DNA from: Morchella semilibera
Lineage: Eukaryota > Ascomycota > Pezizomycetes > Pezizales > Morchellaceae
Assembly: GCA_009192285.1 (NCBI GenBank)
Contig: WBVU01000021.1
Span: 340,995-404,994 of the forward strand
Length of the DNA stretch: 64,000 nt
Direction of reading: 5' to 3'
Part shown: piece by piece, positions 1-64,000 of the stretch
Position numbering within the stretch: the first letter of the stretch is position 1
Layout of the letters: each line of letters opens with the position of its first letter
The notes under the pieces: generated by a model
What the model saw: only the letters and a program-made list of their open reading frames with translations
What the model was told of the DNA's origin: nothing
The model's database searches: none
Program-made: the position numbers and the translations under genes

Positions 1-122
1 AGGAGGTGGTTATGGACCTAGGTTCTGGGAGCTGGTGGCAAGATGGCGGTAATAGTGGCGGTATCGGGGGTGTGGTTCTGATAGTGCCGGTTGTATGTGT
101 CCATGGTGGGATGTACACAGTG

Positions 123-229
123 TACCTATACGGGGGATTTTTTTTTTGTTTACTTCATTAATTACATCCAGTCCTTAGGCTATGGTAATGGCCCACTCCC
201 CTCTGGAGCAGGTCTACCTATACGGGGGA
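123..229 (-). mobile_element. Tiny A-tailed SINE-like retroposon with 15-bp target duplication
   Basis: A 77-bp insert (138-214) is bounded by a perfect 15-bp direct repeat, TACCTATACGGGGGA at 123-137 and 215-229. On the minus strand the insert ends in a run of ten A directly abutting the repeat. A tail plus long target duplication is the signature of LINE-type target-primed reverse transcription. The core (ACTGG..CCTTAGGCTATGG on plus) recurs near 801-832, 7633-7674, 26783-26825 and 44174-44215. No tRNA-like A/B box could be confirmed, so SINE-like is an inference. Confidence 0.7.
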
Positions 230-800
230 ACTAGCTAGTACATGAGGAATAAATGTATACTTTCACCCGCTCATGAGCAGAAAGCCGACTTTCATCGTCG
301 GTGCCTTATGATACTCAACAAGACTTTTCATGAGAGAGTTTCTGCTTAGTACTGAAGCATCTATCAAACCGATTCAGCAGTGGGGGTTTCACAGAGCTAT
401 TGGAGAAACCCCCCCCCCCCTTTCTATAATATCGGAACGCTCCGACAGCCTTACTTAGCCTCGCTCCATGGCGCTGCAATGAGTTCAAGATTGTTACATC
501 CGTGCTGATCAAGTGTCTAGGCATGCACTAGCGCTAGATGTAAAATAATTATTTATATCCCTAGAGTTGAACTAGATATTAGCTGATCATGAGCTATCAC
601 CCACCCAGTACTCTCCACATGTTTTAAAGTATCAGCATGGGTCGCTGCAGGAAGTCTGCTAATCTGGGTGCATAATATCCATATCTACCTTATTCTATGA
701 GTAGATGAGACATATCGAAGCACTGTCGAATTCTTCACACTAGAAAATGAAGTCGAGTGATAACTTATGTCTCGCCAAAGACCCTTTTTTTTTTTGTTTT

Positions 801-832
801 ACTTCATATTCGCATGCAGCCCTAAGGCTATG
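801..832 (-). repeat. Second copy of the A-tailed retroposon family
   Basis: An eleven-T run (785-795) followed by GTTTTACTTCAT and GCAGCCCTAAGGCTATGG matches the insert at 138-214 in the same orientation. The far end is not clear and no flanking duplication was found. Confidence 0.5.
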
Positions 833-984
833 GCGGCGTACTTTAATCCAGGCTTTCCTTGGAGAGAACCAAATTCTGCCATTTCCGTTTAGCCACACTC
901 CCACATTTCCACATGCGGGTGTCAAGTACCTGGAAAACCCCTCCCCGTGGAGGCAGAAACCATCCCACATGCCAAGCCAGGAGA

Positions 985-1190
985 GGAAGTCCTCGTCTGG
1001 GTGCGTCTGGGTGCGTCTGAGTGCGTCTGGGTGGGTGCGTCGTGCGCCTCCAGAAAGATGGCACATCACATTTGGCTCGTCTAAGCACATCCAAAATGTG
1101 ACAGGTCACGTTTGGCTCGTCTAAGCGCGTCCAGAAGTGACATGTCGTCTTTAGCTCGTCTAAGCTCGTCTAATGTCGTCTTTTGACGTC
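985..1190. repeat. Compound minisatellite
   Basis: About four 10-bp units of the type TCTGGGTGCG occur at 988-1040. They are followed by three or four diverged units of roughly 40-55 bp containing TTGGCTCGTCTAAGC (about 1066-1185). Units differ by several substitutions, so the array is old. Confidence 0.6.
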
Positions 1191-2071
1191 CCAAATTAAT
1201 ACCGACCTTACGTTGAAGTGATGACCAAAGCGGCCGTCCTAACCAATGGGGTAAATATGGTGAATATCTACGATAACCACAAACGGCTAGTGCACTCGTT
1301 TATCTCATTGGCAGGCTGTGGGATCGGCATCAATCAGGTTACCGGAAAATAGAGCTGGCTCCATTTGCGCGAGGTGTCTACTGCCGAGATATCAAATGAA
1401 AAGTCCCAAGGGATTAGGAATAAGACTTTAATCTCAGCTAACCATCAAAAACCCTCAGGAGAAAGCCCTCGTGAGCCTAGAGTATAGAAGCGAAAGAACG
1501 AGAGTATTAAATTTCAACGTTGATAACAACACGACCACCGGCGCGCCGCAGGACGAGGACTGAGGAAATCGCCAATACTTTTGTAGGTACATGTAGAGGT
1601 CGGCAGACATTGTAAAGCGAAGTTTTATCCTCAAACGAATACTGTAGCCCCACCTCCGCTGGTAAGGGCCAGAGAAGCTAATTGCAACAATCTTACTGGA
1701 CCTCGCGGCACGCTTCCTTGACCCCCCCTCTGTACCAGCACTAATCGCGCAAATAGTAAACGGACCAATAGATAAGTAGATATCTTACCGGGCGAGAGAA
1801 TGTGTTGGTGAGGGTATATGGGCGGAGGAGGATATCAATACAAAAGGACCATAAGGAGAAAGTAGACCTGAGGAAGGCGGACACGCGGGACGGATATTGA
1901 TACAAGCCCTTGAGAATATATATATGTATTTTGTATTTATTTCATCTGACTTATTATGAGAACAACGGCATGTGCATAAATAAATCAACATCTGACAAGA
2001 GGGAGACAACCGATAACTCGGAAATTTCCTGTACTAGGCGCCCCCGGCCCGGAATTCAAATCACTGACTTT

Positions 2072-4146
2072 CTAGTCCGACATATCACTTAAATCACTGC
2101 TGCCTTCATCGGTCCTCGCGGATCTGGGTATAATGGGGCCCGCGGGGGTGCTCGGTGTTGGTGTAAAAGCATGTTTTGGGCGCTCTCGCGACCGGTCGGG
2201 GGCGGGAGTCTGGGAATCCATCATTTCCTTTTGAGATTTCAACATACACTAAATGCTTTTCATTAGCGGGTTTGTCTGAGATAACACAGAGAAAAATACT
2301 AACCCTGAACCGCCACAAAGCACTCAAAAGCCCGAAATATTGCTCGATACCGTAGACCCCTTTGAATCTTTGAGGGATCTCATGTATTGCGCCACCAACG
2401 GAGAGGCACATGTATCCTTTTGCATAGGACATTCGCCACATTTGGCAGTGCCAACCTGGGTTGATGATTGTCAGTGACTAGCACTGGGGATAGTGACGGT
2501 ACTTGCCTGCTACGACCATCCCGACAACCTGTAACCCACGTTCACCTTGGGAGCACTGCAACCTATACAACATATCATGGAGCACTTTCGCAACTTTTAG
2601 TGAATCGTGAATCCACTTAGGATCGCTGGTTGATTTGAACTTCTTTGCATGCTCGGCTGCACCAAACTCATGTTTGTCGAGGCGCAGAACCCCATCATAA
2701 AGCCTCCGATTCCGGTGGTGTCGATCGTACGAGTCCATCCTCTCGCAAGTGCTTAAAGACTTCGACTCACCCCTGGTTGTTAGATCATTGTTAGATCACT
2801 GAATCTAGTGAAGAAAGAAACACTGGGAAGAGGGGTGACAAACCGGGCCACATAGGCGCCAGGGATGGTTTCCATGCATCTATCAAAAACAGGCCCCCAG
2901 AAATTACAGATGTACCAGCTTTGCTGGTGATCCATGTTAAAGATTGGACCAGCCACTAATAGCTCAGCCCATAATCGGATCACATCCCTGAGCCATATCC
3001 TCCCATCACGTTCGTCGCTGGTGATTCGGTCGCACTCTTCTTCACTCTTAAAGACAGCGTTGTAACTGAAATTTCTGAGGAGCTGGTCCGGGTTATCAAA
3101 ATCTTGGTACGCCATCATGGAACTTAAGAACGAATCATCCGGCGCCTGCAACACTGGGATTGCCGCTGAAATGATCTCCCACTGTGCGGGTTGAAAACAG
3201 CGCTTGACCTCTTCGTCCGATGTATCAATCACCCATGAATGGGCCGCGCATTCGACTGGGTGAGCCTTGAAGTTTTCGTATAAGATATCCTCGACATAAA
3301 CATTATCTGAAAGGCGCCATTTCTTGGAATCATCCATAGACTTAAACATGCGTTTGAAACCTACATGATGCCCAAAAGGCAGAAGCTTCCCCCTCTTAGT
3401 GGGCTGCTGTGGGGTCGAAGGGCGGGAGCGTTTGCGGGGGGTCTGGGATGGTTCGGGCTCGTTACTATTGAAGCTTTGATTATTATTGGAGACGTTGACG
3501 TTGCGCCCAAAAACTAAGGACGGGGCAGATGTTCGCCGTGCAGATAGGCGCTGTGCGGACGAGGACGGTGCATATGAAGGTGGTGGGGAGGAGGTTGAAG
3601 CTTCCGGCGAGCTTTCGAGATGATGGCTTTGAAACTAAGAAATGTTAGTTTAGTTCCCAGACAACCCTTCCCGGTGGTCATATGGGCACACACATGGGAG
3701 GACAACCAGCCCCGTTGATGCGACTGGAAGGTCCCAATGTGTAGGAACCATATGCCTTGAACACTGAGCGACCACGCAGTCAGTCAGTACCCCCCGGGGC
3801 GGGGTGTCAACAAGACGCCGGATGTTGATGATCTCTCTATTGGTCATGTTATGAGGCAACCGATTACCGACACGACATAGCGGGTGCAAGCTTCCAATAG
3901 GAGGGCCATGTAGGTCAGGGGGGGGGGGGGGGGCGCGCTGGGTTGTGCGGGACTTACTTGATGTTCTCTGATTAACCTTTCCGCAGTTTTCTGAGCATGG
4001 GCGTTCCAGGCGGCGGGGTCGTTCACGATCGCGTGTAAAGCTTGTATGAATTTATCCGGATCTTGCTCCCCAAGGTGTTTAAAAAATCCTTCCATACACC
4101 AGTTGTCCCAACCTGTGAGATTGAAATAGTCGTTATGTGAGGCCAT
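2072..4146 (-). CDS. Five-exon gene, lineage-specific fungal protein of unknown function
   Basis: Model: complement of 3958-4146, 2844-3634, 2507-2772, 2304-2455, 2072-2248, giving 524 residues with every junction in frame. Donors are GTAAGT, GTTTGT, GCAAGT (a GC-AG intron) and GTTAGT; branch sites such as CTAAC precede each acceptor. Residues 1-63 begin MASHNDYFNL. About 64-155 is a Ser/Pro-rich low-complexity linker with a basic patch. The central region has KKWRLS, VEDILYE and AAHSWVID motifs. After the second intron come RGESKSL and YDGVLRL..EFGAAE, then KGYMC and an acidic tail (SSDLSDMSD). From memory, the VED.LY..HS.IID and GES..S..R patterns recur in large unannotated families in fungi, notably Mucoromycota; that is recollection, not a search. 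The D..E.G..E spacing could suit a nuclease-like fold, which is speculation. Confidence 0.72.
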
Positions 4147-4288
4147 AAGAAGGGGGGGGGGGACGGTGGTGGTATTGACACACGTGCGAGGTGGGTGGAG
4201 AAGGTTGGGTGGAGTACTAGTGGGTTAAAACGAGAGAGGAAGGGGGTTATATACCGTACGAGTTAGGTAACCCACCCAGCCTTTTTTT

Positions 4289-4317
4289 ATACTATGGTAT
4301 GCCTGATACCATAGTAT
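4289..4317. repeat. Perfect hairpin upstream of the 2072-4146 gene
   Basis: ATACTATGGTAT and ATACCATAGTAT form 12-bp arms around a 5-base loop. It lies about 145 bp upstream of the predicted start codon and is followed by two tandem GCAATACAATAGTATT units. It could be a cruciform or a fragment of a palindromic transposon; nothing shows a regulatory role. Confidence 0.55.
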
Positions 4318-7300
4318 TGGTTGCAATACAATAGTATTGAGTTGCAATACAATAGTATTTCTGCCCATCCGAACAGGCCCTAATCCTCTGAGTATGTAGC
4401 AACTGCGTATTTGGATTTCCCGAGATTATCAAAATCACCAAATAGTATCTATGACTTGCCGCTGCGCAGAATGCTCTGTGAAAACTTACATATGTTTGCT
4501 CACCAGGCAGCTCAGGGGTGGTAGATGTACGCTGGTGCATACAGAGCCTGGGACCAGGGCTATGTGACACGCCCCAAGCCACAACCACCAGCCAGCCACT
4601 AAGCCACATCACCCCGCACCCCGCATCCAGCCCCGCCATTGCAACTCTATTCCACAACACGCTCCCCCCATACTTACACTCGGACCATCTTCCACGCCGG
4701 AGCCATAGCCACAATCTCTCTTCAGCTGCACAGACTCACGAGCCTGCTAACCCCCTTCAATGCCGCTCCCGTTGCAGTGCACGGACATCCCCTCCCGCTC
4801 CGTTTCGCGGTGGGTTGCGCTAGCTGAGCAGTGATGCTACCTGGGGCCGCATAGTAGAGGGTGAAGCGGTGGTAAGGTCTGGGTAGGAACAGGCGTGGCA
4901 CGGGACGATATAATGACTGAATCGAGGGAAGAAGCGCTGCTCTCACGGCGGGTGGGAGATTGAGATTATCTACTAATTCTCTGCAATCAACTCGTGGCAG
5001 CTAGCAGCCTCTACGCTCCGAGCCAGCGCAGTACAGGAAGGATATGTTCCAACCTCTCGACTTACCATACCCCCTCCCCCCACCCGTATGTTCGATGAGA
5101 CTACGGCCGGAGTAGGAGTATACAGACTGCTCAGGCCTTAATCTAGCCCCCCCTCGGTGATACCCGGCTCTCTCTACCCACCACATACAGCGCCCCCCTA
5201 AATAACTCCTACGCCACGGGCATACCCACCGTCACCGACAAACCCTTCCTTCATACCAGTTGACTGACGTCGCCTTCACAAACAACAACCTTGACGCCAC
5301 GTCCCCAATGGCCGATGCTGCGTCAGCTTCGTGTTGTGGGGGTGGATATCGAACGGGCTACACTCGGCGGTGCAGTGCGGTGGTGGTGAGTTCGGTGGGC
5401 TAAAGGACGGCGGTGGTGTGTGTCAGAATTGTACGGTGGGAGAGTGAGGGGGGGTGGGGAGGTTACGCATCTTGAGTCAGACTTTGAGGCAACGGAGGTA
5501 GGGGGTTATGCATCAATAGGAGGAGCTTGTCGGCCGAGTAGATCCGATATCTGTTATAACTATGTCCTGTATAGCCCACCATGCATGTACATACCTGGTA
5601 GATTTGATGGCAGCCACATCTAGTTTTCCATTCACTCCCCCCCCCCACCTGTCTCTCCTAGCATTTGTGTGATGTATCTAGACAAGAATAAGCAATATGG
5701 AGAGAGAGAGAGAATGGTCTCAACAGCTTCCACGCCGTCGAGAACCAGATATGTAGGTCTGGTCTCCTTTGATCCCCCCCCCATCCCTCTTTCGTCTGCT
5801 GCCTGGCGGGGGAGTGCCCACGACCACTTGATGACCTGGCCGCCACTCTCGTAGTCCCCTGTGTGGGTGGCTCAGTAAAGTAATAGGAGAAAACTGTACC
5901 TGAAAAACGAGTGAAGATCTCTCTCTCCTAAGATAATGGGGGGGCAACACAACCCCCTCATCCACCCGGCGACACGTGGGCTGCGGGTGTCACCCTCCCC
6001 GGCCAGCTGGACGTATATCAATGGGGCTATCTGTCTATACCTACTCAACCAACCGCCTCTGCACCCATGGAAAGCCCGACGCGTATGGTATCCAGTTGCA
6101 GCTAGTCCGACCCCCAATACCACGGCCTATGGCAGTGGGATATCACAAGCCCATTATAAGCGTATTAGATTAGTGCCGGCACTACCGACCGGTCGCTAGC
6201 AGTGATATACAGTAGCAATCATAGCGGCGTACGGCGCGGCGACCAGGCCTGCCCCACGCAACACAACCGACAGATTCCCACCAGCATTTGGAGTGTTGGC
6301 GGAGCGGGATGCGCGTAGCGCGGGCGTAACGACACGTTTAATGCCGCTGCAAGGGCGCGGGAGAGGGTGTCATACCTCAAGGCCCTAGTCTGTCACTCAC
6401 TCTTGCATACCCGCCGGTTAGCTGGGCGGGGTAATCGGTAATCACAACTCATCACTCGCACGCCAAGACACACCGGTTGTGGGCGAGTGATACACGATGA
6501 CCCAAGCTCCCGCGAGCAGTGGGGATACAGAGACGGCTCTGTGGGGTGCAGTGTGGAGGGGGCGATGGGCAGAGGCCAGTTTGGCGGAGCGGCAACTGAA
6601 GAGGGTTGGAGAGGAATGACTATGTTGGCTGGTAGTTCCCCCACACGTGCTCCCTACAGACGACTTTTCCCTTGGAGACACACGGCGCGTGAGTGGTATG
6701 TTAGGTGGTGGTGTGGATTAGTCGTGGTGCTTGTTCTTCGCTCTTGCAGGGTGGGGTCTCCTCTCGCTAAGGACAGCTACGATGATAAAGACACCTCCCT
6801 CCTCTAATGTCATGCTATTGCTAGAAAGTATTTACTTTTTATTTATATAACATCTAGGCCAATCCCCGCATTAAACTATGAAGAAGAAGCGACATTATCA
6901 TAAATCATCAGTCCAGCAAGCTAGTGCAAGTGCTAGGCCAGCTGCGGGGGTGTTATGTAAGGACTAGAAGTAGACCAGACTGACATCTACGCCCATCCAC
7001 CGAATTCTGCCTCGGCAACAAAGGAGGAAGGTAAGAAGCCTCCACCATATATGGACCACCCGAAACACACAGAAAAAGATCCGCGGAAATTCTCAACCAA
7101 CACACCCTCGACCGCCATTCGTTCCCGCAACCATAGATCGAAGGCTTCTTACCAAACTCAGGAATCGATGACATCATACTTACATATCGGCCTCGCACTA
7201 GAGTGCGTCGTGATTACGCGGCTGCTAGTCCCGATTCCACGGTGTGCCCTCGGCCGCAGCGGGCGTGCTGTCAGAACTGACGGGGACGGGGGTAGCGGCG

Positions 7301-7632
7301 ACGAGCTAGGCAGCAACAAACACGAAGGCCACTCATAGGAGGGTAGAAAGACGCATGATACTTTGTAGATTTATATGACTTTACCTAAATTGGTTAGCAT
7401 AGTAACATGAAATCGCTAGCAGGGGAGAGTGGTCGGAGAGAGCAGCAGTATGGGTGGGGATCGGGGATAGAGAGGGAGTGAGACCCCCCGACGGATGATG
7501 AGCCTCGAGTTGGTCAGCGCATTGGAGGGAAAGGGTTGGGTTTGAGCCTGATTTTGACTCTGTTTTCTTTTAGAGTGGCGATGCAAGTGTGGGGGGAGAA
7601 TTCATATACTTCGGAAAAGAAGAAGAGGATAG

Positions 7633-7674
7633 TTGCCATAGCCTAAGGGCTGCATGCATGTATAAAGTATCAAT
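7633..7674 (+). repeat. Copy of the A-tailed retroposon core
   Basis: GCCATAGCCTAAGGGCTGCA followed by TGCATGTATAAAGTATCAAT matches the family core in the orientation opposite to the copies at 138-214 and 801-832. Ends are not determinable by eye. Confidence 0.5.
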
Positions 7675-8089
7675 AAATAGATAATAACATGAGATATATT
7701 AGCACCAGTCCGGATATTTATATAAGTGTTATTTTGAGCACTAAAGTCAATTTGGGGGCGACGACAAACCTGGGGCAACGGCGAGGACACAGGTTCCAGA
7801 ATTAGATACCAGCTTGAGCGCCTGTGCTTTGTCCGCCAAAAATCCCTGTTTGTCGTTCAACCAGTTTCGTCATTGTCCCCAAAGTGACTTTAATACTGCG
7901 GCAAGGTTTTAAAAAGCCTTAATTTCGAAAAGACCATTAATTAAACCGAAAAGGGTGAAAAGGATGATGTTTGGTGCCCAATTTAGCATAATTAAGCGTC
8001 TTTTGGAAGAGAATCATATACGAGGGAAATGAGTTGTCAAAAACCGTAAGCAAATCAGGGTTAGGGCTAGGACTCAGAGATATCACGTC

Positions 8090-8345
8090 CTTTCCACACT
8101 TCCATCTCCACACCTACATCTCCACACCTAGCTCCATCTCCACACCTTCATTTCGACACCCCCCCCAGCTCTCTGCCCCTGGTAATCATACATGAGCTAA
8201 ACGTAAATTAGGCAGCAGTCTAAACAAGCACCGCACCGGGCATAGAGTCGGGCAGTGAATCCAAGCAGCAAATGAAGCAGCAAATGAAGCAGCAAGTCAA
8301 GCAGCAAATCAAGCAGGTATGGCAGGCAGGCAGGCAGGCAGGCAG
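8090..8345. repeat. Cluster of three short tandem arrays
   Basis: The cluster holds CATCTCCACACCTA-type units (about 8098-8160), a 12-bp CAGCAAATGAAG-type array (about 8265-8315) and a GGCA tetranucleotide run (about 8318-8346). No coding sequence spans them. Confidence 0.65.
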
Positions 8346-10339
8346 GTGAATGGCTGCAGCAAAGACGTAGTATATAATTGGGAAGTAAATAAAAATTAAA
8401 TCTGTGAAATTTACCTGTTCAGAATAAGCGTGAATACTGGCCTACCTGCATATCGGGGTTTTACATCAAATAAAATTTTTTTTATAAAGCTATTATCGTG
8501 TATTAAAATCATTTACTAATATAAGGATTAATCAAAACATAGGTCAATAAGAGCCTATAGAAAAAAGAATACTAAAATCAAAAAAAGCCCTATAATGAGA
8601 ATATCAATAGCTTAATATAGCTTTATATTATTATGTGGACTGGTATTAATGTAGTTCTGTTCTTTCAGTAGTTGTAACCTAGTTAGCTTCACGCGGGAAT
8701 CTGGTGCTGTATAAATACCCTAATTCCCACTCAAAATGGGGACTGAGGCCTTCGGAGGTATACACCTGGGCTTCGCGGTTACAGTCGGCTTTGGAGTTTG
8801 TATCTGCAACCCCCTCCAATTTTCATAGCCTGAAGCCCCCCCCCTCTTGGTATGGCTTTTGATTGGTTCTTTCCTGCCTGGTGGCTGAGACGCAGGTACG
8901 GGTCAAATATAAACAGTGCACGCTTGCCAGGTACGGGCCTGACCTGCCTCATGTGGGTATGCTTTTACCCCCATTTAAGCTTTAATACTCGATCGCCAAG
9001 GAAAGCGAGTGATATTCTGTGATTATGAATGGTCGAGACAGTAGCAGTATGGAGGAATACTTTGGCACTGGGCTGGAACATGGTTGCTTACTTACATCCT
9101 ACATCCTCTTACCGAGAGTGTTGGCAGTGGCGACATGTTAATGTTCCGCTGGGTGCAGCTTGGGCCTGAAGTCGAGACGGCTTAGTAGGAGCTGCCGGAA
9201 GCGGACGTTGGCGGCGTCGAAGTATCTAGTGGAAGCTCATCGTTGGGGGGTAAAGATATGAGCTCTAGTAATTGCTTGGGGGTTGTTGGCGCGTGCCAGG
9301 AACATTTCTCAGAAATTGGTGTGAATATTGGAATACCTGCGTTGCAGAAGGACAGCGAGGTGCCATCTTTGTGGGTCTTGGGCCTGTCGGGGAGGGTCCT
9401 GCATAGGCTGGAGTACTTACTTGTTCCCTGATCGACACATAGTTGCCGAGAGTGGAGCTGACCCACTGGAACTTGAGAGCCCCGCGATCATGCTCGTCGG
9501 GTGCTGGCGAGAGTTAGACTTACTCTTGAGCGAAACATTGGTGATAGAGAATAATATAAGGATGGCCATACTGCTGGGAATTTCCGCAATACGGGGGTGT
9601 TATTACCCTTCGTCGCGCTTTTAGGGCGACGTAACTGCGGCTATCGGCGAGACATCTTTACTAATGTCATACACCAGGCTTGTCGATCGGGCCCGTACTG
9701 GTGGGAACCATCGTTGGCGTACGGCGGAGAGCGGAGAGCGTGTTGAGGCCTTGGAGTTAAGGTTTGTTCTGTTGGGCAACTAGGGCTAAAGTACATACGG
9801 GAATTATCTTGAAGAGGCGCTATTGGCCCGGAGAGTGTGGGTTAGGGTTACGACATGAACGTTGATTAAACATTCTGGCAGGTGGTCTTGAGAGCAAGCA
9901 CGGTAGTAGGCATAGGAATGAAATACGGTAATATAAATCATTGGGCAGGTACCAAGGTATACCATATCTTGTCGAATTAAATACCCTAGGAGTGCATTAG
10001 CACCACCGAATGGGTCAGGTGGCCACAAAGGTCACTGCCCTCGACCCCGGAGCTCAACCAGCGGTTCAGTTTTCTAGACCTTCCGAGGTTCGGCTAGGTT
10101 CTTGTCGCCCGTTACAAAAATAGCTCGTTGGAGCTTAAGAACTGTATTAACTAGCTATAGATGTATCCTGATCGTGTTGTGGCCGAAATTTCGAAGTGGC
10201 ATTTACTGCTGGTCATATAGAGCGTGAGTCTAACGTTCTTAGCAGCCTATCCCACTAATCGTGACTCTGATTCGCAACCCCAACATGTTCTAAGGCCAAC
10301 TATCTATCGGACTAATCTAGTATCCGCTCACATCAAATC

Positions 10340-12107
10340 TCACACGAAATGTGTTGCTCGGGATATTGCCGATTCTAAAATTGTGACGTAACATAGTAGA
10401 TAATAATCAATTAACACAAATAACTCTTTTTCTAACATCCCCCACCACCGGTGCCCCTGCTGATGCACCTTCCATACCTGACAGAATATCAAAGACATCC
10501 TGACGTTGAGGTATGATATGGCGCTCTCTTCTTTGGAGTTAACCTGATGAATATCTGCTCCCCTAGCTAACATGTCCTGGGCAGGTCTGGTGTCGGGATC
10601 CCTATTCTTCTTTCCAATTTGATTAAAGAGGTAGTGGATAGCAGTACAACCATCATTACCCATGCTTGCAACCGGGGTGGAGGGGTCAAGGAGGTACCTG
10701 ATTATGTTGGAGCGCTCAGACATGGATGGATGATAAAATAGCTCATACAGGCATAATGTAGTGGAGTGCAACCTTGATTATAAGGGGTTAGCACAGGTCC
10801 AAATGGACAATAGACACCTATCAACTACGAAAATATGATGAGTAATAGCCTCTTGAAGTATGTCCTTACCTGATACTGTGTTCGTCGCCTCTACCTTCGC
10901 ACCTCTCTCTAAAAGTAGTTTAACAATACTTAGAAACCCAAAACGCGCGGGAAGCATGAGGGAATTGTGTCCATCAGAGTCCACGCTCTCAAGTGATACG
11001 TCCGAATCAAGAAGGAAGTCGACTAGCTCTTAGCCCCCAAAATTGGGAACGACATCACTTTAATAACCACTAAAAGGAGCGCAGTGCCTTCCAGAGTGGC
11101 GGGGCGGATATCAACTCCTGGGGCCACGATGGTTTTCACCAATGGTAGGCAGGATGATCGGAGGATAATGTTGTGTAAGGTATTCATTCCTTCACTGGCC
11201 ATGTGAATATCCGCCTCTGATCGTATGAGAAATTCTCCAACGACTATAGGAGAGTGTTTTGGCGAGCTGAACTCTTGGTCCCATTGGTGACGGTTGCAGT
11301 GGTTTAGATAAAAATGAAGTGGAGGGCGGCAACCCGCCGCCATCATATTGGCATCGGGACCTGCCTCTATGAGTACCTCAACGTATTTGAGGCACCTCTT
11401 TCGGCGGAGAGCTTCATGTAATGCCGTAAGACCACTATGGTTCTGTACTTTTATATCGGGCCCTCTATTTAAAATGGCCCGTATCAGGTCCATATATCCA
11501 GGCTTGGTGAAAGGATTAAAGTGTTATTGTCTTCTAGATCGATATTCTAAACCGATGCTCCGAATTTGAACAAAAGTTCCACAACCTTCGGATCAAATTC
11601 TTTATCTTTTTGGGACTTGATATATTGCATCAAAAGAGTACGACCCTCAGGTGTACTGATTCCAATGTTTGCCCCCCTGACTAGCAGCTCTTCTACTAGC
11701 AAGTAGTCAAGCGTTAACACCGCCTCATGCAATGCTGCTCGACCAGCCTGATTTATATCTCCCGTGGAGATTGTCCATCTAATGCGGCCGATGTAGTTCA
11801 TTTCGGACTCGGTTGGTAACAACGGATCCATCACTCTCTGAACCGCCGAGAAGGTAACCATGCATGATCCCAAGGTCATAGAAAGCTGGCTGATATCTGT
11901 TGCTGCAGCACCCAATAAGGTAATCAATACTCTCCGTTCGACGTAAGGGCGAAGCTTCTCGAGAGCGAACTTGAAGTCCCGGACCACATCGCACACAGTT
12001 TGGACGATGGACGGAGCGTCCTTGCAGATGGAAGTAAAATGGTTCAATGTGATGTAAACTTTTGTGCCGATAGCTACAAGTCCGAAGATAGATGCGGCAG
12101 CCTCCAT
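10340..12107 (-). pseudogene. HeLo-like/ankyrin-repeat gene, probably damaged
   Basis: The first exon (complement 11553-12107) encodes an N-terminal helical domain starting MEAAASIFGLVAIG, the pattern of the fungal N-terminal domain of STAND/NLR proteins (HeLo-like). It runs directly into ankyrin repeats (QAGRAALHEAV, EGRTLLMQYI). A 50-nt intron, phase 0, leads to a second block (11502 downward) with SGLTALHEAL. A later 97-nt intron (10773-10869; GTAAGG donor, TGCTAAC branch) joins in frame to GCTPLHYAC. Between about 11,060 and 10,985 two ankyrin blocks lie in different frames with no clear intron, so either an intron is missed or the gene carries a frameshift. There is no NACHT or NB-ARC domain. 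It lacks the Ser/Thr-rich linker of the paralogues at 45.7 and 55.7 kb. Confidence 0.65.
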
Positions 12108-13674
12108 GTGTTAACCTCGAACTAACAGCTCGTCGCGTTAGTAATATCGGATGCCTACTCGCCAAAGCCTTTTTTATAAGTACAAATGTTTTGCCAAGAG
12201 ATTTCTCTTGACCCCATTGGACATCAAGCATCGAATCTTCATGACATCTACTCACTCGATTGATTTAGTACCGTGTGATCGGGGCTAGTTGTGTGAACCT
12301 AGCTTAGCTGGAAGGAGGTGATCCAACCATAGAAGAACGGTTGTGTTTCTATACTACGTAGAGGTATCATCACTACCTCCAGGGCCTATTTGTACACCCC
12401 CGGTGTATATACATATAGGATAGGAATATTTACAGAGACAAAAAATTTGGCGAGTATAAGGAAGCTGCATAAGGCACGGACGGATCCCCGCGTCAAGGGA
12501 CCTAAGATACAGCGTGCGTAGCGACCTGGGTACACACCAGTGATCAAGCGGCAGTGGGCCCCCTCAAGGTAGAATACCTACGTGTTCCTTGGTAATTACA
12601 ACCGCTATCTCCACTGTGGATTGTGGTTTACATTCTTCAGATTGGCTGTAGCTCGGGGGTATGGGGGGTAGTAAGAATCAGTTAACTAATTTATTCGTAT
12701 TTTTACTCTTGGACGCATAAGAAAGACATTTGGAAAATCTCGGTAGGGTACCGATAGTCCGTTGCAACAGACCACCATGGCTTTTCGAAAGCCACTGTTT
12801 AAATGTGTCATGAAGTTCGCCGGTTTTTGCAAGAGAGACATTCTCTAAACGTCTGATACGTCCAAGGGATGGTGTCTTTCCCAAACAGCTGCAAATGCAT
12901 GCGGGTTCTTTGAGGCTCACACACACACACGGCTTCTCGCGCCATAGGTACTGTGCGAAGCAGTTGCAGGACTACGTCAGACGTCGCATGTACCTGAGCG
13001 GTACAGCCGCCCACCGGTGAGGACGGACACTGGGTGTTGACGAACAAGGGGATTTCAACGAATAAGAAATATAGTATTAAAAAGAAGCTTGGCTGTTTCT
13101 CGCCCATAGTCATAACCCCTGTCAGCGCCCAGTGTCCGTCTCACCCTGTGAATTTAACCACCAACCCCACCACCACCCTTTCGGTCGTGAGATTGGAGTG
13201 GGGTTACTCTATTATATATTACCTCAGGGCTACTTGGCTATGTTGCAACATCATAAGGCTGTCCGGACGGGCTTAAAATATTCCAGCTTCTTGACACGTT
13301 GCAAGACAAGCTCCAAAGTGTGGAGGTCTTGGCGTTTTGCTTAAATGGCCCCTCTATGTGCTAAAGTTATTAATCGACTCTTACTTATCTCACTACGATT
13401 TCTGGAAATTGGCAAAGTCTTTCTTTTTTCTTTACGTTTGTTTTAGGTGTGTGTGTGGGGCGGGGAGGGGTGGGGGTAAGCGTTTTAGTAGCGCCCTAAA
13501 ATATAAGGCTATCTTATATCGCTTCATCAATTGATTGTCGGCAAAAGGTATTAGTTTGGCTAATAGATCTTGTTATCACTCTCATATCAATTGAACTGCG
13601 ATTGGCACCCTAAAGATAGCCATAAAACAAAATGTGGTTCAATATATATTTAGAACTCGGGACCAAACCCGTAT
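12108..13674. other. Intergenic region with a MITE
   Basis: No gene is supported. The minus ORF at 12678-12926 (82 residues) has no recognised motif. A terminal-inverted-repeat element sits at 13015-13146. Confidence 0.5.
13015..13146. mobile_element. MITE, about 132 bp
   Basis: GGACGGACACTGGGTGTTGA on the left pairs with the reverse complement of CAGCGCCCAGTGTCCGTC on the right, flanked inward by GGGG/CCCC, with GGTGAG/CTCACC at the outer ends. Related single ends occur near 16510-16620, 43360-43390 and 49803-49830. The target duplication is unclear. Confidence 0.6.
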
Positions 13675-14676
13675 TTAGCCTCCCCAAAAGGATCCAGCTT
13701 GTGCTAAATCGATTGGTTGATGCGGGCTACATTGATTGCTTTCATCAACTCTCCTGACTCTCATTATTGCAAAGCCCACAAGGGCAAGTAATATATGAGC
13801 GACTTCACCCCATTGCCCCACATTTGTAATGCTTTCACCACATGGCCACCCATTGTCCTCCAACATCGCCCTCTCCAAACACGCAACAACGTAAAGACCG
13901 ACAATTATACAAACTAGCCCCAAGAGCAGCACAATAAAGAGTACCACACCGTGACCACAGAACCGATATGTCCACGACCTGTTAAGGCCTCTGGTAAGTG
14001 ACAGCGGATTCTGTTTTGAGGTCGAACATAAGAAAGCCAAAACCAAGTTGACGACAAGTATCACCAAGCAAACTTTCAGAAGTATACCAAAGGCATCAGA
14101 TGCGCCACCCAACCTAACCATCAGAGGTTTCTCGTGGATCTTCAGTGCTATTCCGTCCTTGCACGCCTCTGGATCATCCACCAGGGGGATGGGGTGTACA
14201 GAGGTTATCCAACTTGAGATAATTCCAATGAAAAGTAAGGTCACCCATAAGTGCACAATGAGCTTATGGCGTCTCTTCGTCTCTGCCCTCTGGGGTCCAT
14301 CTTCCCTGACCTGGTCTCGGAAGCATGACGACCACATCAGGACAGGTAACGCAGCGAGAAGGCTGAATATCGTGAGAGCTACAGTTGGGTAGACGTCGGG
14401 GTTTAGGAACCCAGAGTCATTCCTCCGAGCTGCGATAGGTATCGAATGTATACTGGCCGTGGCGCTATACAACATTGCTGTTGCAAGACTTGGCCCCACA
14501 GCCCATTCGTAACTGCGGAGTGCAAAGGCGATGAAGAAGAACGCGTAGACGATGTACCGGAGAGCCGGGCTATAGATGCCTGATAGCGGAGTGGTGCACA
14601 CGTATTTCCCGGGCTGCTCGTCGTCGGCGGAAAACCTGAAAAGTGTGACCAAGATCAGGAGCGGTAGTTCTCTCAT
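13675..14676 (-). CDS. Multi-pass membrane protein of unknown function
   Basis: A single ORF of 333 residues with a short hydrophobic N-terminus (MRELPLLILVTLF) that could be a signal peptide. It has six or seven further hydrophobic segments, roughly at residues 38-58, 60-83, 98-116, 139-160, 195-218, 240-268 and 287-305. A charged loop (about 117-138, RDQVREDGPQRAETKRRHK) separates segments three and four. The C-terminal tail is short and hydrophilic. The ATG context (CACAGC before ATGAGAG) is acceptable. I do not recognise the family; the topology resembles many fungal-specific plasma- or endomembrane proteins. It sits upstream, on the same strand, of the HeLo-like/ankyrin gene, but the gap of about 1.6 kb gives no reason to link them. 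Confidence 0.6.
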   Translation of the reverse strand: MRELPLLILVTLFRFSADDEQPGKYVCTTPLSGIYSPALRYIVYAFFFIAFALRSYEWAVGPSLATAMLYSATASIHSIPIAARRNDSGFLNPDVYPTVALTIFSLLAALPVLMWSSCFRDQVREDGPQRAETKRRHKLIVHLWVTLLFIGIISSWITSVHPIPLVDDPEACKDGIALKIHEKPLMVRLGGASDAFGILLKVCLVILVVNLVLAFLCSTSKQNPLSLTRGLNRSWTYRFCGHGVVLFIVLLLGLVCIIVGLYVVACLERAMLEDNGWPCGESITNVGQWGEVAHILLALVGFAIMRVRRVDESNQCSPHQPIDLAQAGSFWGG

Positions 14677-17600
14677 GCTGTGAGGGATGTAGAGAGATGT
14701 GCAAGATCGAATTTAAACTGCGATATATTGAGCTTCTACGTATAAGCCCCAAGACCTTGTCAAGCGTTTGTGTAACCGCGTGTTTACTCACGGATTAGAT
14801 AGTTTGGAAGATAGGCCCGTCGTCGAGCGAGCGATGGTGATCTTTGAACAAGCCCCGAATGGTGTTGGCAAGTACTAATGCGTTGCAGAGACTGGTGTGC
14901 GGCTGGGTAGCAAAGGGGGCAGAAACACCTTTGTGGATGTATCCAGGGAGATTCTTGATAGTAAGAATATAGATCAAACCTCTAGACCAGACTCAGTTAA
15001 TAGGGCATCTGGGCCTGTATCTATATGTATAAAGAAAAGGAGCTAGAAACCATGCAAACCAAGAGTTGGTATAGAAGTTTGAGCCGGAATGAATGAGTCA
15101 AAATGAACGTTCGTAGGGACGATGAGATGAGAGTAAGAACCAAAGTTCGGTAGGGACTGGCTCTATATGATTTGTATTATTTGACACATTCGCCTAGAGG
15201 CGGAACTGTCACCGCCTATACGGTTGCCAGCGGTATATCCGGAGCTAAAGGATGTTTGGTGCAAACAAGAGCTCCCTTTTGAGTGGAGGATAGCTGTAGG
15301 TAGTAGCTGCTAATGGAATATGTGGGGTTCGTCCCTTATGCACCTCGGACCATGAATAAAGGACGTGGTGGATTAGCGTAGGGACCGGAGGATTCTATCC
15401 CTACGGACATGGGGGTACGTGATCTCGCTCATACTTCATCGATATCTATCACCCTTCCTTTTGTTCATTAAAGGTTATAGTGTTCTATCGACCATTATAA
15501 TTTAAAACGCCTAACGACTCTCATACAATTCAATTAAACAAAAGTTCCCCTAAGCATACAGAGCACGCTACCTCCAGCCCCGCAAAAGGGTAGATGTAGA
15601 TTAAACAAGCCCCAGAAGGAGACACGCGGGCCGCATCCATCCGCTTATAACCGGCTCACCGGACTAAACTGCCTGATCCTCCTGTACTAACCTTTAAGGG
15701 GTGAACGTAATCCAGTATATCTACTCTGGTCTTAGTTAAAACCAAACGATTTTGAACCGCCTAAACAATCTTAGACGGATCACAATGCTCCGAATCCCGC
15801 ACTAACCGTATAATATCTCGTACCGCCAACACTATGAGGCGACTGACGTCCGAAGACCAAAAACCCCCCTACAATAGTTTTTTGATGTGTATAAACGCTC
15901 TCCACTCACTCGTTCGAGGTGTAGCAATTAAGTGATAATTTTTAACCTTCGACCACTAGCGCCAGACGGATAAGTTGATCCTTGCCCAGCTTCCCCCGCA
16001 ATTCCAGTTACAGGTTGTTTACTCCTATTATTTCCCACCATATTGACCTTGGGCATAGCATAGCCCCCGAAACGTAGAAGATGGTCCCCTGCCCCACCTC
16101 CAAGGATAAAAGAATCTACCGAGACTAGTTAGTACCGCAAGATCCGAGAGATTCCGTTGCGTTGAATCAATAGAACACCCTTCTATTTAACTGAAAAACC
16201 TTTGAATCTCTCAACCAAGTTCCTAAAACTGAAACTAAATTATAATAACACAAACCCTACATATCATAATAATTCAATCTGACAACTGGGAATGCTCTGG
16301 ACCCGTCAGTCACCCCCAAATGTATTTCTCAAGTCTCGAGCGCTTTATATTTACATTAGGTCTGCATTTTGAGACCAGTTGGCTTTATAATGAAATAATC
16401 TATGCTGGTTGATAGGAAATTCACACTATCCTGGTAATTAGAAGGGTAGTTGATCTATGTACTAGGTATACCGAGGCCAAATGACTACATCATTATTTCC
16501 TGGGGGTGAATAAATACTGCACGTTGACGGGCTCCGCTGAAGGGGACTAGTAAAGCCCGGTTTATTATTTTTCTTATCGGCGGAAAGCCCCAGTCTGCCA
16601 ACGCCCAGTATCCGTCAGTAAGTGATAATACCCTTGGTCATTGGAAGATACGAGGCTCCATGATATCAGGCCGCCTATCATCTTACGGTAACCTCGTTGG
16701 GGGCAGTAAACTGGGGGATACATAACTTCATTTGATGAGCTTCGATAGGTATGATCCTTGGTACTAGGGGGTTCGAGCTTGGAACCTGCAGACCGCCACA
16801 AAGACCTGGAATCCTTGCCTTCGGGCTTGTATCACGACCCCCCGGAAACCTAGATTTTCTTAATGTGAGGTTGGCTTACTATTTTATTTTTCTAGAACAT
16901 CCGCGATGGACATCATTCCTCGTGCAGCCCTATATTTAGATACTGTCAGGTTTTGTGCTCGTCCTTAATGATGACTGAAGTCTGCCTTACCGTGCGGGGA
17001 TGGGCCATTAGACTCAGTCCACGTTTATGATTTCTTGTGGAGCAAGGCGGATATTCCCCGTGGAGGCATTAGAACATATGGTTCTTCCTCTCACATGTCT
17101 ACCCCTTGCCGGCGCGTTTTCTTGGCCTTTTTCAGTTTTTGTTTTTTCAAACAAGGTTCTTTGAAGTTAAGCTCTCTTTGTAGTAGTCAATTCTTGGCGC
17201 CATCAAAGTGGTGCACCGCAAGTGGGAAAGGTTGAACGTCATACGGTAGAACCGCCGTCTCCTCGTGATCAAATGTACCAAGCCTCACAAAACTGAACTA
17301 GGGTGGGAAGATGAAGCCCGTAGGGACGTGGAACCTGAAATAGAACAGGACCAAAACCTTGGCACCCTCGGCGGCACTCCCGCCCCTAACTGCGCTGGTC
17401 GTTCAAGATCACTATGTTAGCGGTCCTGAAACTTTATGTATCCCTAAAAACCTAATTGGAAGAAATGGTGAATTTCAAGGGCTTTGACCTTTTGGAGATC
17501 ATGCCATGGAATTTCGATATTTAGCATTGATCCCACGCTTAGCTAATTTGAAGCCGCGTCATTGAAACATCTCCACTTCGAGTTCAGACCCTACTTTAAA

Positions 17601-18025
17601 CATTTGGGGTATATAACATGGAGGTTTTGGTTTCCCGGACGCCACATCAGCCACAAGAGGTAGGCGACTTCCCTGGCCACTCGGGCACCCCCCCACCCGG
17701 ACGGCCGATGATGATTGGTAAGGATAACACTTTTATCTATTATGATGCTTGGTGGACTCAAAAAGCACATCTGTTTCCGAATATCATCCTTTCCAATCTA
17801 GTAATTGATTGGCAAGATTAATTGCCAGTACGCCAAGACCTCCATTTTTCTTTGGCCATTAACCACTCAACACTACCTAATTTGGATGCATAGAGAGGTC
17901 CAAATTGCGTAGTTATCTTGAGATTATAAGTTCACATTTGACCCTCCTTCAAAAATCCAACTTTTAGGAAATCAACAGGTCCACCACAAGAAAAGATAAA
18001 ATTCCTCTGGCTCTATTGAGTTGTA

Positions 18026-18233
18026 TGGCGGATCTACTCATAGAGGGTGAGCGGGAGTACATATCCACCCTGAAAAATACCATTGGTTGGGGGCCTGTAA
18101 TAGTGTTAAACAATCCTATCTAAGGAACTACGGGTCCTTTCTCGGTTGCCATCACTTGGGTTTAGTGGCCATCAGCCAATAGCATTTTTGGGGGTGGAGT
18201 ACTCCCGCTCACCCTCTATGAGTAGATCCGCCA
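18026..18233. mobile_element. 208-bp MITE with TA target duplication
   Basis: The first 35 bases (TGGCGGATCTACTCATAGAG onward) are a perfect inverted copy of the last 35. Imperfect pairing continues inward for another 25 or so bases (CCACCC..AAAAAT..ATTGG). TA flanks both ends (18024-18025 and 18234-18235), which suits the Tc1/mariner superfamily. It has no coding capacity. The perfect arms argue for recent mobility or gene-conversion upkeep. Confidence 0.85.
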
Positions 18234-18303
18234 TAGATAGGGAGGGGAACTATCGCTGAATAGACAGAATACAAAAATAGGGTACGGCTGGGGAAAATTA
18301 TTA

Positions 18304-18429
18304 GGACCCGTTTCGCAACAGGCTAAATTATAAAACGGAGTTTCCACCCTTGCAAACCCCGTTTCAACGACCTTTTTGTTAGGCCTTGATCCTTGGAAAC
18401 ACCATTTTGTCTGGTTGCCAAACGGGCCC
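18304..18429. mobile_element. Tourist-like (PIF/Harbinger) MITE, copy 1
   Basis: TTA flanks both ends (18301-18303 and 18430-18432). The right terminus reads GTTGCCAAACGGGCCC, inverse of GGGCCCGTTTGGCAAC; the left terminus GGACCCGTTTCGCAAC has two mismatches. A 3-bp TWA duplication and a GGG..GTTTGG terminus are characteristic of PIF/Harbinger MITEs. The interior matches the copy at 59841-59959 (shared GTTAGGCCTTGATCCTTGGA). Confidence 0.85.
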
Positions 18430-20281
18430 TTAGCGGTTGAAGTTGACCACCGAAATTGGTCGGGTTACGGGTGTCCCCAACCAGCATTACCCATCATGCT
18501 GGATCACATAGCCTTAAGGTACCACAAGCTGACGTGGTTCAAATGGAAAGTTCGAGACTAGAGAGACACCCGTCAACAGTTGTCATATCGCGTCCGGAAC
18601 CGACAAACTTAGGCCATATCTTGCGGCCCAATACTCGGAAACAGCCTGTAGCCATACCGCTCCGTGGAAGAAGGAACAGATGTACCCACTGAGCCTAACT
18701 GACCCATCTAGGAAGTCAGAGGTCCTCACAAGAGGGGGTCTTGATATTGCTCAAAGTTTATTTTTTGCAATATTTTTATACCATTGCGGCATCAGTTTAG
18801 GGGTAAAATTAATCTCGGGAGCTTGAATGTTGGTATAGCACCATAGTGCAAAAAGGGACTAGGACTTGGTGCTAGCCCTTTAGACAAGACGGCTTCAGAT
18901 TTGGGCCGTACGATTGATTTATCCGTTGATAAACTATGGGTCCGGACGTGCTCAGGTTCAACACAGGTGGAAAGGGCAATTTTAGCATTAGGGATCTCAG
19001 CCTGGGAACTGGAAGATAGGTAATAGACAATTCAGTTTTCGGTCTCCAAATTACAAAGGCCCAGTTACGGTCGCATACAAGTATAAGCAACACGGGGTTG
19101 CTAAGATCTTTCCTACCACCACTTGCCTAAGGTTGAAAGGAAGGAAGTGCTGCTAGCATTGAGGTCAATCATTAAGCGAGGACTTATTAAAGTAATCTCA
19201 GAGCTGGAAGAATCACTCTATCTATCACGTAAATATCTCTAACTTGGCAAGAGGTGTCTAACTGGACATTTTAAAAGGTGTTCACGCTCGGTCAAAGATT
19301 GCCATATGTAAACTCACGACCTAGGGCTTCTGTGAATAAGAGAATTTATAACTTAAGGGTTCGTTCACTTGATACCCTTAGTGGGCGAAGCTTAATCTAG
19401 GGCTTGATAGGAAGTGGAAATTCTATCTTTGTGCTGAACACGTTAAGGAGCCCAGCCTCTGATTAACTATTCGGTACTAGTGGAGTCGACGGCGATCGCG
19501 TATCCTGAGAGAAATCAGGCCACCTATGCCGTGCTTCGGAGCCAAACCTTACATAGGCAGCTAGCCGTTTTTCCACGTGATGATCACCAAAATTTGCCAT
19601 AATAAGAAAAACCGCCGAATTTTTGAATGCCAAAGTCTTGGTCAATTGGCTAATCTAGTACTCCCCGGCTTTTGAGAGACACGTCATAATTCTTTGTATT
19701 TTTTTATTGTGGCGAAAGGTCTCAGGGAATTCAAGGTGAGGCGTTGGCTCTGGGGGGCCGTACGAATTATATCCTTAATTGCTCCTGGGCATTTGGGCAG
19801 GGTTAGGGTTGGGAGAGCATGAAAAAATGCTCTACAGGCAGTACCCCATAACCACGACCGGCTAAGCCAACGCAGACAACCCCTCTGCAGAAACCTTACC
19901 ACGCACACAGAGTTAATAAATACCTGCACGTTGGAGTCTGGAAAGGTAACCATACGGGAGGAGAGACATTACATATCGCTACACGAGAGATTTCCTGAAC
20001 ATAAGGAGTTCCCGGCTGTGTATATGTGGGCTAGGGAGTATGCGGCTTTAACATACCGGAGAATTAACCTAACCAGAAAAAGTTTAATTATGAAAAAGGA
20101 AAATGAGGAGTAAACTAAAAAGCCTAAATAAAACTAAGCAGGAACTTCCTTCCAATCAGGGTAAAAGGTAAAACTGCCCTCAGTGGCGCCAACCGGAAGA
20201 TCAGACTCCAGAAAAAATCAATTCACCTTACACAATTCCCCAATACATCGGGGACAAAAGGAGAGTAAAAGGGAATGTTGA

Positions 20282-20396
20282 GTTCGTTACCTGGGATTCC
20301 CACATGGTCACCCACTGCAGTACTAACCAGGCGATATCGTGCTTGTGTATGGCAGAGCGAACGGGATGCCCAATTTTCACGATTCTATGAACGAAC
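20282..20396 (-). rRNA. 5S ribosomal RNA gene
   Basis: The minus strand shows the 5S pattern: GGGCATCCCGTTCGCTCTGC (helix III region), CCTGGTTAGTACTGCAGTGG and GTGACCATGTGGGAATCCC (internal control region, loops D/E). The terminal helix pairs GTTCGTT at the 5' end with AACGAAC at the 3' end. Helix II pairs ATCGTG with CACGAT, both differing from the Neurospora 5S as I recall it but still complementary, as expected of a functional molecule. A TTTT terminator follows within 20 nt. It is a single copy in an otherwise gene-free region, which matches the dispersed 5S genes of filamentous ascomycetes. The ends could be off by a few bases (115 nt here, usually about 118-120). Confidence 0.9.
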
Positions 20397-22299
20397 ACAT
20401 ATTTAGTGCTCCTGTTTGGATATTTGTTCGAATCAATCTATGGTACAAAGGTCACATGCAGTAAGAGTATGGCGTAAAGATTATCCACCAATCTGATATA
20501 TCGACAACACAGTATGTCTCAAATCTAACACAGTATACTAGTAGTTTCCTGACGTTTGGAAAAATGTATGCCATACAGAAAATGCACGCTAGCGCTGAAT
20601 ACACCTCGTTAAATACCTCAAATTCAAAACCATACCACATAATAAATAACACCAGTATCCATCATAGAATGAATACCCAACCAAATAGAATTTCTTAAGA
20701 TACAAATGTTTATTTCGAGTGGAAATCAGTCCGTGTATAGGTATATGTGATGTCTGTTTAAGGTCTTCTCCTTGCCTTTATATATTTTGGCATTTCAATT
20801 GTTTTCCCGGGGCTAAATATGGTAAATTAATCATAAATACCACAAACTCATATGATCGCTCGTATGTAGATTATTCATTTGAAATCAAAGTATCTAGGGA
20901 AACGAATGTGGGAAGGGTTTCCAGACCAAACGCCCATGATTACAGATCTCCTTGCCAGTATTACATGTAGCTTCAAATCCCCCACATGGCTTTGATTCCT
21001 TCACGGTTCTTATGAAATAAATTAGTAGTCGCTAACTTAGCATAACTGTGTTTGAGTCTTTCGCGAACACGCATCACGAGATAATTTTCTCTAACCTGGC
21101 GACGTACATCACGGAAGGAACCGTTATCCGGAATGTCCCGAGAGTGATAAAATCATTGGAGCTCTATCATTAAGATAAGAATCTGTAGAGATCTCCCGTT
21201 TGGCTGGAAGAACTTTTTTTTGTTGACGTTCCAGCTCCTATACAGAAGCCCTACTAACAAAGGGGAGCCTTCTGTCAATACACAGCCCAGCGACCACAAA
21301 ATACCGTAAGGGTTAATCAGTGATCTCTATCGAAACAACCACAAATGATGCGGGGATCGATCATTAGCCCCTGGGCGACTAGCCGTTTATTAACGGTGGT
21401 TATATAAATGATGATTCTAGAGCCCCCAACCGTTTTGCCAGCCTTCACACGTACACGAGTTTGTCATTTTGTGTGATAGCGTCTTGGTCACCTTCCTTAT
21501 TCTCCTAGGCATAATCTGCATTTTATGCTGGCTTACATTTACATCCCAAGAGCAAGAGGGCAAGGTGCCGCACAGCTCAAGAGTCGAATGAAGCATCGAA
21601 GAGAGTTATTAAGCACACAGATAGCGCACAACAAACTATAGTCGTGGGTTCGTGTTGCCCAGAGTGTCACCCGCACATCCACTTCACTATCTAGCTTGAC
21701 CTTGCACCTTCCACAAGGATAACCGAGGTAACACTTGACGTGTTCTTGCTAACACCGCATCTAATCAAGAGGGATTCTGGCCATGTCGGAGCCCAAGCAC
21801 TATCGCCTGCCGCTCTGTACCAGAGTTCCATCCCGCGTATAGGGATCTTTAACAAACCACTCGGCAACATATAATCCTCACCCCGCAGGTCACTATCCTC
21901 AAAGCAGTAACCCTAACCGTGTGAGTAGACCCCCTAATATGCGGTCGAGACGTGCGAGATGGCATGGGTGGGGCTAGCGCTGAGGAAAGAAGTATGCCAA
22001 GAAGGAAGAGGGCAGAAACGGGTCACCGTCATGTTGTAGTTCTCATGTGGAACAACATCTGCTGTTGATGGAACTTCTCCTTCCACGTAGGGGCGCAAGG
22101 GCGGCTCTGGGAGTTGGTCAGGACAGAGCTAGGTGGGGGAGGGAGGGGGAAGGCCGCACATTATATACCTACATATTTTGTTTCAGGGCATGAATGTCGC
22201 CAAGCCTTGAAGGGTTTCGGTTCGCAATATTTCTCTTGTCCTACAACACCGCGACCGTGTATCTCAGTGGAGTTGTGGAGTTGAAGTGTATCACCATAC

Positions 22300-22407
22300 T
22301 AGAGCGTTTTGGCAACCAACTTCTGAGTCTAAATTTTTAGTTCTTGGCGACCGGTTTTTGGTGTGGGTAGGAGCTCGAAATTTGAAAATTTTGGGTGAAA
22401 CGCTCTA
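22300..22407. mobile_element. 108-bp MITE of the TAGAGCGTTTGGCAAC family
   Basis: The ends are TAGAGCGTTTTGG and CGCTCTA in inverse. CATAC occurs immediately outside each end (22295-22299 and 22408-22412), a possible 5-bp duplication; a TA reading is also possible. The interior (ACCGGTTTTTGGTG) matches diverged copies at about 42137-42222 and 54267-54345. Confidence 0.65.
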
Positions 22408-22580
22408 CATACTGCCTGTGTCCATCCTTTAGAATACAAAACATTATGTAAAATGTTCGGTAACGTCAATTTGGGAGACGGAGAATCCCGTAGTTACCCA
22501 TCAAGGTTCTCAGAGCTAATGCAGGTACATTCTGGCCTTGGCGGTAGGGATCAAGGAGATTTCCGCACCCACACTCGGAT

Positions 22581-23081
22581 TTAGTGTTGCGCTAAATAAG
22601 TTGATCTCCAAGGCTCGAAATCGATTACTGAATCTAGTTGCATGAAGGGCGTAGTATTTCTCTTTAGATGATCCCGATCACGACACTCCCTCACAAATTT
22701 GGTAGGAGGCTTTGGACTATAATCTACGGCATTATGAATGAGTACTATGCTTTGTCCTTCGAATCGCCTACCTCCTCCTCCCGCTGTCTCTCCTCGATCC
22801 TTCTCTGCCTTCTGCGAGCATCTGGATTTGATATTGTGGAGTACTGTTTCCTCAAGCTTTTTAATACCTCCCAAGCCAATGTACTTGTATATCGGTATTC
22901 TATTCGTTATCTCGGTCCCGACCGTGTTCTTCTGTCGGGAGTTAGATGCATAAACGATAATGGTGCGACGTCCTGCCAATTGCAAACACAGCCGCTCCCT
23001 CCCCAACCAAACTGTGCGACACCCCCCCAGCTCAAGCTCCTTAACTCCTCTCCACTCAGCCAAATGCGCTGAGACATTCAT
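22581..23081 (-). CDS. Hypothetical protein, possible gene fragment
   Basis: An uninterrupted 166-residue ORF with a mixed charged/hydrophobic composition (NRIPIYKYIGLGGIKKLEET). I do not recognise a domain. The opposite strand is also open over 134 residues, so the open frame alone is weak evidence. No introns or neighbours support it. Confidence 0.3.
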   Translation of the reverse strand: MNVSAHLAEWRGVKELELGGCRTVWLGRERLCLQLAGRRTIIVYASNSRQKNTVGTEITNRIPIYKYIGLGGIKKLEETVLHNIKSRCSQKAEKDRGETAGGGGRRFEGQSIVLIHNAVDYSPKPPTKFVRECRDRDHLKRNTTPFMQLDSVIDFEPWRSTYLAQH

Positions 23082-26000
23082 ACTGCACGGACCATTTCAT
23101 CACTCGGCATACAGACCGGCCCTCAGCAGAACAGTGTTACTACTATTCGCGGAGCGATGATGGATACTGTGTGTTGACGTATCCCAGAAAAGAGAAACAG
23201 CCAAGCCGAGTTCATTTCGGATCTCTCATTGTCCAAAAAACCTCTGTCCGCTAAGCCTCAATGACCGTCAATACCCTGTGAGTGACAGTAATATTTATAT
23301 TGTCGCTTAAAGGGTGGGTATTGGGGGTCTTCGCACTACGGAGCCCGTAGGAGGAAGTGTGAGGATTGTCTGCTCATACTGAGAATTAAATATATATAGA
23401 ATCCTTTTCAAAAAGACCAGAAGGTGTTGTTGACGGGGAGAGGGATAGTTGTAAGAGGGACTATCTTGGCTCCATAACAATCAGTTTCCTTGCCTTACTT
23501 GCGCTAAACGATCAAAGTATAAAGGGCTTTGTTCCTTCAGTAGGTTGAAGGGACCCTGTATTTCTAAATCGGCTATAAGTTGCTCAGGATGATCGTTGCG
23601 ATGGCCGTGTTCTCTGGTCTGTCGATAGGCTATACACGTCGTAGCATAGCTTCCCGTAATCCACTCTTCGTAAAAACTCCTCATGTTGACCGGTGCTTCG
23701 GTGACATGGGATTCAGAGAATACGCGAGTTAGGGTAACCTTTAGCATAGTTACAGGACCAGTCTCCATTTCTAAATATGAAATCTTCACTCACTCCCCAC
23801 GCACCACTAACAGGCCTAAGTCGGGTGAGGATTTGTTTCTGCACTCCTGTCCCCTTGTTCAGTTTTTGTTTATTTACTGTTTTATTACGAGAAACGATAT
23901 AATCACCGACAGATTCGGTAGTGTAAGTATCCGCGCTATACCCTAACTATTGCCGAGATCAAGTCATGATCCCCACCAGCGGAATAATCTCGATTGCCAG
24001 GGGTCAATGCCTGCAACTCCAGATTGATAGAAGTCCCTGTGCAGAGTACCTTCTTCACCTGTTGTTAGTCACAAGGTGTAGGTTTCATTGATGCGTAGGT
24101 TCTAGTTGATGTTAACATTAACTAAGACTAATGTTTTTTTAGGGCTTGTTGTATGCGATGAGGCAAATGGGGCTATGAATTCATAGAAAAGAAAAAAAAA
24201 ACGTTAATCGCTAAATACCCTATGCTTAGTAGGTCGTATCTACGCTCCTTCACCATACACGAAGTTTACGGGTTAGAACTCTTATTAACTCTCAATGTCA
24301 TAATCACAGCTAGCAACCCTTTGTCTGGCAGCTTACTCAACGCTCCCTGTTTGAAGGACCTAGTAATAGCTGAGAATTTTGACTGTTTTTCTTTCCAGCC
24401 CCGATCTAGAAATAATGCTCACCCCTACTCTATAGTCAGTCCGGGCCCATCAAAATAATGAGAGGCGGCCATAGAGGTATCTTTAGAAGCGGCAACGGCA
24501 TAATACCTCATGGCCACTCAATGGCATAAGCCCCACAATGCACTACCACGTTTCGGGGTTTGTAGCCTGGTACTTGTCTTGTTGGGAAAGAAATAGAGGG
24601 TTGAAGGGAGGTAGTTACTGGGGCCCTTCTTAAACTCAACGGATTGCTCATGTGGTACATGCATCATCAATCGATGTTGTATATCGACTCGGAGGGTCCT
24701 GTACACTGTGCGGGGTGAGAGAACAAGCGGACATGTATGGGCAGCAACTCGCGGATTGAGGCTCAAGGACACGCTAGGACACGGGGCACTGGTATATATA
24801 TCTCAGAACGTTTTTAATAGAGGTTCGATTGGAAGGTGAGATAGTAGTAGGTTTAGTCGGAGCAATAATCTTATGTGCCAAGGCAACATTATTCTAGCCA
24901 ATCGGACACGATATTTATGGATGCGGGGGGGGGGGTCTTGATACGGATCTATTGATTTCTACCTGTGTAATCTGTTATTGCGTGTGCACGAGGAGGACAC
25001 CTTGAGAGATTAATAGCCACAGGCAATAGCCGATGTTTCTCAAAGTTAAGTCTTAAGCTCAATCACTTCAATCACACCCCAAATTTCAGAGCCCAGCACG
25101 GAGTGTTCAGGATTGGAAGAGAGCCAATTTTCATATCCTCCGTCATTTATGAATGATATGTATGTAGGATATCAAAGTGGTGGTTAGTGAGATTTTGACA
25201 AATAGTTGCTGGCTGTAGTCCTTGCTGGTCTAGTGAGGCGCCAAGGCGTCCTTGCCAGCGACAAGGTGCTTTATATCCATCCTCGTATTGGCGCTCACTG
25301 GAGTAGGCCACTATTCTCAAATCAATCAAATTCCAGAATTCACACGCGGATCAGGGCATCTACAGGAGGCCATTCATCAAGGATAAGCTCTTGAGGGGCG
25401 GCGCCACAGAGACACCCACCCAACGCATGAGGAGCGGGGTTTGAACTGCATACGCATATGACTTTCAGGAACACGAAGGTCAAGTGCTGATGCAGGCAGT
25501 AATAGATACATATACTTTAGATGTGTATTTGGAGCCCATAGATTGTTTTTATCACCCTCGTCAGCCTTCGGAACGCTGATGCCAGAAATTCCAATGAGAC
25601 CTAAACCCTAACCCTCATTATCGAGTGATTCATGGTGAACGAAAAGGCAAATTCTTATTTATTAATATTATCTTCATACAAGTTCTATATTGTACTACGG
25701 TTCATCTTAGGGTGTACAGTAACCCCAAATATCTCCTACATTTCTCCTTTACTTGGTATGATAATGTCCACACGCGATTGAAGGCCAACTCGGCACAACA
25801 AATAATGAATCAAACAAAAAAAAAGGCCAACTCAGCATGATACGCGGAGCCTCCTGGCAATTCCCTGCGACTATCAGTGAGAGATGAGAAGTTGAATATC
25901 ACTCATAGCCGAAACACTAAGGCGTAGGGGTTCGAGTAGTATATACTACATGTGTTTAATATAGCCTTCGGATATCGTATTTCTCGAATATTAAGACATG

Positions 26001-26737
26001 TGCTATCGTGTAGATTTTGGAACGGTAGAACTCTTTATATAGATATAAGCCAGAGGGCATTCCCGTGCCTCTAGTAACCCTACCTACATACAAGACCAAC
26101 GCTACACATAAATAAGATTGAGTTTAATAAATATCTGGGTGGTTGCCTATTATTTCAATAGAGTTGAAACTGTGTAAAGTGTACAACCCCCGAGTACTCT
26201 ATACGACGGCCTAGCTCAGACCTCATACAAAACGGTTCGGCATATTGGAGTCTCCCCCTATGAAGGCCTTTAGAGGAAGGGCCAGCGGGGATATAGCGAG
26301 CCAGGGGAGGACCAGAATTGATTACCCGGGCTGGGAGGGTATTTACTAGACTATTAATAAGCGCTTAAAGACCGGGGCACCGTACTCATATAAATCCCCC
26401 CTTACTACCAATGATACTAAGATGTGGTGACTACACACGGGTAGCCTGCCACTCCCTCCACTCCCCATAGAGCGGGATCTAAATAATTGAGCCAGGGGGA
26501 TAATGGGGAAGGGTGAAAAACAATCTTTATATCAACCTTTGTTCAGACGTTTCACTGGAATTATTTCCTTCAGGGAAGGGCGATTATGATGAGTCCGTGG
26601 TTTCTCTAGCAAAAAACACCAGCCAACGGATCAATGACCCACGGCATATACTCGCGCGTTCATTACTAAAATTTGCAAATTTAATTAACGACTGAGTATA
26701 TCGAGCATGTAAAGATGGGATACGACAGGAAATGAGG

Positions 26738-26760
26738 TAAGGGTTAGGGTTAGGGTTAGA
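26738..26760 (+). repeat. Interstitial telomere tract
   Basis: About three and a half TTAGGG units occur within otherwise unrelated sequence. TTAGGG is the usual telomere repeat of filamentous ascomycetes, so this is an internal insertion or repair scar. Confidence 0.85.
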
Positions 26761-26782
26761 TTTCCCATAATAAGCATTAATA

Positions 26783-26825
26783 TTGATTGATACTTCATAC
26801 ATACATGCAGCCCGTAGGCTATGGC
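26783..26825 (-). repeat. Copy of the A-tailed retroposon family
   Basis: GCAGCCCGTAGGCTATGG is preceded by TTGATACTTCATACATACAT. The body continues to about 26870 (GGGAGGCAGGGTATAATC), matching the 44.2-kb copy. It starts about 25 bp after the telomere tract. Confidence 0.55.
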
Positions 26826-27586
26826 AAAAGCTCCCCCCCGCTATCGGGAGGCAGGGTATAATCTTCCTCGTCATTAAAAAAATAAAAACAGACACTGAAA
26901 CTTCGTCTTCCTCTTCCTCAACACTGGCCAACCTGGCGCGCTCACTATCTCGAGCCTCATCGTTCGACAGGTAAGGAACCCCGTAGATCAATATCTCTAT
27001 TTAATTTTACACCCCACCCAAACCTCGTCCCCGTCTTCAAATCCATACACTCTGTGTTCTATTTCCCCCCTCTTCCCATCCAAAGCAAAATGCTTTCTAG
27101 ATGGAACTAAATAGGTAGTGTACCAACGTTCCCTAGACGGGCTAAGAGATAGCATGAGGGTTTTACGGTTAGGTTTGGCGATGAGTTGTTGCTAATATAC
27201 AATCCTGGTCAGGTCTGGCTCATGGCTCATTCCCACCTCCGGAAGTGAATTTTGTTAATTTCGCAACTAGGTCCATGCTACAGCCGGAATCGTTAACCTT
27301 TCTCCCAACAATAAACGCTTCTTAATCAGCTGATCCCAAATCTGGAATTATTTCCCAATGTAACTATCGAACCATGTTTTAGGTAGGGCGTGAATTTGAC
27401 AAGGTTCATGCATGGGGGATAAAGGATGCTTCGGTGGCAGAGTGTTTCGGAGGTGAAACAAAAGGGTGAAAGGATCGAGAAGACCTTGCGTGGATCCGAC
27501 CAAAGTAGTGGCAAGTAGAATGCCAGCAGCGATAGTTAATCGTTGGGAAGTTAACGCTTGATGTGTTATAACATAATGGTATAGAG

Positions 27587-27869
27587 TACGGTGCGGTAAA
27601 CGTGTCAAAAGTGATTTTACCACCGGTGGTGAAAATAATACCCCTAAAATGGGTAAAAGCACAGACCTTTTCGCCGAAAGGGGCTATATGATGCCAGTAT
27701 ATATGAACATTGTCCACCGGTGGCAGCTATTTTACCACCGGTGTGAAATGGTATTAATGATAATGCAGAATAAAGACCGAAAGTCAGCATTTATACTGGA
27801 ACAAGGACCGAAATTCAGTGTTTATACCACCGTTGGTGAAATGACTTTTGACACATTTACCGCTCCATA
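27587..27869. mobile_element. MITE with repeated ACCACCGGTGGT palindromes, copy 1
   Basis: The termini are TACGGTGCGGTAAACGTGTC on the left and, inverted, TATGGAGCGGTAAATGTGTC on the right; both continue into AAAAGT and TTTTACCACC. The 9-mer AATGGTATA occurs at 27575-27583 and 27870-27878, but GAG intervenes on the left. The interior carries several ACCACCGGTGGT-like palindromes (27619-27630 and variants near 27712, 27734 and 27826). A 9-bp duplication would suit the Mutator superfamily. Confidence 0.7.
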
Positions 27870-30725
27870 AATGGTATATATAGCGACGGGATCAAAAGCG
27901 TTGACGCCCATATTCTCGGGAGTGTTATATCTAGTCAGTAGGTAAAATGGCTCAGGAGAATGTGGAGGGAAAACTCGATACCTTGTACGCTTACCGATCG
28001 TAAGCCACGCCTAGATTCCAGCTTTTCCCCGTCTCTGCGGCCCTCCTGGTTAAAGATCTCGGATATGGGCGCCGATACCCTAGCTCGGGATCATGCCGAG
28101 GAAGGGATAGCCTCCCGCTATTGCGTGACATCTTCACAAATCTCCTATTTACGTAAAGCCCTAGGATGAACTGTATTTAAATTGAAAACTCCGCAGTAGT
28201 ACACACTGCTCTCGAGTAGCTACTTGCCACATTGGGAGGTGCCCTAAGTCGTCTTTTGGGGCCCTCATGGCAGTAAGCACCCGTTGTGTCTTTTTATCCC
28301 CCACATGCCAAGACAACTCTACCCGGCTTCCGCCGGGAGGCAAATCCTGCCGGTGATTAAATGTATCATCCACTTTGTTCGACGCCCAGAAATCAAGTAC
28401 CGCATTAATTCGAGTGGACACTCATATTGACGTTGAAGTTAATTGTTCTAGTCATTTGTCTTCTAATCTTGCTGTAAAAGGCAACTTCGACGACTGTGTA
28501 ACCGTCCGCTGAGACGAATCACTGCGGTAGCCGAACCCAGCGCAGCTTTATCTTGCATTCATATTGCTGCTCCCACATTCCTAAAGCGAGTAAACATGCC
28601 GTTTCCGAACTCCATAGGGAAAAGTCACCCGAATCTACTCTCATCCGCCAAGAGATTCTAGGTGTAGAGTCGCTCACGGGTATGTGGCGACCACGGGTGC
28701 GTGGGAATTCCTACTTCTTCTCCTTCCACAGGACAGCTAAACTTATAAAAACAAGTAAAAGCGAAATAGCGTATGAGGCTTGGGTAGTTCATGGTCTTGA
28801 ATTATGAATTTTTGCAAATTGATTTTGGTACTCACCATGTTGAGACAGAAAGATCCCCACGTACCCGTGGTCACCACATACCCGTGAGCGAGTCTACAGG
28901 CACGCTTCACGGTGAACTAGTGGGTGGGGACTTCGTCCTTGGATATAGCAATAAGCCGGCGACTTGGTCAGGGGAATAATAAATTAATTGAATTTTCTCG
29001 GAGGCATCATAAGGTATCACTCGTTATTACGGTGTCTTGTCGTTTTGTAATATTAATAAATATATGGTATAGAAATATGTAGTAGACTTCGTTACTTTTA
29101 CAGTACTGAGTACAAGAGGGGTGCCTTATAGGGCGTATGGGGCAGTCACATATATGTATGTACCCCGGGGGTCCTCAAAGTGATGCGACGGCAACAAAAA
29201 ACACTAATTTCGCAGCCACTGGCCACCATGCCCAAAAGTCGGGAAGTAAATTATATTTGTCGAGTTGCATCAAGTGGAGCTATATAATAATAGTAAATAG
29301 AAATATCAGTGGGAAAAAATTGACTGGATCTAGCTTTGATGGTGGTCGCTACACCAGAATATTGACCTCGTTGCATCACTTTAAGGACCCCCCGGGTACA
29401 CCGGACAGATAGCCCGAGGCACAACGGTCGACTGCGCCCGGAAGCAACACATATATTGGGGCACTAGTATTAGCGGCCTACCTGACATGTCCCCTCCCAA
29501 CTCCCGACGCCACCTCGCGATAATTTCTGGTTGAATTACGAACTTTACACACCCGGGCACAGGTGATTGCATCTCACGCTGGCGTGGCGCCGATAAGCGC
29601 CGGCGTTAGGAGTTCTATATGTCCTTACGGCGGCCAAATTTATAGGCCGTAGAGATATACAACTATGACCAGTTAGTATTTGCGGTGTGCGGGGACTAAG
29701 TCTTCCCATAGGCCACTAGCGTTTCACCGCCGCCAGAATAAAAAGAACCGCCTCTGCACACTTTGCAAATGTCGGCATACCAGGCCTGTCTAATAGCCTT
29801 CAAACACTAGAGTTCCATTTCTGGATTATGTTTATCGAGGGTAGGGTTAGGGTTTGGTGGGTTCCTGCATGTACGCTCAACTCCCAATCAGCCAAGATGT
29901 TGTCTATTATGCTTTTGGCATATCAAGAGGTTCAGGCAATATTCCCAGCCCGTGAAGTGGTGTACCATATCACCGCTGATGTCTAACGTCTTCCGGCCAT
30001 ATTTCCGACATGCCTTGTGCCTGTCGTGCAGTATTGATTGGTGCGTTTTGGCCACACCCATTTTTCCGGGTTTATCCTGGCAGGCTATACCCTATCATCA
30101 AGGAAGACTATCCGGACCTCACTCCGCCAAAAAATGTATATTATATAGATAGACGCTCCTATGTCACCATCACTTACGTTAGGACCTATTCTTCCTGGTG
30201 CTATAGCAACAAGAACATTCTACAGCGTACACCCTCATGAAGGCACATATATTCATTTTGGATTCCGCCCCAGTCTCGTTTCGCTAATCCAAATCGGGTT
30301 TGATTGAAAACGCTAATCACAGAAAACTAAAGAGAATCAAGAAAGATAAAAAGTAAAGGAAACCAAACATAGGTAACTATAGGTGTAGACATGCCATAGA
30401 ACACGATCCTATGAACCTAAAAAGTTGCCATACTGCCCCTTTTGCCGCCTGTAGCTTTTAATTCTGTTGTCAAATACTGGCGCTCCGGGCTAAGTTCCCT
30501 CTCGGTCCACCAGATGTACCACCACCACTCCTTAGCCGCCTACGACTTCCGCCGTCGCGTCCACGTCTATCGAGGTTCGAGCCGGTCCATCAGCACAGGC
30601 CCTGTCATACACTAAAGCATCATCCCCACATCCAGACCGTCACATCACCCACTCCACAGCGCCCACCCCCCTGAAACAACCCAAAAGAACCGCAGTATTA
30701 TACCGGGGGAGGCAGGCGGGAGCAA

Positions 30726-32694
30726 CTAAAGCGGGGAAGGGGGTAGGGGAGAGCCTACCACGCTTGCCGTTACACCAATCGCCATTCCCAGTGCCAGTAG
30801 CCAACCTTGCGGGCTAAACAAGGGGTTCTGGGTGGCGAGGAGGCTGCTAGATATAGATGGTTGGGCGACCTGGAAACCAAAGTCAGCACCCGTGTTTGCT
30901 AGCTACCATACGGCTAGCCAGAGAGCCTAAAAGAGAAGAAAGCAATGAAAGCAAAAGGTAAGAAGGGTCAGCAGACCTCAGCTATCAGCAAGCTCACCCT
31001 CTTTTCACATTCCTTGATCCTCCTCACCAACTCCTCCACATCCCGCTCCCCCTGCCATTCCGCCAGAGGCTGCACCCCCTGCACCTCTAAGTCTATACGC
31101 ACACTGTGCAGCTGCCTGCTCCATCTCCTCAGTAGGTCCTCCACGGGCACCTCTCTCTGTTCGATCAGGATGGTGTCCTGCACCCTTGTCAGCCCACTCT
31201 ACCCAACCCGAAAAAAGAAAAAAAAGAAAAAAAGAAAGAAAGAAAAAAAGAAGAATATACCTCCCTCTTCCAGCCATTACCCACAACACCACCTATCGCC
31301 TCCTCCCAGCACCCAACTACCGCACATGCACATGCGCGCACCCACTCACCGACCAATATTACTCCATTCCTCTCCCCTCCTATGTCCATAGGCCCGTATC
31401 TGTCGACGGGTAGCGCGACAGGCGCGCCTATGGACGTGACCGTCCATGGGGCAGAATTACTGACTCTGCTGCCTTTGTTGTGGTTTGTGAGCGCGACGCT
31501 GAACCGCCGGTCGGTGATGGATGTGAGAGGGACCGGTGAGGTGGTGGTGGAGGTGGTCATGGTAGAAGGAGGGGAAACCTTGGGGTACGGCAGGGACAAG
31601 GCGTAGTACTGCAGTAAGGTCAGGAGGGTGTCAGTTATATACGTCATATGAGCATCCCACTCGCCAACTCTTCCAAGCATTTACAGCACTCCCCAGTACC
31701 TCCGCCAACGGCCCCTCGGAATACACATAGAAGAGCAAGGGAACAAGAGACACATACACTCACTCCACCTACTACCCTCTTCATGCCCCAACTTTCACAT
31801 ACCTGCCCTGATATATGCTCGCCGGCACCATCGTTGTCATCTTCGGTCCTGATTCTTTTCCGTCTCCCACCGCTATTAACCGCTTTACACGCGGTAAGGC
31901 TGCGCAAAAACCATATATCAAACGCCCACGTATCCCACGCCTGCCTCCGCTTGTAAACCCCGCTCAGTAGTATCGTTGTCGCTGCCGACGGCGTCAGTTG
32001 TGAAGACTTCGACCGTATCGTGATTATCCGCCCGCGGGCGTGCTCGCCTACCCGCTGTATAATTCGCTAGTTAGCTTCAAGAACTAAAGGGAGTTCTCTA
32101 GAGTGGGGGGGTAACGTACTGGCTGTATTAGGCGCCTGAGGAAAGCTATCTGCTCGTCCTCACTAGAAGTAGAGGAGGAGGAGTGGGCAAGTCCCGTCCG
32201 TTTGTACTCGTTTATCGTGAATGCTGGCGCGCCGTTGGCGTCGGTGAAGGTGAAGTCGGATAACGTATAGAGGAGTGGGGGGTGGGGAGGACATACATTC
32301 TGAGTAAAGCTGGAAGAGGATGGTGGTATCTGGGGTAGGTAGGATGGCCTTGGTTCAAGAAGGCGTCTACTGAGGCGAGTGGGGGCGAAGGGGAAGGGGA
32401 TTTTCTTGGGGAGGGGGGGGAGAGGGGGGGCAGAGGAGAGAGGTTGAAGTACGGGGGATTGGGGGGGTGTTACTAGGGGTGAGGTGAGCTGTTGAGCTGG
32501 AGGGGGGTTGTAGTGGCGGCAGCGGAGGGTGTTGGTAATTGTGATGAAGGGTGCGGAACTGGAGTTGGGATGGGGGCGGGGGGGTTGGCAGGCGGTGATG
32601 TTTGAGGGGGCTGCGGCTGCTGTCCTACTCCAGAGGAGGAGGGGGACCCCGGTGAGTGTGCGTTGGGCGGGCCAGCGCCCGCTGGTATATCCAT
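30726..32694 (-). CDS. Paralogue 1 of an unrecognised family with proline-rich N-terminus and C-terminal anchor
   Basis: The core exons read in frame as complement of (start of core)-32120, 31803-32054, 31363-31608, 30998-31177 and 30726-30869, all phase 0. Donors are GTACGT, GTATGT, GTAATA and GTGAGC. Core motifs are FPFAPTRLSRRLLEP, SYLPQIP, LLYTLSDFTF, FLRRLIQP, LTPSAATTILLSGV, WDTWAFDIWFLRSL, YYALSLPYP and SNSAPWTVTSIGAPVALP. A charged helical segment follows (VEDLLRRW..ECEKR), then a C-terminal hydrophobic stretch, GWLLALGMAIGVTASVVG. The likely start (ATG at 32694, MDIPAGAGPP) opens in a different frame from the core; an intron ending in CTCAACAG (near 32485) would join them, but its donor is uncertain. 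The last intron is the least certain of those within the core. The neighbour at 36.1-37.9 kb is a clear homologue. I know no named family with this pattern. Confidence 0.65.
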
Positions 32695-33329
32695 AATTAT
32701 TTTGAGTGTCATAATATCTGATACCGTCAAGATCCCTCTGCTACTCTCACAAAAAAAGATCAAGTACAAGCTTAAGGTATATAGTGGGAGTAGATGTGGG
32801 TAGACTCTGGTGCCCCTCGCCCACCACCTTCCCCGCTTTTCCCAGCTTCGTCCCCACCCAGACTGCCTAAAACCTTACCCACGTGGCCACACCACCCGCC
32901 ATTTAGCTGCCCACTGGTACTCTACTGTGTTCTTAACCTGCAAACCAACGCGGCACCAATCAGGGTGTTAAACTGCGCAGCGCGCAGGTTACGGCAAAAT
33001 CTCGAGGATCTTTACTCTAAGAGGAAGGAAACAGCTTAATGTAGTTTAGCTGGTGGCCTTGGAAAGTATCGGGTGTGCATGACCAGACTTGACAGCGAGT
33101 AACAGGTCAACCTCTTCTCAACCAATCGAGCTTAAGTGTAGGTACGTGTCCGGTGAGGGGTATGGTAACTATCCACCACTGGGTAACAGGCTAGTCCTTA
33201 ACCACTGGACATCTTCACTCGGGGGCGAGCACGAGAATTCAAGGAAAACCAACAGAAATACTTATTTTGCAGACGATTCTATTCATATCAATTTTCCTTG
33301 TGCTGCGGGGGTAGGGAAAAGTCCCCATC

Positions 33330-33722
33330 TGTATCCTTAGAAAGCCAGGCCAAATCGAAATCAGAGTGACCTAACGCAAAGTGGAAATCGTGATATAGTA
33401 AACTCAAGACTGATATGAATGTTTGTCTTGCAACGTACAATTCGTCACTTATAGGTATGATAATTTCTGTCGTTACTACGCTTATCCCTTAAGCTGTCAC
33501 CAAAGTGCTGACCATTTTTGTGGGGGCCAAAAGTGTGGCTTTGCTAACGAATTCCTTCAATTATTGGATCTGAACCAATCTCTAACCAATTGCTTGTCCG
33601 CAATTGCTGTGGCTTTTTGGTCAGCATATGACAGCTTAAGGGATAGGCGTGCTTAATATCCCGATTTCTATTTTGCGTTAGGTCACTCTGATTTCGATTT
33701 GGCCTGGCGTTCTAAGGGATAC
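33330..33722. mobile_element. Foldback element with a second inverted repeat nested inside
   Basis: Outer arms of about 60 bp (33330-33391 and 33662-33722; GCCAGGCCAAATCGAAATCA inverted) are nearly identical. Inner arms (about 33482-33516 and 33619-33652; TATCCCTTAAGCTGTCA inverted, then GCTGACCA) form a second stem. No coding capacity and no clear target duplication. Either one MITE inserted into another, or a single foldback element with two stems. Confidence 0.75.
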
Positions 33723-35302
33723 TCCCTGTGGTCGGTTAACCTTGTTAGGCGTTGTGAAACCGACTCTGCGCGAGATAGCAGGTGTTGGGTGTCTCTACGG
33801 AAAACGTTTTGTCGGTAAAAGAGAAAATAACAATAATAAAATAAATAAAGTCCTGGTGTTCTGGGGGGTTTGGGATATAATGGTCGATTTTAGATAAAGG
33901 GATACGTACTTGATAGCCAGTATTTAATTGGATCGATAATCCGGCCAACGGCTTCCGACAACATTTATGAGCCTAAGTCCCATTAGGTAACACTAAATTG
34001 AAATACCCAAGACTCTGGTACATACATAGAGGCATATCAGATATCGTTTTTTGAACTCCGTGCTTAACCATACGCCGTTTGATTCAACACCCCTTCGACG
34101 AATAAGAAGCTTAAGGCAGTATTCACCCTGCAGTCTCGGTCCGCCCCGTTCGTTATTGTCCACTTTTCACGGTATTCCTCATACCATGCATGCCAAGGCT
34201 CCCCTAATGCATGCATTAAAGTCTTGGATATTTCAATTTAGTGTTAACGACTATGGTGGTCATTGGCTAACAGACTCTAATCAAAGTAGCACAAGATTAG
34301 ACACTTTAAAGCAACAAACAAAAAACCACTTCTTTACAAGGCCTCAAAGACATGCATGTTGGGTGCAAGTGGGATGTTAGTTAGGGTTAGTTAAGGTTAG
34401 TTAGGGTTGCATTTTAGCAGCAGGTGTATGCTGGTAATCTAGATGTAGACCCTTTTGGACCGGATTTTCTCGGCGCATGTTGAGCTAATAAAGGGATATG
34501 CGAAAAGGTTAGGTCAGGTGGATTTGATAACGGGTTGACAATGCGCTGACCTACAGCAATAGATTCTCGAGGTATAATAGGATCATGGTTAGGATTTGGT
34601 GAATGATGACGATTGAGATTTAGGTCAAGATTTAATGATCCACAACCTTTAAAAAAAATTTCTTCTTGGCAGCTCGGCATACAAGGGTGCTGTATGTATG
34701 GTATTATTGATATGTCTTTTATTTAAAATACGTATTTTTCCGATTGCTAGTGGTAGGAACTGCGGGTTTAGGGTCAGGGTCAGGGATACTGACACTAGGA
34801 GCTGGCACTAAGAAAAAGAAGTCCCCCTACGCACCCACAGTACTCCTACCCACGGTATTTATATCCTACTAGTATAGAAAGACTCTATCTTAGTGTGTGG
34901 GGTATCGACCTCCACCCAGTATAGGCGTACAGCGCCGGAAATACCAAACACCAACCCAGCCGCACCAGACCAAAGACCACCTCCTCCGGCCCAACACCAC
35001 CACCCAAGCCCAACCCCAGCACCTCGTCACGGCCTTGAAAGGCTGAGGAACCCAAAGACCCATCTCATCTCCATATCCGACCAGCAACTGCAAGCCACAC
35101 CCTTCATCTCCCCCACCTGCGCAAACCAACCCTCTCCCTTTCCTGCCCGCGGACCTTTACATCCAACCCTGCACATACCGCTACATGCCCCGGAACACCA
35201 GCTGCACGCACACACAGCCAGCTCACGCGCATCTCACCCCCGTTGGTGCAACGAACGAGACGGGACTAACATCCACCATACCAACCAACCCCAACCCAGC
35301 GC

Positions 35303-35327
35303 AGGGTTAGGGTTAGGGTTAGGGTTG
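35303..35327 (+). repeat. Interstitial telomere tract
   Basis: Four GGGTTA units lie in C-rich sequence about 0.8 kb beyond the 3' end of the second paralogue. Confidence 0.85.
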
Positions 35328-36140
35328 TAGAGGAAGTGTCCGGCATTTTGTTTCATTTGGGGGAGTCCTGGCATGACCACCAGTCTCTCTCTTGAAACAG
35401 GCTCTATCTCAGCACGCTGTGGGGTGTTTAGCCGCACTCCTGCCCAACCCGGCATCTCCACGTTTATGCGCGTCACGCATGCCTTCGTCATTGTACTAGC
35501 GCATAGTAACGTCTGCCGCGCGCCGATTCCGGCCCCGGTGCCTCCGGCTCTGTAGTATCTCGAACCCCCTATACCCACAACCCAAACGCCTCAAGCCAAA
35601 CGGATTGACAGCCACGCACCACCACCGTGAACGACTGGTTGGTTGGTTGGTTGGTTGGTAGTCCATACCCACTGCGCACGAATAGAACCCCCCCCCCCCG
35701 CCAGCGTCTGGCAAAAGCTGACCTCCCCCACAGGAAAGAGGTTGTGTGGCTTTACTAGCAGCTACGATTGATCTCTAGATATCATGCCAGACGGAGGGAT
35801 ACCAGGCACAACGTATAACCCCCGGATCTGCGGGGGCGGGCAACAAGCGTGTATTATCAAAGCTCGACAAAGAAGAAAAAGAAAAAGAAAAAAACATGCA
35901 TGCATGCAATGCCATTATGTTACCTGCATCCCCACCAACCAAGTATATCATAACTCCCCCCGCCACCCCCCCCCGCCAGAAACCTCCCAAAAAAAACCTA
36001 CGTAGCCATCTCATATACCACCCCCCTCGCCCCCGGACACTAGATACATACAACACCCCCAGCAGACACACGGACGCAAACACCGCCAACACCGCTCCCC
36101 CCCCCCCCCCCGGCGCAAAAACATCCACGTCCACGGCACA

Positions 36141-37922
36141 TCAGTACGCCGCACCCCCCCACCTCGAATCCCGCGCCCGCCCGCCCTTCCAACCCGCCAT
36201 CCACAGCGCCAAGACCCCAATCAGCACCCCCACCCCCGCAACCATCAAGCCCACCCCCACGGCCATCCCCACCGCCACCACCTCCTCCCACGCCGCCAAA
36301 GGAGCCCCGCCGGTAAGCTGCCACACACACCCATTAGCAACGCCCCAACCGGCAACGACAAGCAGGGCACAAACCTGCGCCTCCACGACCGCCATACAGT
36401 CTCGGAACCGCCCCACCAGCCCCGCCCACCACACGCGCAGCACCCCCTCCACGACCGCCACACAGTCCCAAAACCGCGCCGCCGGCCCCGCCCGTAGTAG
36501 CATCTCCTCCCCAGGCGGCACCCCCGCCGGCGCCGGCATCACCGACGACACCCCCCCAACCGGCTACCACACATTAGCACCGCAACCACCAACACACACC
36601 AGAGGGCCCAAACCTTCGCCAGCACAGCCTCCACAACAGCCGTACACTCCCTCAAGCGCTCCACCAGCCGCGCCACCCCCGCCCACGCGCCCCCTCCCGG
36701 CACCTCAACAATCACCAGCAACAACCGCGCACCCGCCAGCTGCGCCCGCCACGCCCGGAGAACCTCGCCCCCCGCTGTCTCCACGCCGTCTACCACAACC
36801 GGGTCCTACCCATCACGTCAGCGCCACACACACAGGGCAGGGGGCGGAGCAAACCCCTCTGTCGCCGCCGCGCAGCGCGGTGAGCGCCGTCTCCCAGCTT
36901 TCCACGACTGCGTCGAGACACGCGAGCAGCCAGCGCTGGACCTCGGCAGCAGTGCCCCCCGTTGGCAGCGCGACCGGCGCGGCAACGCCAACGAGCGTCC
37001 ACGGCGCCTCGTTGCCGACCGCTGGTCCATGCGTTGTCAGCGCGGCCGTGAAGCGGCGGTACGTCACGCCGCCGTCGTGAAGCACCGGATACGGGAGTGA
37101 CACGGCGTAATACTTTGCGCGTTAGTGCTACCGCAGAGGGTGGGGGGGGGGGGACATACGGATACGCCGTTGACGAGCCTGCTGACGCCCCACTCTGCGG
37201 CGTGGAGGGCGCCGCCGCACCCGGATAGGCACCGCAGCACCCATACGTCGAACGGGAAGGTGTCCCAGTGCCTCTGTGGGTCGTGGACGCCGCTCACGAG
37301 GAGTGCGGTTGCGGCTGAGGGCGTCAGTGTTGCGATGCTGAGGGTGCGGCCGCGGGTGGGCGTGGCCGTGCGCTGGGGTTGTTAGTGTGCGGACCCAGGG
37401 GGGCGGGGGGGACGTACGGGGGTTATGAGGGCGCGGAGGAAGGCGGTTGTGGCGGTGGCATCGTGGTCGGAGGAGGAGCGCACGAGGCCGAGCCAGCTGT
37501 AGTCGCGCACTACGAAGGCGGGTTCTGTGGTGGAGCCGGGGGCAGAGAAGGTGAAGTCTGGGAGGGCGTAGAGGAGCGCGGGGATGGGGGGTGGCAGGAG
37601 CGCGCTGATGTGGGCGGTTGAGCCCGGGATGCGGGGGAGGTAGGGGGGTGTTGGTTCGAGGAGGCGGGTGCTGAGGGGGGTGGGGGCGAAGGGGTAGGGG
37701 ATTGCGAACGGGAGGGGGGGTGGCGGTGGGGAGGGTGGTGGAGGTGGTGGAGCGGGTGGATCCGCGGGCGGCTCTGCGACTGTGGCCGGGGGGTCGGGGG
37801 CGGCGGGACTGGTGCTGCTTCGGCGGCGCCGACGATCGGGAGGAGCGGGAATATCAGCTCTGGAGGATCGACGTGGGCCGGCGGTGGTGGTGCTGCTGTC
37901 TCTGGCTCTGGTGTAGACGTGC
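36141..37922 (-). CDS. Paralogue 2 of the unrecognised family, extremely GC-rich
   Basis: Core exons in frame: complement of (start)-37418, 37160-37372, 36855-37112, 36614-36805 and 36141-36563. Motifs parallel paralogue 1 in order: YPFAPTPLSTRLLEP, PYLPRIP, LLYALPDFTF, FLRALITP, LTPSAATALLVSGV, WDTFPFDVWVLRCL, YYAVSLPYP and GNEAPWTLVGVAAPVALP. The first two core introns sit at the same places as in paralogue 1. The C-terminal part holds imperfect helical repeats (LRECTAVVEA, FWDCVAVVEG, FRDCMAVVEA) and a long hydrophobic segment, VVAVGMAVGVGLMVAGVGVL. The sense strand is strongly G-rich. The natural ATG (about 37922, MSTSTPEPET) is out of frame with the core, as in paralogue 1. The donor of the fourth intron is uncertain. 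The plus-strand ORF over 35896-37080 is a composition shadow. Confidence 0.62.
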
Positions 37923-38537
37923 TCATAACCCTTCTCCGTCGCCGTGTCATTGTGTGTTGTGAAGGTGTGTGGGCGGAGGTGCAGAAGACACAGTGTGATG
38001 TGGTGGTTGCCTGATGCGCTTGTGTGGCGGTGGCTGGGGCTGGGGCTGGGGCGGGTTGTATGCAGCGACAGAGTGTGTAACTTGGAGAATATGCGCAAGG
38101 TAAATTTGTCTCCCAATCTGGCAATTGTAAATGTGGACTTGCGCACCCGACCTGTGATGAGAGTACATGTGGACAAGTAGGGGAATATCACACACCCGCA
38201 GCACGAGCTTGCGTCCTTGTCAGTCCCCCCAGGCTACAACCGAAGAACAAAGATCGAGTACCCGTATCAGGGAGTGTAGAGCCCTTTCTCACACAAAGAT
38301 GAACGTGTCAACGAGGGATTCTGTCCGCAGCTCGTGCATTTTACGTCATGTTGAAAAGCTGTTTCTTCATAGCGGTGTGAAACACTTTAGCTCTGTGGGT
38401 TAGGGTTCGGAGATGTATGTCGCCCTGAGTAGTTACAAGTTCGATGCTTTCCCGCAGGAAGTTCTCTACTGTGTAGCTTTCTTCCCACCCGCTGCCTACT
38501 CCGCGATATGTCCCGCGGGGTCCGGCCCGCTTCGTTC

Positions 38538-40712
38538 CGGGGGGAGTGAGAAAACGTTTATGATACCATGTAAAGCCGGGGGGGTTGGTTTACAATACCA
38601 TGACCCGCTAAAAAATACCATGACAAGGAAACTTTGAAGCAATAAAATACAAAGCAATAAAATACAAAGTGACTATCTGCTAATTTACTTAAAAGTACGG
38701 ATCCTACAACTCCTGGCATTATGCCCACTCTGCCCGCAACTAGAGCATTGTTGTTGGATTTTCCCAGTAGCACGGCTCCTCTGGCCAATAACTCCTCTGG
38801 CCTTCTTTCTCTTTCCTATAGTAACCCGACCAGTTGGGGCTATAACAGTCATTCTGGCCTCTAGTATAGGGTCCTCAAATCGCTCCTCCACATTGGCAGC
38901 TGGTGTAGCGCCGATACTAGTGCCGAGAATAGCGCCAAGATTTTCCGGTGGGTTGTTTAACTCTTGGGTTTGAGGTTCCGCTAATGTTGTTAGGAAGGCG
39001 GTAGGGCGAAGATTTTCTGAATAAGTACTTTTCCAAGTGTCCGTAAGAAAGGCTGCAGATATGTATGCATCCAGACGGTGTCCAAGAGCATAGATAAAGG
39101 CGATTGCATGTTGGCAAGGAATATCACAGTTCTGAAACTCTCGGCAGGAACAGGTGCGGGCCTCCAAATTAACAGTCCAAACTAAATTCTCCGGTCCAGG
39201 TTTGATAACAAGCGCATTTTGATCATCACCCCTCCGGACCAGGAACTGTCTAGCGGTTTGACGTTCTTGTATAAGGATCTTTTCACAATACGGGGTAAAG
39301 ATTTTTCCAGCTGCAATATTTTTTGACGCCTCCAGTTTAGCAAATCTTGACTCCATTAGGTAGTGCCAAATCTCTTGAAGAAGCTCAAGGGCTGGTAGTT
39401 CTCTTGCTTTTCCTAAGATTGAATTCATCGCTTCAGCTGCATTTGATGTTTTTTGACCAAATCTTCTGCTTACTCCACCTGGAATAAATGCGGTAACCCA
39501 CATTTTCCTGTCAATACTTAGCAAATAATCCGCAGCAGACCCTTGTTCTTGCCGTAATCGATTTATTGCTGTAAAATAATCTGTTTCTGAAACTGCATTT
39601 GCAGCTTTCCAGAAATACATCTCATTTGTTTGTCCATATCGGCGTAGAAAGTTCTGCCGGAGGTGTTCAAGACAATACAGCCTAACTATTCCATTTCCAA
39701 GCACATCCATTCCTGACAGTAGTCCTTTATCGCGATCACTCATTATAGTTGCAGTACAGATGTCGGGTATTGCGGCTTTTAGGTGGTGAAAAAAATATGA
39801 CCATGATTCGATATTCTCGCTTTCCACAATTGCCCAAGCGAGTAACAGATAATCATTGTTTGCATCCACTGTAACGGCTAATAGGAGGGTCTGTTGATAG
39901 TGCGATTTAAGAAATGTCCCGTCAACAGCAATAAAAGGTCGGCAGTGAGAGAAAGAGATTTGAGACTGTGATGGACAGATAAAAATCCGGCGGAAATAAA
40001 CAGTAGTATTTTCGATTTGATTTGGAAGTACTTGCAAATTGCTATACAATTGCATATTTTCTTTCTGGACAGTGATGAGGTATTCTGGAATCCGTTCAAA
40101 CTGTTTTGCTTGCTGTTTTGCTTGTATTTGGAGAAGTCGGGTCCGAGTTTCGTGTGCGGCTTGATAGGTTATTTGTTCTTTATGGTGTAACTGAATAGAA
40201 TTGATAATATCCTGTGCTGTCGTGTCACGATTGACAATAAGAAGAGTGGGTACCACTCGCATTAACCAGGATTGAGAATTTGCTGTTGGCCGTGATGGTA
40301 GAGCTGCTCCTATACAAGAATGCTGCATATTTAAAATCCGTACTTGCACATCACTGTTATCCTTCTTTGTTGCAAAAACCCTCCAAGTACACCCCTCTTT
40401 GAAGGAATGACAGCAGAAATCCACGCGTTGGCGGTCCCTTAACCGAGTTCTATAGGTGAATTTATCTTTGATGGACCAATCCTGAACAACTGTCTTAAGT
40501 GCATCAAAGGATTGGAAAAACTGGCCAACCTCGCTAGGATTTGACATTGTAAATGATAGTCGATGGTTGAGGATAGAGAACTGGCTACCGTTACTAGAGT
40601 GTTTGTATTCTGTTTGGTTGTCATGGTAATTTTTCACGGGTTGTGGTACCTTAAACTTACCCCCCTGGCTTTACATGGTATCATAAACGTTTTCTCTCTG
40701 ATCGGGGGGAGT
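38538..40712 (-). mobile_element. Mutator-like (MULE) transposon, apparently complete
   Basis: The exact 10-mer CGGGGGGAGT occurs at 38538-38547 and 40703-40712 and brackets the element. Terminal inverted repeats of about 80 bp start GAGAAAACGTTTATGATACC at 38548 and, inverted, at 40696. They are perfect over the first 30 bases and imperfect after. The right end carries six extra bases between the repeat and the duplication. A 10-bp duplication suits the Mutator superfamily (8-11 bp). The single ORF fills most of the interior. Perfect duplication and an open transposase suggest recent insertion into GC-rich DNA next to paralogue 2. Confidence 0.93.
38685..40547 (-). CDS. MULE transposase
   Basis: 620 residues from the ATG at 40547 (MSNPSEVGQFF); the frame stays open upstream into the right inverted repeat but without an ATG. 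Residues 30-80 form a MuDR/WRKY-GCM1-type DNA-binding finger (FCCH..GCTWRV..QHSC). Residues 205-300 form the DDE domain: first Asp in AVDGTFLKS (about 209), second in SDRDKGL (about 271), then YCLEHLRQNF; a plausible catalytic Glu lies in SNAAEAMN (about 372). Residues 466-480 are a SWIM zinc finger (CSCREF..CQH) and 601-614 a CCHC zinc knuckle (CSSCGQSGHNARSC). This is a full-length MULE architecture without visible interruption. It would cut and paste the element by binding its terminal repeats. The stop lies about 55 bp inside the left repeat. Confidence 0.93.
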   Translation of the reverse strand: MSNPSEVGQFFQSFDALKTVVQDWSIKDKFTYRTRLRDRQRVDFCCHSFKEGCTWRVFATKKDNSDVQVRILNMQHSCIGAALPSRPTANSQSWLMRVVPTLLIVNRDTTAQDIINSIQLHHKEQITYQAAHETRTRLLQIQAKQQAKQFERIPEYLITVQKENMQLYSNLQVLPNQIENTTVYFRRIFICPSQSQISFSHCRPFIAVDGTFLKSHYQQTLLLAVTVDANNDYLLLAWAIVESENIESWSYFFHHLKAAIPDICTATIMSDRDKGLLSGMDVLGNGIVRLYCLEHLRQNFLRRYGQTNEMYFWKAANAVSETDYFTAINRLRQEQGSAADYLLSIDRKMWVTAFIPGGVSRRFGQKTSNAAEAMNSILGKARELPALELLQEIWHYLMESRFAKLEASKNIAAGKIFTPYCEKILIQERQTARQFLVRRGDDQNALVIKPGPENLVWTVNLEARTCSCREFQNCDIPCQHAIAFIYALGHRLDAYISAAFLTDTWKSTYSENLRPTAFLTTLAEPQTQELNNPPENLGAILGTSIGATPAANVEERFEDPILEARMTVIAPTGRVTIGKRKKARGVIGQRSRATGKIQQQCSSCGQSGHNARSCRIRTFK

Positions 40713-42136
40713 ATGTAAAAGACAAAACACACGGCACCCCCCTCCACCCAGGGCTGCGCAGAGGGGTTCGGCGCGTTTGTGTGGTGGCGGGCGCGGCATG
40801 TAGAGCTTGGTACGATGTTGGGAGCGGGGTGTAACGGCAGCAACCATGCAAACGTGGGTATCATACTTCCTCATCCAGGCTGCTTCTGCGCTGTGTCGAG
40901 CGTGGTGGAGGTTCCGGGTGCCCATACGGGATTTTGTATCGCAGCGGTGTGGTGGAACTCGTTTCGTTCCCGGGGGTCCGGGTGTGGGTCGCCTACCCCA
41001 CTGTCCGCGCGCCGACGTACACCCATCTGTGCGAATATGTGTACTGTCGATAGCGAGAAAGAGCGTCGCACCCCGACAGCATAGCACCACCACCCACGAG
41101 ACCGAAGGGCTCTAGCTGGATGGACGCAGCCGACCTTGCACGGTGTCGGTACGGGGTGCGGCGCGACATTGCCAACACGCCGCGACCCGAGGCCCGCGCA
41201 GGCTGTCTGTCCGATGTGCTCAACGCCGGACTTGACTGGCGTCGGCGCTGTCTGCGCGGGCTGATCGGCCTTCTAGCGGCTGCTCGGTGGATCACGTGAT
41301 ATGCGAGTGACGATTAGTGACCGAGTGATTGCGCATGACAAGTAGTCGTTCTAGAACCGCACTGGCTGCTCCGCGGGGCTCTTGTCCAGCCGCTGTTGGG
41401 AGCCGGCGGATGTATGGCGGATTCGTGTGGCGGACGCAGGTTGTCTGTAGTAGCCGTCTCGCGTCGGGTGGGTCGGCATGTGCGGTGGTGGGTGACGGGT
41501 TCTGTACAGCGCGGAAAGCGGGTGCATGGGCGCACAGGGTGAAGAGGTTGTTGGGAGCGGGTGTGCGGTGTGCATGGATGGCTGCCGTGGGAGCCCGGGA
41601 GTGCGCCCGGCCTGCAACGCGCGGTTAGCGGTGGTGTATAGGCGGCCTGGGGGCCCAAATGTGCCCATTGTCTACCCATACCCTTGCGAGCATTGCCGGC
41701 CACGGTGTGCCGCCGGGGCAAAAGGCCTCCTGTTGGTTCGTTAATATACGATGCCATAATCTTTCCTAGGTGAGGACGCACGCTCGGAAAAACACAAAAA
41801 GCAGAAACGGACCAGGATCGGGCAGGGTAAAGAAAACAGAAAAGGGAAACACCCAACAACCATCGGCAGCTGTAGGCAGCTTGCGGCACAAAGGTAACAC
41901 ATGGGAGACAATATTACAACCACCACGCGGGGAGAAGAAACGATCCCCTGCGCCGGAACAGCTGCGGGGGCCATCCGGGGGCCTGCAGAATGTTGGTAGG
42001 GTGCGGGATCAGGTATCCCTGGTCCAGTCTACTACAAAGCCAAATATATTGGAAGTACTTTTTGTTGTCTTTGGTGATAGTTACTTAGTCGTGGTACTTT
42101 CAAAGACCCAAAGGGGGGAGAAGAAATTATTTATTA

Positions 42137-42222
42137 GAGCGTTTGGCAACACCCAAAATTCCCAAATCTTGAGCTCCTGGCAGGCTACCCACGCCAGAAA
42201 CCGGTCGCCAGACTCAACCTTG
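42137..42222. mobile_element. Diverged copy of the TAGAGCGTTTGGCAAC MITE
   Basis: It begins TTAGAGCGTTTGGCAACACC and matches the inverted sequence of the 22300-22407 copy through GAGCTCCTGG and AACCGGTCGCCA. The far end has no recognisable inverted terminus. Confidence 0.5.
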
Positions 42223-43984
42223 GCAGATATCATCTAAAATAGTCAAGAGACGTGTTTCTGGGCACTTGGCTCCCTCTAGCCTAAAATCTGAAATTTTTGA
42301 AGTCCTGTTGATTGCTGACCCGGTGATGACTGTGTTCCCGGTGAAACCGTAGATGGCAACCGTCCCATCCCCCTTTCCCGGGAGTGGCAAGGTGGTGATT
42401 CCCAAAATTGGCGTTTATGCGGTGAAACAGCGTTGTCGGATTGTTAGATGCCCGCGGACTCTACCGGAATGTAAATTTTTTGATTGGTTTATAGGGTAGG
42501 GTTTTGTAAAAGGGAGTTGGAGTCATTTCCATGGTGTCTTTTTCTCACCGCTTTTCTGATGTTTATATTATTTTGAACATAATGTTTTAAGAGAAAAAGC
42601 ACTGTAAATGTTTCAGATGGAACTAAGGATTCATCATTGGATTCTTTTACCCGTAGCTCAAGGTTTTTGATCCCTTTAAATAACACGTTAAGAGTGATAA
42701 GCGTAGATGATGTATTTTTTGATCGGTTTACATAGAGAATAGGATCTTTCCGAACGCACAGAAATGCCCAAAGCAGCTTAGTGAGCCCAGATTATCACGG
42801 ATAAGACAGGACATCCGAACGGGTCCTTCTATGGTCATGGTGACCGTCTTTCATGTATATGCCCAAACAAAAAAATCAGAACTCTACTAGGTGCTGTACC
42901 TCGGACGTGCAGACCACATTTTATTTTCTAGTGAGTACATATTAACCTAGTCTCGCATTTATGGCGTAAATACCAACCACAATGTACGTATGCAGAATTC
43001 TATGTCTAGAAATGAGATGGGTAATCCAGGAAACACAGAGCATAATCTAGCTCACGTGCCCGGTTTCCTAAGGTAGTAAAAGCACTGCGATGCATGTATC
43101 TCGAGGCAATGTGCTGACCCCAAAATGGCTTTGGGTAGCATCCACCTCCCATCCAGGGTTGGATCACCATCCCCTAGCAAGCGCGGGTACCAGTGATGCC
43201 CCCGTAGCTACATATCCACCTGGAAAAGATGAAGCATAAAGTGTAGTGATGTATTCTTCTTGGTGGGAGGAAGGGAAGACTCGCTCTGCTAATTCTATTA
43301 ATACCATAAGTGGGAAACAGCAAAGCTAACTCTTTCAATGATTGTGATCTGTTGAGATCCCCTGTCCGCCAACACCCTGTGTTAATCTTTACTTAGTGAG
43401 CGACTGTAGCTTGAGTTTGCTGGTAAATGTTTTTCTAAGCTACGCCAGCGCGGAGTTAGCGTCGCACAAATTCTCCAACCACGAGAGGAAAATATAATGG
43501 GCTATGTAGCCTATACATCCAGGCTCTCACCTCTCTACATAAGAAGGCCACTTCACTCCCACCCTCTCCGGCGTCAATGGCGCAACAGAGAGGCCCTAAC
43601 CCATGTCACAAAACCATATGATCTTTGTGATCAGGGGCTTTCAGTTGACCCCTGTTTTCCATTTTCAACGTGAGATAGAAACTCACGCAGCCAAGGGTCT
43701 GCCATTAGCACATTGAACTATCCACAAACGCAGCAGCAGACTGAGAAATACTCGAGGACAGAATATTTAGCATTGAGTATTTAGCAGAAAGTGACATGTC
43801 AGCCGCAGAGGCAGACGCAGTCTTATCTGCATGAGTTTCCCTTTCACTTTGGAAAGCCTCTATTAGAGACTTTAGCCACGGGTGTGAAAGGCAACGAACA
43901 AAAAATTATTAACTCCCAAGACTATGCTGCATGCGTTTGGCCTGCACAGAGGCCACAAGTACCCTGAGAAGGAGATCATAGCAT

Positions 43985-44040
43985 GACGTTAGTTAGGGTT
44001 TAGTTAGTTAGTTAGGGTTAGTTAGGGTTAGTTAGGGTTC
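43985..44040 (+). repeat. Degenerate telomere-like array
   Basis: Mixed GTTAG and GTTAGGG units (TTAGTTAGGGTTTAGTTAG, then GGGTTAGTTAGGGTTAG). The alternation of 4- and 6-base spacing differs from the plain TTAGGG tracts at 26.7 and 35.3 kb; 34378-34408 is a shorter array of the same kind. Confidence 0.75.
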
Positions 44041-44173
44041 GAATATATCTCCATGTGTACCCTTAAGTCTTGTAGTTGAAACCATAATATCAAATCCTAC
44101 TTGAATCCAACTTGCATGTCTTGGAAGTCTTGGGAATAAATTATTTCTGTCCGTTGATGGCTAAAAGACTTTA

Positions 44174-44340
44174 TTGATTGGTACTTCATACATGCATGCA
44201 GCCCGTAGGCTATGGAAAGGGTGAAATTAATGAAGTAAACAAAAAAAAAAGGCTATTGAAAAGCCTTTCCCCCCCCCCGCTCACCGGACGCAGGGTCAAT
44301 CTTTCCTTGTCAGAAGAAATGAAAACAAACAAAAAAAAAA
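44174..44340 (-). repeat. Long copy of the A-tailed retroposon family, interrupted
   Basis: GCAGCCCGTAGGCTATGG (44198-44215) and a body ending GACGCAGGGTCAATCTTTCC match the 26.8-kb copy. The two halves are separated by about 40 bp containing ATGAAGTAAACAAAAAAAAA, which resembles the A-tailed end of another copy. This suggests one copy inserted into or next to another. Confidence 0.5.
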
Positions 44341-45683
44341 ACCTAAGCACAAGAAAGCTTCATAGTTCGTACGCCATAATCTTTGTGAGTTAACACTTTA
44401 TTTTTTGTTAATCCATTAACGGGATGGGAACAAGACAATGTTTGAGGGCTCGACTGCAATTAAATCGGATCGGCCTCGCACGGAGGAAGAAAGGGCTGGA
44501 CAGGCTTACCATTAGCGACAGCACTAAATATCAGTACTACGACACCTCCCTCAGATTCTTCAGCGGAAGGATAATTGCATTTCAGTCCCTCCTTCACTCT
44601 ATAGTATATACCTTTCTCCTCGCACCTGGTTGTCCTTCACTCGAGGTATGGCGTAAAAGCCCTCCTGAGTGTTCTCATGTCACGTGGCTGACAGTACTTA
44701 AAGACACAAAAAGGCAGGATGAATCCTTTGATACTAGTCACTGGATATGTCGTAGAGAGAAGTAGTCCACTCAAGCATCATGGGGCTGGTTGAGACTATA
44801 CGAGGCCTAGGATGCGGATGCTAAACGCTTGTCATCGTACTTTCGATACTCATTTATATTCTAAGAAGGTGATACTGCGAATCTACTTAAAGTAGGCTCT
44901 CCTTCTGCGAGTTGGCTATAACATTAATGTGTTAATATGGCGCCGCTCTTTATCTTGTGATACTATATATAGGTCACGGAACCTACCACCACTTTCAATA
45001 GCATTATGGCAATGCTTGTCTTCAGACCTGGAGAGTTTTGTTGGGGCTTTATTTATTTATCTATTTCTACTTCATACATGGATTCAATATTGCATATATT
45101 TATTTACACCTATTGATAAGAATCAAAATGTTATACCTAATGTGGAAATGAAATTGTGAACTTGTTTTTCGATACTCTACTCAATCTATTTCGCTCGTGG
45201 TTTAGCACCAAGTCGCTCTAAGGGTAAACACCTACAGTTGAATCTCTATAAGGGTACGTTGGGACCAAAGATTGATACCTTATAGGGCATTTACCTTTAT
45301 ACCCAGAGTGGTTTTGTATGAGCAAAGCCCAGAATGGCAGTGAATACATACCCTTACAGGGCGATTGTTCTTTGGGTCTTGTAGGGGAGCCTTGTAGGGG
45401 GAGCCTTGTAGGGGGATTGGACTGTAGTTAGGAACCTGGCTATAATGGCTTCCATATACCTCGCGGCAATAATAGTATAACTTGAATTTGTATGATAAAA
45501 TATTAGGAGTGATAGTTTACAATAAATCCTTACATCCCGCCATCTAATTTTTCCCTCAATCCCCTAAACCGGGTAACCATCAGGTGCGAGGTGCAGATCT
45601 CCGTTGAATACGTCGTGGTCTTGGCTTTCGGTCCGGGCGGGCTGGCCGCTGGTTTTAGGTGGGATTCTGTTATGGCTATGTGG

Positions 45684-48027
45684 CTATTTAACATAACAAA
45701 TGGCGCGTGGCAGGAGACTCACAGTTTTGGTAGCTTGAACCAGTAATTTCCCATTCCATTCCTCGATGAACCTAGCTACATCAGGGTTTCTAGCCCACTG
45801 GTCAGGCGTGAGACCCCTCCAGTCGCGGGCGAGAGTATCTGCACCTCCCCAGCATATTTCATCAATCAACCAAAGGTCACCAAACCGCGCCGCAAGGTGT
45901 AGAAGGGTTACGCCTGCATTGTTCGTGACGTTGACTTTTGCCCCATTGTTGAGCAGAATCTGGCAGATTTCCCTCGAGGAGAAGCGCCGACTAGCTGCTC
46001 TCATAAGTGGAGTGATTCCATAATGATCTGACACGTTTACTTTCGCCCCAAGCAGGACTAAAAGTTGAACCATACTTGCCGTGCCAGCGGAAGCTGCTAG
46101 CGCCAATGGAGTGAGTCCTTGACTATCCTTGGCTTCAATATCTGCGTGGTGATGTAGTAAGGTACGCACAATGTCCTCCCTCCCGAGTATAGTGGGCTCT
46201 TTAGTGCCCGATATCGGACTTTGTACAGTGGTGCCATATTCCATGAATTTGGGATAATCTCTTTGGACAGCTATATGGAGTAGCGTTCTCCCGTATTGAT
46301 CTTTATCATTTACGTCGGCCCCACCCTCCGAGAGTGCTTTGGTAACAGTCACAGCACCATGTTGGACAGCTCTACGTAAAATGCGCCGTATCCCGGTACT
46401 GTGCATGTCGAATTTAGCACTGGTAGCACTAGGGACTAGCAAAGTGGCTCTAGGCTCTTCTGCTGCCGGGGGGGGTAGAGGGTCCTCTGGTACCATACCG
46501 GTGCTCGGACCACCCATCACTCTGTCCAACACTGACGATATTATAGCAAGATCCTTTGACTCCAGACATCCGCGGATCATCTGTTCCATCCAGGTAATAT
46601 CCCCTATCTCGAATTCTACTTTCTCTAATAAGGTGGCAACTATAGCCGAATTTCCAGTTTTTATAGCTTGGTTTAATCGCTGCCTAGCGGGGGTTACGGG
46701 GTTAGCCTATTCATGGGGTATTATGGGTAGGTCCTATGACAAGAAAAGTCGATATTTACCGGCTACCGACACCCCAATCCCATTTGAGATAATCGTACAT
46801 TACCAGGACCTTTACTGTACGTTCATGTTGGTTCAGAATTGCAGCGTCTAATGCTTCGTCGCCATTTGGCAGGAGCGTGCTTCCGCTATAACCGCGCTGG
46901 AGCAAGTCGTGAACCTCTTGGTGTCTTCCTGCCTCGGCAGCAAGGCCAAACGCATATTTCGGAGTACGTATTTCTCTCAGGGTCTCACCTTTGGACCGAC
47001 CTTGGGGATCGGTTCGGTATCGCCCAGGCTGGTGGAGCTTATCTACGTTGATCGCCAACAGCACTGGACCTACAGCTTTATCTGCTAGGGTGGTGCCCGA
47101 TGTTTCGCGAAGGGATACCGGCATAGAAAATACAGAGTCATTGGAGTACGCTGTATACATTGACCAACGTCCGATGCGGGTCTGAAGAGTGTCTCTTGAG
47201 AATACAGAACCGGAGTCACTGGCTCTTCTGTATGCGCGGGAGCGGGATAGGGCCGAGTCGAACTCATGTCTACCAACTGATGTAAAGGACGAAGCAGTAG
47301 TGCTCATAGACATCGTGGAACCTGAGGCATTGGTGGATGAGCTGGCAATACTGTTAGCTAACCTGGGGTTAGTACGCTTAATTTATCCGATTCGATATGT
47401 GGCATCACCTTGGTTTGCTGCTAACGATTCAGCATCAAAAGCGCTGCTAAGACGTTCCTTGCTCGATAAGGCCCAGTTTAAGGATTCGCTACGCCAAGAA
47501 CGGGGTTAGTTTATGTCCACCAACCTGCTTAGCCTGATGCGGGACTCATGGACAAAAAAAAGCTGTATAAAGGGGCTTCCGGAACTTGACTATTCTAGCG
47601 CAACTCACCAGGTGAGAATTGTGAAAATTAGATTCAAGGACGTCTCATGCCGATTTAACCGAGCTAAGATGTTTAAGAGAGTTTTCTCGGCCCTCCACCA
47701 CTTCATTCTATCCCACAAATCGATCCTCCCACTGGCCTTTATCCTGTCCAGCTCCCACTCCAGCTCCGAGATTGTGCAAACCGCTGCTGTCAGTACGGAC
47801 GTTAAGTGGTTGATGTCAATGAGCGCGGCGCGCTCGGGATCAAGTGTATTACTATCGATCACCGTTTCTTGGATCTTGAGAAGTATATAGCGAAAGTGGT
47901 TGACTTCGTCATCTAGCTGCTGGGCTAGTGCCGGAACATTCTTGACTGAGCATATAAACTCCACAAGTATGTGGCTTATGCGCGCCCCAGCCACCAGAAG
48001 GCCTACCACCGAGGCTGCAACCTCCAT
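45684..48027 (-). CDS. HeLo-like/ankyrin-repeat protein, full-length paralogue
   Basis: Exons: complement of 47609-48027, 46760-47350 and 45684-46683, phase 2 at both junctions, 669 residues. Intron 1 is 258 nt (GTGAGT donor, TACTAAC near the acceptor); intron 2 is 76 nt (GTAAAT, CTAG). Residues 1-139 are an all-helical domain starting MEVAASVVGLLVAG, matching the fungal N-terminal domain of STAND proteins. Residues 140-250 are a Ser/Thr/Arg-rich linker (TMSMSTTASSFTS). From about 255 there are ankyrin repeats (YGRTLLHIAV, QGLTPLALAASAG, YGITPLMRAASRR, AGVTLLHLAARFG, RGLTPDQWARN). No nucleotide-binding domain is present. In NLRs the N-terminal domain triggers a regulated, often lethal, response and repeats sense the ligand; here that is inference. 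A GTGAGT near the 3' end could mark one more terminal intron. Confidence 0.82.
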
Positions 48028-48764
48028 GATCGACAGTGGACCTTGATAGGACGGCGGGGTCGCTTAGTGGATCTCTCTGAACAAGTATAGCGTTTTGTAG
48101 CGCAGGAGAAAGGTTGACGGATTGATTTGGTCCCTTAATGTTTGGGAGTGTAGAGACGATGGATGGATTCGAATTCGATCGATCAGGCTTCATTGCCAAT
48201 TGGTCTTTGCCTGAGACCTACCCCGCACGCGGTATACTAGATACTTAGTGTAACATTAATCTAGGGTTAGGGTTTCGAACAAACCTTCCGCCGGGCTGCG
48301 GCTTCTTCAGGTTGGATCCCTGGAGAGTACTGAAAAGTGCGGCGAAAACCTACCGAATCATCCACCCCGACCCTTGGCTCCAACAGAATGATCTGAACCA
48401 TGGTCCACACAAAACATGGCTCACCTATCCCGTTGGTTTAATTAAGACTCACACCTACACACGCCCTCCTCGCCCTGAATCTAGCATCTTGATGCGATAT
48501 CAATGGTGTAAGATGTGGTTATAAACATCCGATTACTACCCATGGGTCATTGGAGCATAGGTGTATACTAGAAAGCCGATTTCTTGCAGTAAATGCAATG
48601 ACCTGTAGTGCTAGGATAAGGTAAATGTACAACCGGAGTCTTCAGTTCCAAAAATTGATTGATATCATTATGAAGACAGATAGATAGCATGATTATTGAT
48701 AGAGAAGCTCATTCATGTTCCTAGACCCACCCTCCTCGATTAATAGAGCCAACTAACACCACTA

Positions 48765-48880
48765 ATAGAGGCTTTGCGCAAATGGAGGTAGCTCCATTTT
48801 CCGGTAGCCTGATTGGTGCCGATCTCGTCCTCTGCAAACCAGGCCACTGGAATGTAGGGCTAGCTCTATTTGTCTCTAGT
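48765..48880. mobile_element. MITE of the CTTTGCGCAAATGGAG family
   Basis: The left end, TAATAGAGGCTTTGCGCAAA, continues to AGCTCCATTTTCCGGTAGCC. The right end (GGCTAGCTCTATTTGTCTCT) is a loose inverse. The first 60 bp also match the minus strand of about 1318-1375, and a compact hairpin form lies at 54182-54266. Confidence 0.55.
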
Positions 48881-49356
48881 CTTAGTGTACGTCCTTCATA
48901 AGGACAGCACGGGCCAATTAAATTGGCCCATAAAAGGCCTGGGGCTTTTTAGTCAGGCCGAGCCGTACGCGTGCTAAACGGAGTAGATGCCCAAATCATT
49001 GGCTGTCACGGCTATCTTGGACATTGGGAGCCGGCGGGATCTTCAGCTGAAGTGGAAGAAGGGTATGATAATGGCTAACGATTATGGCGCTAGGAGGGGT
49101 CCTAACAATATATATACCGCGTAACTACTACAATGCCTGTGGCTGTCTCCACCATTCCGGCCATCAGTATAAAGGCTCTGCACAGGACATTCAGGTAATT
49201 CCGGAAGCAACGAACGTACCTTACTTTCATGAGTTGTCACAGACAGAACATGGATATAATATCACCACCAGTCATGGTGTAAACTGCTCTTCAGCCTTCG
49301 CAATTGCATGTATGTCTATCATGTATGTCTATATTTCGGCATTACGGAGTGCAGTA

Positions 49357-49520
49357 CCTCAGAATCTGAGGAATAATGAATCTGGCTGGGCTGGAATACC
49401 GCTTACCTATTGGTCAAGACGACTAAAGGTTACGCTTTGGCTTTGTCGGATTGAGGCTCAACAGGCATTTGAACAACCCGAAGCAGCCCAGTTCGATTCA
49501 TTATTCCTGAGATTCTGCGG
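49357..49520. mobile_element. MITE with GCAGAATCTCAGGAATAA termini, copy 1
   Basis: The right end, TTATTCCTGAGATTCTGCGG, is the inverse of the left end (CAGAATCTGAGGAATAATGA with few mismatches). TA flanks both sides (49355-49356, 49521-49522). A second copy lies at about 55188-55356; the interiors share TCGGATTGAGGCTCAACAGG. Confidence 0.7.
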
Positions 49521-50284
49521 TAGTGACCATCTGGAAAAAGATGTATCTTGGCAGGGTAGCGCACGAAGTTCTTATAAATGTTAACTCTCGATTCATGTTA
49601 GACCTTTCCGAAAGTCCGTATTTGGTCTATAGATATATCCACCCGCCGTACCTGCATGCATATGCCAGCATGCAGCGCGAATGTTGTTCCAGTAGCTATG
49701 TTTCTCCAGTAGCTGAAAGATCCAATTTTTCCTTGGCCTTTGAATTATATGTAGCTCTAGGCCTCTTGGCGCCTGGTGATTCTGGGCACCCTTATTGGCT
49801 TAAAAACCCCTGTTCGTCAACACCAGTGATGCAGAGGTATGTACGCCAAGATATCGGAGCCTCAGAAGTACCAGCTCCTGACCTATCCCCTGCATGTATG
49901 AGACATTTGGACAATGTCTCTCATGCATAAACCTGCAACTTCATCGAATATTCGGGATTCTAGGGACTGTTCTGCCTACCCGGACTTCTTTACAGCCAGA
50001 ATTTTGGCGCTAATGCATGAGAGCTATTGTCATACATCCTGGGGATACTCCAAGGCCGAGTGAGGTAAGGATTTTACGATGAGGTCCGACAATGGATTTG
50101 GGGATCTGTTGGTTATTCATGAAACGCTAATGAAATTTTCAAGGCGTTCACATAGGTTCGTGGGCATGGTGCTCCACAGGGCATGATTATTCAGAAACTT
50201 GAGGCATGAATGCACGAGAATCTTGTTGTTGAAATTAAGTACTCGCTTTGTTTACCATATGGAGTTCTTCAGGTACCCGGCCAG

Positions 50285-50488
50285 CTAATGACCTAAATAT
50301 ATATACAGATTGATTCGAACGGGGTTTAGAAAACGCCAAGGGATACTAGTATAAGCCCGCCCTTCCTTGTTTCTGGGAGCAACATTAGCTCTCCAGTCAA
50401 TTAGCAAACCAACCATCTCTTCCGGCCTCGTAGCCGCGGCAATATGTAAAGGTATATTCCCTTGGTGGTCGACAACATTAATGAGCAC
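50285..50488 (-). pseudogene. Ankyrin fragment, remnant of a third HeLo/ankyrin gene on the right
   Basis: A short ORF encodes one clear repeat (DHQGNIPLHIAAATRPEEMV) and the start of a second. No N-terminal domain is adjacent. It lies between the two full paralogues on the same strand, as expected of a decayed member of a local array. Confidence 0.6.
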
Positions 50489-51700
50489 CTCTCCCCAGCA
50501 GAGGCCGAGCGATCAGGGGGTTAGGCAGCGCCACAGCAACGCATAGCGCGCTCCTATATCAGCAAATACTAATTTTGTTCATTCCGGAAAACACGTTAGG
50601 GAGAACTACCCCTCTGGACTGTCAACTCGAACCTCAATTAGTGACCCAGCCGGATGCGGCGACCATGGTCTAGTAAGTTTCATTATTCGTTCCTCCGTAC
50701 TCATGACAGGAGCGGTTCATAGGATATGATGCGCAACTTAACCGGGGCATGAAAGTCAGCTAAAACAACCCGAAATGCTCAGATGTCAGGCAGGTCTAGT
50801 CACCAATTGGAATTCTAGGGTGGATTTAAATGGTATTCACGTACCTCCCGTTATGATCTTGGGCATTAAGATTGACACCAAAACTCAATATTCATGACAC
50901 CATTTCCTCACATCCCCGCCAAACAACAGTTTCAAGTCGAGGATAGTTACTATTCACATTACGTCCCTGGGAATCGGGGGGTGGGTCGCAGTGATATCCC
51001 CTCCGCCAACCGCATAGGGCAAGATGTATTCTCGGAGGTGTTCTGGGGGTGCCGAGATCAGCTATGTACCATAATGGTCACTCACAGGGTGGCGGTGCGG
51101 ACGCGGCGTGGTGTTGTTGTGCGACGGTGTTGTGCGGCGCAACTTGTAGAGACAATGGTGGGCTGCGGTTTTGGTAGGTATCGGGTGTAGTAAGTTCGTC
51201 GTAGTTTGTCCCATCTGAGGTGTGAAACTCATGGGTCTAGTGCTTAAAACCGCGGGACTAGGACCTATACCAAGCTGTTACCAGTTGATTAGTGTTTTGT
51301 TTTGTTTTGTTAAAGCATCGGTAAAGAACATTGTGCAGGAACTTAGCTCATGAACCTACCTGTACTAACTATGATAAGGACTTGGGGGCCATACCTAGGG
51401 GGTAGAATGATAACCAGCAGTGAATTCAACTTGTGGTTTTGGGCCTGTCGGGGGTGACTGTCGGGTGTTTCCTCCGCCGTTGCCAACTGTAGCAGCCCTT
51501 GAGATTCATAGTACCATCTGAGGCTGCGTTGGCCGGCCCGTCTCCTACACCCGATATGAAATTATGTAATGGACTACCGATATGGACAACGGCGGAGGAT
51601 AGTCAGGCTAGTGGGAGTACCGCCTCCGTTGTATGGTATGAGCAGGGGGTATAGAGTGAATATAGGTATAAAGAGCCCCGGATTATGGTTCCATCGTCAC

Positions 51701-52231
51701 TCAACTAAATTTCGGATCCCTTGGAGTACTGAGGTTGTGTAAGGGATAGAAGAAAGACTGCGTATATACCTCTCCAGCCGCGCGGGTGACCCCAATAGAT
51801 CTAATGGCAGAGCTCATTTTTGTGTGGGAACGGTGGCTTGAATTTGTATTTCCTACCCCGCCTGCTAGAGGGACAACTAAATGTATCAATGCTGGCCAGT
51901 TGTCATGGACGGAATCCTGATCCATTGGAGGAAATGGTGTAAACAAGCCTTGGCGCCAAGAGCACAGTACTCCCATAAAAAAGTCCCACAAGCGAGAGCT
52001 ATGAGCACCAACGTCGGAAAATATATCTTTCAAGCCCAATACTCTATCAATACCTCGCTTGCACCCGGTAAGAAAATTCTTTTGTCCAACGGTTTTCCTT
52101 AGCCCAGGGAGCCGCAGGAGAACGAACGGGGCTAGACCAGAGAAAGCATTTGCTAAATATAGCTGTGCAAAGCACTTTATTGGGAATTTGTCAGGAATAT
52201 CAACCTTCCCGATCCCATCAAGGGTATCCAT
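51701..52231 (-). CDS. Hypothetical protein
   Basis: A 176-residue ORF starting MDTLDGIGKVDIPDKF with a balanced composition and a hydrophobic patch (AFSGLAPFVLLRLPGL). No domain is recognised. A GTATAT donor-like site late in the ORF may mean a further exon. No homologue in the window. Confidence 0.35.
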   Translation of the reverse strand: MDTLDGIGKVDIPDKFPIKCFAQLYLANAFSGLAPFVLLRLPGLRKTVGQKNFLTGCKRGIDRVLGLKDIFSDVGAHSSRLWDFFMGVLCSWRQGLFTPFPPMDQDSVHDNWPALIHLVVPLAGGVGNTNSSHRSHTKMSSAIRSIGVTRAAGEVYTQSFFYPLHNLSTPRDPKFS

Positions 52232-53664
52232 CCATGCATGTAATACATTTATATATGGCTGTAGGATCCAAAAGGCAAAGATAAAAGTGGGATATTTAAC
52301 TATGTCGCATCGATCGGCACGTCAGTTCAGTAATAGTCGGGATGTATGAAGAATGGCAATCCTGTAAAAAACCATCACCTCGTACTACTAGGCATATAAA
52401 AGCAACCGTCACAAAGGAAAGCATGAGAAAGAAGAACATTCTACCCCCGCCCACATAGGATGGCCATTACTAATGATACTAGAAATTATTTTATAAATAT
52501 ATAGGAATGTATCATGTCAACACCGCCGAAAATCCGTTACGTATATATACGTTACCCACAAAGATTCACAAATAATTAATTACTAGACACATTTACTGTG
52601 GGCACCTTCACTGGGTGAGTCACCAATTGATTTATTTGCATAGCTACTAGAGTCCCCCGCTTCTGCTTGAATGTAGATCCTCTGAAGAATAGTTAAAATT
52701 CTCGCAAGAAAACGCTCGAGAATCCCTCAGTGGGAGATGTTCTCCGCGCTAGATTAGCTTACACAACGCCCACAAGGGCTGGATGCGGGCTTAGATTAGT
52801 ATCGTTCATGCTGGTGGAGATCTAACGGGGATCAGGGGTTTTATGCAGGTACCCGTCGGAACTAGCCGACGGTCGATGACGTACACGCTATAGCCATACT
52901 AGTTTGGTATGATCAGGTAAGCTCGCACGGTTGTACCTTTGATACCATGATAGTGGCCTCTGTGAGTGGCATAGGGGTATCATACCTACTACCTCCGGTC
53001 AGTAGGTGCTAATCTTTTTATTTGCCGATCTTTTTTTTTCTGTTGGCTTAAAAGGTCTATTCCGTGTCACCTTGCCCGCGTCGGATTTGGGGTTGCGATG
53101 TGAAAAGACTCCTCAGCTTCATTATATTAGACTATTAAAAATTCTTTTAAGATGTATGGTCACGTACGTACCTTGATCTTTTCCGAGAGGTTTCGATTTT
53201 AGGTAAGCTGATGACTTAGGTATATAGCTCATGAACGGCGCTGGGTTTCCCGGAAAGGTCTCAAAGGTTCTTAAACTGCAGTTTTTTTGGTGACAACTAT
53301 TGGTAGTTGTTTGATAAATTTGCCAATATGCATGCCACCACTCGGAGGTCTCATTGTGTGTACCTGGGGCACTTAATCTGATGGACCCACCGGTTGGATA
53401 GCTCTAGTTTCAGGAGAAATTCTTGATTTATTATTATATAGAAACAACCACACAAACGATAAAAAAACGGTGTCTTTATGTGGCTTGAAGCTCGACTATA
53501 TTTCAAGTCTAAAATTTATTGCTTGAGCTAGCAAGTCGCACAAAATTATTATTGAATTTTGTCTCATATTGTAAACATCTATATTAGACAATAGTTATAT
53601 AAATTACGACCTGCAACGTGTACTAGTTCTTTGCCTGAATGACTCTCAAATATATGGAGCAGTA

Positions 53665-54002
53665 TATGGAGCGGCAAATGCGCCAAAAGTAATTTTACCA
53701 ACGGTAGTAAATTATTTTACCACCAGTTGTGAAAACAATACCATGATTTATACCTAAAACTCCACCCTCGATGGCAAAAGCACCGACATTTCGGCGAAAA
53801 GGGGCTATACAATGCCAATATATGAGCCCTATTGTCCACCGGTGGTGGGAAACCTTAGGTGTTCGTGATAATCATACCGTAGCATAAAGCCTGAAATTTA
53901 GCTTTTATACGGGAACAAGAACTGAAATTCAGCGCCTATACAACCGGTGGTAAAATAATTCGCCACCGCTGGTAAAACTACTTTTGACACATTTACCGCA
54001 TA
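53665..54002. mobile_element. MITE with ACCACCGGTGGT-type palindromes, copy 2
   Basis: Left end TATGGAGCGGCAAATGCGCC; right end, inverted, TATGCGGTAAATGTGTC. Flanks GGAGCAGTA (53656-53664) and ATAGCAGTA (54003-54011) agree at 7 of 9 bases, a probable 9-bp duplication. The interior matches the 27587-27869 copy (GGCGAAAAGGGGCTATA, TGTCCACCGGTGG). Confidence 0.78.
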
Positions 54003-54074
54003 ATAGCAGTAAACCTGTTGGGAAAACTTTACAAATGTTAGAATTAATGATTCAAGATTTACTAACAAAGTATA

Positions 54075-54180
54075 GCGCAGCATGAAGACTGATATTCAGT
54101 GTTTACACTGGCACAAGGAATGAAATTCAGTACTTATACCACCTTTTCACCACCGTAGGTAAAACCATTTTTGACACATT
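54075..54180. mobile_element. Right-hand fragment of the same palindrome-rich MITE
   Basis: CAGTGTTTACACTGG through TTTTTGACACATT matches the right part of copies 1 and 2. It stops exactly where the next hairpin element begins (54182). Confidence 0.6.
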
Positions 54181-54181
54181 G

Positions 54182-54266
54182 GAGACTTTGCGCAAATGGA
54201 GCCAGCTCCATTTTCAACCAGATAATTATAGAGCTGGCTCCATCTGTGCAAAGTCTCTATTAGAGC
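54182..54266. mobile_element. Compact hairpin MITE of the GCGCAAATGGAG family
   Basis: GAGACTTTGCGCAAATGGAG followed by CCAGCTCCA pairs with GAGCTGGCTCCATCTGTGCA and AAGTCTC on the right, leaving a loop of about 25 bases. It is related to the elements at 48765 and 1318. Confidence 0.75.
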
Positions 54267-54345
54267 GATTTGGCCAACCTCTGAATCTAAATATTTACTT
54301 AGTCCTTGGCGACAGTTTTTGTTATGAAAATCCAGCTAAGAGCAC
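54267..54345. mobile_element. Diverged copy of the GAGCGTTTTGGCAACC MITE
   Basis: GAGCGATTTGGCCAACC, TCTGAATCTAAATATTTA and CTTGGCGACAGTTTTTG align to the first half of the 22300-22407 element. It directly follows the hairpin MITE. Confidence 0.5.
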
Positions 54346-54843
54346 AACATTTGAAAAACAGGGATTAGCTAAATAGCTCTATTTACAGCCCCATAAAATA
54401 CACCTCTATACCCCGACATCCTACCCAACCACAATAATGGTGCGAGAGGGGGTAAGGCGACTTTGACAACTCTGTGTAACACACCACTTCAACCAATTCT
54501 TTCATTGGCTCTGGAAAGCAAACATGATCCTCACCTTGAACCCGACTTTACGCCCGTCAGAGCCAATAAGATATTACACTGAACTGGTGTGAACAGGGTT
54601 GACAACGTCACCCTCCAAGCCTTCTCTTACCAAGTCAGACTGGAAACGTGCCGGAGCCAGGGTTAGAATGATTTGATTGGGTGGCGACAAAGCGTCTGCA
54701 GCTCCATCTCAACTTTCCAGCTAGCAATAAGTCGGTTAGAAAGCTGAGTGGCTAAAACAAAATACCTTGGCTCTGGCTCCGGCTCTGGCTGTGGCCTAGT
54801 CTGGCACCATTAATGCCTAACAACTCAAAGAAGAGATATCATA

Positions 54844-54922
54844 TACTCGCACGTTAGTTAAGTCCTGAGAAATTTTGTGAGGCCGTTGCTACCAAGAATT
54901 CTCAGGACTTAATACGTGAGTA
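54844..54922. mobile_element. 79-bp hairpin element
   Basis: TACTCGCACGTTAGTTAAGT/CCTGAGAA pairs with TTCTCAGGACTTAATACGTG/AGTA around a short loop. No coding capacity. Probably a MITE reduced to its termini. Confidence 0.6.
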
Positions 54923-55187
54923 GTAGGATAATTCAAATGATGTGGACTTATCCTTTTGTTGACCCCGGCTGATCCTGCTCCAAAGGATCGCTTACCGAAT
55001 TCCACCAAAGGAATTATTGCCTGGCATGCCGAGGCATGCTCGGAACCTGTAGGCCTGGTGCACTACAGCCTTGGCAACCTTCCGCCAAAGGGGGCCCGGG
55101 GGGGTTTCTGTTGTCATCTTAGTTATCATTACCCTATGTGGCCGGCTTTTGGTGGACATGTTGGCTTAGCACGCTTCGGACTGCATG

Positions 55188-55356
55188 TTGCAGAATCTCA
55201 GGAATAACAAATTGGACTGGGCTGGAGTACCACTTACCTGGTCAAGACAACAAAATTTACGCCTTGGCTCCGTCGGATTGAGGCTCAACAGGCATTTGAC
55301 CAATCCGAACGCTACTATTCCAGCCCGGTTCGTTCGTTATTCCTGGTATTCTGCGG
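55188..55356. mobile_element. MITE with GCAGAATCTCAGGAATAA termini, copy 2
   Basis: GCAGAATCTCAGGAATAACA at the left is the inverse of TTATTCCTGGTATTCTGCGG at the right. The interior matches copy 1 at 49357-49520. Confidence 0.7.
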
Positions 55357-55722
55357 TATCAGGTGGTTGGTTCCTTTCTCGCGCGGGGGCGTGGCTGATA
55401 TGCCCGGGTTACAGCTGATTGAGACCCTGGCCTGAGTGTAACTGAGTAGAGTAGTATCTATAAATTTGGTGCTCCAATGCTACAAGCTGATACGATGGTC
55501 AATGCATTGGCCGCTACACATACATAACCCACATGTGTGTTATAGCTAGTGGTAGCAATCCGGTATCGTAGTTCATGAATAGATAACGACTTTCTTTATT
55601 TGAACACTTATAAGACAATTATCTTACAGAAAGAGGACACCTCATCAGCAGGTGGTGAACAGACTAGCATACTAGATGGTTCTACTGAAATTTCAAGGAC
55701 AGCGCAGCATCCGTGTTGATAT

Positions 55723-57945
55723 TTACATGGTTAAACGTTGTAATGGGTGTCCTACATAACGGTCAGCAAAGAGTAACCTTGACGTTCCCCATTCTATGAG
55801 GTACTTACAAAGTGTTTCCTCATATCCGGTCCAGTCCTGGATAAGATGCCTTGTACTTTGCTCAACAGCAAGCTGGTGTGGGGCGAGACCTTGATCATCT
55901 AGGGCACCTTTGTCTGCGCCCTTGGCCAATAACATCCGGGCTATTCCTTCGAGATCCTTTTGAGCCGCATAGTGTAGTGGGGTGCGCCCTGTAATGTCTT
56001 TGGCGTTACAGTCTGCACCGTGGGTGATTAAGGTGCTTGCGATCGGTCCTAGCCCCTCGCGAATAGCAATTATGAGAGGGGTAACTCCTTCGTAGTCTAT
56101 GGTATTGACGTCTGGGCGGCGTGAAATCAAAGTCGTAAAAATATCTTCATACCTCCTTCCCAAATCAAGACCCCCGGGAGTTATTTCGTTGGGGCGCTCT
56201 ACCAACCCGCCTATGCGCCCCCAGTTCCCGCTACCCCCCGGGGCTCTCTCCGAATATAGCCCCCGATTCCCCACATCGAGATCGAGAGCGAGACGCAAGG
56301 CGGCTTCTCGGCGCCCTTCAAGTGCGAGGCTCAAAGCAGTTTTCCCATTTTTGTCTTTGGCATTGATGGCCGCCCCTTCTCGCAAGAGTAGTACAACATG
56401 CTCCTTATTCCCGTGTATAGCGGAAATATGTAGGGGTGTCTGGCCATCAGGGTCTGTAACTGCATGGTTTGCGCTATGGTCTAGTAGTACCTTTATAGTA
56501 CTCGGGTTACCGGTTCTTGCGGCGTAGTGTAAGGGGGCTACCCCATTTTTGTCCAGAGTATTTGCGTCAACACCTCTCTTCAACAGGAAAAAAGCTATCC
56601 GGGACTCGTTTTCCTTGATAGACCAGTGCAACAACCTCCTACAATAATTCAGTTTGTTAGCCTATGCTCCAGTGGTGTATTGAACCCCACCTTTCAAACA
56701 ACAAGGCATGTGAGAAGCTATCGTTACCTCTGGTCGGCTTCCTTTACATCGAGCTCCGTTTTCGGGAATAATAACAGGGACTCGATTGTGCGCTTGTGTT
56801 TATGAATGAGCGCAATCTCTAACGCAGTTTGATTTTGCTCGTTCTTCACATTTGCATCGATCCCTCGTCGTAGCAGGTCATGGACTTCCTTAAATCTACC
56901 TTTCTCCGCCGCGGAGTGAAGGGCCAGCGGCGGGACCAGGTACCCTACCTGGATTCCTAGCGATATCTCAGAACTTGCAACGTCTCTCTCAGTGTTGAAG
57001 GGGATTGTCGGAGGAGGTAGAGGCACCGGGGCAGAGGCAACCGGTTTATTAGCGTGAGCCTCTCCTGACGCCACAGATATCGGCATGGAGAGCACAGAGT
57101 CATTAGAAAGCATTGTAATCCTAGTTGACCCCCAGCTTCCATTTATCATGCTCTGGGCTTTAGTTGATCTCCCGCTCCCACTTATCAGGCTCCGGGCGTA
57201 CTCCCCAGAGTTGAACACTCCCGACCTTACGTATACGCGAGTGACACGTAAGCGTGTGTTGATTGACCTGATAGAAGAATCGTCATCGCGAATGATGTTT
57301 GTCCCGTCGTGGTCTGGGGCGATCTTAGTCAGTTGATACTCAGGAACCCTCAACTTCCGACATACCTTGTTTTACCATCCTAGAGTTATCAGGGGCGACG
57401 AGACATACGGAAGTGGCTATAGCCTCCATGCGAGATTCACTGAGAGAGCATGAAAACGTCAATACACGAAAGAGGGATATCCAGGGGGTACGTGCTGAGG
57501 TTGAATACCTTGTGAGAATTGTGAAAAGATTAGCAAAGGCTGTCTCATGTTCCCTTAAGCGGAGACTAAGCCTTGTAAGCCTTTTCCCCATCCCAACCAT
57601 CCCAAAGCGCGCCACGGGTGACCATTTCCTAACATCTCTCTTATCGTATGTTTTATTGAAGGGGTTCAAGAGATTCTCAAGCTCTGAGAATGTAGTAGTT
57701 GCTTGATAAAGCATGAGCGTAACCTGCTCAATATCAACCATCTCCTGCCGCTCCGGATCAATGGATCCAGCACTGAGAACAATCTGCTGAATCTTGGAGA
57801 GTATGTATCTAAATCGGACGATGTCAGCTTCGAGTTGTTGTTTTATCGTGGAACTATTATTGTAGGTTTCTCTATGCTCTGCCAATAAGCTCATTACTTG
57901 CACTCCTGCTAGAAGAAGACCGGCTATGGTTCCTGCCACTTCCAT
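55723..57945 (-). CDS. HeLo-like/ankyrin-repeat protein, full-length paralogue
   Basis: Exons: complement of 57509-57945, 57366-57439, 57313-56728 and 55723-56638, about 670 residues with all phases consistent. The intron at 57314-57365 is 52 nt (GTATGT donor, CTGAC branch). The last intron, 56639-56727, has a GTAACG donor at the same protein position as intron 2 of the 45.7-kb paralogue. Residues 1-146 are the HeLo-like helical domain (MEVAGTIAGLLLAG). A polar linker of about 110 residues follows, then eight or so ankyrin repeats (NGVAPLHYAARTG, DGQTPLHISAIHG, NGKTALSLAL, EGVTPLIIAIREG, TGRTPLHYAAQKD). No nucleotide-binding domain. The first donor (GTATTC) is weak, and a GTAAGT near 55808 might remove the last 28 residues. 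An upstream in-frame Met at 57954 is an alternative start. Confidence 0.82.
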
Positions 57946-58609
57946 GCTCCTCAACTAAGTTGCTTTGCAGGGGGTTGTCCTAGATATCTCACAAAGGGGT
58001 TTGGTGTTTGCCGGTATCAGGCGGGAGATGAAACCAGTCTTTACAATCAGGAGAGGTAGAGATTCTTGTCACCAAAGCGCTAATCGACGTACTTCTACCC
58101 CACCTAGTAGCTCTTGGGGCTTAGGGTTATGACAACGCCTTGTTTACAAAGAGGTGAGTTGGCTCAGGGCTAGGGTTCTATCATAAGTTATGCAAGGCTG
58201 AAGAGAGCAAACAAACAAGGCCTTGTGAGATAGTACCGCCATTACTCGAAAGATTGGCTATGTATCAAAATTACTATAAGCAGACCTGATCTACGCCCTA
58301 CAGCCAATCGTGAAGGAGGTAATCCCTGGCCGGAGATAGCCAATTTTGGAGTTTTTTGCGGTATCCGTATGCTAGAGCTAGGCGCGTACCATAGTATTTC
58401 AAGCGAACCTTTGACCTATGGTTTAATACGCGGAAGTTTTTAGTACCCTAGTTGAAAGGAAAAGAATAACTTGCATGTGCTATGTCGCATTACAAACCTG
58501 GCGTTTGGGAGGAAATAAAATTCAGAAAGGTACTTAGGGATAAAGGAAAGTGGGTGAGGGTCTGAGTCTAAGGAGCTCTAGGAGTTGATAATACATTTGC
58601 CAAATTGCC

Positions 58610-58760
58610 TATGGAGCGGTAAATGTGTCAAAAGTAATTTTGCCAGCCGTAGAAAATTATTTTATCACCCGTGGTGAAAATATCAACGTAGAGGTTATGC
58701 CTTCAAATTGACAAAAGTACCTTTTGCAACCCGGCCAAAAGGCAGGATCTGTCAGCACCC
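58610..58760. mobile_element. Left-end fragment of the palindrome-rich MITE
   Basis: It starts TATGGAGCGGTAAATGTGTC, continues AAAAGTAATTTTGCCAGCC and loses similarity after about 150 bp. No right terminus is seen. Confidence 0.6.
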
Positions 58761-59840
58761 TTTGTTTGCACTCTAATAACAGACTATGGGTTATATAATC
58801 CTAAGAGCCCGAGCCCTAACTCCAGCGCCACTTCAAAATCCGAGCCAGCTCGCGCCCTAGCCCAGGATCATCGGCCCACACGAACATTGTCATTGTAATT
58901 GAGAAATTATATACTAGGTTAGGGTTCAGTGGTCATTAATTACGCCTTGGCCTTTGTACCCGCTTGTTGGGATTTTATGCCCTGGCTACGTCTAGAGTCT
59001 CTAGCCTCCATTCTAGATAGAATTGAGGAATTAAGATAGAGAGTGGTAGTAATAGCGCCCGTGGGTCCTTGGGTACAGGGTGGATTTCATTGACATACAG
59101 GCCAGCTAAGCACTTATCCTCGGGAAACAAAGGTGTTCGTTCTCTCGTGCCCTTCGCCTCCAACGCGCAGCAACAACAACTGAATGCCAGGCTCTATCGC
59201 GGATATTTACTCATGAGAGACGACTGGAACGTATTGGGAACAGCTGCTCCAATTTCGAACTACTCCAGTGCTGGCTTGGAATATAAGAGTCTAGGGCCTT
59301 ATGTCAAAACACCAACGTAGGATTTCGCAGTTCGTGCTCACCCAAGAAATGATCAGCCTGCGTTTGATCATTATCCTAATGTATTGTAGGAGTACTTCGT
59401 AAATCTACTTCGACAACGACTGACTGGTCCACTCCTCCCCTAGGACCTTCTCCTAACCACCGAGCCTCCGCTAGTTTCCATCGGCAGTCGGCTGGAGGCC
59501 TGATACACCAAGCTTCCCCCCAGAGCCTGTTGGTGTAACGTGTGTTTCTTTCATATTAGTCTAAATAGCAAGCGAGGTATCTAGAAAGTGTTGTTTTTGA
59601 CAATATTTGCTATGCTGTCTCTGATAAAGTGTTTTCACCGAACGTGTACTTGTCAAGTTCAGATACTTTGTCCTTTTGTGACTATCATTATTCATTAGGG
59701 AAACGTGTTTAAACACCTTCCTAAATTCATGCTATATAAAGGGGGCTTTCCCCTCCTCTAGTTCGATGGATCAGTTAGGTACACAGTTCATCTCTACCTT
59801 TTCCTCTTGTCCGCAAATAGAAATCCCTTAGGCAGTTTAA

Positions 59841-59959
59841 GGGCCCGTTTGGCAACAGGCCAGAACGGAGTTTTCACACTTGTAAACTCTGTTCCAACGA
59901 TCTTCTTGTTAGGCCTTGATCCTTGGAAACTCCATTTTGTCTAGTTGCCAAACGGGCCC
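59841..59959. mobile_element. Tourist-like (PIF/Harbinger) MITE, copy 2
   Basis: The termini GGGCCCGTTTGGCAAC and its exact inverse bound a 119-bp element. TAA flanks both sides (59838-59840 and 59960-59962). The interior shares GTTAGGCCTTGATCCTTGGA with copy 1 at 18304-18429. Its perfect 16-bp termini suggest it is younger than copy 1. Confidence 0.88.
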
Positions 59960-60765
59960 TAAGCTAACGCGATGACGTGCACTACCTTGGGCATGAGCGC
60001 ATGCTCTAAAGTTTTATTCCCTGGCCTAGTAAAATCTGCAAATTCAGGACTCCCAAGATTTGGTTAGGTTATTGCCCTGAAGGAAAGTGCAACAGCCAAC
60101 GGAGATCTTGCAACAAGTAAATTTAACCGCTTCCACGCAACGACATCACCAAACCTGGGGCCCCGGATCTGCTTGTCCGACCAGGGTCGTTAGGGAGACC
60201 AGAACTGTAATCGTACGGAGATTTAGGAATACGATTCAATGTGCACAGTACCGGAAGGCGATATACATAAAGATACACGAGTTAACCGCAGGATTCAACC
60301 CACCGACATCTTCATTTAGAGAGCCTTTCAAGTTATGTGCGTCTCTCAAAGATTCTAGAGGTTGTGTTCCAAAAGCTGGGGTATCTACCGCAATTGCCCA
60401 ATTACTAGCAATGCCCAGTGCACCCAAAAAAAATAAGGATACCCGGTATTGAAGGTCTACATTAGCCTCGATTCTGCTGGAATGTCTCCATATAAAGAAG
60501 CTGACGAATCAGCTATCTCTTTATCTCTTTGTATTCTCTTTATAGACATCGCTTTTCCTTATTCAGATATTTTCTTTATTTTTGATTACTATAAAGGGAA
60601 AGACGATATCCACTTTGGATAATCATCATAGAATCAATCAATTCACACGATTCACTGCCTATTTTGAGCAGTCCATATCCTATTATCTGTCAGATTCTAG
60701 GCTCTATATGGGTTTTTACTTACTGAACCATCAATGTGTTCTGATCCGTTGGCCAAGACGTACAA

Positions 60766-60822
60766 TTGGCTAAGTGTGCGCCCTATCGAACAAGACGATA
60801 GGCGGCGCGACCCTTAGCCAAA
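60766..60822. repeat. Strong 57-nt hairpin
   Basis: TTGGCTAAG..GCGCCCTATCG pairs with CGATAGGCGGCGCG..CTTAGCCAA around a 7-base loop (AACAAGA). Arms are about 23-25 bases with small bulges. It may be a minimal MITE or a structured transcript; nothing distinguishes them. Confidence 0.6.
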
Positions 60823-62854
60823 TAGGCGTCTTTGACGGAGTATTAACCCAATGATCAAGTGGCAATTTCCCACGTATACTTTATATACTTTACGTTAGAT
60901 AATATTTCTCTCTAGCGGATTTGCCGGTTAGTTCGGATACCTCGAAGCGCCTCTACCTGTGTAATCCATGCCTTTGTTTGCCTTGAGCAATAGTCTGGTT
61001 GATGCCTGCAGGCTGATAGTGCTCATATTTGGGTCCGCCAAAGCAATACTTTCTTAGAATACATAATTAACTCAACCTCGAGCAGGGTTTCCAATGGTTC
61101 ACCCGTTCTACCAAACAAACCGGTTTTTGTAGACCGGTTCAGTTAATATTTCGGTTGAGTTTTGTCTGAGCCCTAATAAATCAAGAACCGGACTCTAAAA
61201 CACACCTAGTTTATGAACCTGCAAATCAAACAAAAGAACGGTTCTAGTTCTCAAATAGGCTTAGAGAACCAATATTCAGTTTAGTTCAGTTCAGTTGGAC
61301 ATGTAATTCAGTTCAGTTCGGTATGGTATGGCCTCCGAATACAACCAGTTTCAACCATCGGAATCACTGACATTGTCCTCGAGCATCTCAAAGCAAGCAA
61401 ATTGATTTGCCTCGAGCATGCTTACCTCATCGACTCCCTTACCTCGAGCTCCTCGAGGCAGAGCCCTCATGCACCACCCTACGCCCGAGGGTGCCAATAT
61501 ATTCCGAATACGGGCGTACTTGACCACTGGAGTAGAGATACTACCCGGGCCTGTCTAATAGGGCGCCCTACCCATCATAACATAGGCATTTTGAAGAGAT
61601 CGCCCTATCCTCAATCTTGGGGAATTATGCGCGCACTTGCCGAAAACTATGAGCGTACTAAAGAAATTGCTCGATTCTATTGAAGAAACAGAGAATTCTA
61701 AATGGCATAAGGTCCTCCAGTCTCATTGCATGCGGAGTCATCTGTACTGGGCCATCATATATCCCCAAGCTAAGATTCATATTCGGAGTCGTCGTACTGA
61801 ATGGGTCCTTGTGAGTTGATCCCTTCGGTATCCATGGGGTACTTGGTAGGAACTAGTACTACTGGCTACAGTTAGTGCCGTTACCTGGTAGAAAAATGAA
61901 GTAGGAGGCGTATACCTTTCGTGGTTCAACAGGAGCCGTTAAAGCTACTACGATCTTGTTACAGGATTGCTGGGAAGTGCGGTACTGGTAGTACAATAGT
62001 ATTGTCCTGGTACGACGGCGCGATGGAAGAGTGACGTACGCCCAGAAGCGGGGTTCGGTTATAACTCGGCAACCACTACCACACCTTATGAGTGGACCCT
62101 TGGTTACCCCACCTCGTAGAAAGTCGGAGCAGTAGCGGGGGCATTGCGGGAGATTTGCTATTGGAGGAGTTAGCGGGTTTAAGGGGGGTCTTTTATGTAT
62201 AAATAGCTAGTAGGATTCCCGTAGTCTTAGGGGAATTATCATCCTCTCAAGCGAACGGAATCCGGTCTACAATATTACAAGTTTAAAAGCTACAGAACTA
62301 TCGCTTAGCATTAGCCATATCTTAGTGACTTCTGAGATATCCCTTTACACTATATTGTACCTTATCCGGTCGCATACCCTATGACTGTGGAGAGAGCCAT
62401 CTATTGGTACCTCCGCCTCCACGTCGCAATCAGAGAAAACCTTTGGACTCTCTGTCCAACTCTGCTCCTACTATAAGCGAGCCTACTACTTTCTCGAGAC
62501 AACACTTCGATTACCTTGTGTGATTGCTAGGTACGGATAGTACACGGGCACTCGGTATAAGAAGTAGTAATCAAGAGGATTAGTACATGCTTCGCTTCCC
62601 CTGTGAAACCTCCTTTCTCGTTCCTTGAGGCAGCGCAGAACACCTCTACTGCGGTTACCTCCAACACCAAGGCTTCTTCTCAGAAGCTCGCACCATCGCC
62701 ACCTTCAAGGAGAGTATCCTTGAGCCCAACTCCATCCCCTCCATCCTCATCACGCTTCGCCAAAACTCCCACGGCTTAGCGCACTCAGTACCTTGGTTCA
62801 CTCCTCTACCTTGGTGCATCAACACCCCCGACTTACCCATCGAATTCTTCAAAA

Positions 62855-63685
62855 ATGTCCCTCCCACTAGCGTTGACCTCACAGGAAGACCACAACATGG
62901 CGGAAGCTATCGTGGTCCGAGACAAGGACACCGCCATGGCCCAGGCCCATCCAACAATAGCCAGCAGGGCCAGAGACACCCCCGCCACAGAGCTATGGAA
63001 GCCAGCCCCCCTCAAAGCCAAAGCCCCGAAAAGGGTCCGCAAACGAGACCCGAAGAGAATTACACGCAGCTCCGCCAGCATGGACCTCAACCCCTTCGAG
63101 ACTCCAACCAGGCAAACCACTATTACAGTGAGGCGCTCTGGTTCGGATGGGGATATGAGCGACGCCAGCTACGCGAGCACCTCTTCCATCGGCGAGCAGT
63201 TCTACGAGCAAGAGACCCCACGACCCCTCAGGACCGAGGTACTCGTCCAGGGCATGAGAGGTCTCGCCGCTCAGACAGACTTGGCCCTTCAGGCAGAAGC
63301 TAGGGCAAGGGAGCACCAACACGGCCAGGTAGTCCAAGGCGGACAACAATTGGTGGGGGAATTACAAGGGAAGTTCCGGGAGGTAGAGGGGCAACAAGGG
63401 CAGATGACCACCGCCCTAGGTACTTTGGCTAACCAGTTCCAAGCCTATGCGGAGAATCAACAGGCAGCAACTGAGCTAAGATTCAGGCAAATGGCCCTCG
63501 AAAATGAGCAACAACGGCAACAAACCCAGGCGCTAGCAGCCTATATACAGGCTCAGCAAGCAGAGAAAAACCTGGAGCTACCCGAGGGGCTAGCGGCAAC
63601 TGTGACAGCAGCACAGGAAGGCCCACCCCCAATGCCACCTGCCCCCGTTGCCGACGCCATCCACATCAGCAAACTCAACTTGTGA
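62855..63685 (+). CDS. Coiled-coil Gln/Ala/Glu-rich protein, possibly the first ORF of a retroelement cut by the window edge
   Basis: A 276-residue ORF. Residues 1-100 are polar and basic (KAKAPKRVRKRDPKRITR). Residues 105-235 are Gln/Ala/Glu-rich and predicted helical (LQAEARAREHQ, QAATELRFRQMALENEQQRQ). The C-terminus is Pro-rich. About 110 bp further on, a second open stretch (63799 to the edge) is basic and ends in Arg/Ser/Pro-rich sequence. A nucleic-acid-binding coiled-coil ORF followed by a basic region resembles Gag or LINE ORF1 proteins, but no CCHC knuckle, long terminal repeat or polymerase is visible here. A host coiled-coil gene is equally possible. Confidence 0.4.
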   Translation: MSLPLALTSQEDHNMAEAIVVRDKDTAMAQAHPTIASRARDTPATELWKPAPLKAKAPKRVRKRDPKRITRSSASMDLNPFETPTRQTTITVRRSGSDGDMSDASYASTSSIGEQFYEQETPRPLRTEVLVQGMRGLAAQTDLALQAEARAREHQHGQVVQGGQQLVGELQGKFREVEGQQGQMTTALGTLANQFQAYAENQQAATELRFRQMALENEQQRQQTQALAAYIQAQQAEKNLELPEGLAATVTAAQEGPPPMPPAPVADAIHISKLNL

Positions 63686-63687
63686 CT

Positions 63688-63782
63688 GGAGTCTCCCAGT
63701 AGTCTCCCGGGTCTCCCGAGAGTCTCCTGAGACTCCTCGATAATTTTTGAGTCTCCTGAGGCTCAGGAGACATCAGGAGACA
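63688..63782. repeat. Palindromic GTCTCC/GGAGAC repeat cluster
   Basis: Six or more GAGTCTCC-like units in about 95 bp, the last two inverted (CAGGAGACATCAGGAGAC), allow several alternative stems. It lies between the coiled-coil ORF and the following basic open stretch. Confidence 0.65.
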
Positions 63783-64000
63783 AATGAAGTCTTGCTGATG
63801 CAGCCAGAATTAAGGAAAATGCTGAAAGAAGCCCTGAAAGCATTTAAAGGAAAGCAGCCACGGGTTGAGTCTGAGAAGGATTCCCCAGGAGAAGGAAGGG
63901 CACCGCTACCCTCACCCCCAGCCAACAGGAGGAGGAGTAAATCCCCGCCTCCACCCCCCAGAAGATCCTACGATAAACGTAGGAGGGAGGAGGAGCCTGT

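Follow-up and report, generated by a model that had tools for sequence, protein, structure and literature searches.

Two diverged paralogous genes in Morchella semilibera that may encode tail-anchored proteins of a probably lineage-restricted family

Two minus-strand genes, A (37711-36141) and B (32488-30726), lie in the window, which is the whole stretch of 64,000 nucleotides from Morchella semilibera contig WBVU01000021.1 that we analyzed, and their alignment identifies them as true, diverged paralogues. We tentatively favor an explanation in which both are working genes of a probably lineage-restricted family, each probably encoding a tail-anchored protein whose core, in the cytosol, is followed by a helical neck and by a membrane helix at the C terminus. 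We speculate that the cytosolic side would comprise a disordered, proline-rich N terminus and the core, about 220 residues long, that the neck could mediate self-association and would have been lengthened in A through exon duplication, and that the single C-terminal helix would be inserted posttranslationally into an internal membrane, keeping the core at the membrane surface as a binding module.

The two proteins are identical at 139 of 365 aligned positions (blastp E = 4e-64), and their local alignment score of 546 compares with a maximum of 81 across 500 local-window shuffles; together these results exclude a chance origin of the likeness. Aligned exon by exon, exons 1 to 4 all scored above every one of 500 shuffles (216 versus a maximum of 75, 132 versus 43, 153 versus 50, and 78 versus 44). 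The last exons, aligned alone, scored 35 with a shuffle maximum of 39 (500 shuffles), and the shared GMA.GV is therefore backed by its position more than by its score. An earlier note on this DNA had described related genes with a shared structure, and its minus-strand pair and six written-out motifs are present in identical order in both; the separation of about 3.4 kb also holds, from the stop of A to a candidate ATG of B. The wording of the motifs needs some correction. RRLLEP is found in B, but A has TRLLEP; spelling differs between the copies (LTPSAATALLVSGV in A, LTPSAATTILLSGV in B); and the gap from APWT to APVALP, written as APWT....APVALP with four residues, is actually five. Shared intron positions had been rightly recognized, although as two; we found four, each of phase 0: one follows LI[TQ]P, and the others precede YYA, D[PT], and the last exon. 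A fifth intron, tied to exon duplication, occurs only in A.

The introns of A are 45 to 57 nt long, GT-AG, and all phase 0, with CTAAC, CTAAT, or CTGAC close to the 3′ end; the acceptor of intron 2 is AAG. In both genes the frame of the upstream ATG differs from that of the core, and enumeration of one-intron solutions gave 59 for A and 6 for B. TATATA occurs at 32783, near the 5′ region of B. The final B exon is best read to its stop at 30726 with no further intron, which matches the coordinate in the earlier note; spliced alternatives exist. The A candidate ATG at 37950 is about 0.6 kb away from the end of a Mutator-type element, an inverted-repeat element lies between the two genes, and other frames of the window encode ankyrin repeats. 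When the window was searched with both proteins (tblastn, E up to 10), only weak matches were found beyond A and B. The best of them, 5501-5409 against B 54-84 (E = 0.048), has an internal stop and looks compositional, and we did not accept it as a third copy; it is possibly a decayed remnant of one.

Coordinates of the features of genes A and B (positions in the window)
Feature	Position	Strand	Remarks
Gene A core coding part	36141..37711	-	by homology to B; 440 aa from conserved-core start
Gene A exons	37711-37418, 37372-37160, 37112-36855, 36805-36614, 36563-36375, 36317-36141 (stop)	-	
Gene A 5′ proline-rich region	37712..37950	-	candidate ATGs 37950, 37926, others upstream
A core domain, exons 1-3	36855..37711	-	IPYPFAPTPLSTRLLEP to APVALP, then helical-looking stretch
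A helical neck, exons 4-5	36375..36805	-	three copies of segment like FRDCMAVVE
A last exon and hydrophobic segment	36141..36317	-	residues 402-420 of 440; best 19-residue hydropathy 2.55
Compositional switch over A	35800..38200	-	coding strand C-rich upstream of ~36960, G-/T-rich downstream, introns and flanks included
Gene B core coding part	30726..32488	-	437 aa; acceptor site assumed at 5′ limit, 32488
Gene B exons	32488-32120, 32054-31803, 31608-31261, 31177-30977, 30869-30726 (stop)	-	
Gene B 5′ proline-rich region	32489..32712	-	candidate ATGs 32712, 32694; possible intron 32628-32489
B core domain, exons 1-3	31261..32410	-	
B helical neck, exon 4	30977..31177	-	single copy, IKECEKRVSLLIAE
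B last exon and hydrophobic segment	30726..30869	-	GWLLALGMAIGVTASVVGS; 7 residues from end; best 19-residue hydropathy 1.82
Compositional switch over B	30600..32700	-	same direction, weaker, less regular, centered near 31980; last B exon opposes

Base identity between A and B is 0.576, 0.623, and 0.430 at codon positions 1, 2, and 3, and dN/dS is about 0.40 (NG86) or 0.29 (LWL85), both ratios being rough because of saturation. Shared 4-fold sites are identical in 37 of 94 cases, versus 36.3 expected from local composition, and aligned residues in 142 of 316. By this comparison, synonymous sites have reached saturation whereas the protein has been conserved, as with working genes, and we presume that both are expressed. 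The spliced cores, with introns placed by us, contain 440 (A) and 437 (B) codons without an internal stop. A helical segment had also been claimed, and a helical-looking stretch can be recognized by eye in both genes. Exon 5 of A is similar to the 3′ part of A exon 4 (78% over 73 nt) and is itself internally duplicated (85% over 48 nt); the sequence shows a duplication within the neck of A.

When A and B were searched against Pfam, PHROGs, NCBIfam, and PDB sequences, all matches were weak and none was above the cutoff, in agreement with the earlier remark that its author knew no domain with these motifs. For A, we took as chance a weak match to phrog_34999, matches to IlvA-type threonine ammonia-lyases and OrtB (best E = 0.041, below the cutoff), and a match of exon 4 to PALP (E = 0.021, below the cutoff). 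The IlvA and PALP matches concur on exon 4 of A, and B has neither. For B, the Pfam family CvfB_2nd (0.082, below the cutoff) and weak matches of exon 4 to Shugoshin_N, DUF1652, and ABCA12_C were judged in the same way. Matches to scaffoldin chains 4wi0 and 4u3s (E = 0.21 to 0.56) and to orotate phosphoribosyltransferase (E = 1.4) were likewise put down to chance. The profile-search listings of A and B contained no NACHT, NB-ARC, or ankyrin, WD, or TPR repeats (fungal NLR-like features). Relatives of A and B were absent from the viral and prokaryotic contigs scanned for homologues. Among the titles listed by text searches of the literature, which cannot match sequences, none dealt with the family. 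AlphaFold returned low confidence for both of two contiguous pieces, and the models were unusable. Should the core turn out to have a new fold, one more protein domain would be added.

Tail-anchored membrane proteins have a single C-terminal hydrophobic segment and no N-terminal signal; they are inserted posttranslationally, and their N terminus is cytosolic. The C-terminal hydrophobic stretch that had been noted earlier is present in both proteins, with the best 19-residue hydropathy (2.55 in A, 1.82 in B) within the last 40 residues. The value of A was reached by 6 of 3,000 residue shuffles and by 0 of 3,000 nucleotide shuffles (exon 6), and that of B by 282 of 3,000 and 13 of 3,000 (exon 5), respectively. 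Each protein has a single hydrophobic segment near its C terminus, as a tail anchor would, weakly in B when set against residue shuffles; a second hydrophobic stretch of B, inside the core, has a value of 1.69. Our best reading of these values is a putative membrane helix that is strong in A and modest in B. We inspected by eye 14 of the 59 candidate N termini of A and all 6 of B, none of which had an obvious signal peptide, and the best hydrophobic stretch is at the extreme C terminus, a suitable place for a tail anchor whose core is cytosolic. The surface receptor role proposed earlier is less likely on both counts.

A surface or secretory type I protein, in which a 5′ exon would encode a cleaved signal and the core would be extracellular, would also fit the C-terminal helix, and the 5′ exons of both genes are known as candidates only. 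We consider such a protein unlikely, given that no obvious signal was seen by eye in the N termini inspected and that the stretch after the helix (about 20 residues in A, 7 in B) is short for a signaling tail. A soluble lineage-specific protein, the hydrophobic tail of which would be mainly a by-product of GT-rich composition with no anchor, is likewise an unlikely alternative. The tail of A is encoded by exon 6 (G, 0.56; third-position G, 0.73) in GT-rich, A-poor DNA that favors hydrophobic residues and makes stops rare; a different frame of this DNA on the same strand has a hydropathy of 2.47, and 282 of 3,000 residue shuffles equaled the B segment. However, the nucleotide shuffles never reached the A value and seldom reached that of B. 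The last B exon is slightly C-rich (GC skew, -0.20) and not G-rich, and composition is therefore no explanation for the B segment; moreover, the segment is equally placed in A and B, with GMA.GV in common.

It is very unlikely, in our estimation, that either gene, or both, is a silent or decaying copy stranded among transposons. The Mutator-type and inverted-repeat elements close by are consistent with such decay, as are 5′ frames that are not continuous with the cores, but the spliced codons have remained stop-free despite saturated synonymous sites, although the introns were of our own placing and stops are rare in the A-poor DNA of gene A.

The layout of the favored tail-anchored proteins resembles that of the tail-anchored VAP/Scs2 proteins, which consist of a globular N-terminal part, a helical stretch, and a C-terminal membrane helix. 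Unlike those proteins, A and B have a longer core and a proline-rich start and match no Pfam family above the cutoff; the MSP (Motile_Sperm) domain is absent, with no Pfam match for A up to an E value of 10 and only CvfB_2nd for B. Orphan families are common among fungi, so another one is unsurprising in itself. With no known domain and with transposons and ankyrin-repeat genes nearby, A and B are like the lineage-specific (orphan) genes of filamentous ascomycetes as described in two reports (PMC10684091, PMC3778014), where such genes were recognized by their lack of counterparts in other fungal genomes and have expression data, whereas A and B are known here from sequence.

Along each gene, the coding strand switches from C-rich to G-rich unusually sharply. 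The third-position GC skew of A climbs from -0.81 to about +0.75, and AT skew drops as GC skew climbs. The 100-base end difference in GC skew, for cores without the true 5′ exons, is 1.31 in A and 0.81 in B (to the stop), each reached by 0 of 1,000 shuffles; among 12 control frames in the window, 3 were below 0.05, and the largest end difference was 0.48. The skews of exons 1 and 4 match between A and B, and those of exons 2 and 3 and the last B exon do not. In unicellular fungi, genes have been described with a C bias at the 5′ end and a G bias at the 3′ end that also involve flanks and synonymous sites, the C-to-G direction being already known in yeasts, and mutation during phases of transcription or selection on elongation has been proposed as the cause (PMC3315797). 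A and B are similar in direction and in the involvement of flanks and synonymous sites; the skews described there are mainly many-gene averages with flat AT skew, whereas ours concern two genes with end differences above those of 12 control frames.

The proline-rich start of both proteins and the Gly/Val-rich end of A lie in C-rich and G-rich DNA, respectively, and their character may therefore be partly compositional. As a rather unlikely extension, we postulate a new domain on a tail-anchored scaffold together with a continuing strand-asymmetric C-then-G process, which would have recreated the skews of exons 1 and 4 in both paralogues after the loss of synonymous memory and shaped the proline-rich start of both proteins and the glycine/valine-rich end of A. 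The comparison is of value in that synonymous sites are randomized, yet the opposite skews of exons 1 and 4 are alike in both copies, making the pair an extreme case for testing both published ideas on skew (PMC3315797).

Long transcript self-pairing exceeded shuffled sequences only slightly and was not supported, in A (MFE, -730.1 versus -718.3, standard deviation [SD] 13.1, for 20 local shuffles and -715.6, SD 8.2, for 20 global shuffles) or in B (-476.3 versus -464.4, SD 9.0, for local and -460.5, SD 9.5, for global shuffles). We also did not adopt an antisense gene in the open frame of 433 codons on the plus strand opposite A (35779-37080), for which the best match outside A, opposite exon 3 of B, had an E value of 0.33. 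Few shuffles contained a frame as long (34 of 2,000 local and 16 of 2,000 synonymous/local shuffles), and the antisense frame is thus longer than expected.

Reading the minus strand over 30 to 39 kb, along with open frames on either strand, and then building exon models gave two genes, A and B, whose conserved coding parts without the true 5′ exons (cores) were compared at the levels of protein, codon, and base. Judged by sequence comparison, the minus-strand paralogous pair claimed in an earlier note is real: 139 of 365 aligned positions are identical (38%; E = 4e-64), rising to 44% when the C-terminal tails are left out, and the alignment score is 546, whereas the highest-scoring of 500 local-window shuffles reached 81. 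Introns do share positions, as the note had stated, but four coincide rather than two, all in phase 0. Exons 1 to 4 each score above all 500 shuffles. The last exon (score, 35) does not exceed its shuffle maximum of 39 (500 shuffles), and its homology therefore rests on position and on GMA.GV, a short motif common to both tails. CTAAC, CTAAT, or CTGAC occurs near the acceptor in all five A introns; A intron 2 ends in AAG, an acceptor seen less often than CAG or TAG. The candidate start codon of each gene is out of frame with the core, from which a proline-rich stretch separates it. Start and core can be joined by one intron in 59 ways for A and in 6 for B, none compelling among the best 14 for A and all 6 for B. 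Gene B has TATATA at 32783.

Features of the two genes and their surroundings (positions within the window)
Feature	Positions	Strand	Details
Gene A core exons	37711-37418, 37372-37160, 37112-36855, 36805-36614, 36563-36375, 36317-36141	minus	
Gene B core exons	32488-32120, 32054-31803, 31608-31261, 31177-30977, last exon to stop	minus	last exon best read as running to stop at 30726
Antisense open frame opposite gene A	35779-37080	plus	433 codons
Short element between B and A	33335-33717		62-nt inverted repeats, 94% complementary; nested 22-nt pair
Mutator-like transposon	38545-40699		88-nt inverted repeats, 84% complementary, flanking 661-aa open frame
5S rRNA gene	20279-20398	minus	82.1 bits
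Ankyrin-repeat frames	45684-48063, 55723-57954, 11023-12110	minus	Pfam matches at 11023-12110 and 45684-46706; repeats at 55723-56661 judged by eye only
Interstitial telomere-like repeats	~35300-35325, 34376-34408, 43988-44039		CCCTAA repeats and GTTAGTTAGG arrays

In the 316 aligned codons, the fraction of identical bases is 0.576, 0.623, and 0.430 at codon positions 1, 2, and 3, with 0.268, 0.256, and 0.301 expected from composition; dN is 0.56 and dS is 1.39 (NG86) or 1.90 (LWL85). Shared four-fold sites are identical in 37 of 94 cases versus 36.3 expected from per-exon composition, and 142 of 316 residues are identical; thus, synonymous sites retain no memory of the common ancestor, while the amino acids have been conserved. 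This pattern looks like that of two working protein genes, and both are probably functional.

The helical-looking neck (A exons 4 and 5, B exon 4) is a site of length change, given that exon 5 of A is similar to the 3′ portion of its exon 4 (78% over 73 nt) and contains an internal 48-nt duplication (85%), while B has only one copy of the segment. Introns 4 and 5 of A look alike by eye. The best 19-residue hydropathy, close to the C terminus in both proteins, is 2.55 in A (equalled by 0 of 3,000 exon nucleotide shuffles and 6 of 3,000 residue shuffles) and 1.82 in B (13 and 282 of 3,000); the interior of the B core holds a stretch at 1.69. A predicted membrane anchor is well supported for A and modestly so for B. 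Because the best hydrophobic segment closes the protein, the simplest reading would be a tail anchor that leaves the core in the cytosol. The position of that segment also weakens the surface receptor role suggested in the note, for which the missing 5′ exon would have to encode a signal sequence. Both proteins are best read as tail-anchored.

The note's other suggestion, that the core matches no known domain, was borne out within Pfam, PHROGs, NCBIfam, and PDB sequences, which gave weak matches only. Pfam gave no match with A, one sub-cut-off match with B, and nothing above cut-off for six single exons or exon parts; PHROGs gave one weak match to A (E = 0.034), NCBIfam gave five, all sub-cut-off and all to A, and PDB sequences gave none below E = 0.2 for either gene. 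The sub-cut-off IlvA-type and PALP matches agree with each other in the family they point to and in the portion of A exon 4 involved; B has neither. Viral and prokaryotic contigs, scanned twice each, gave 11, 21, 11, and 15 pattern matches, with no relative among them; fungal proteomes lay outside the content of these searches. AlphaFold models of A exons 1 and 2 with intron 1 read through (three rows; mean pLDDT, 33.5) and of B exon 3 (two rows; 49.3) show strands and one helix, at confidence too low to rely on. As an orphan family, the pair is of a common kind. An unusually large number of orphan genes has been reported for Pyronema confluens (PMC3778014), and a Neurospora report describes clusters near telomeres in which lineage-specific genes occur together with HET-domain genes (PMC10684091).

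What lifts this family above routine is its composition skew. On the coding strand, third-position frequencies are 0.78 for C and 0.08 for G in A exon 1, compared with 0.70 to 0.78 for G and 0.10 to 0.12 for C in exons 4 to 6. GC skew of A introns 1 to 5 (−0.50, −0.42, +0.12, +0.57, and +0.41) follows the exon trend, and the 300-base flanks are at −0.42 upstream of the core and +0.53 downstream. The switch in B is less regular (exons 1 to 4, −0.56, +0.23, +0.03, and +0.45; introns, −0.31, +0.35, +0.24, and −0.10; upstream, −0.39; last exon to stop, −0.20; next 300 bases, +0.30). In a scan of the window for skew differences between adjacent stretches, the A and B centers ranked first and second with 800- and 1,000-base halves; with 500-base halves, B ranked first and A fourth. 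Other listed peaks were outer edges of A or B or other places. The published 100-base end test, run on cores without true 5′ exons, gave differences of 1.31 (A) and 0.81 (B), with 0 of 1,000 shuffles each; 3 of 12 control frames, hand-picked from 32 and representing single open frames rather than whole genes, reached p < 0.05 (largest difference, 0.48).

The C-to-G direction is already known, since McLean and Tirosh describe genes of unicellular fungi as C-biased at the 5′ end and G-biased at the 3′ end, with flat AT skew (PMC3315797). Unlike that flat profile, AT skew by thirds falls along A (0.03, −0.14, and −0.45); the values for B are 0.03, 0.13, and 0.01. Four-fold skews of A and B match in exon 1 (−0.77/−0.79) and exon 4 (+0.72/+0.79, from 46 and 23 sites). 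They disagree in exon 2 (−0.49/+0.48), exon 3 (+0.06/−0.26), and the last exon (+0.66/−0.22), which speaks against a simple gradient. The switch stands out by its size, the A introns that follow it, the falling AT skew of A, and the exon 1 and 4 four-fold skews that match after saturation.

The antisense frame opposite A was equalled in length in 16 of 2,000 synonymous/local shuffles, and no convincing counterpart was found in B. The window (G+C, 0.48) has GT-AG introns of short length, several frames with ankyrin repeats, and a transposase gene of Mutator type. Together with the 5S rRNA gene, these features mark the DNA as eukaryotic and most likely from a filamentous ascomycete; assignment to the Pezizomycetes would be a guess. 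A PigL_N match in frame 47605-48063 is weak (E = 0.0074, below cut-off). The short element between the genes resembles a non-autonomous transposon. The 661-aa frame of the Mutator-like transposon matches MULE, DBD_Tnp_Mut, and SWIM, and the candidate ATG of gene A (37950) lies ~0.6 kb from the end of that transposon.
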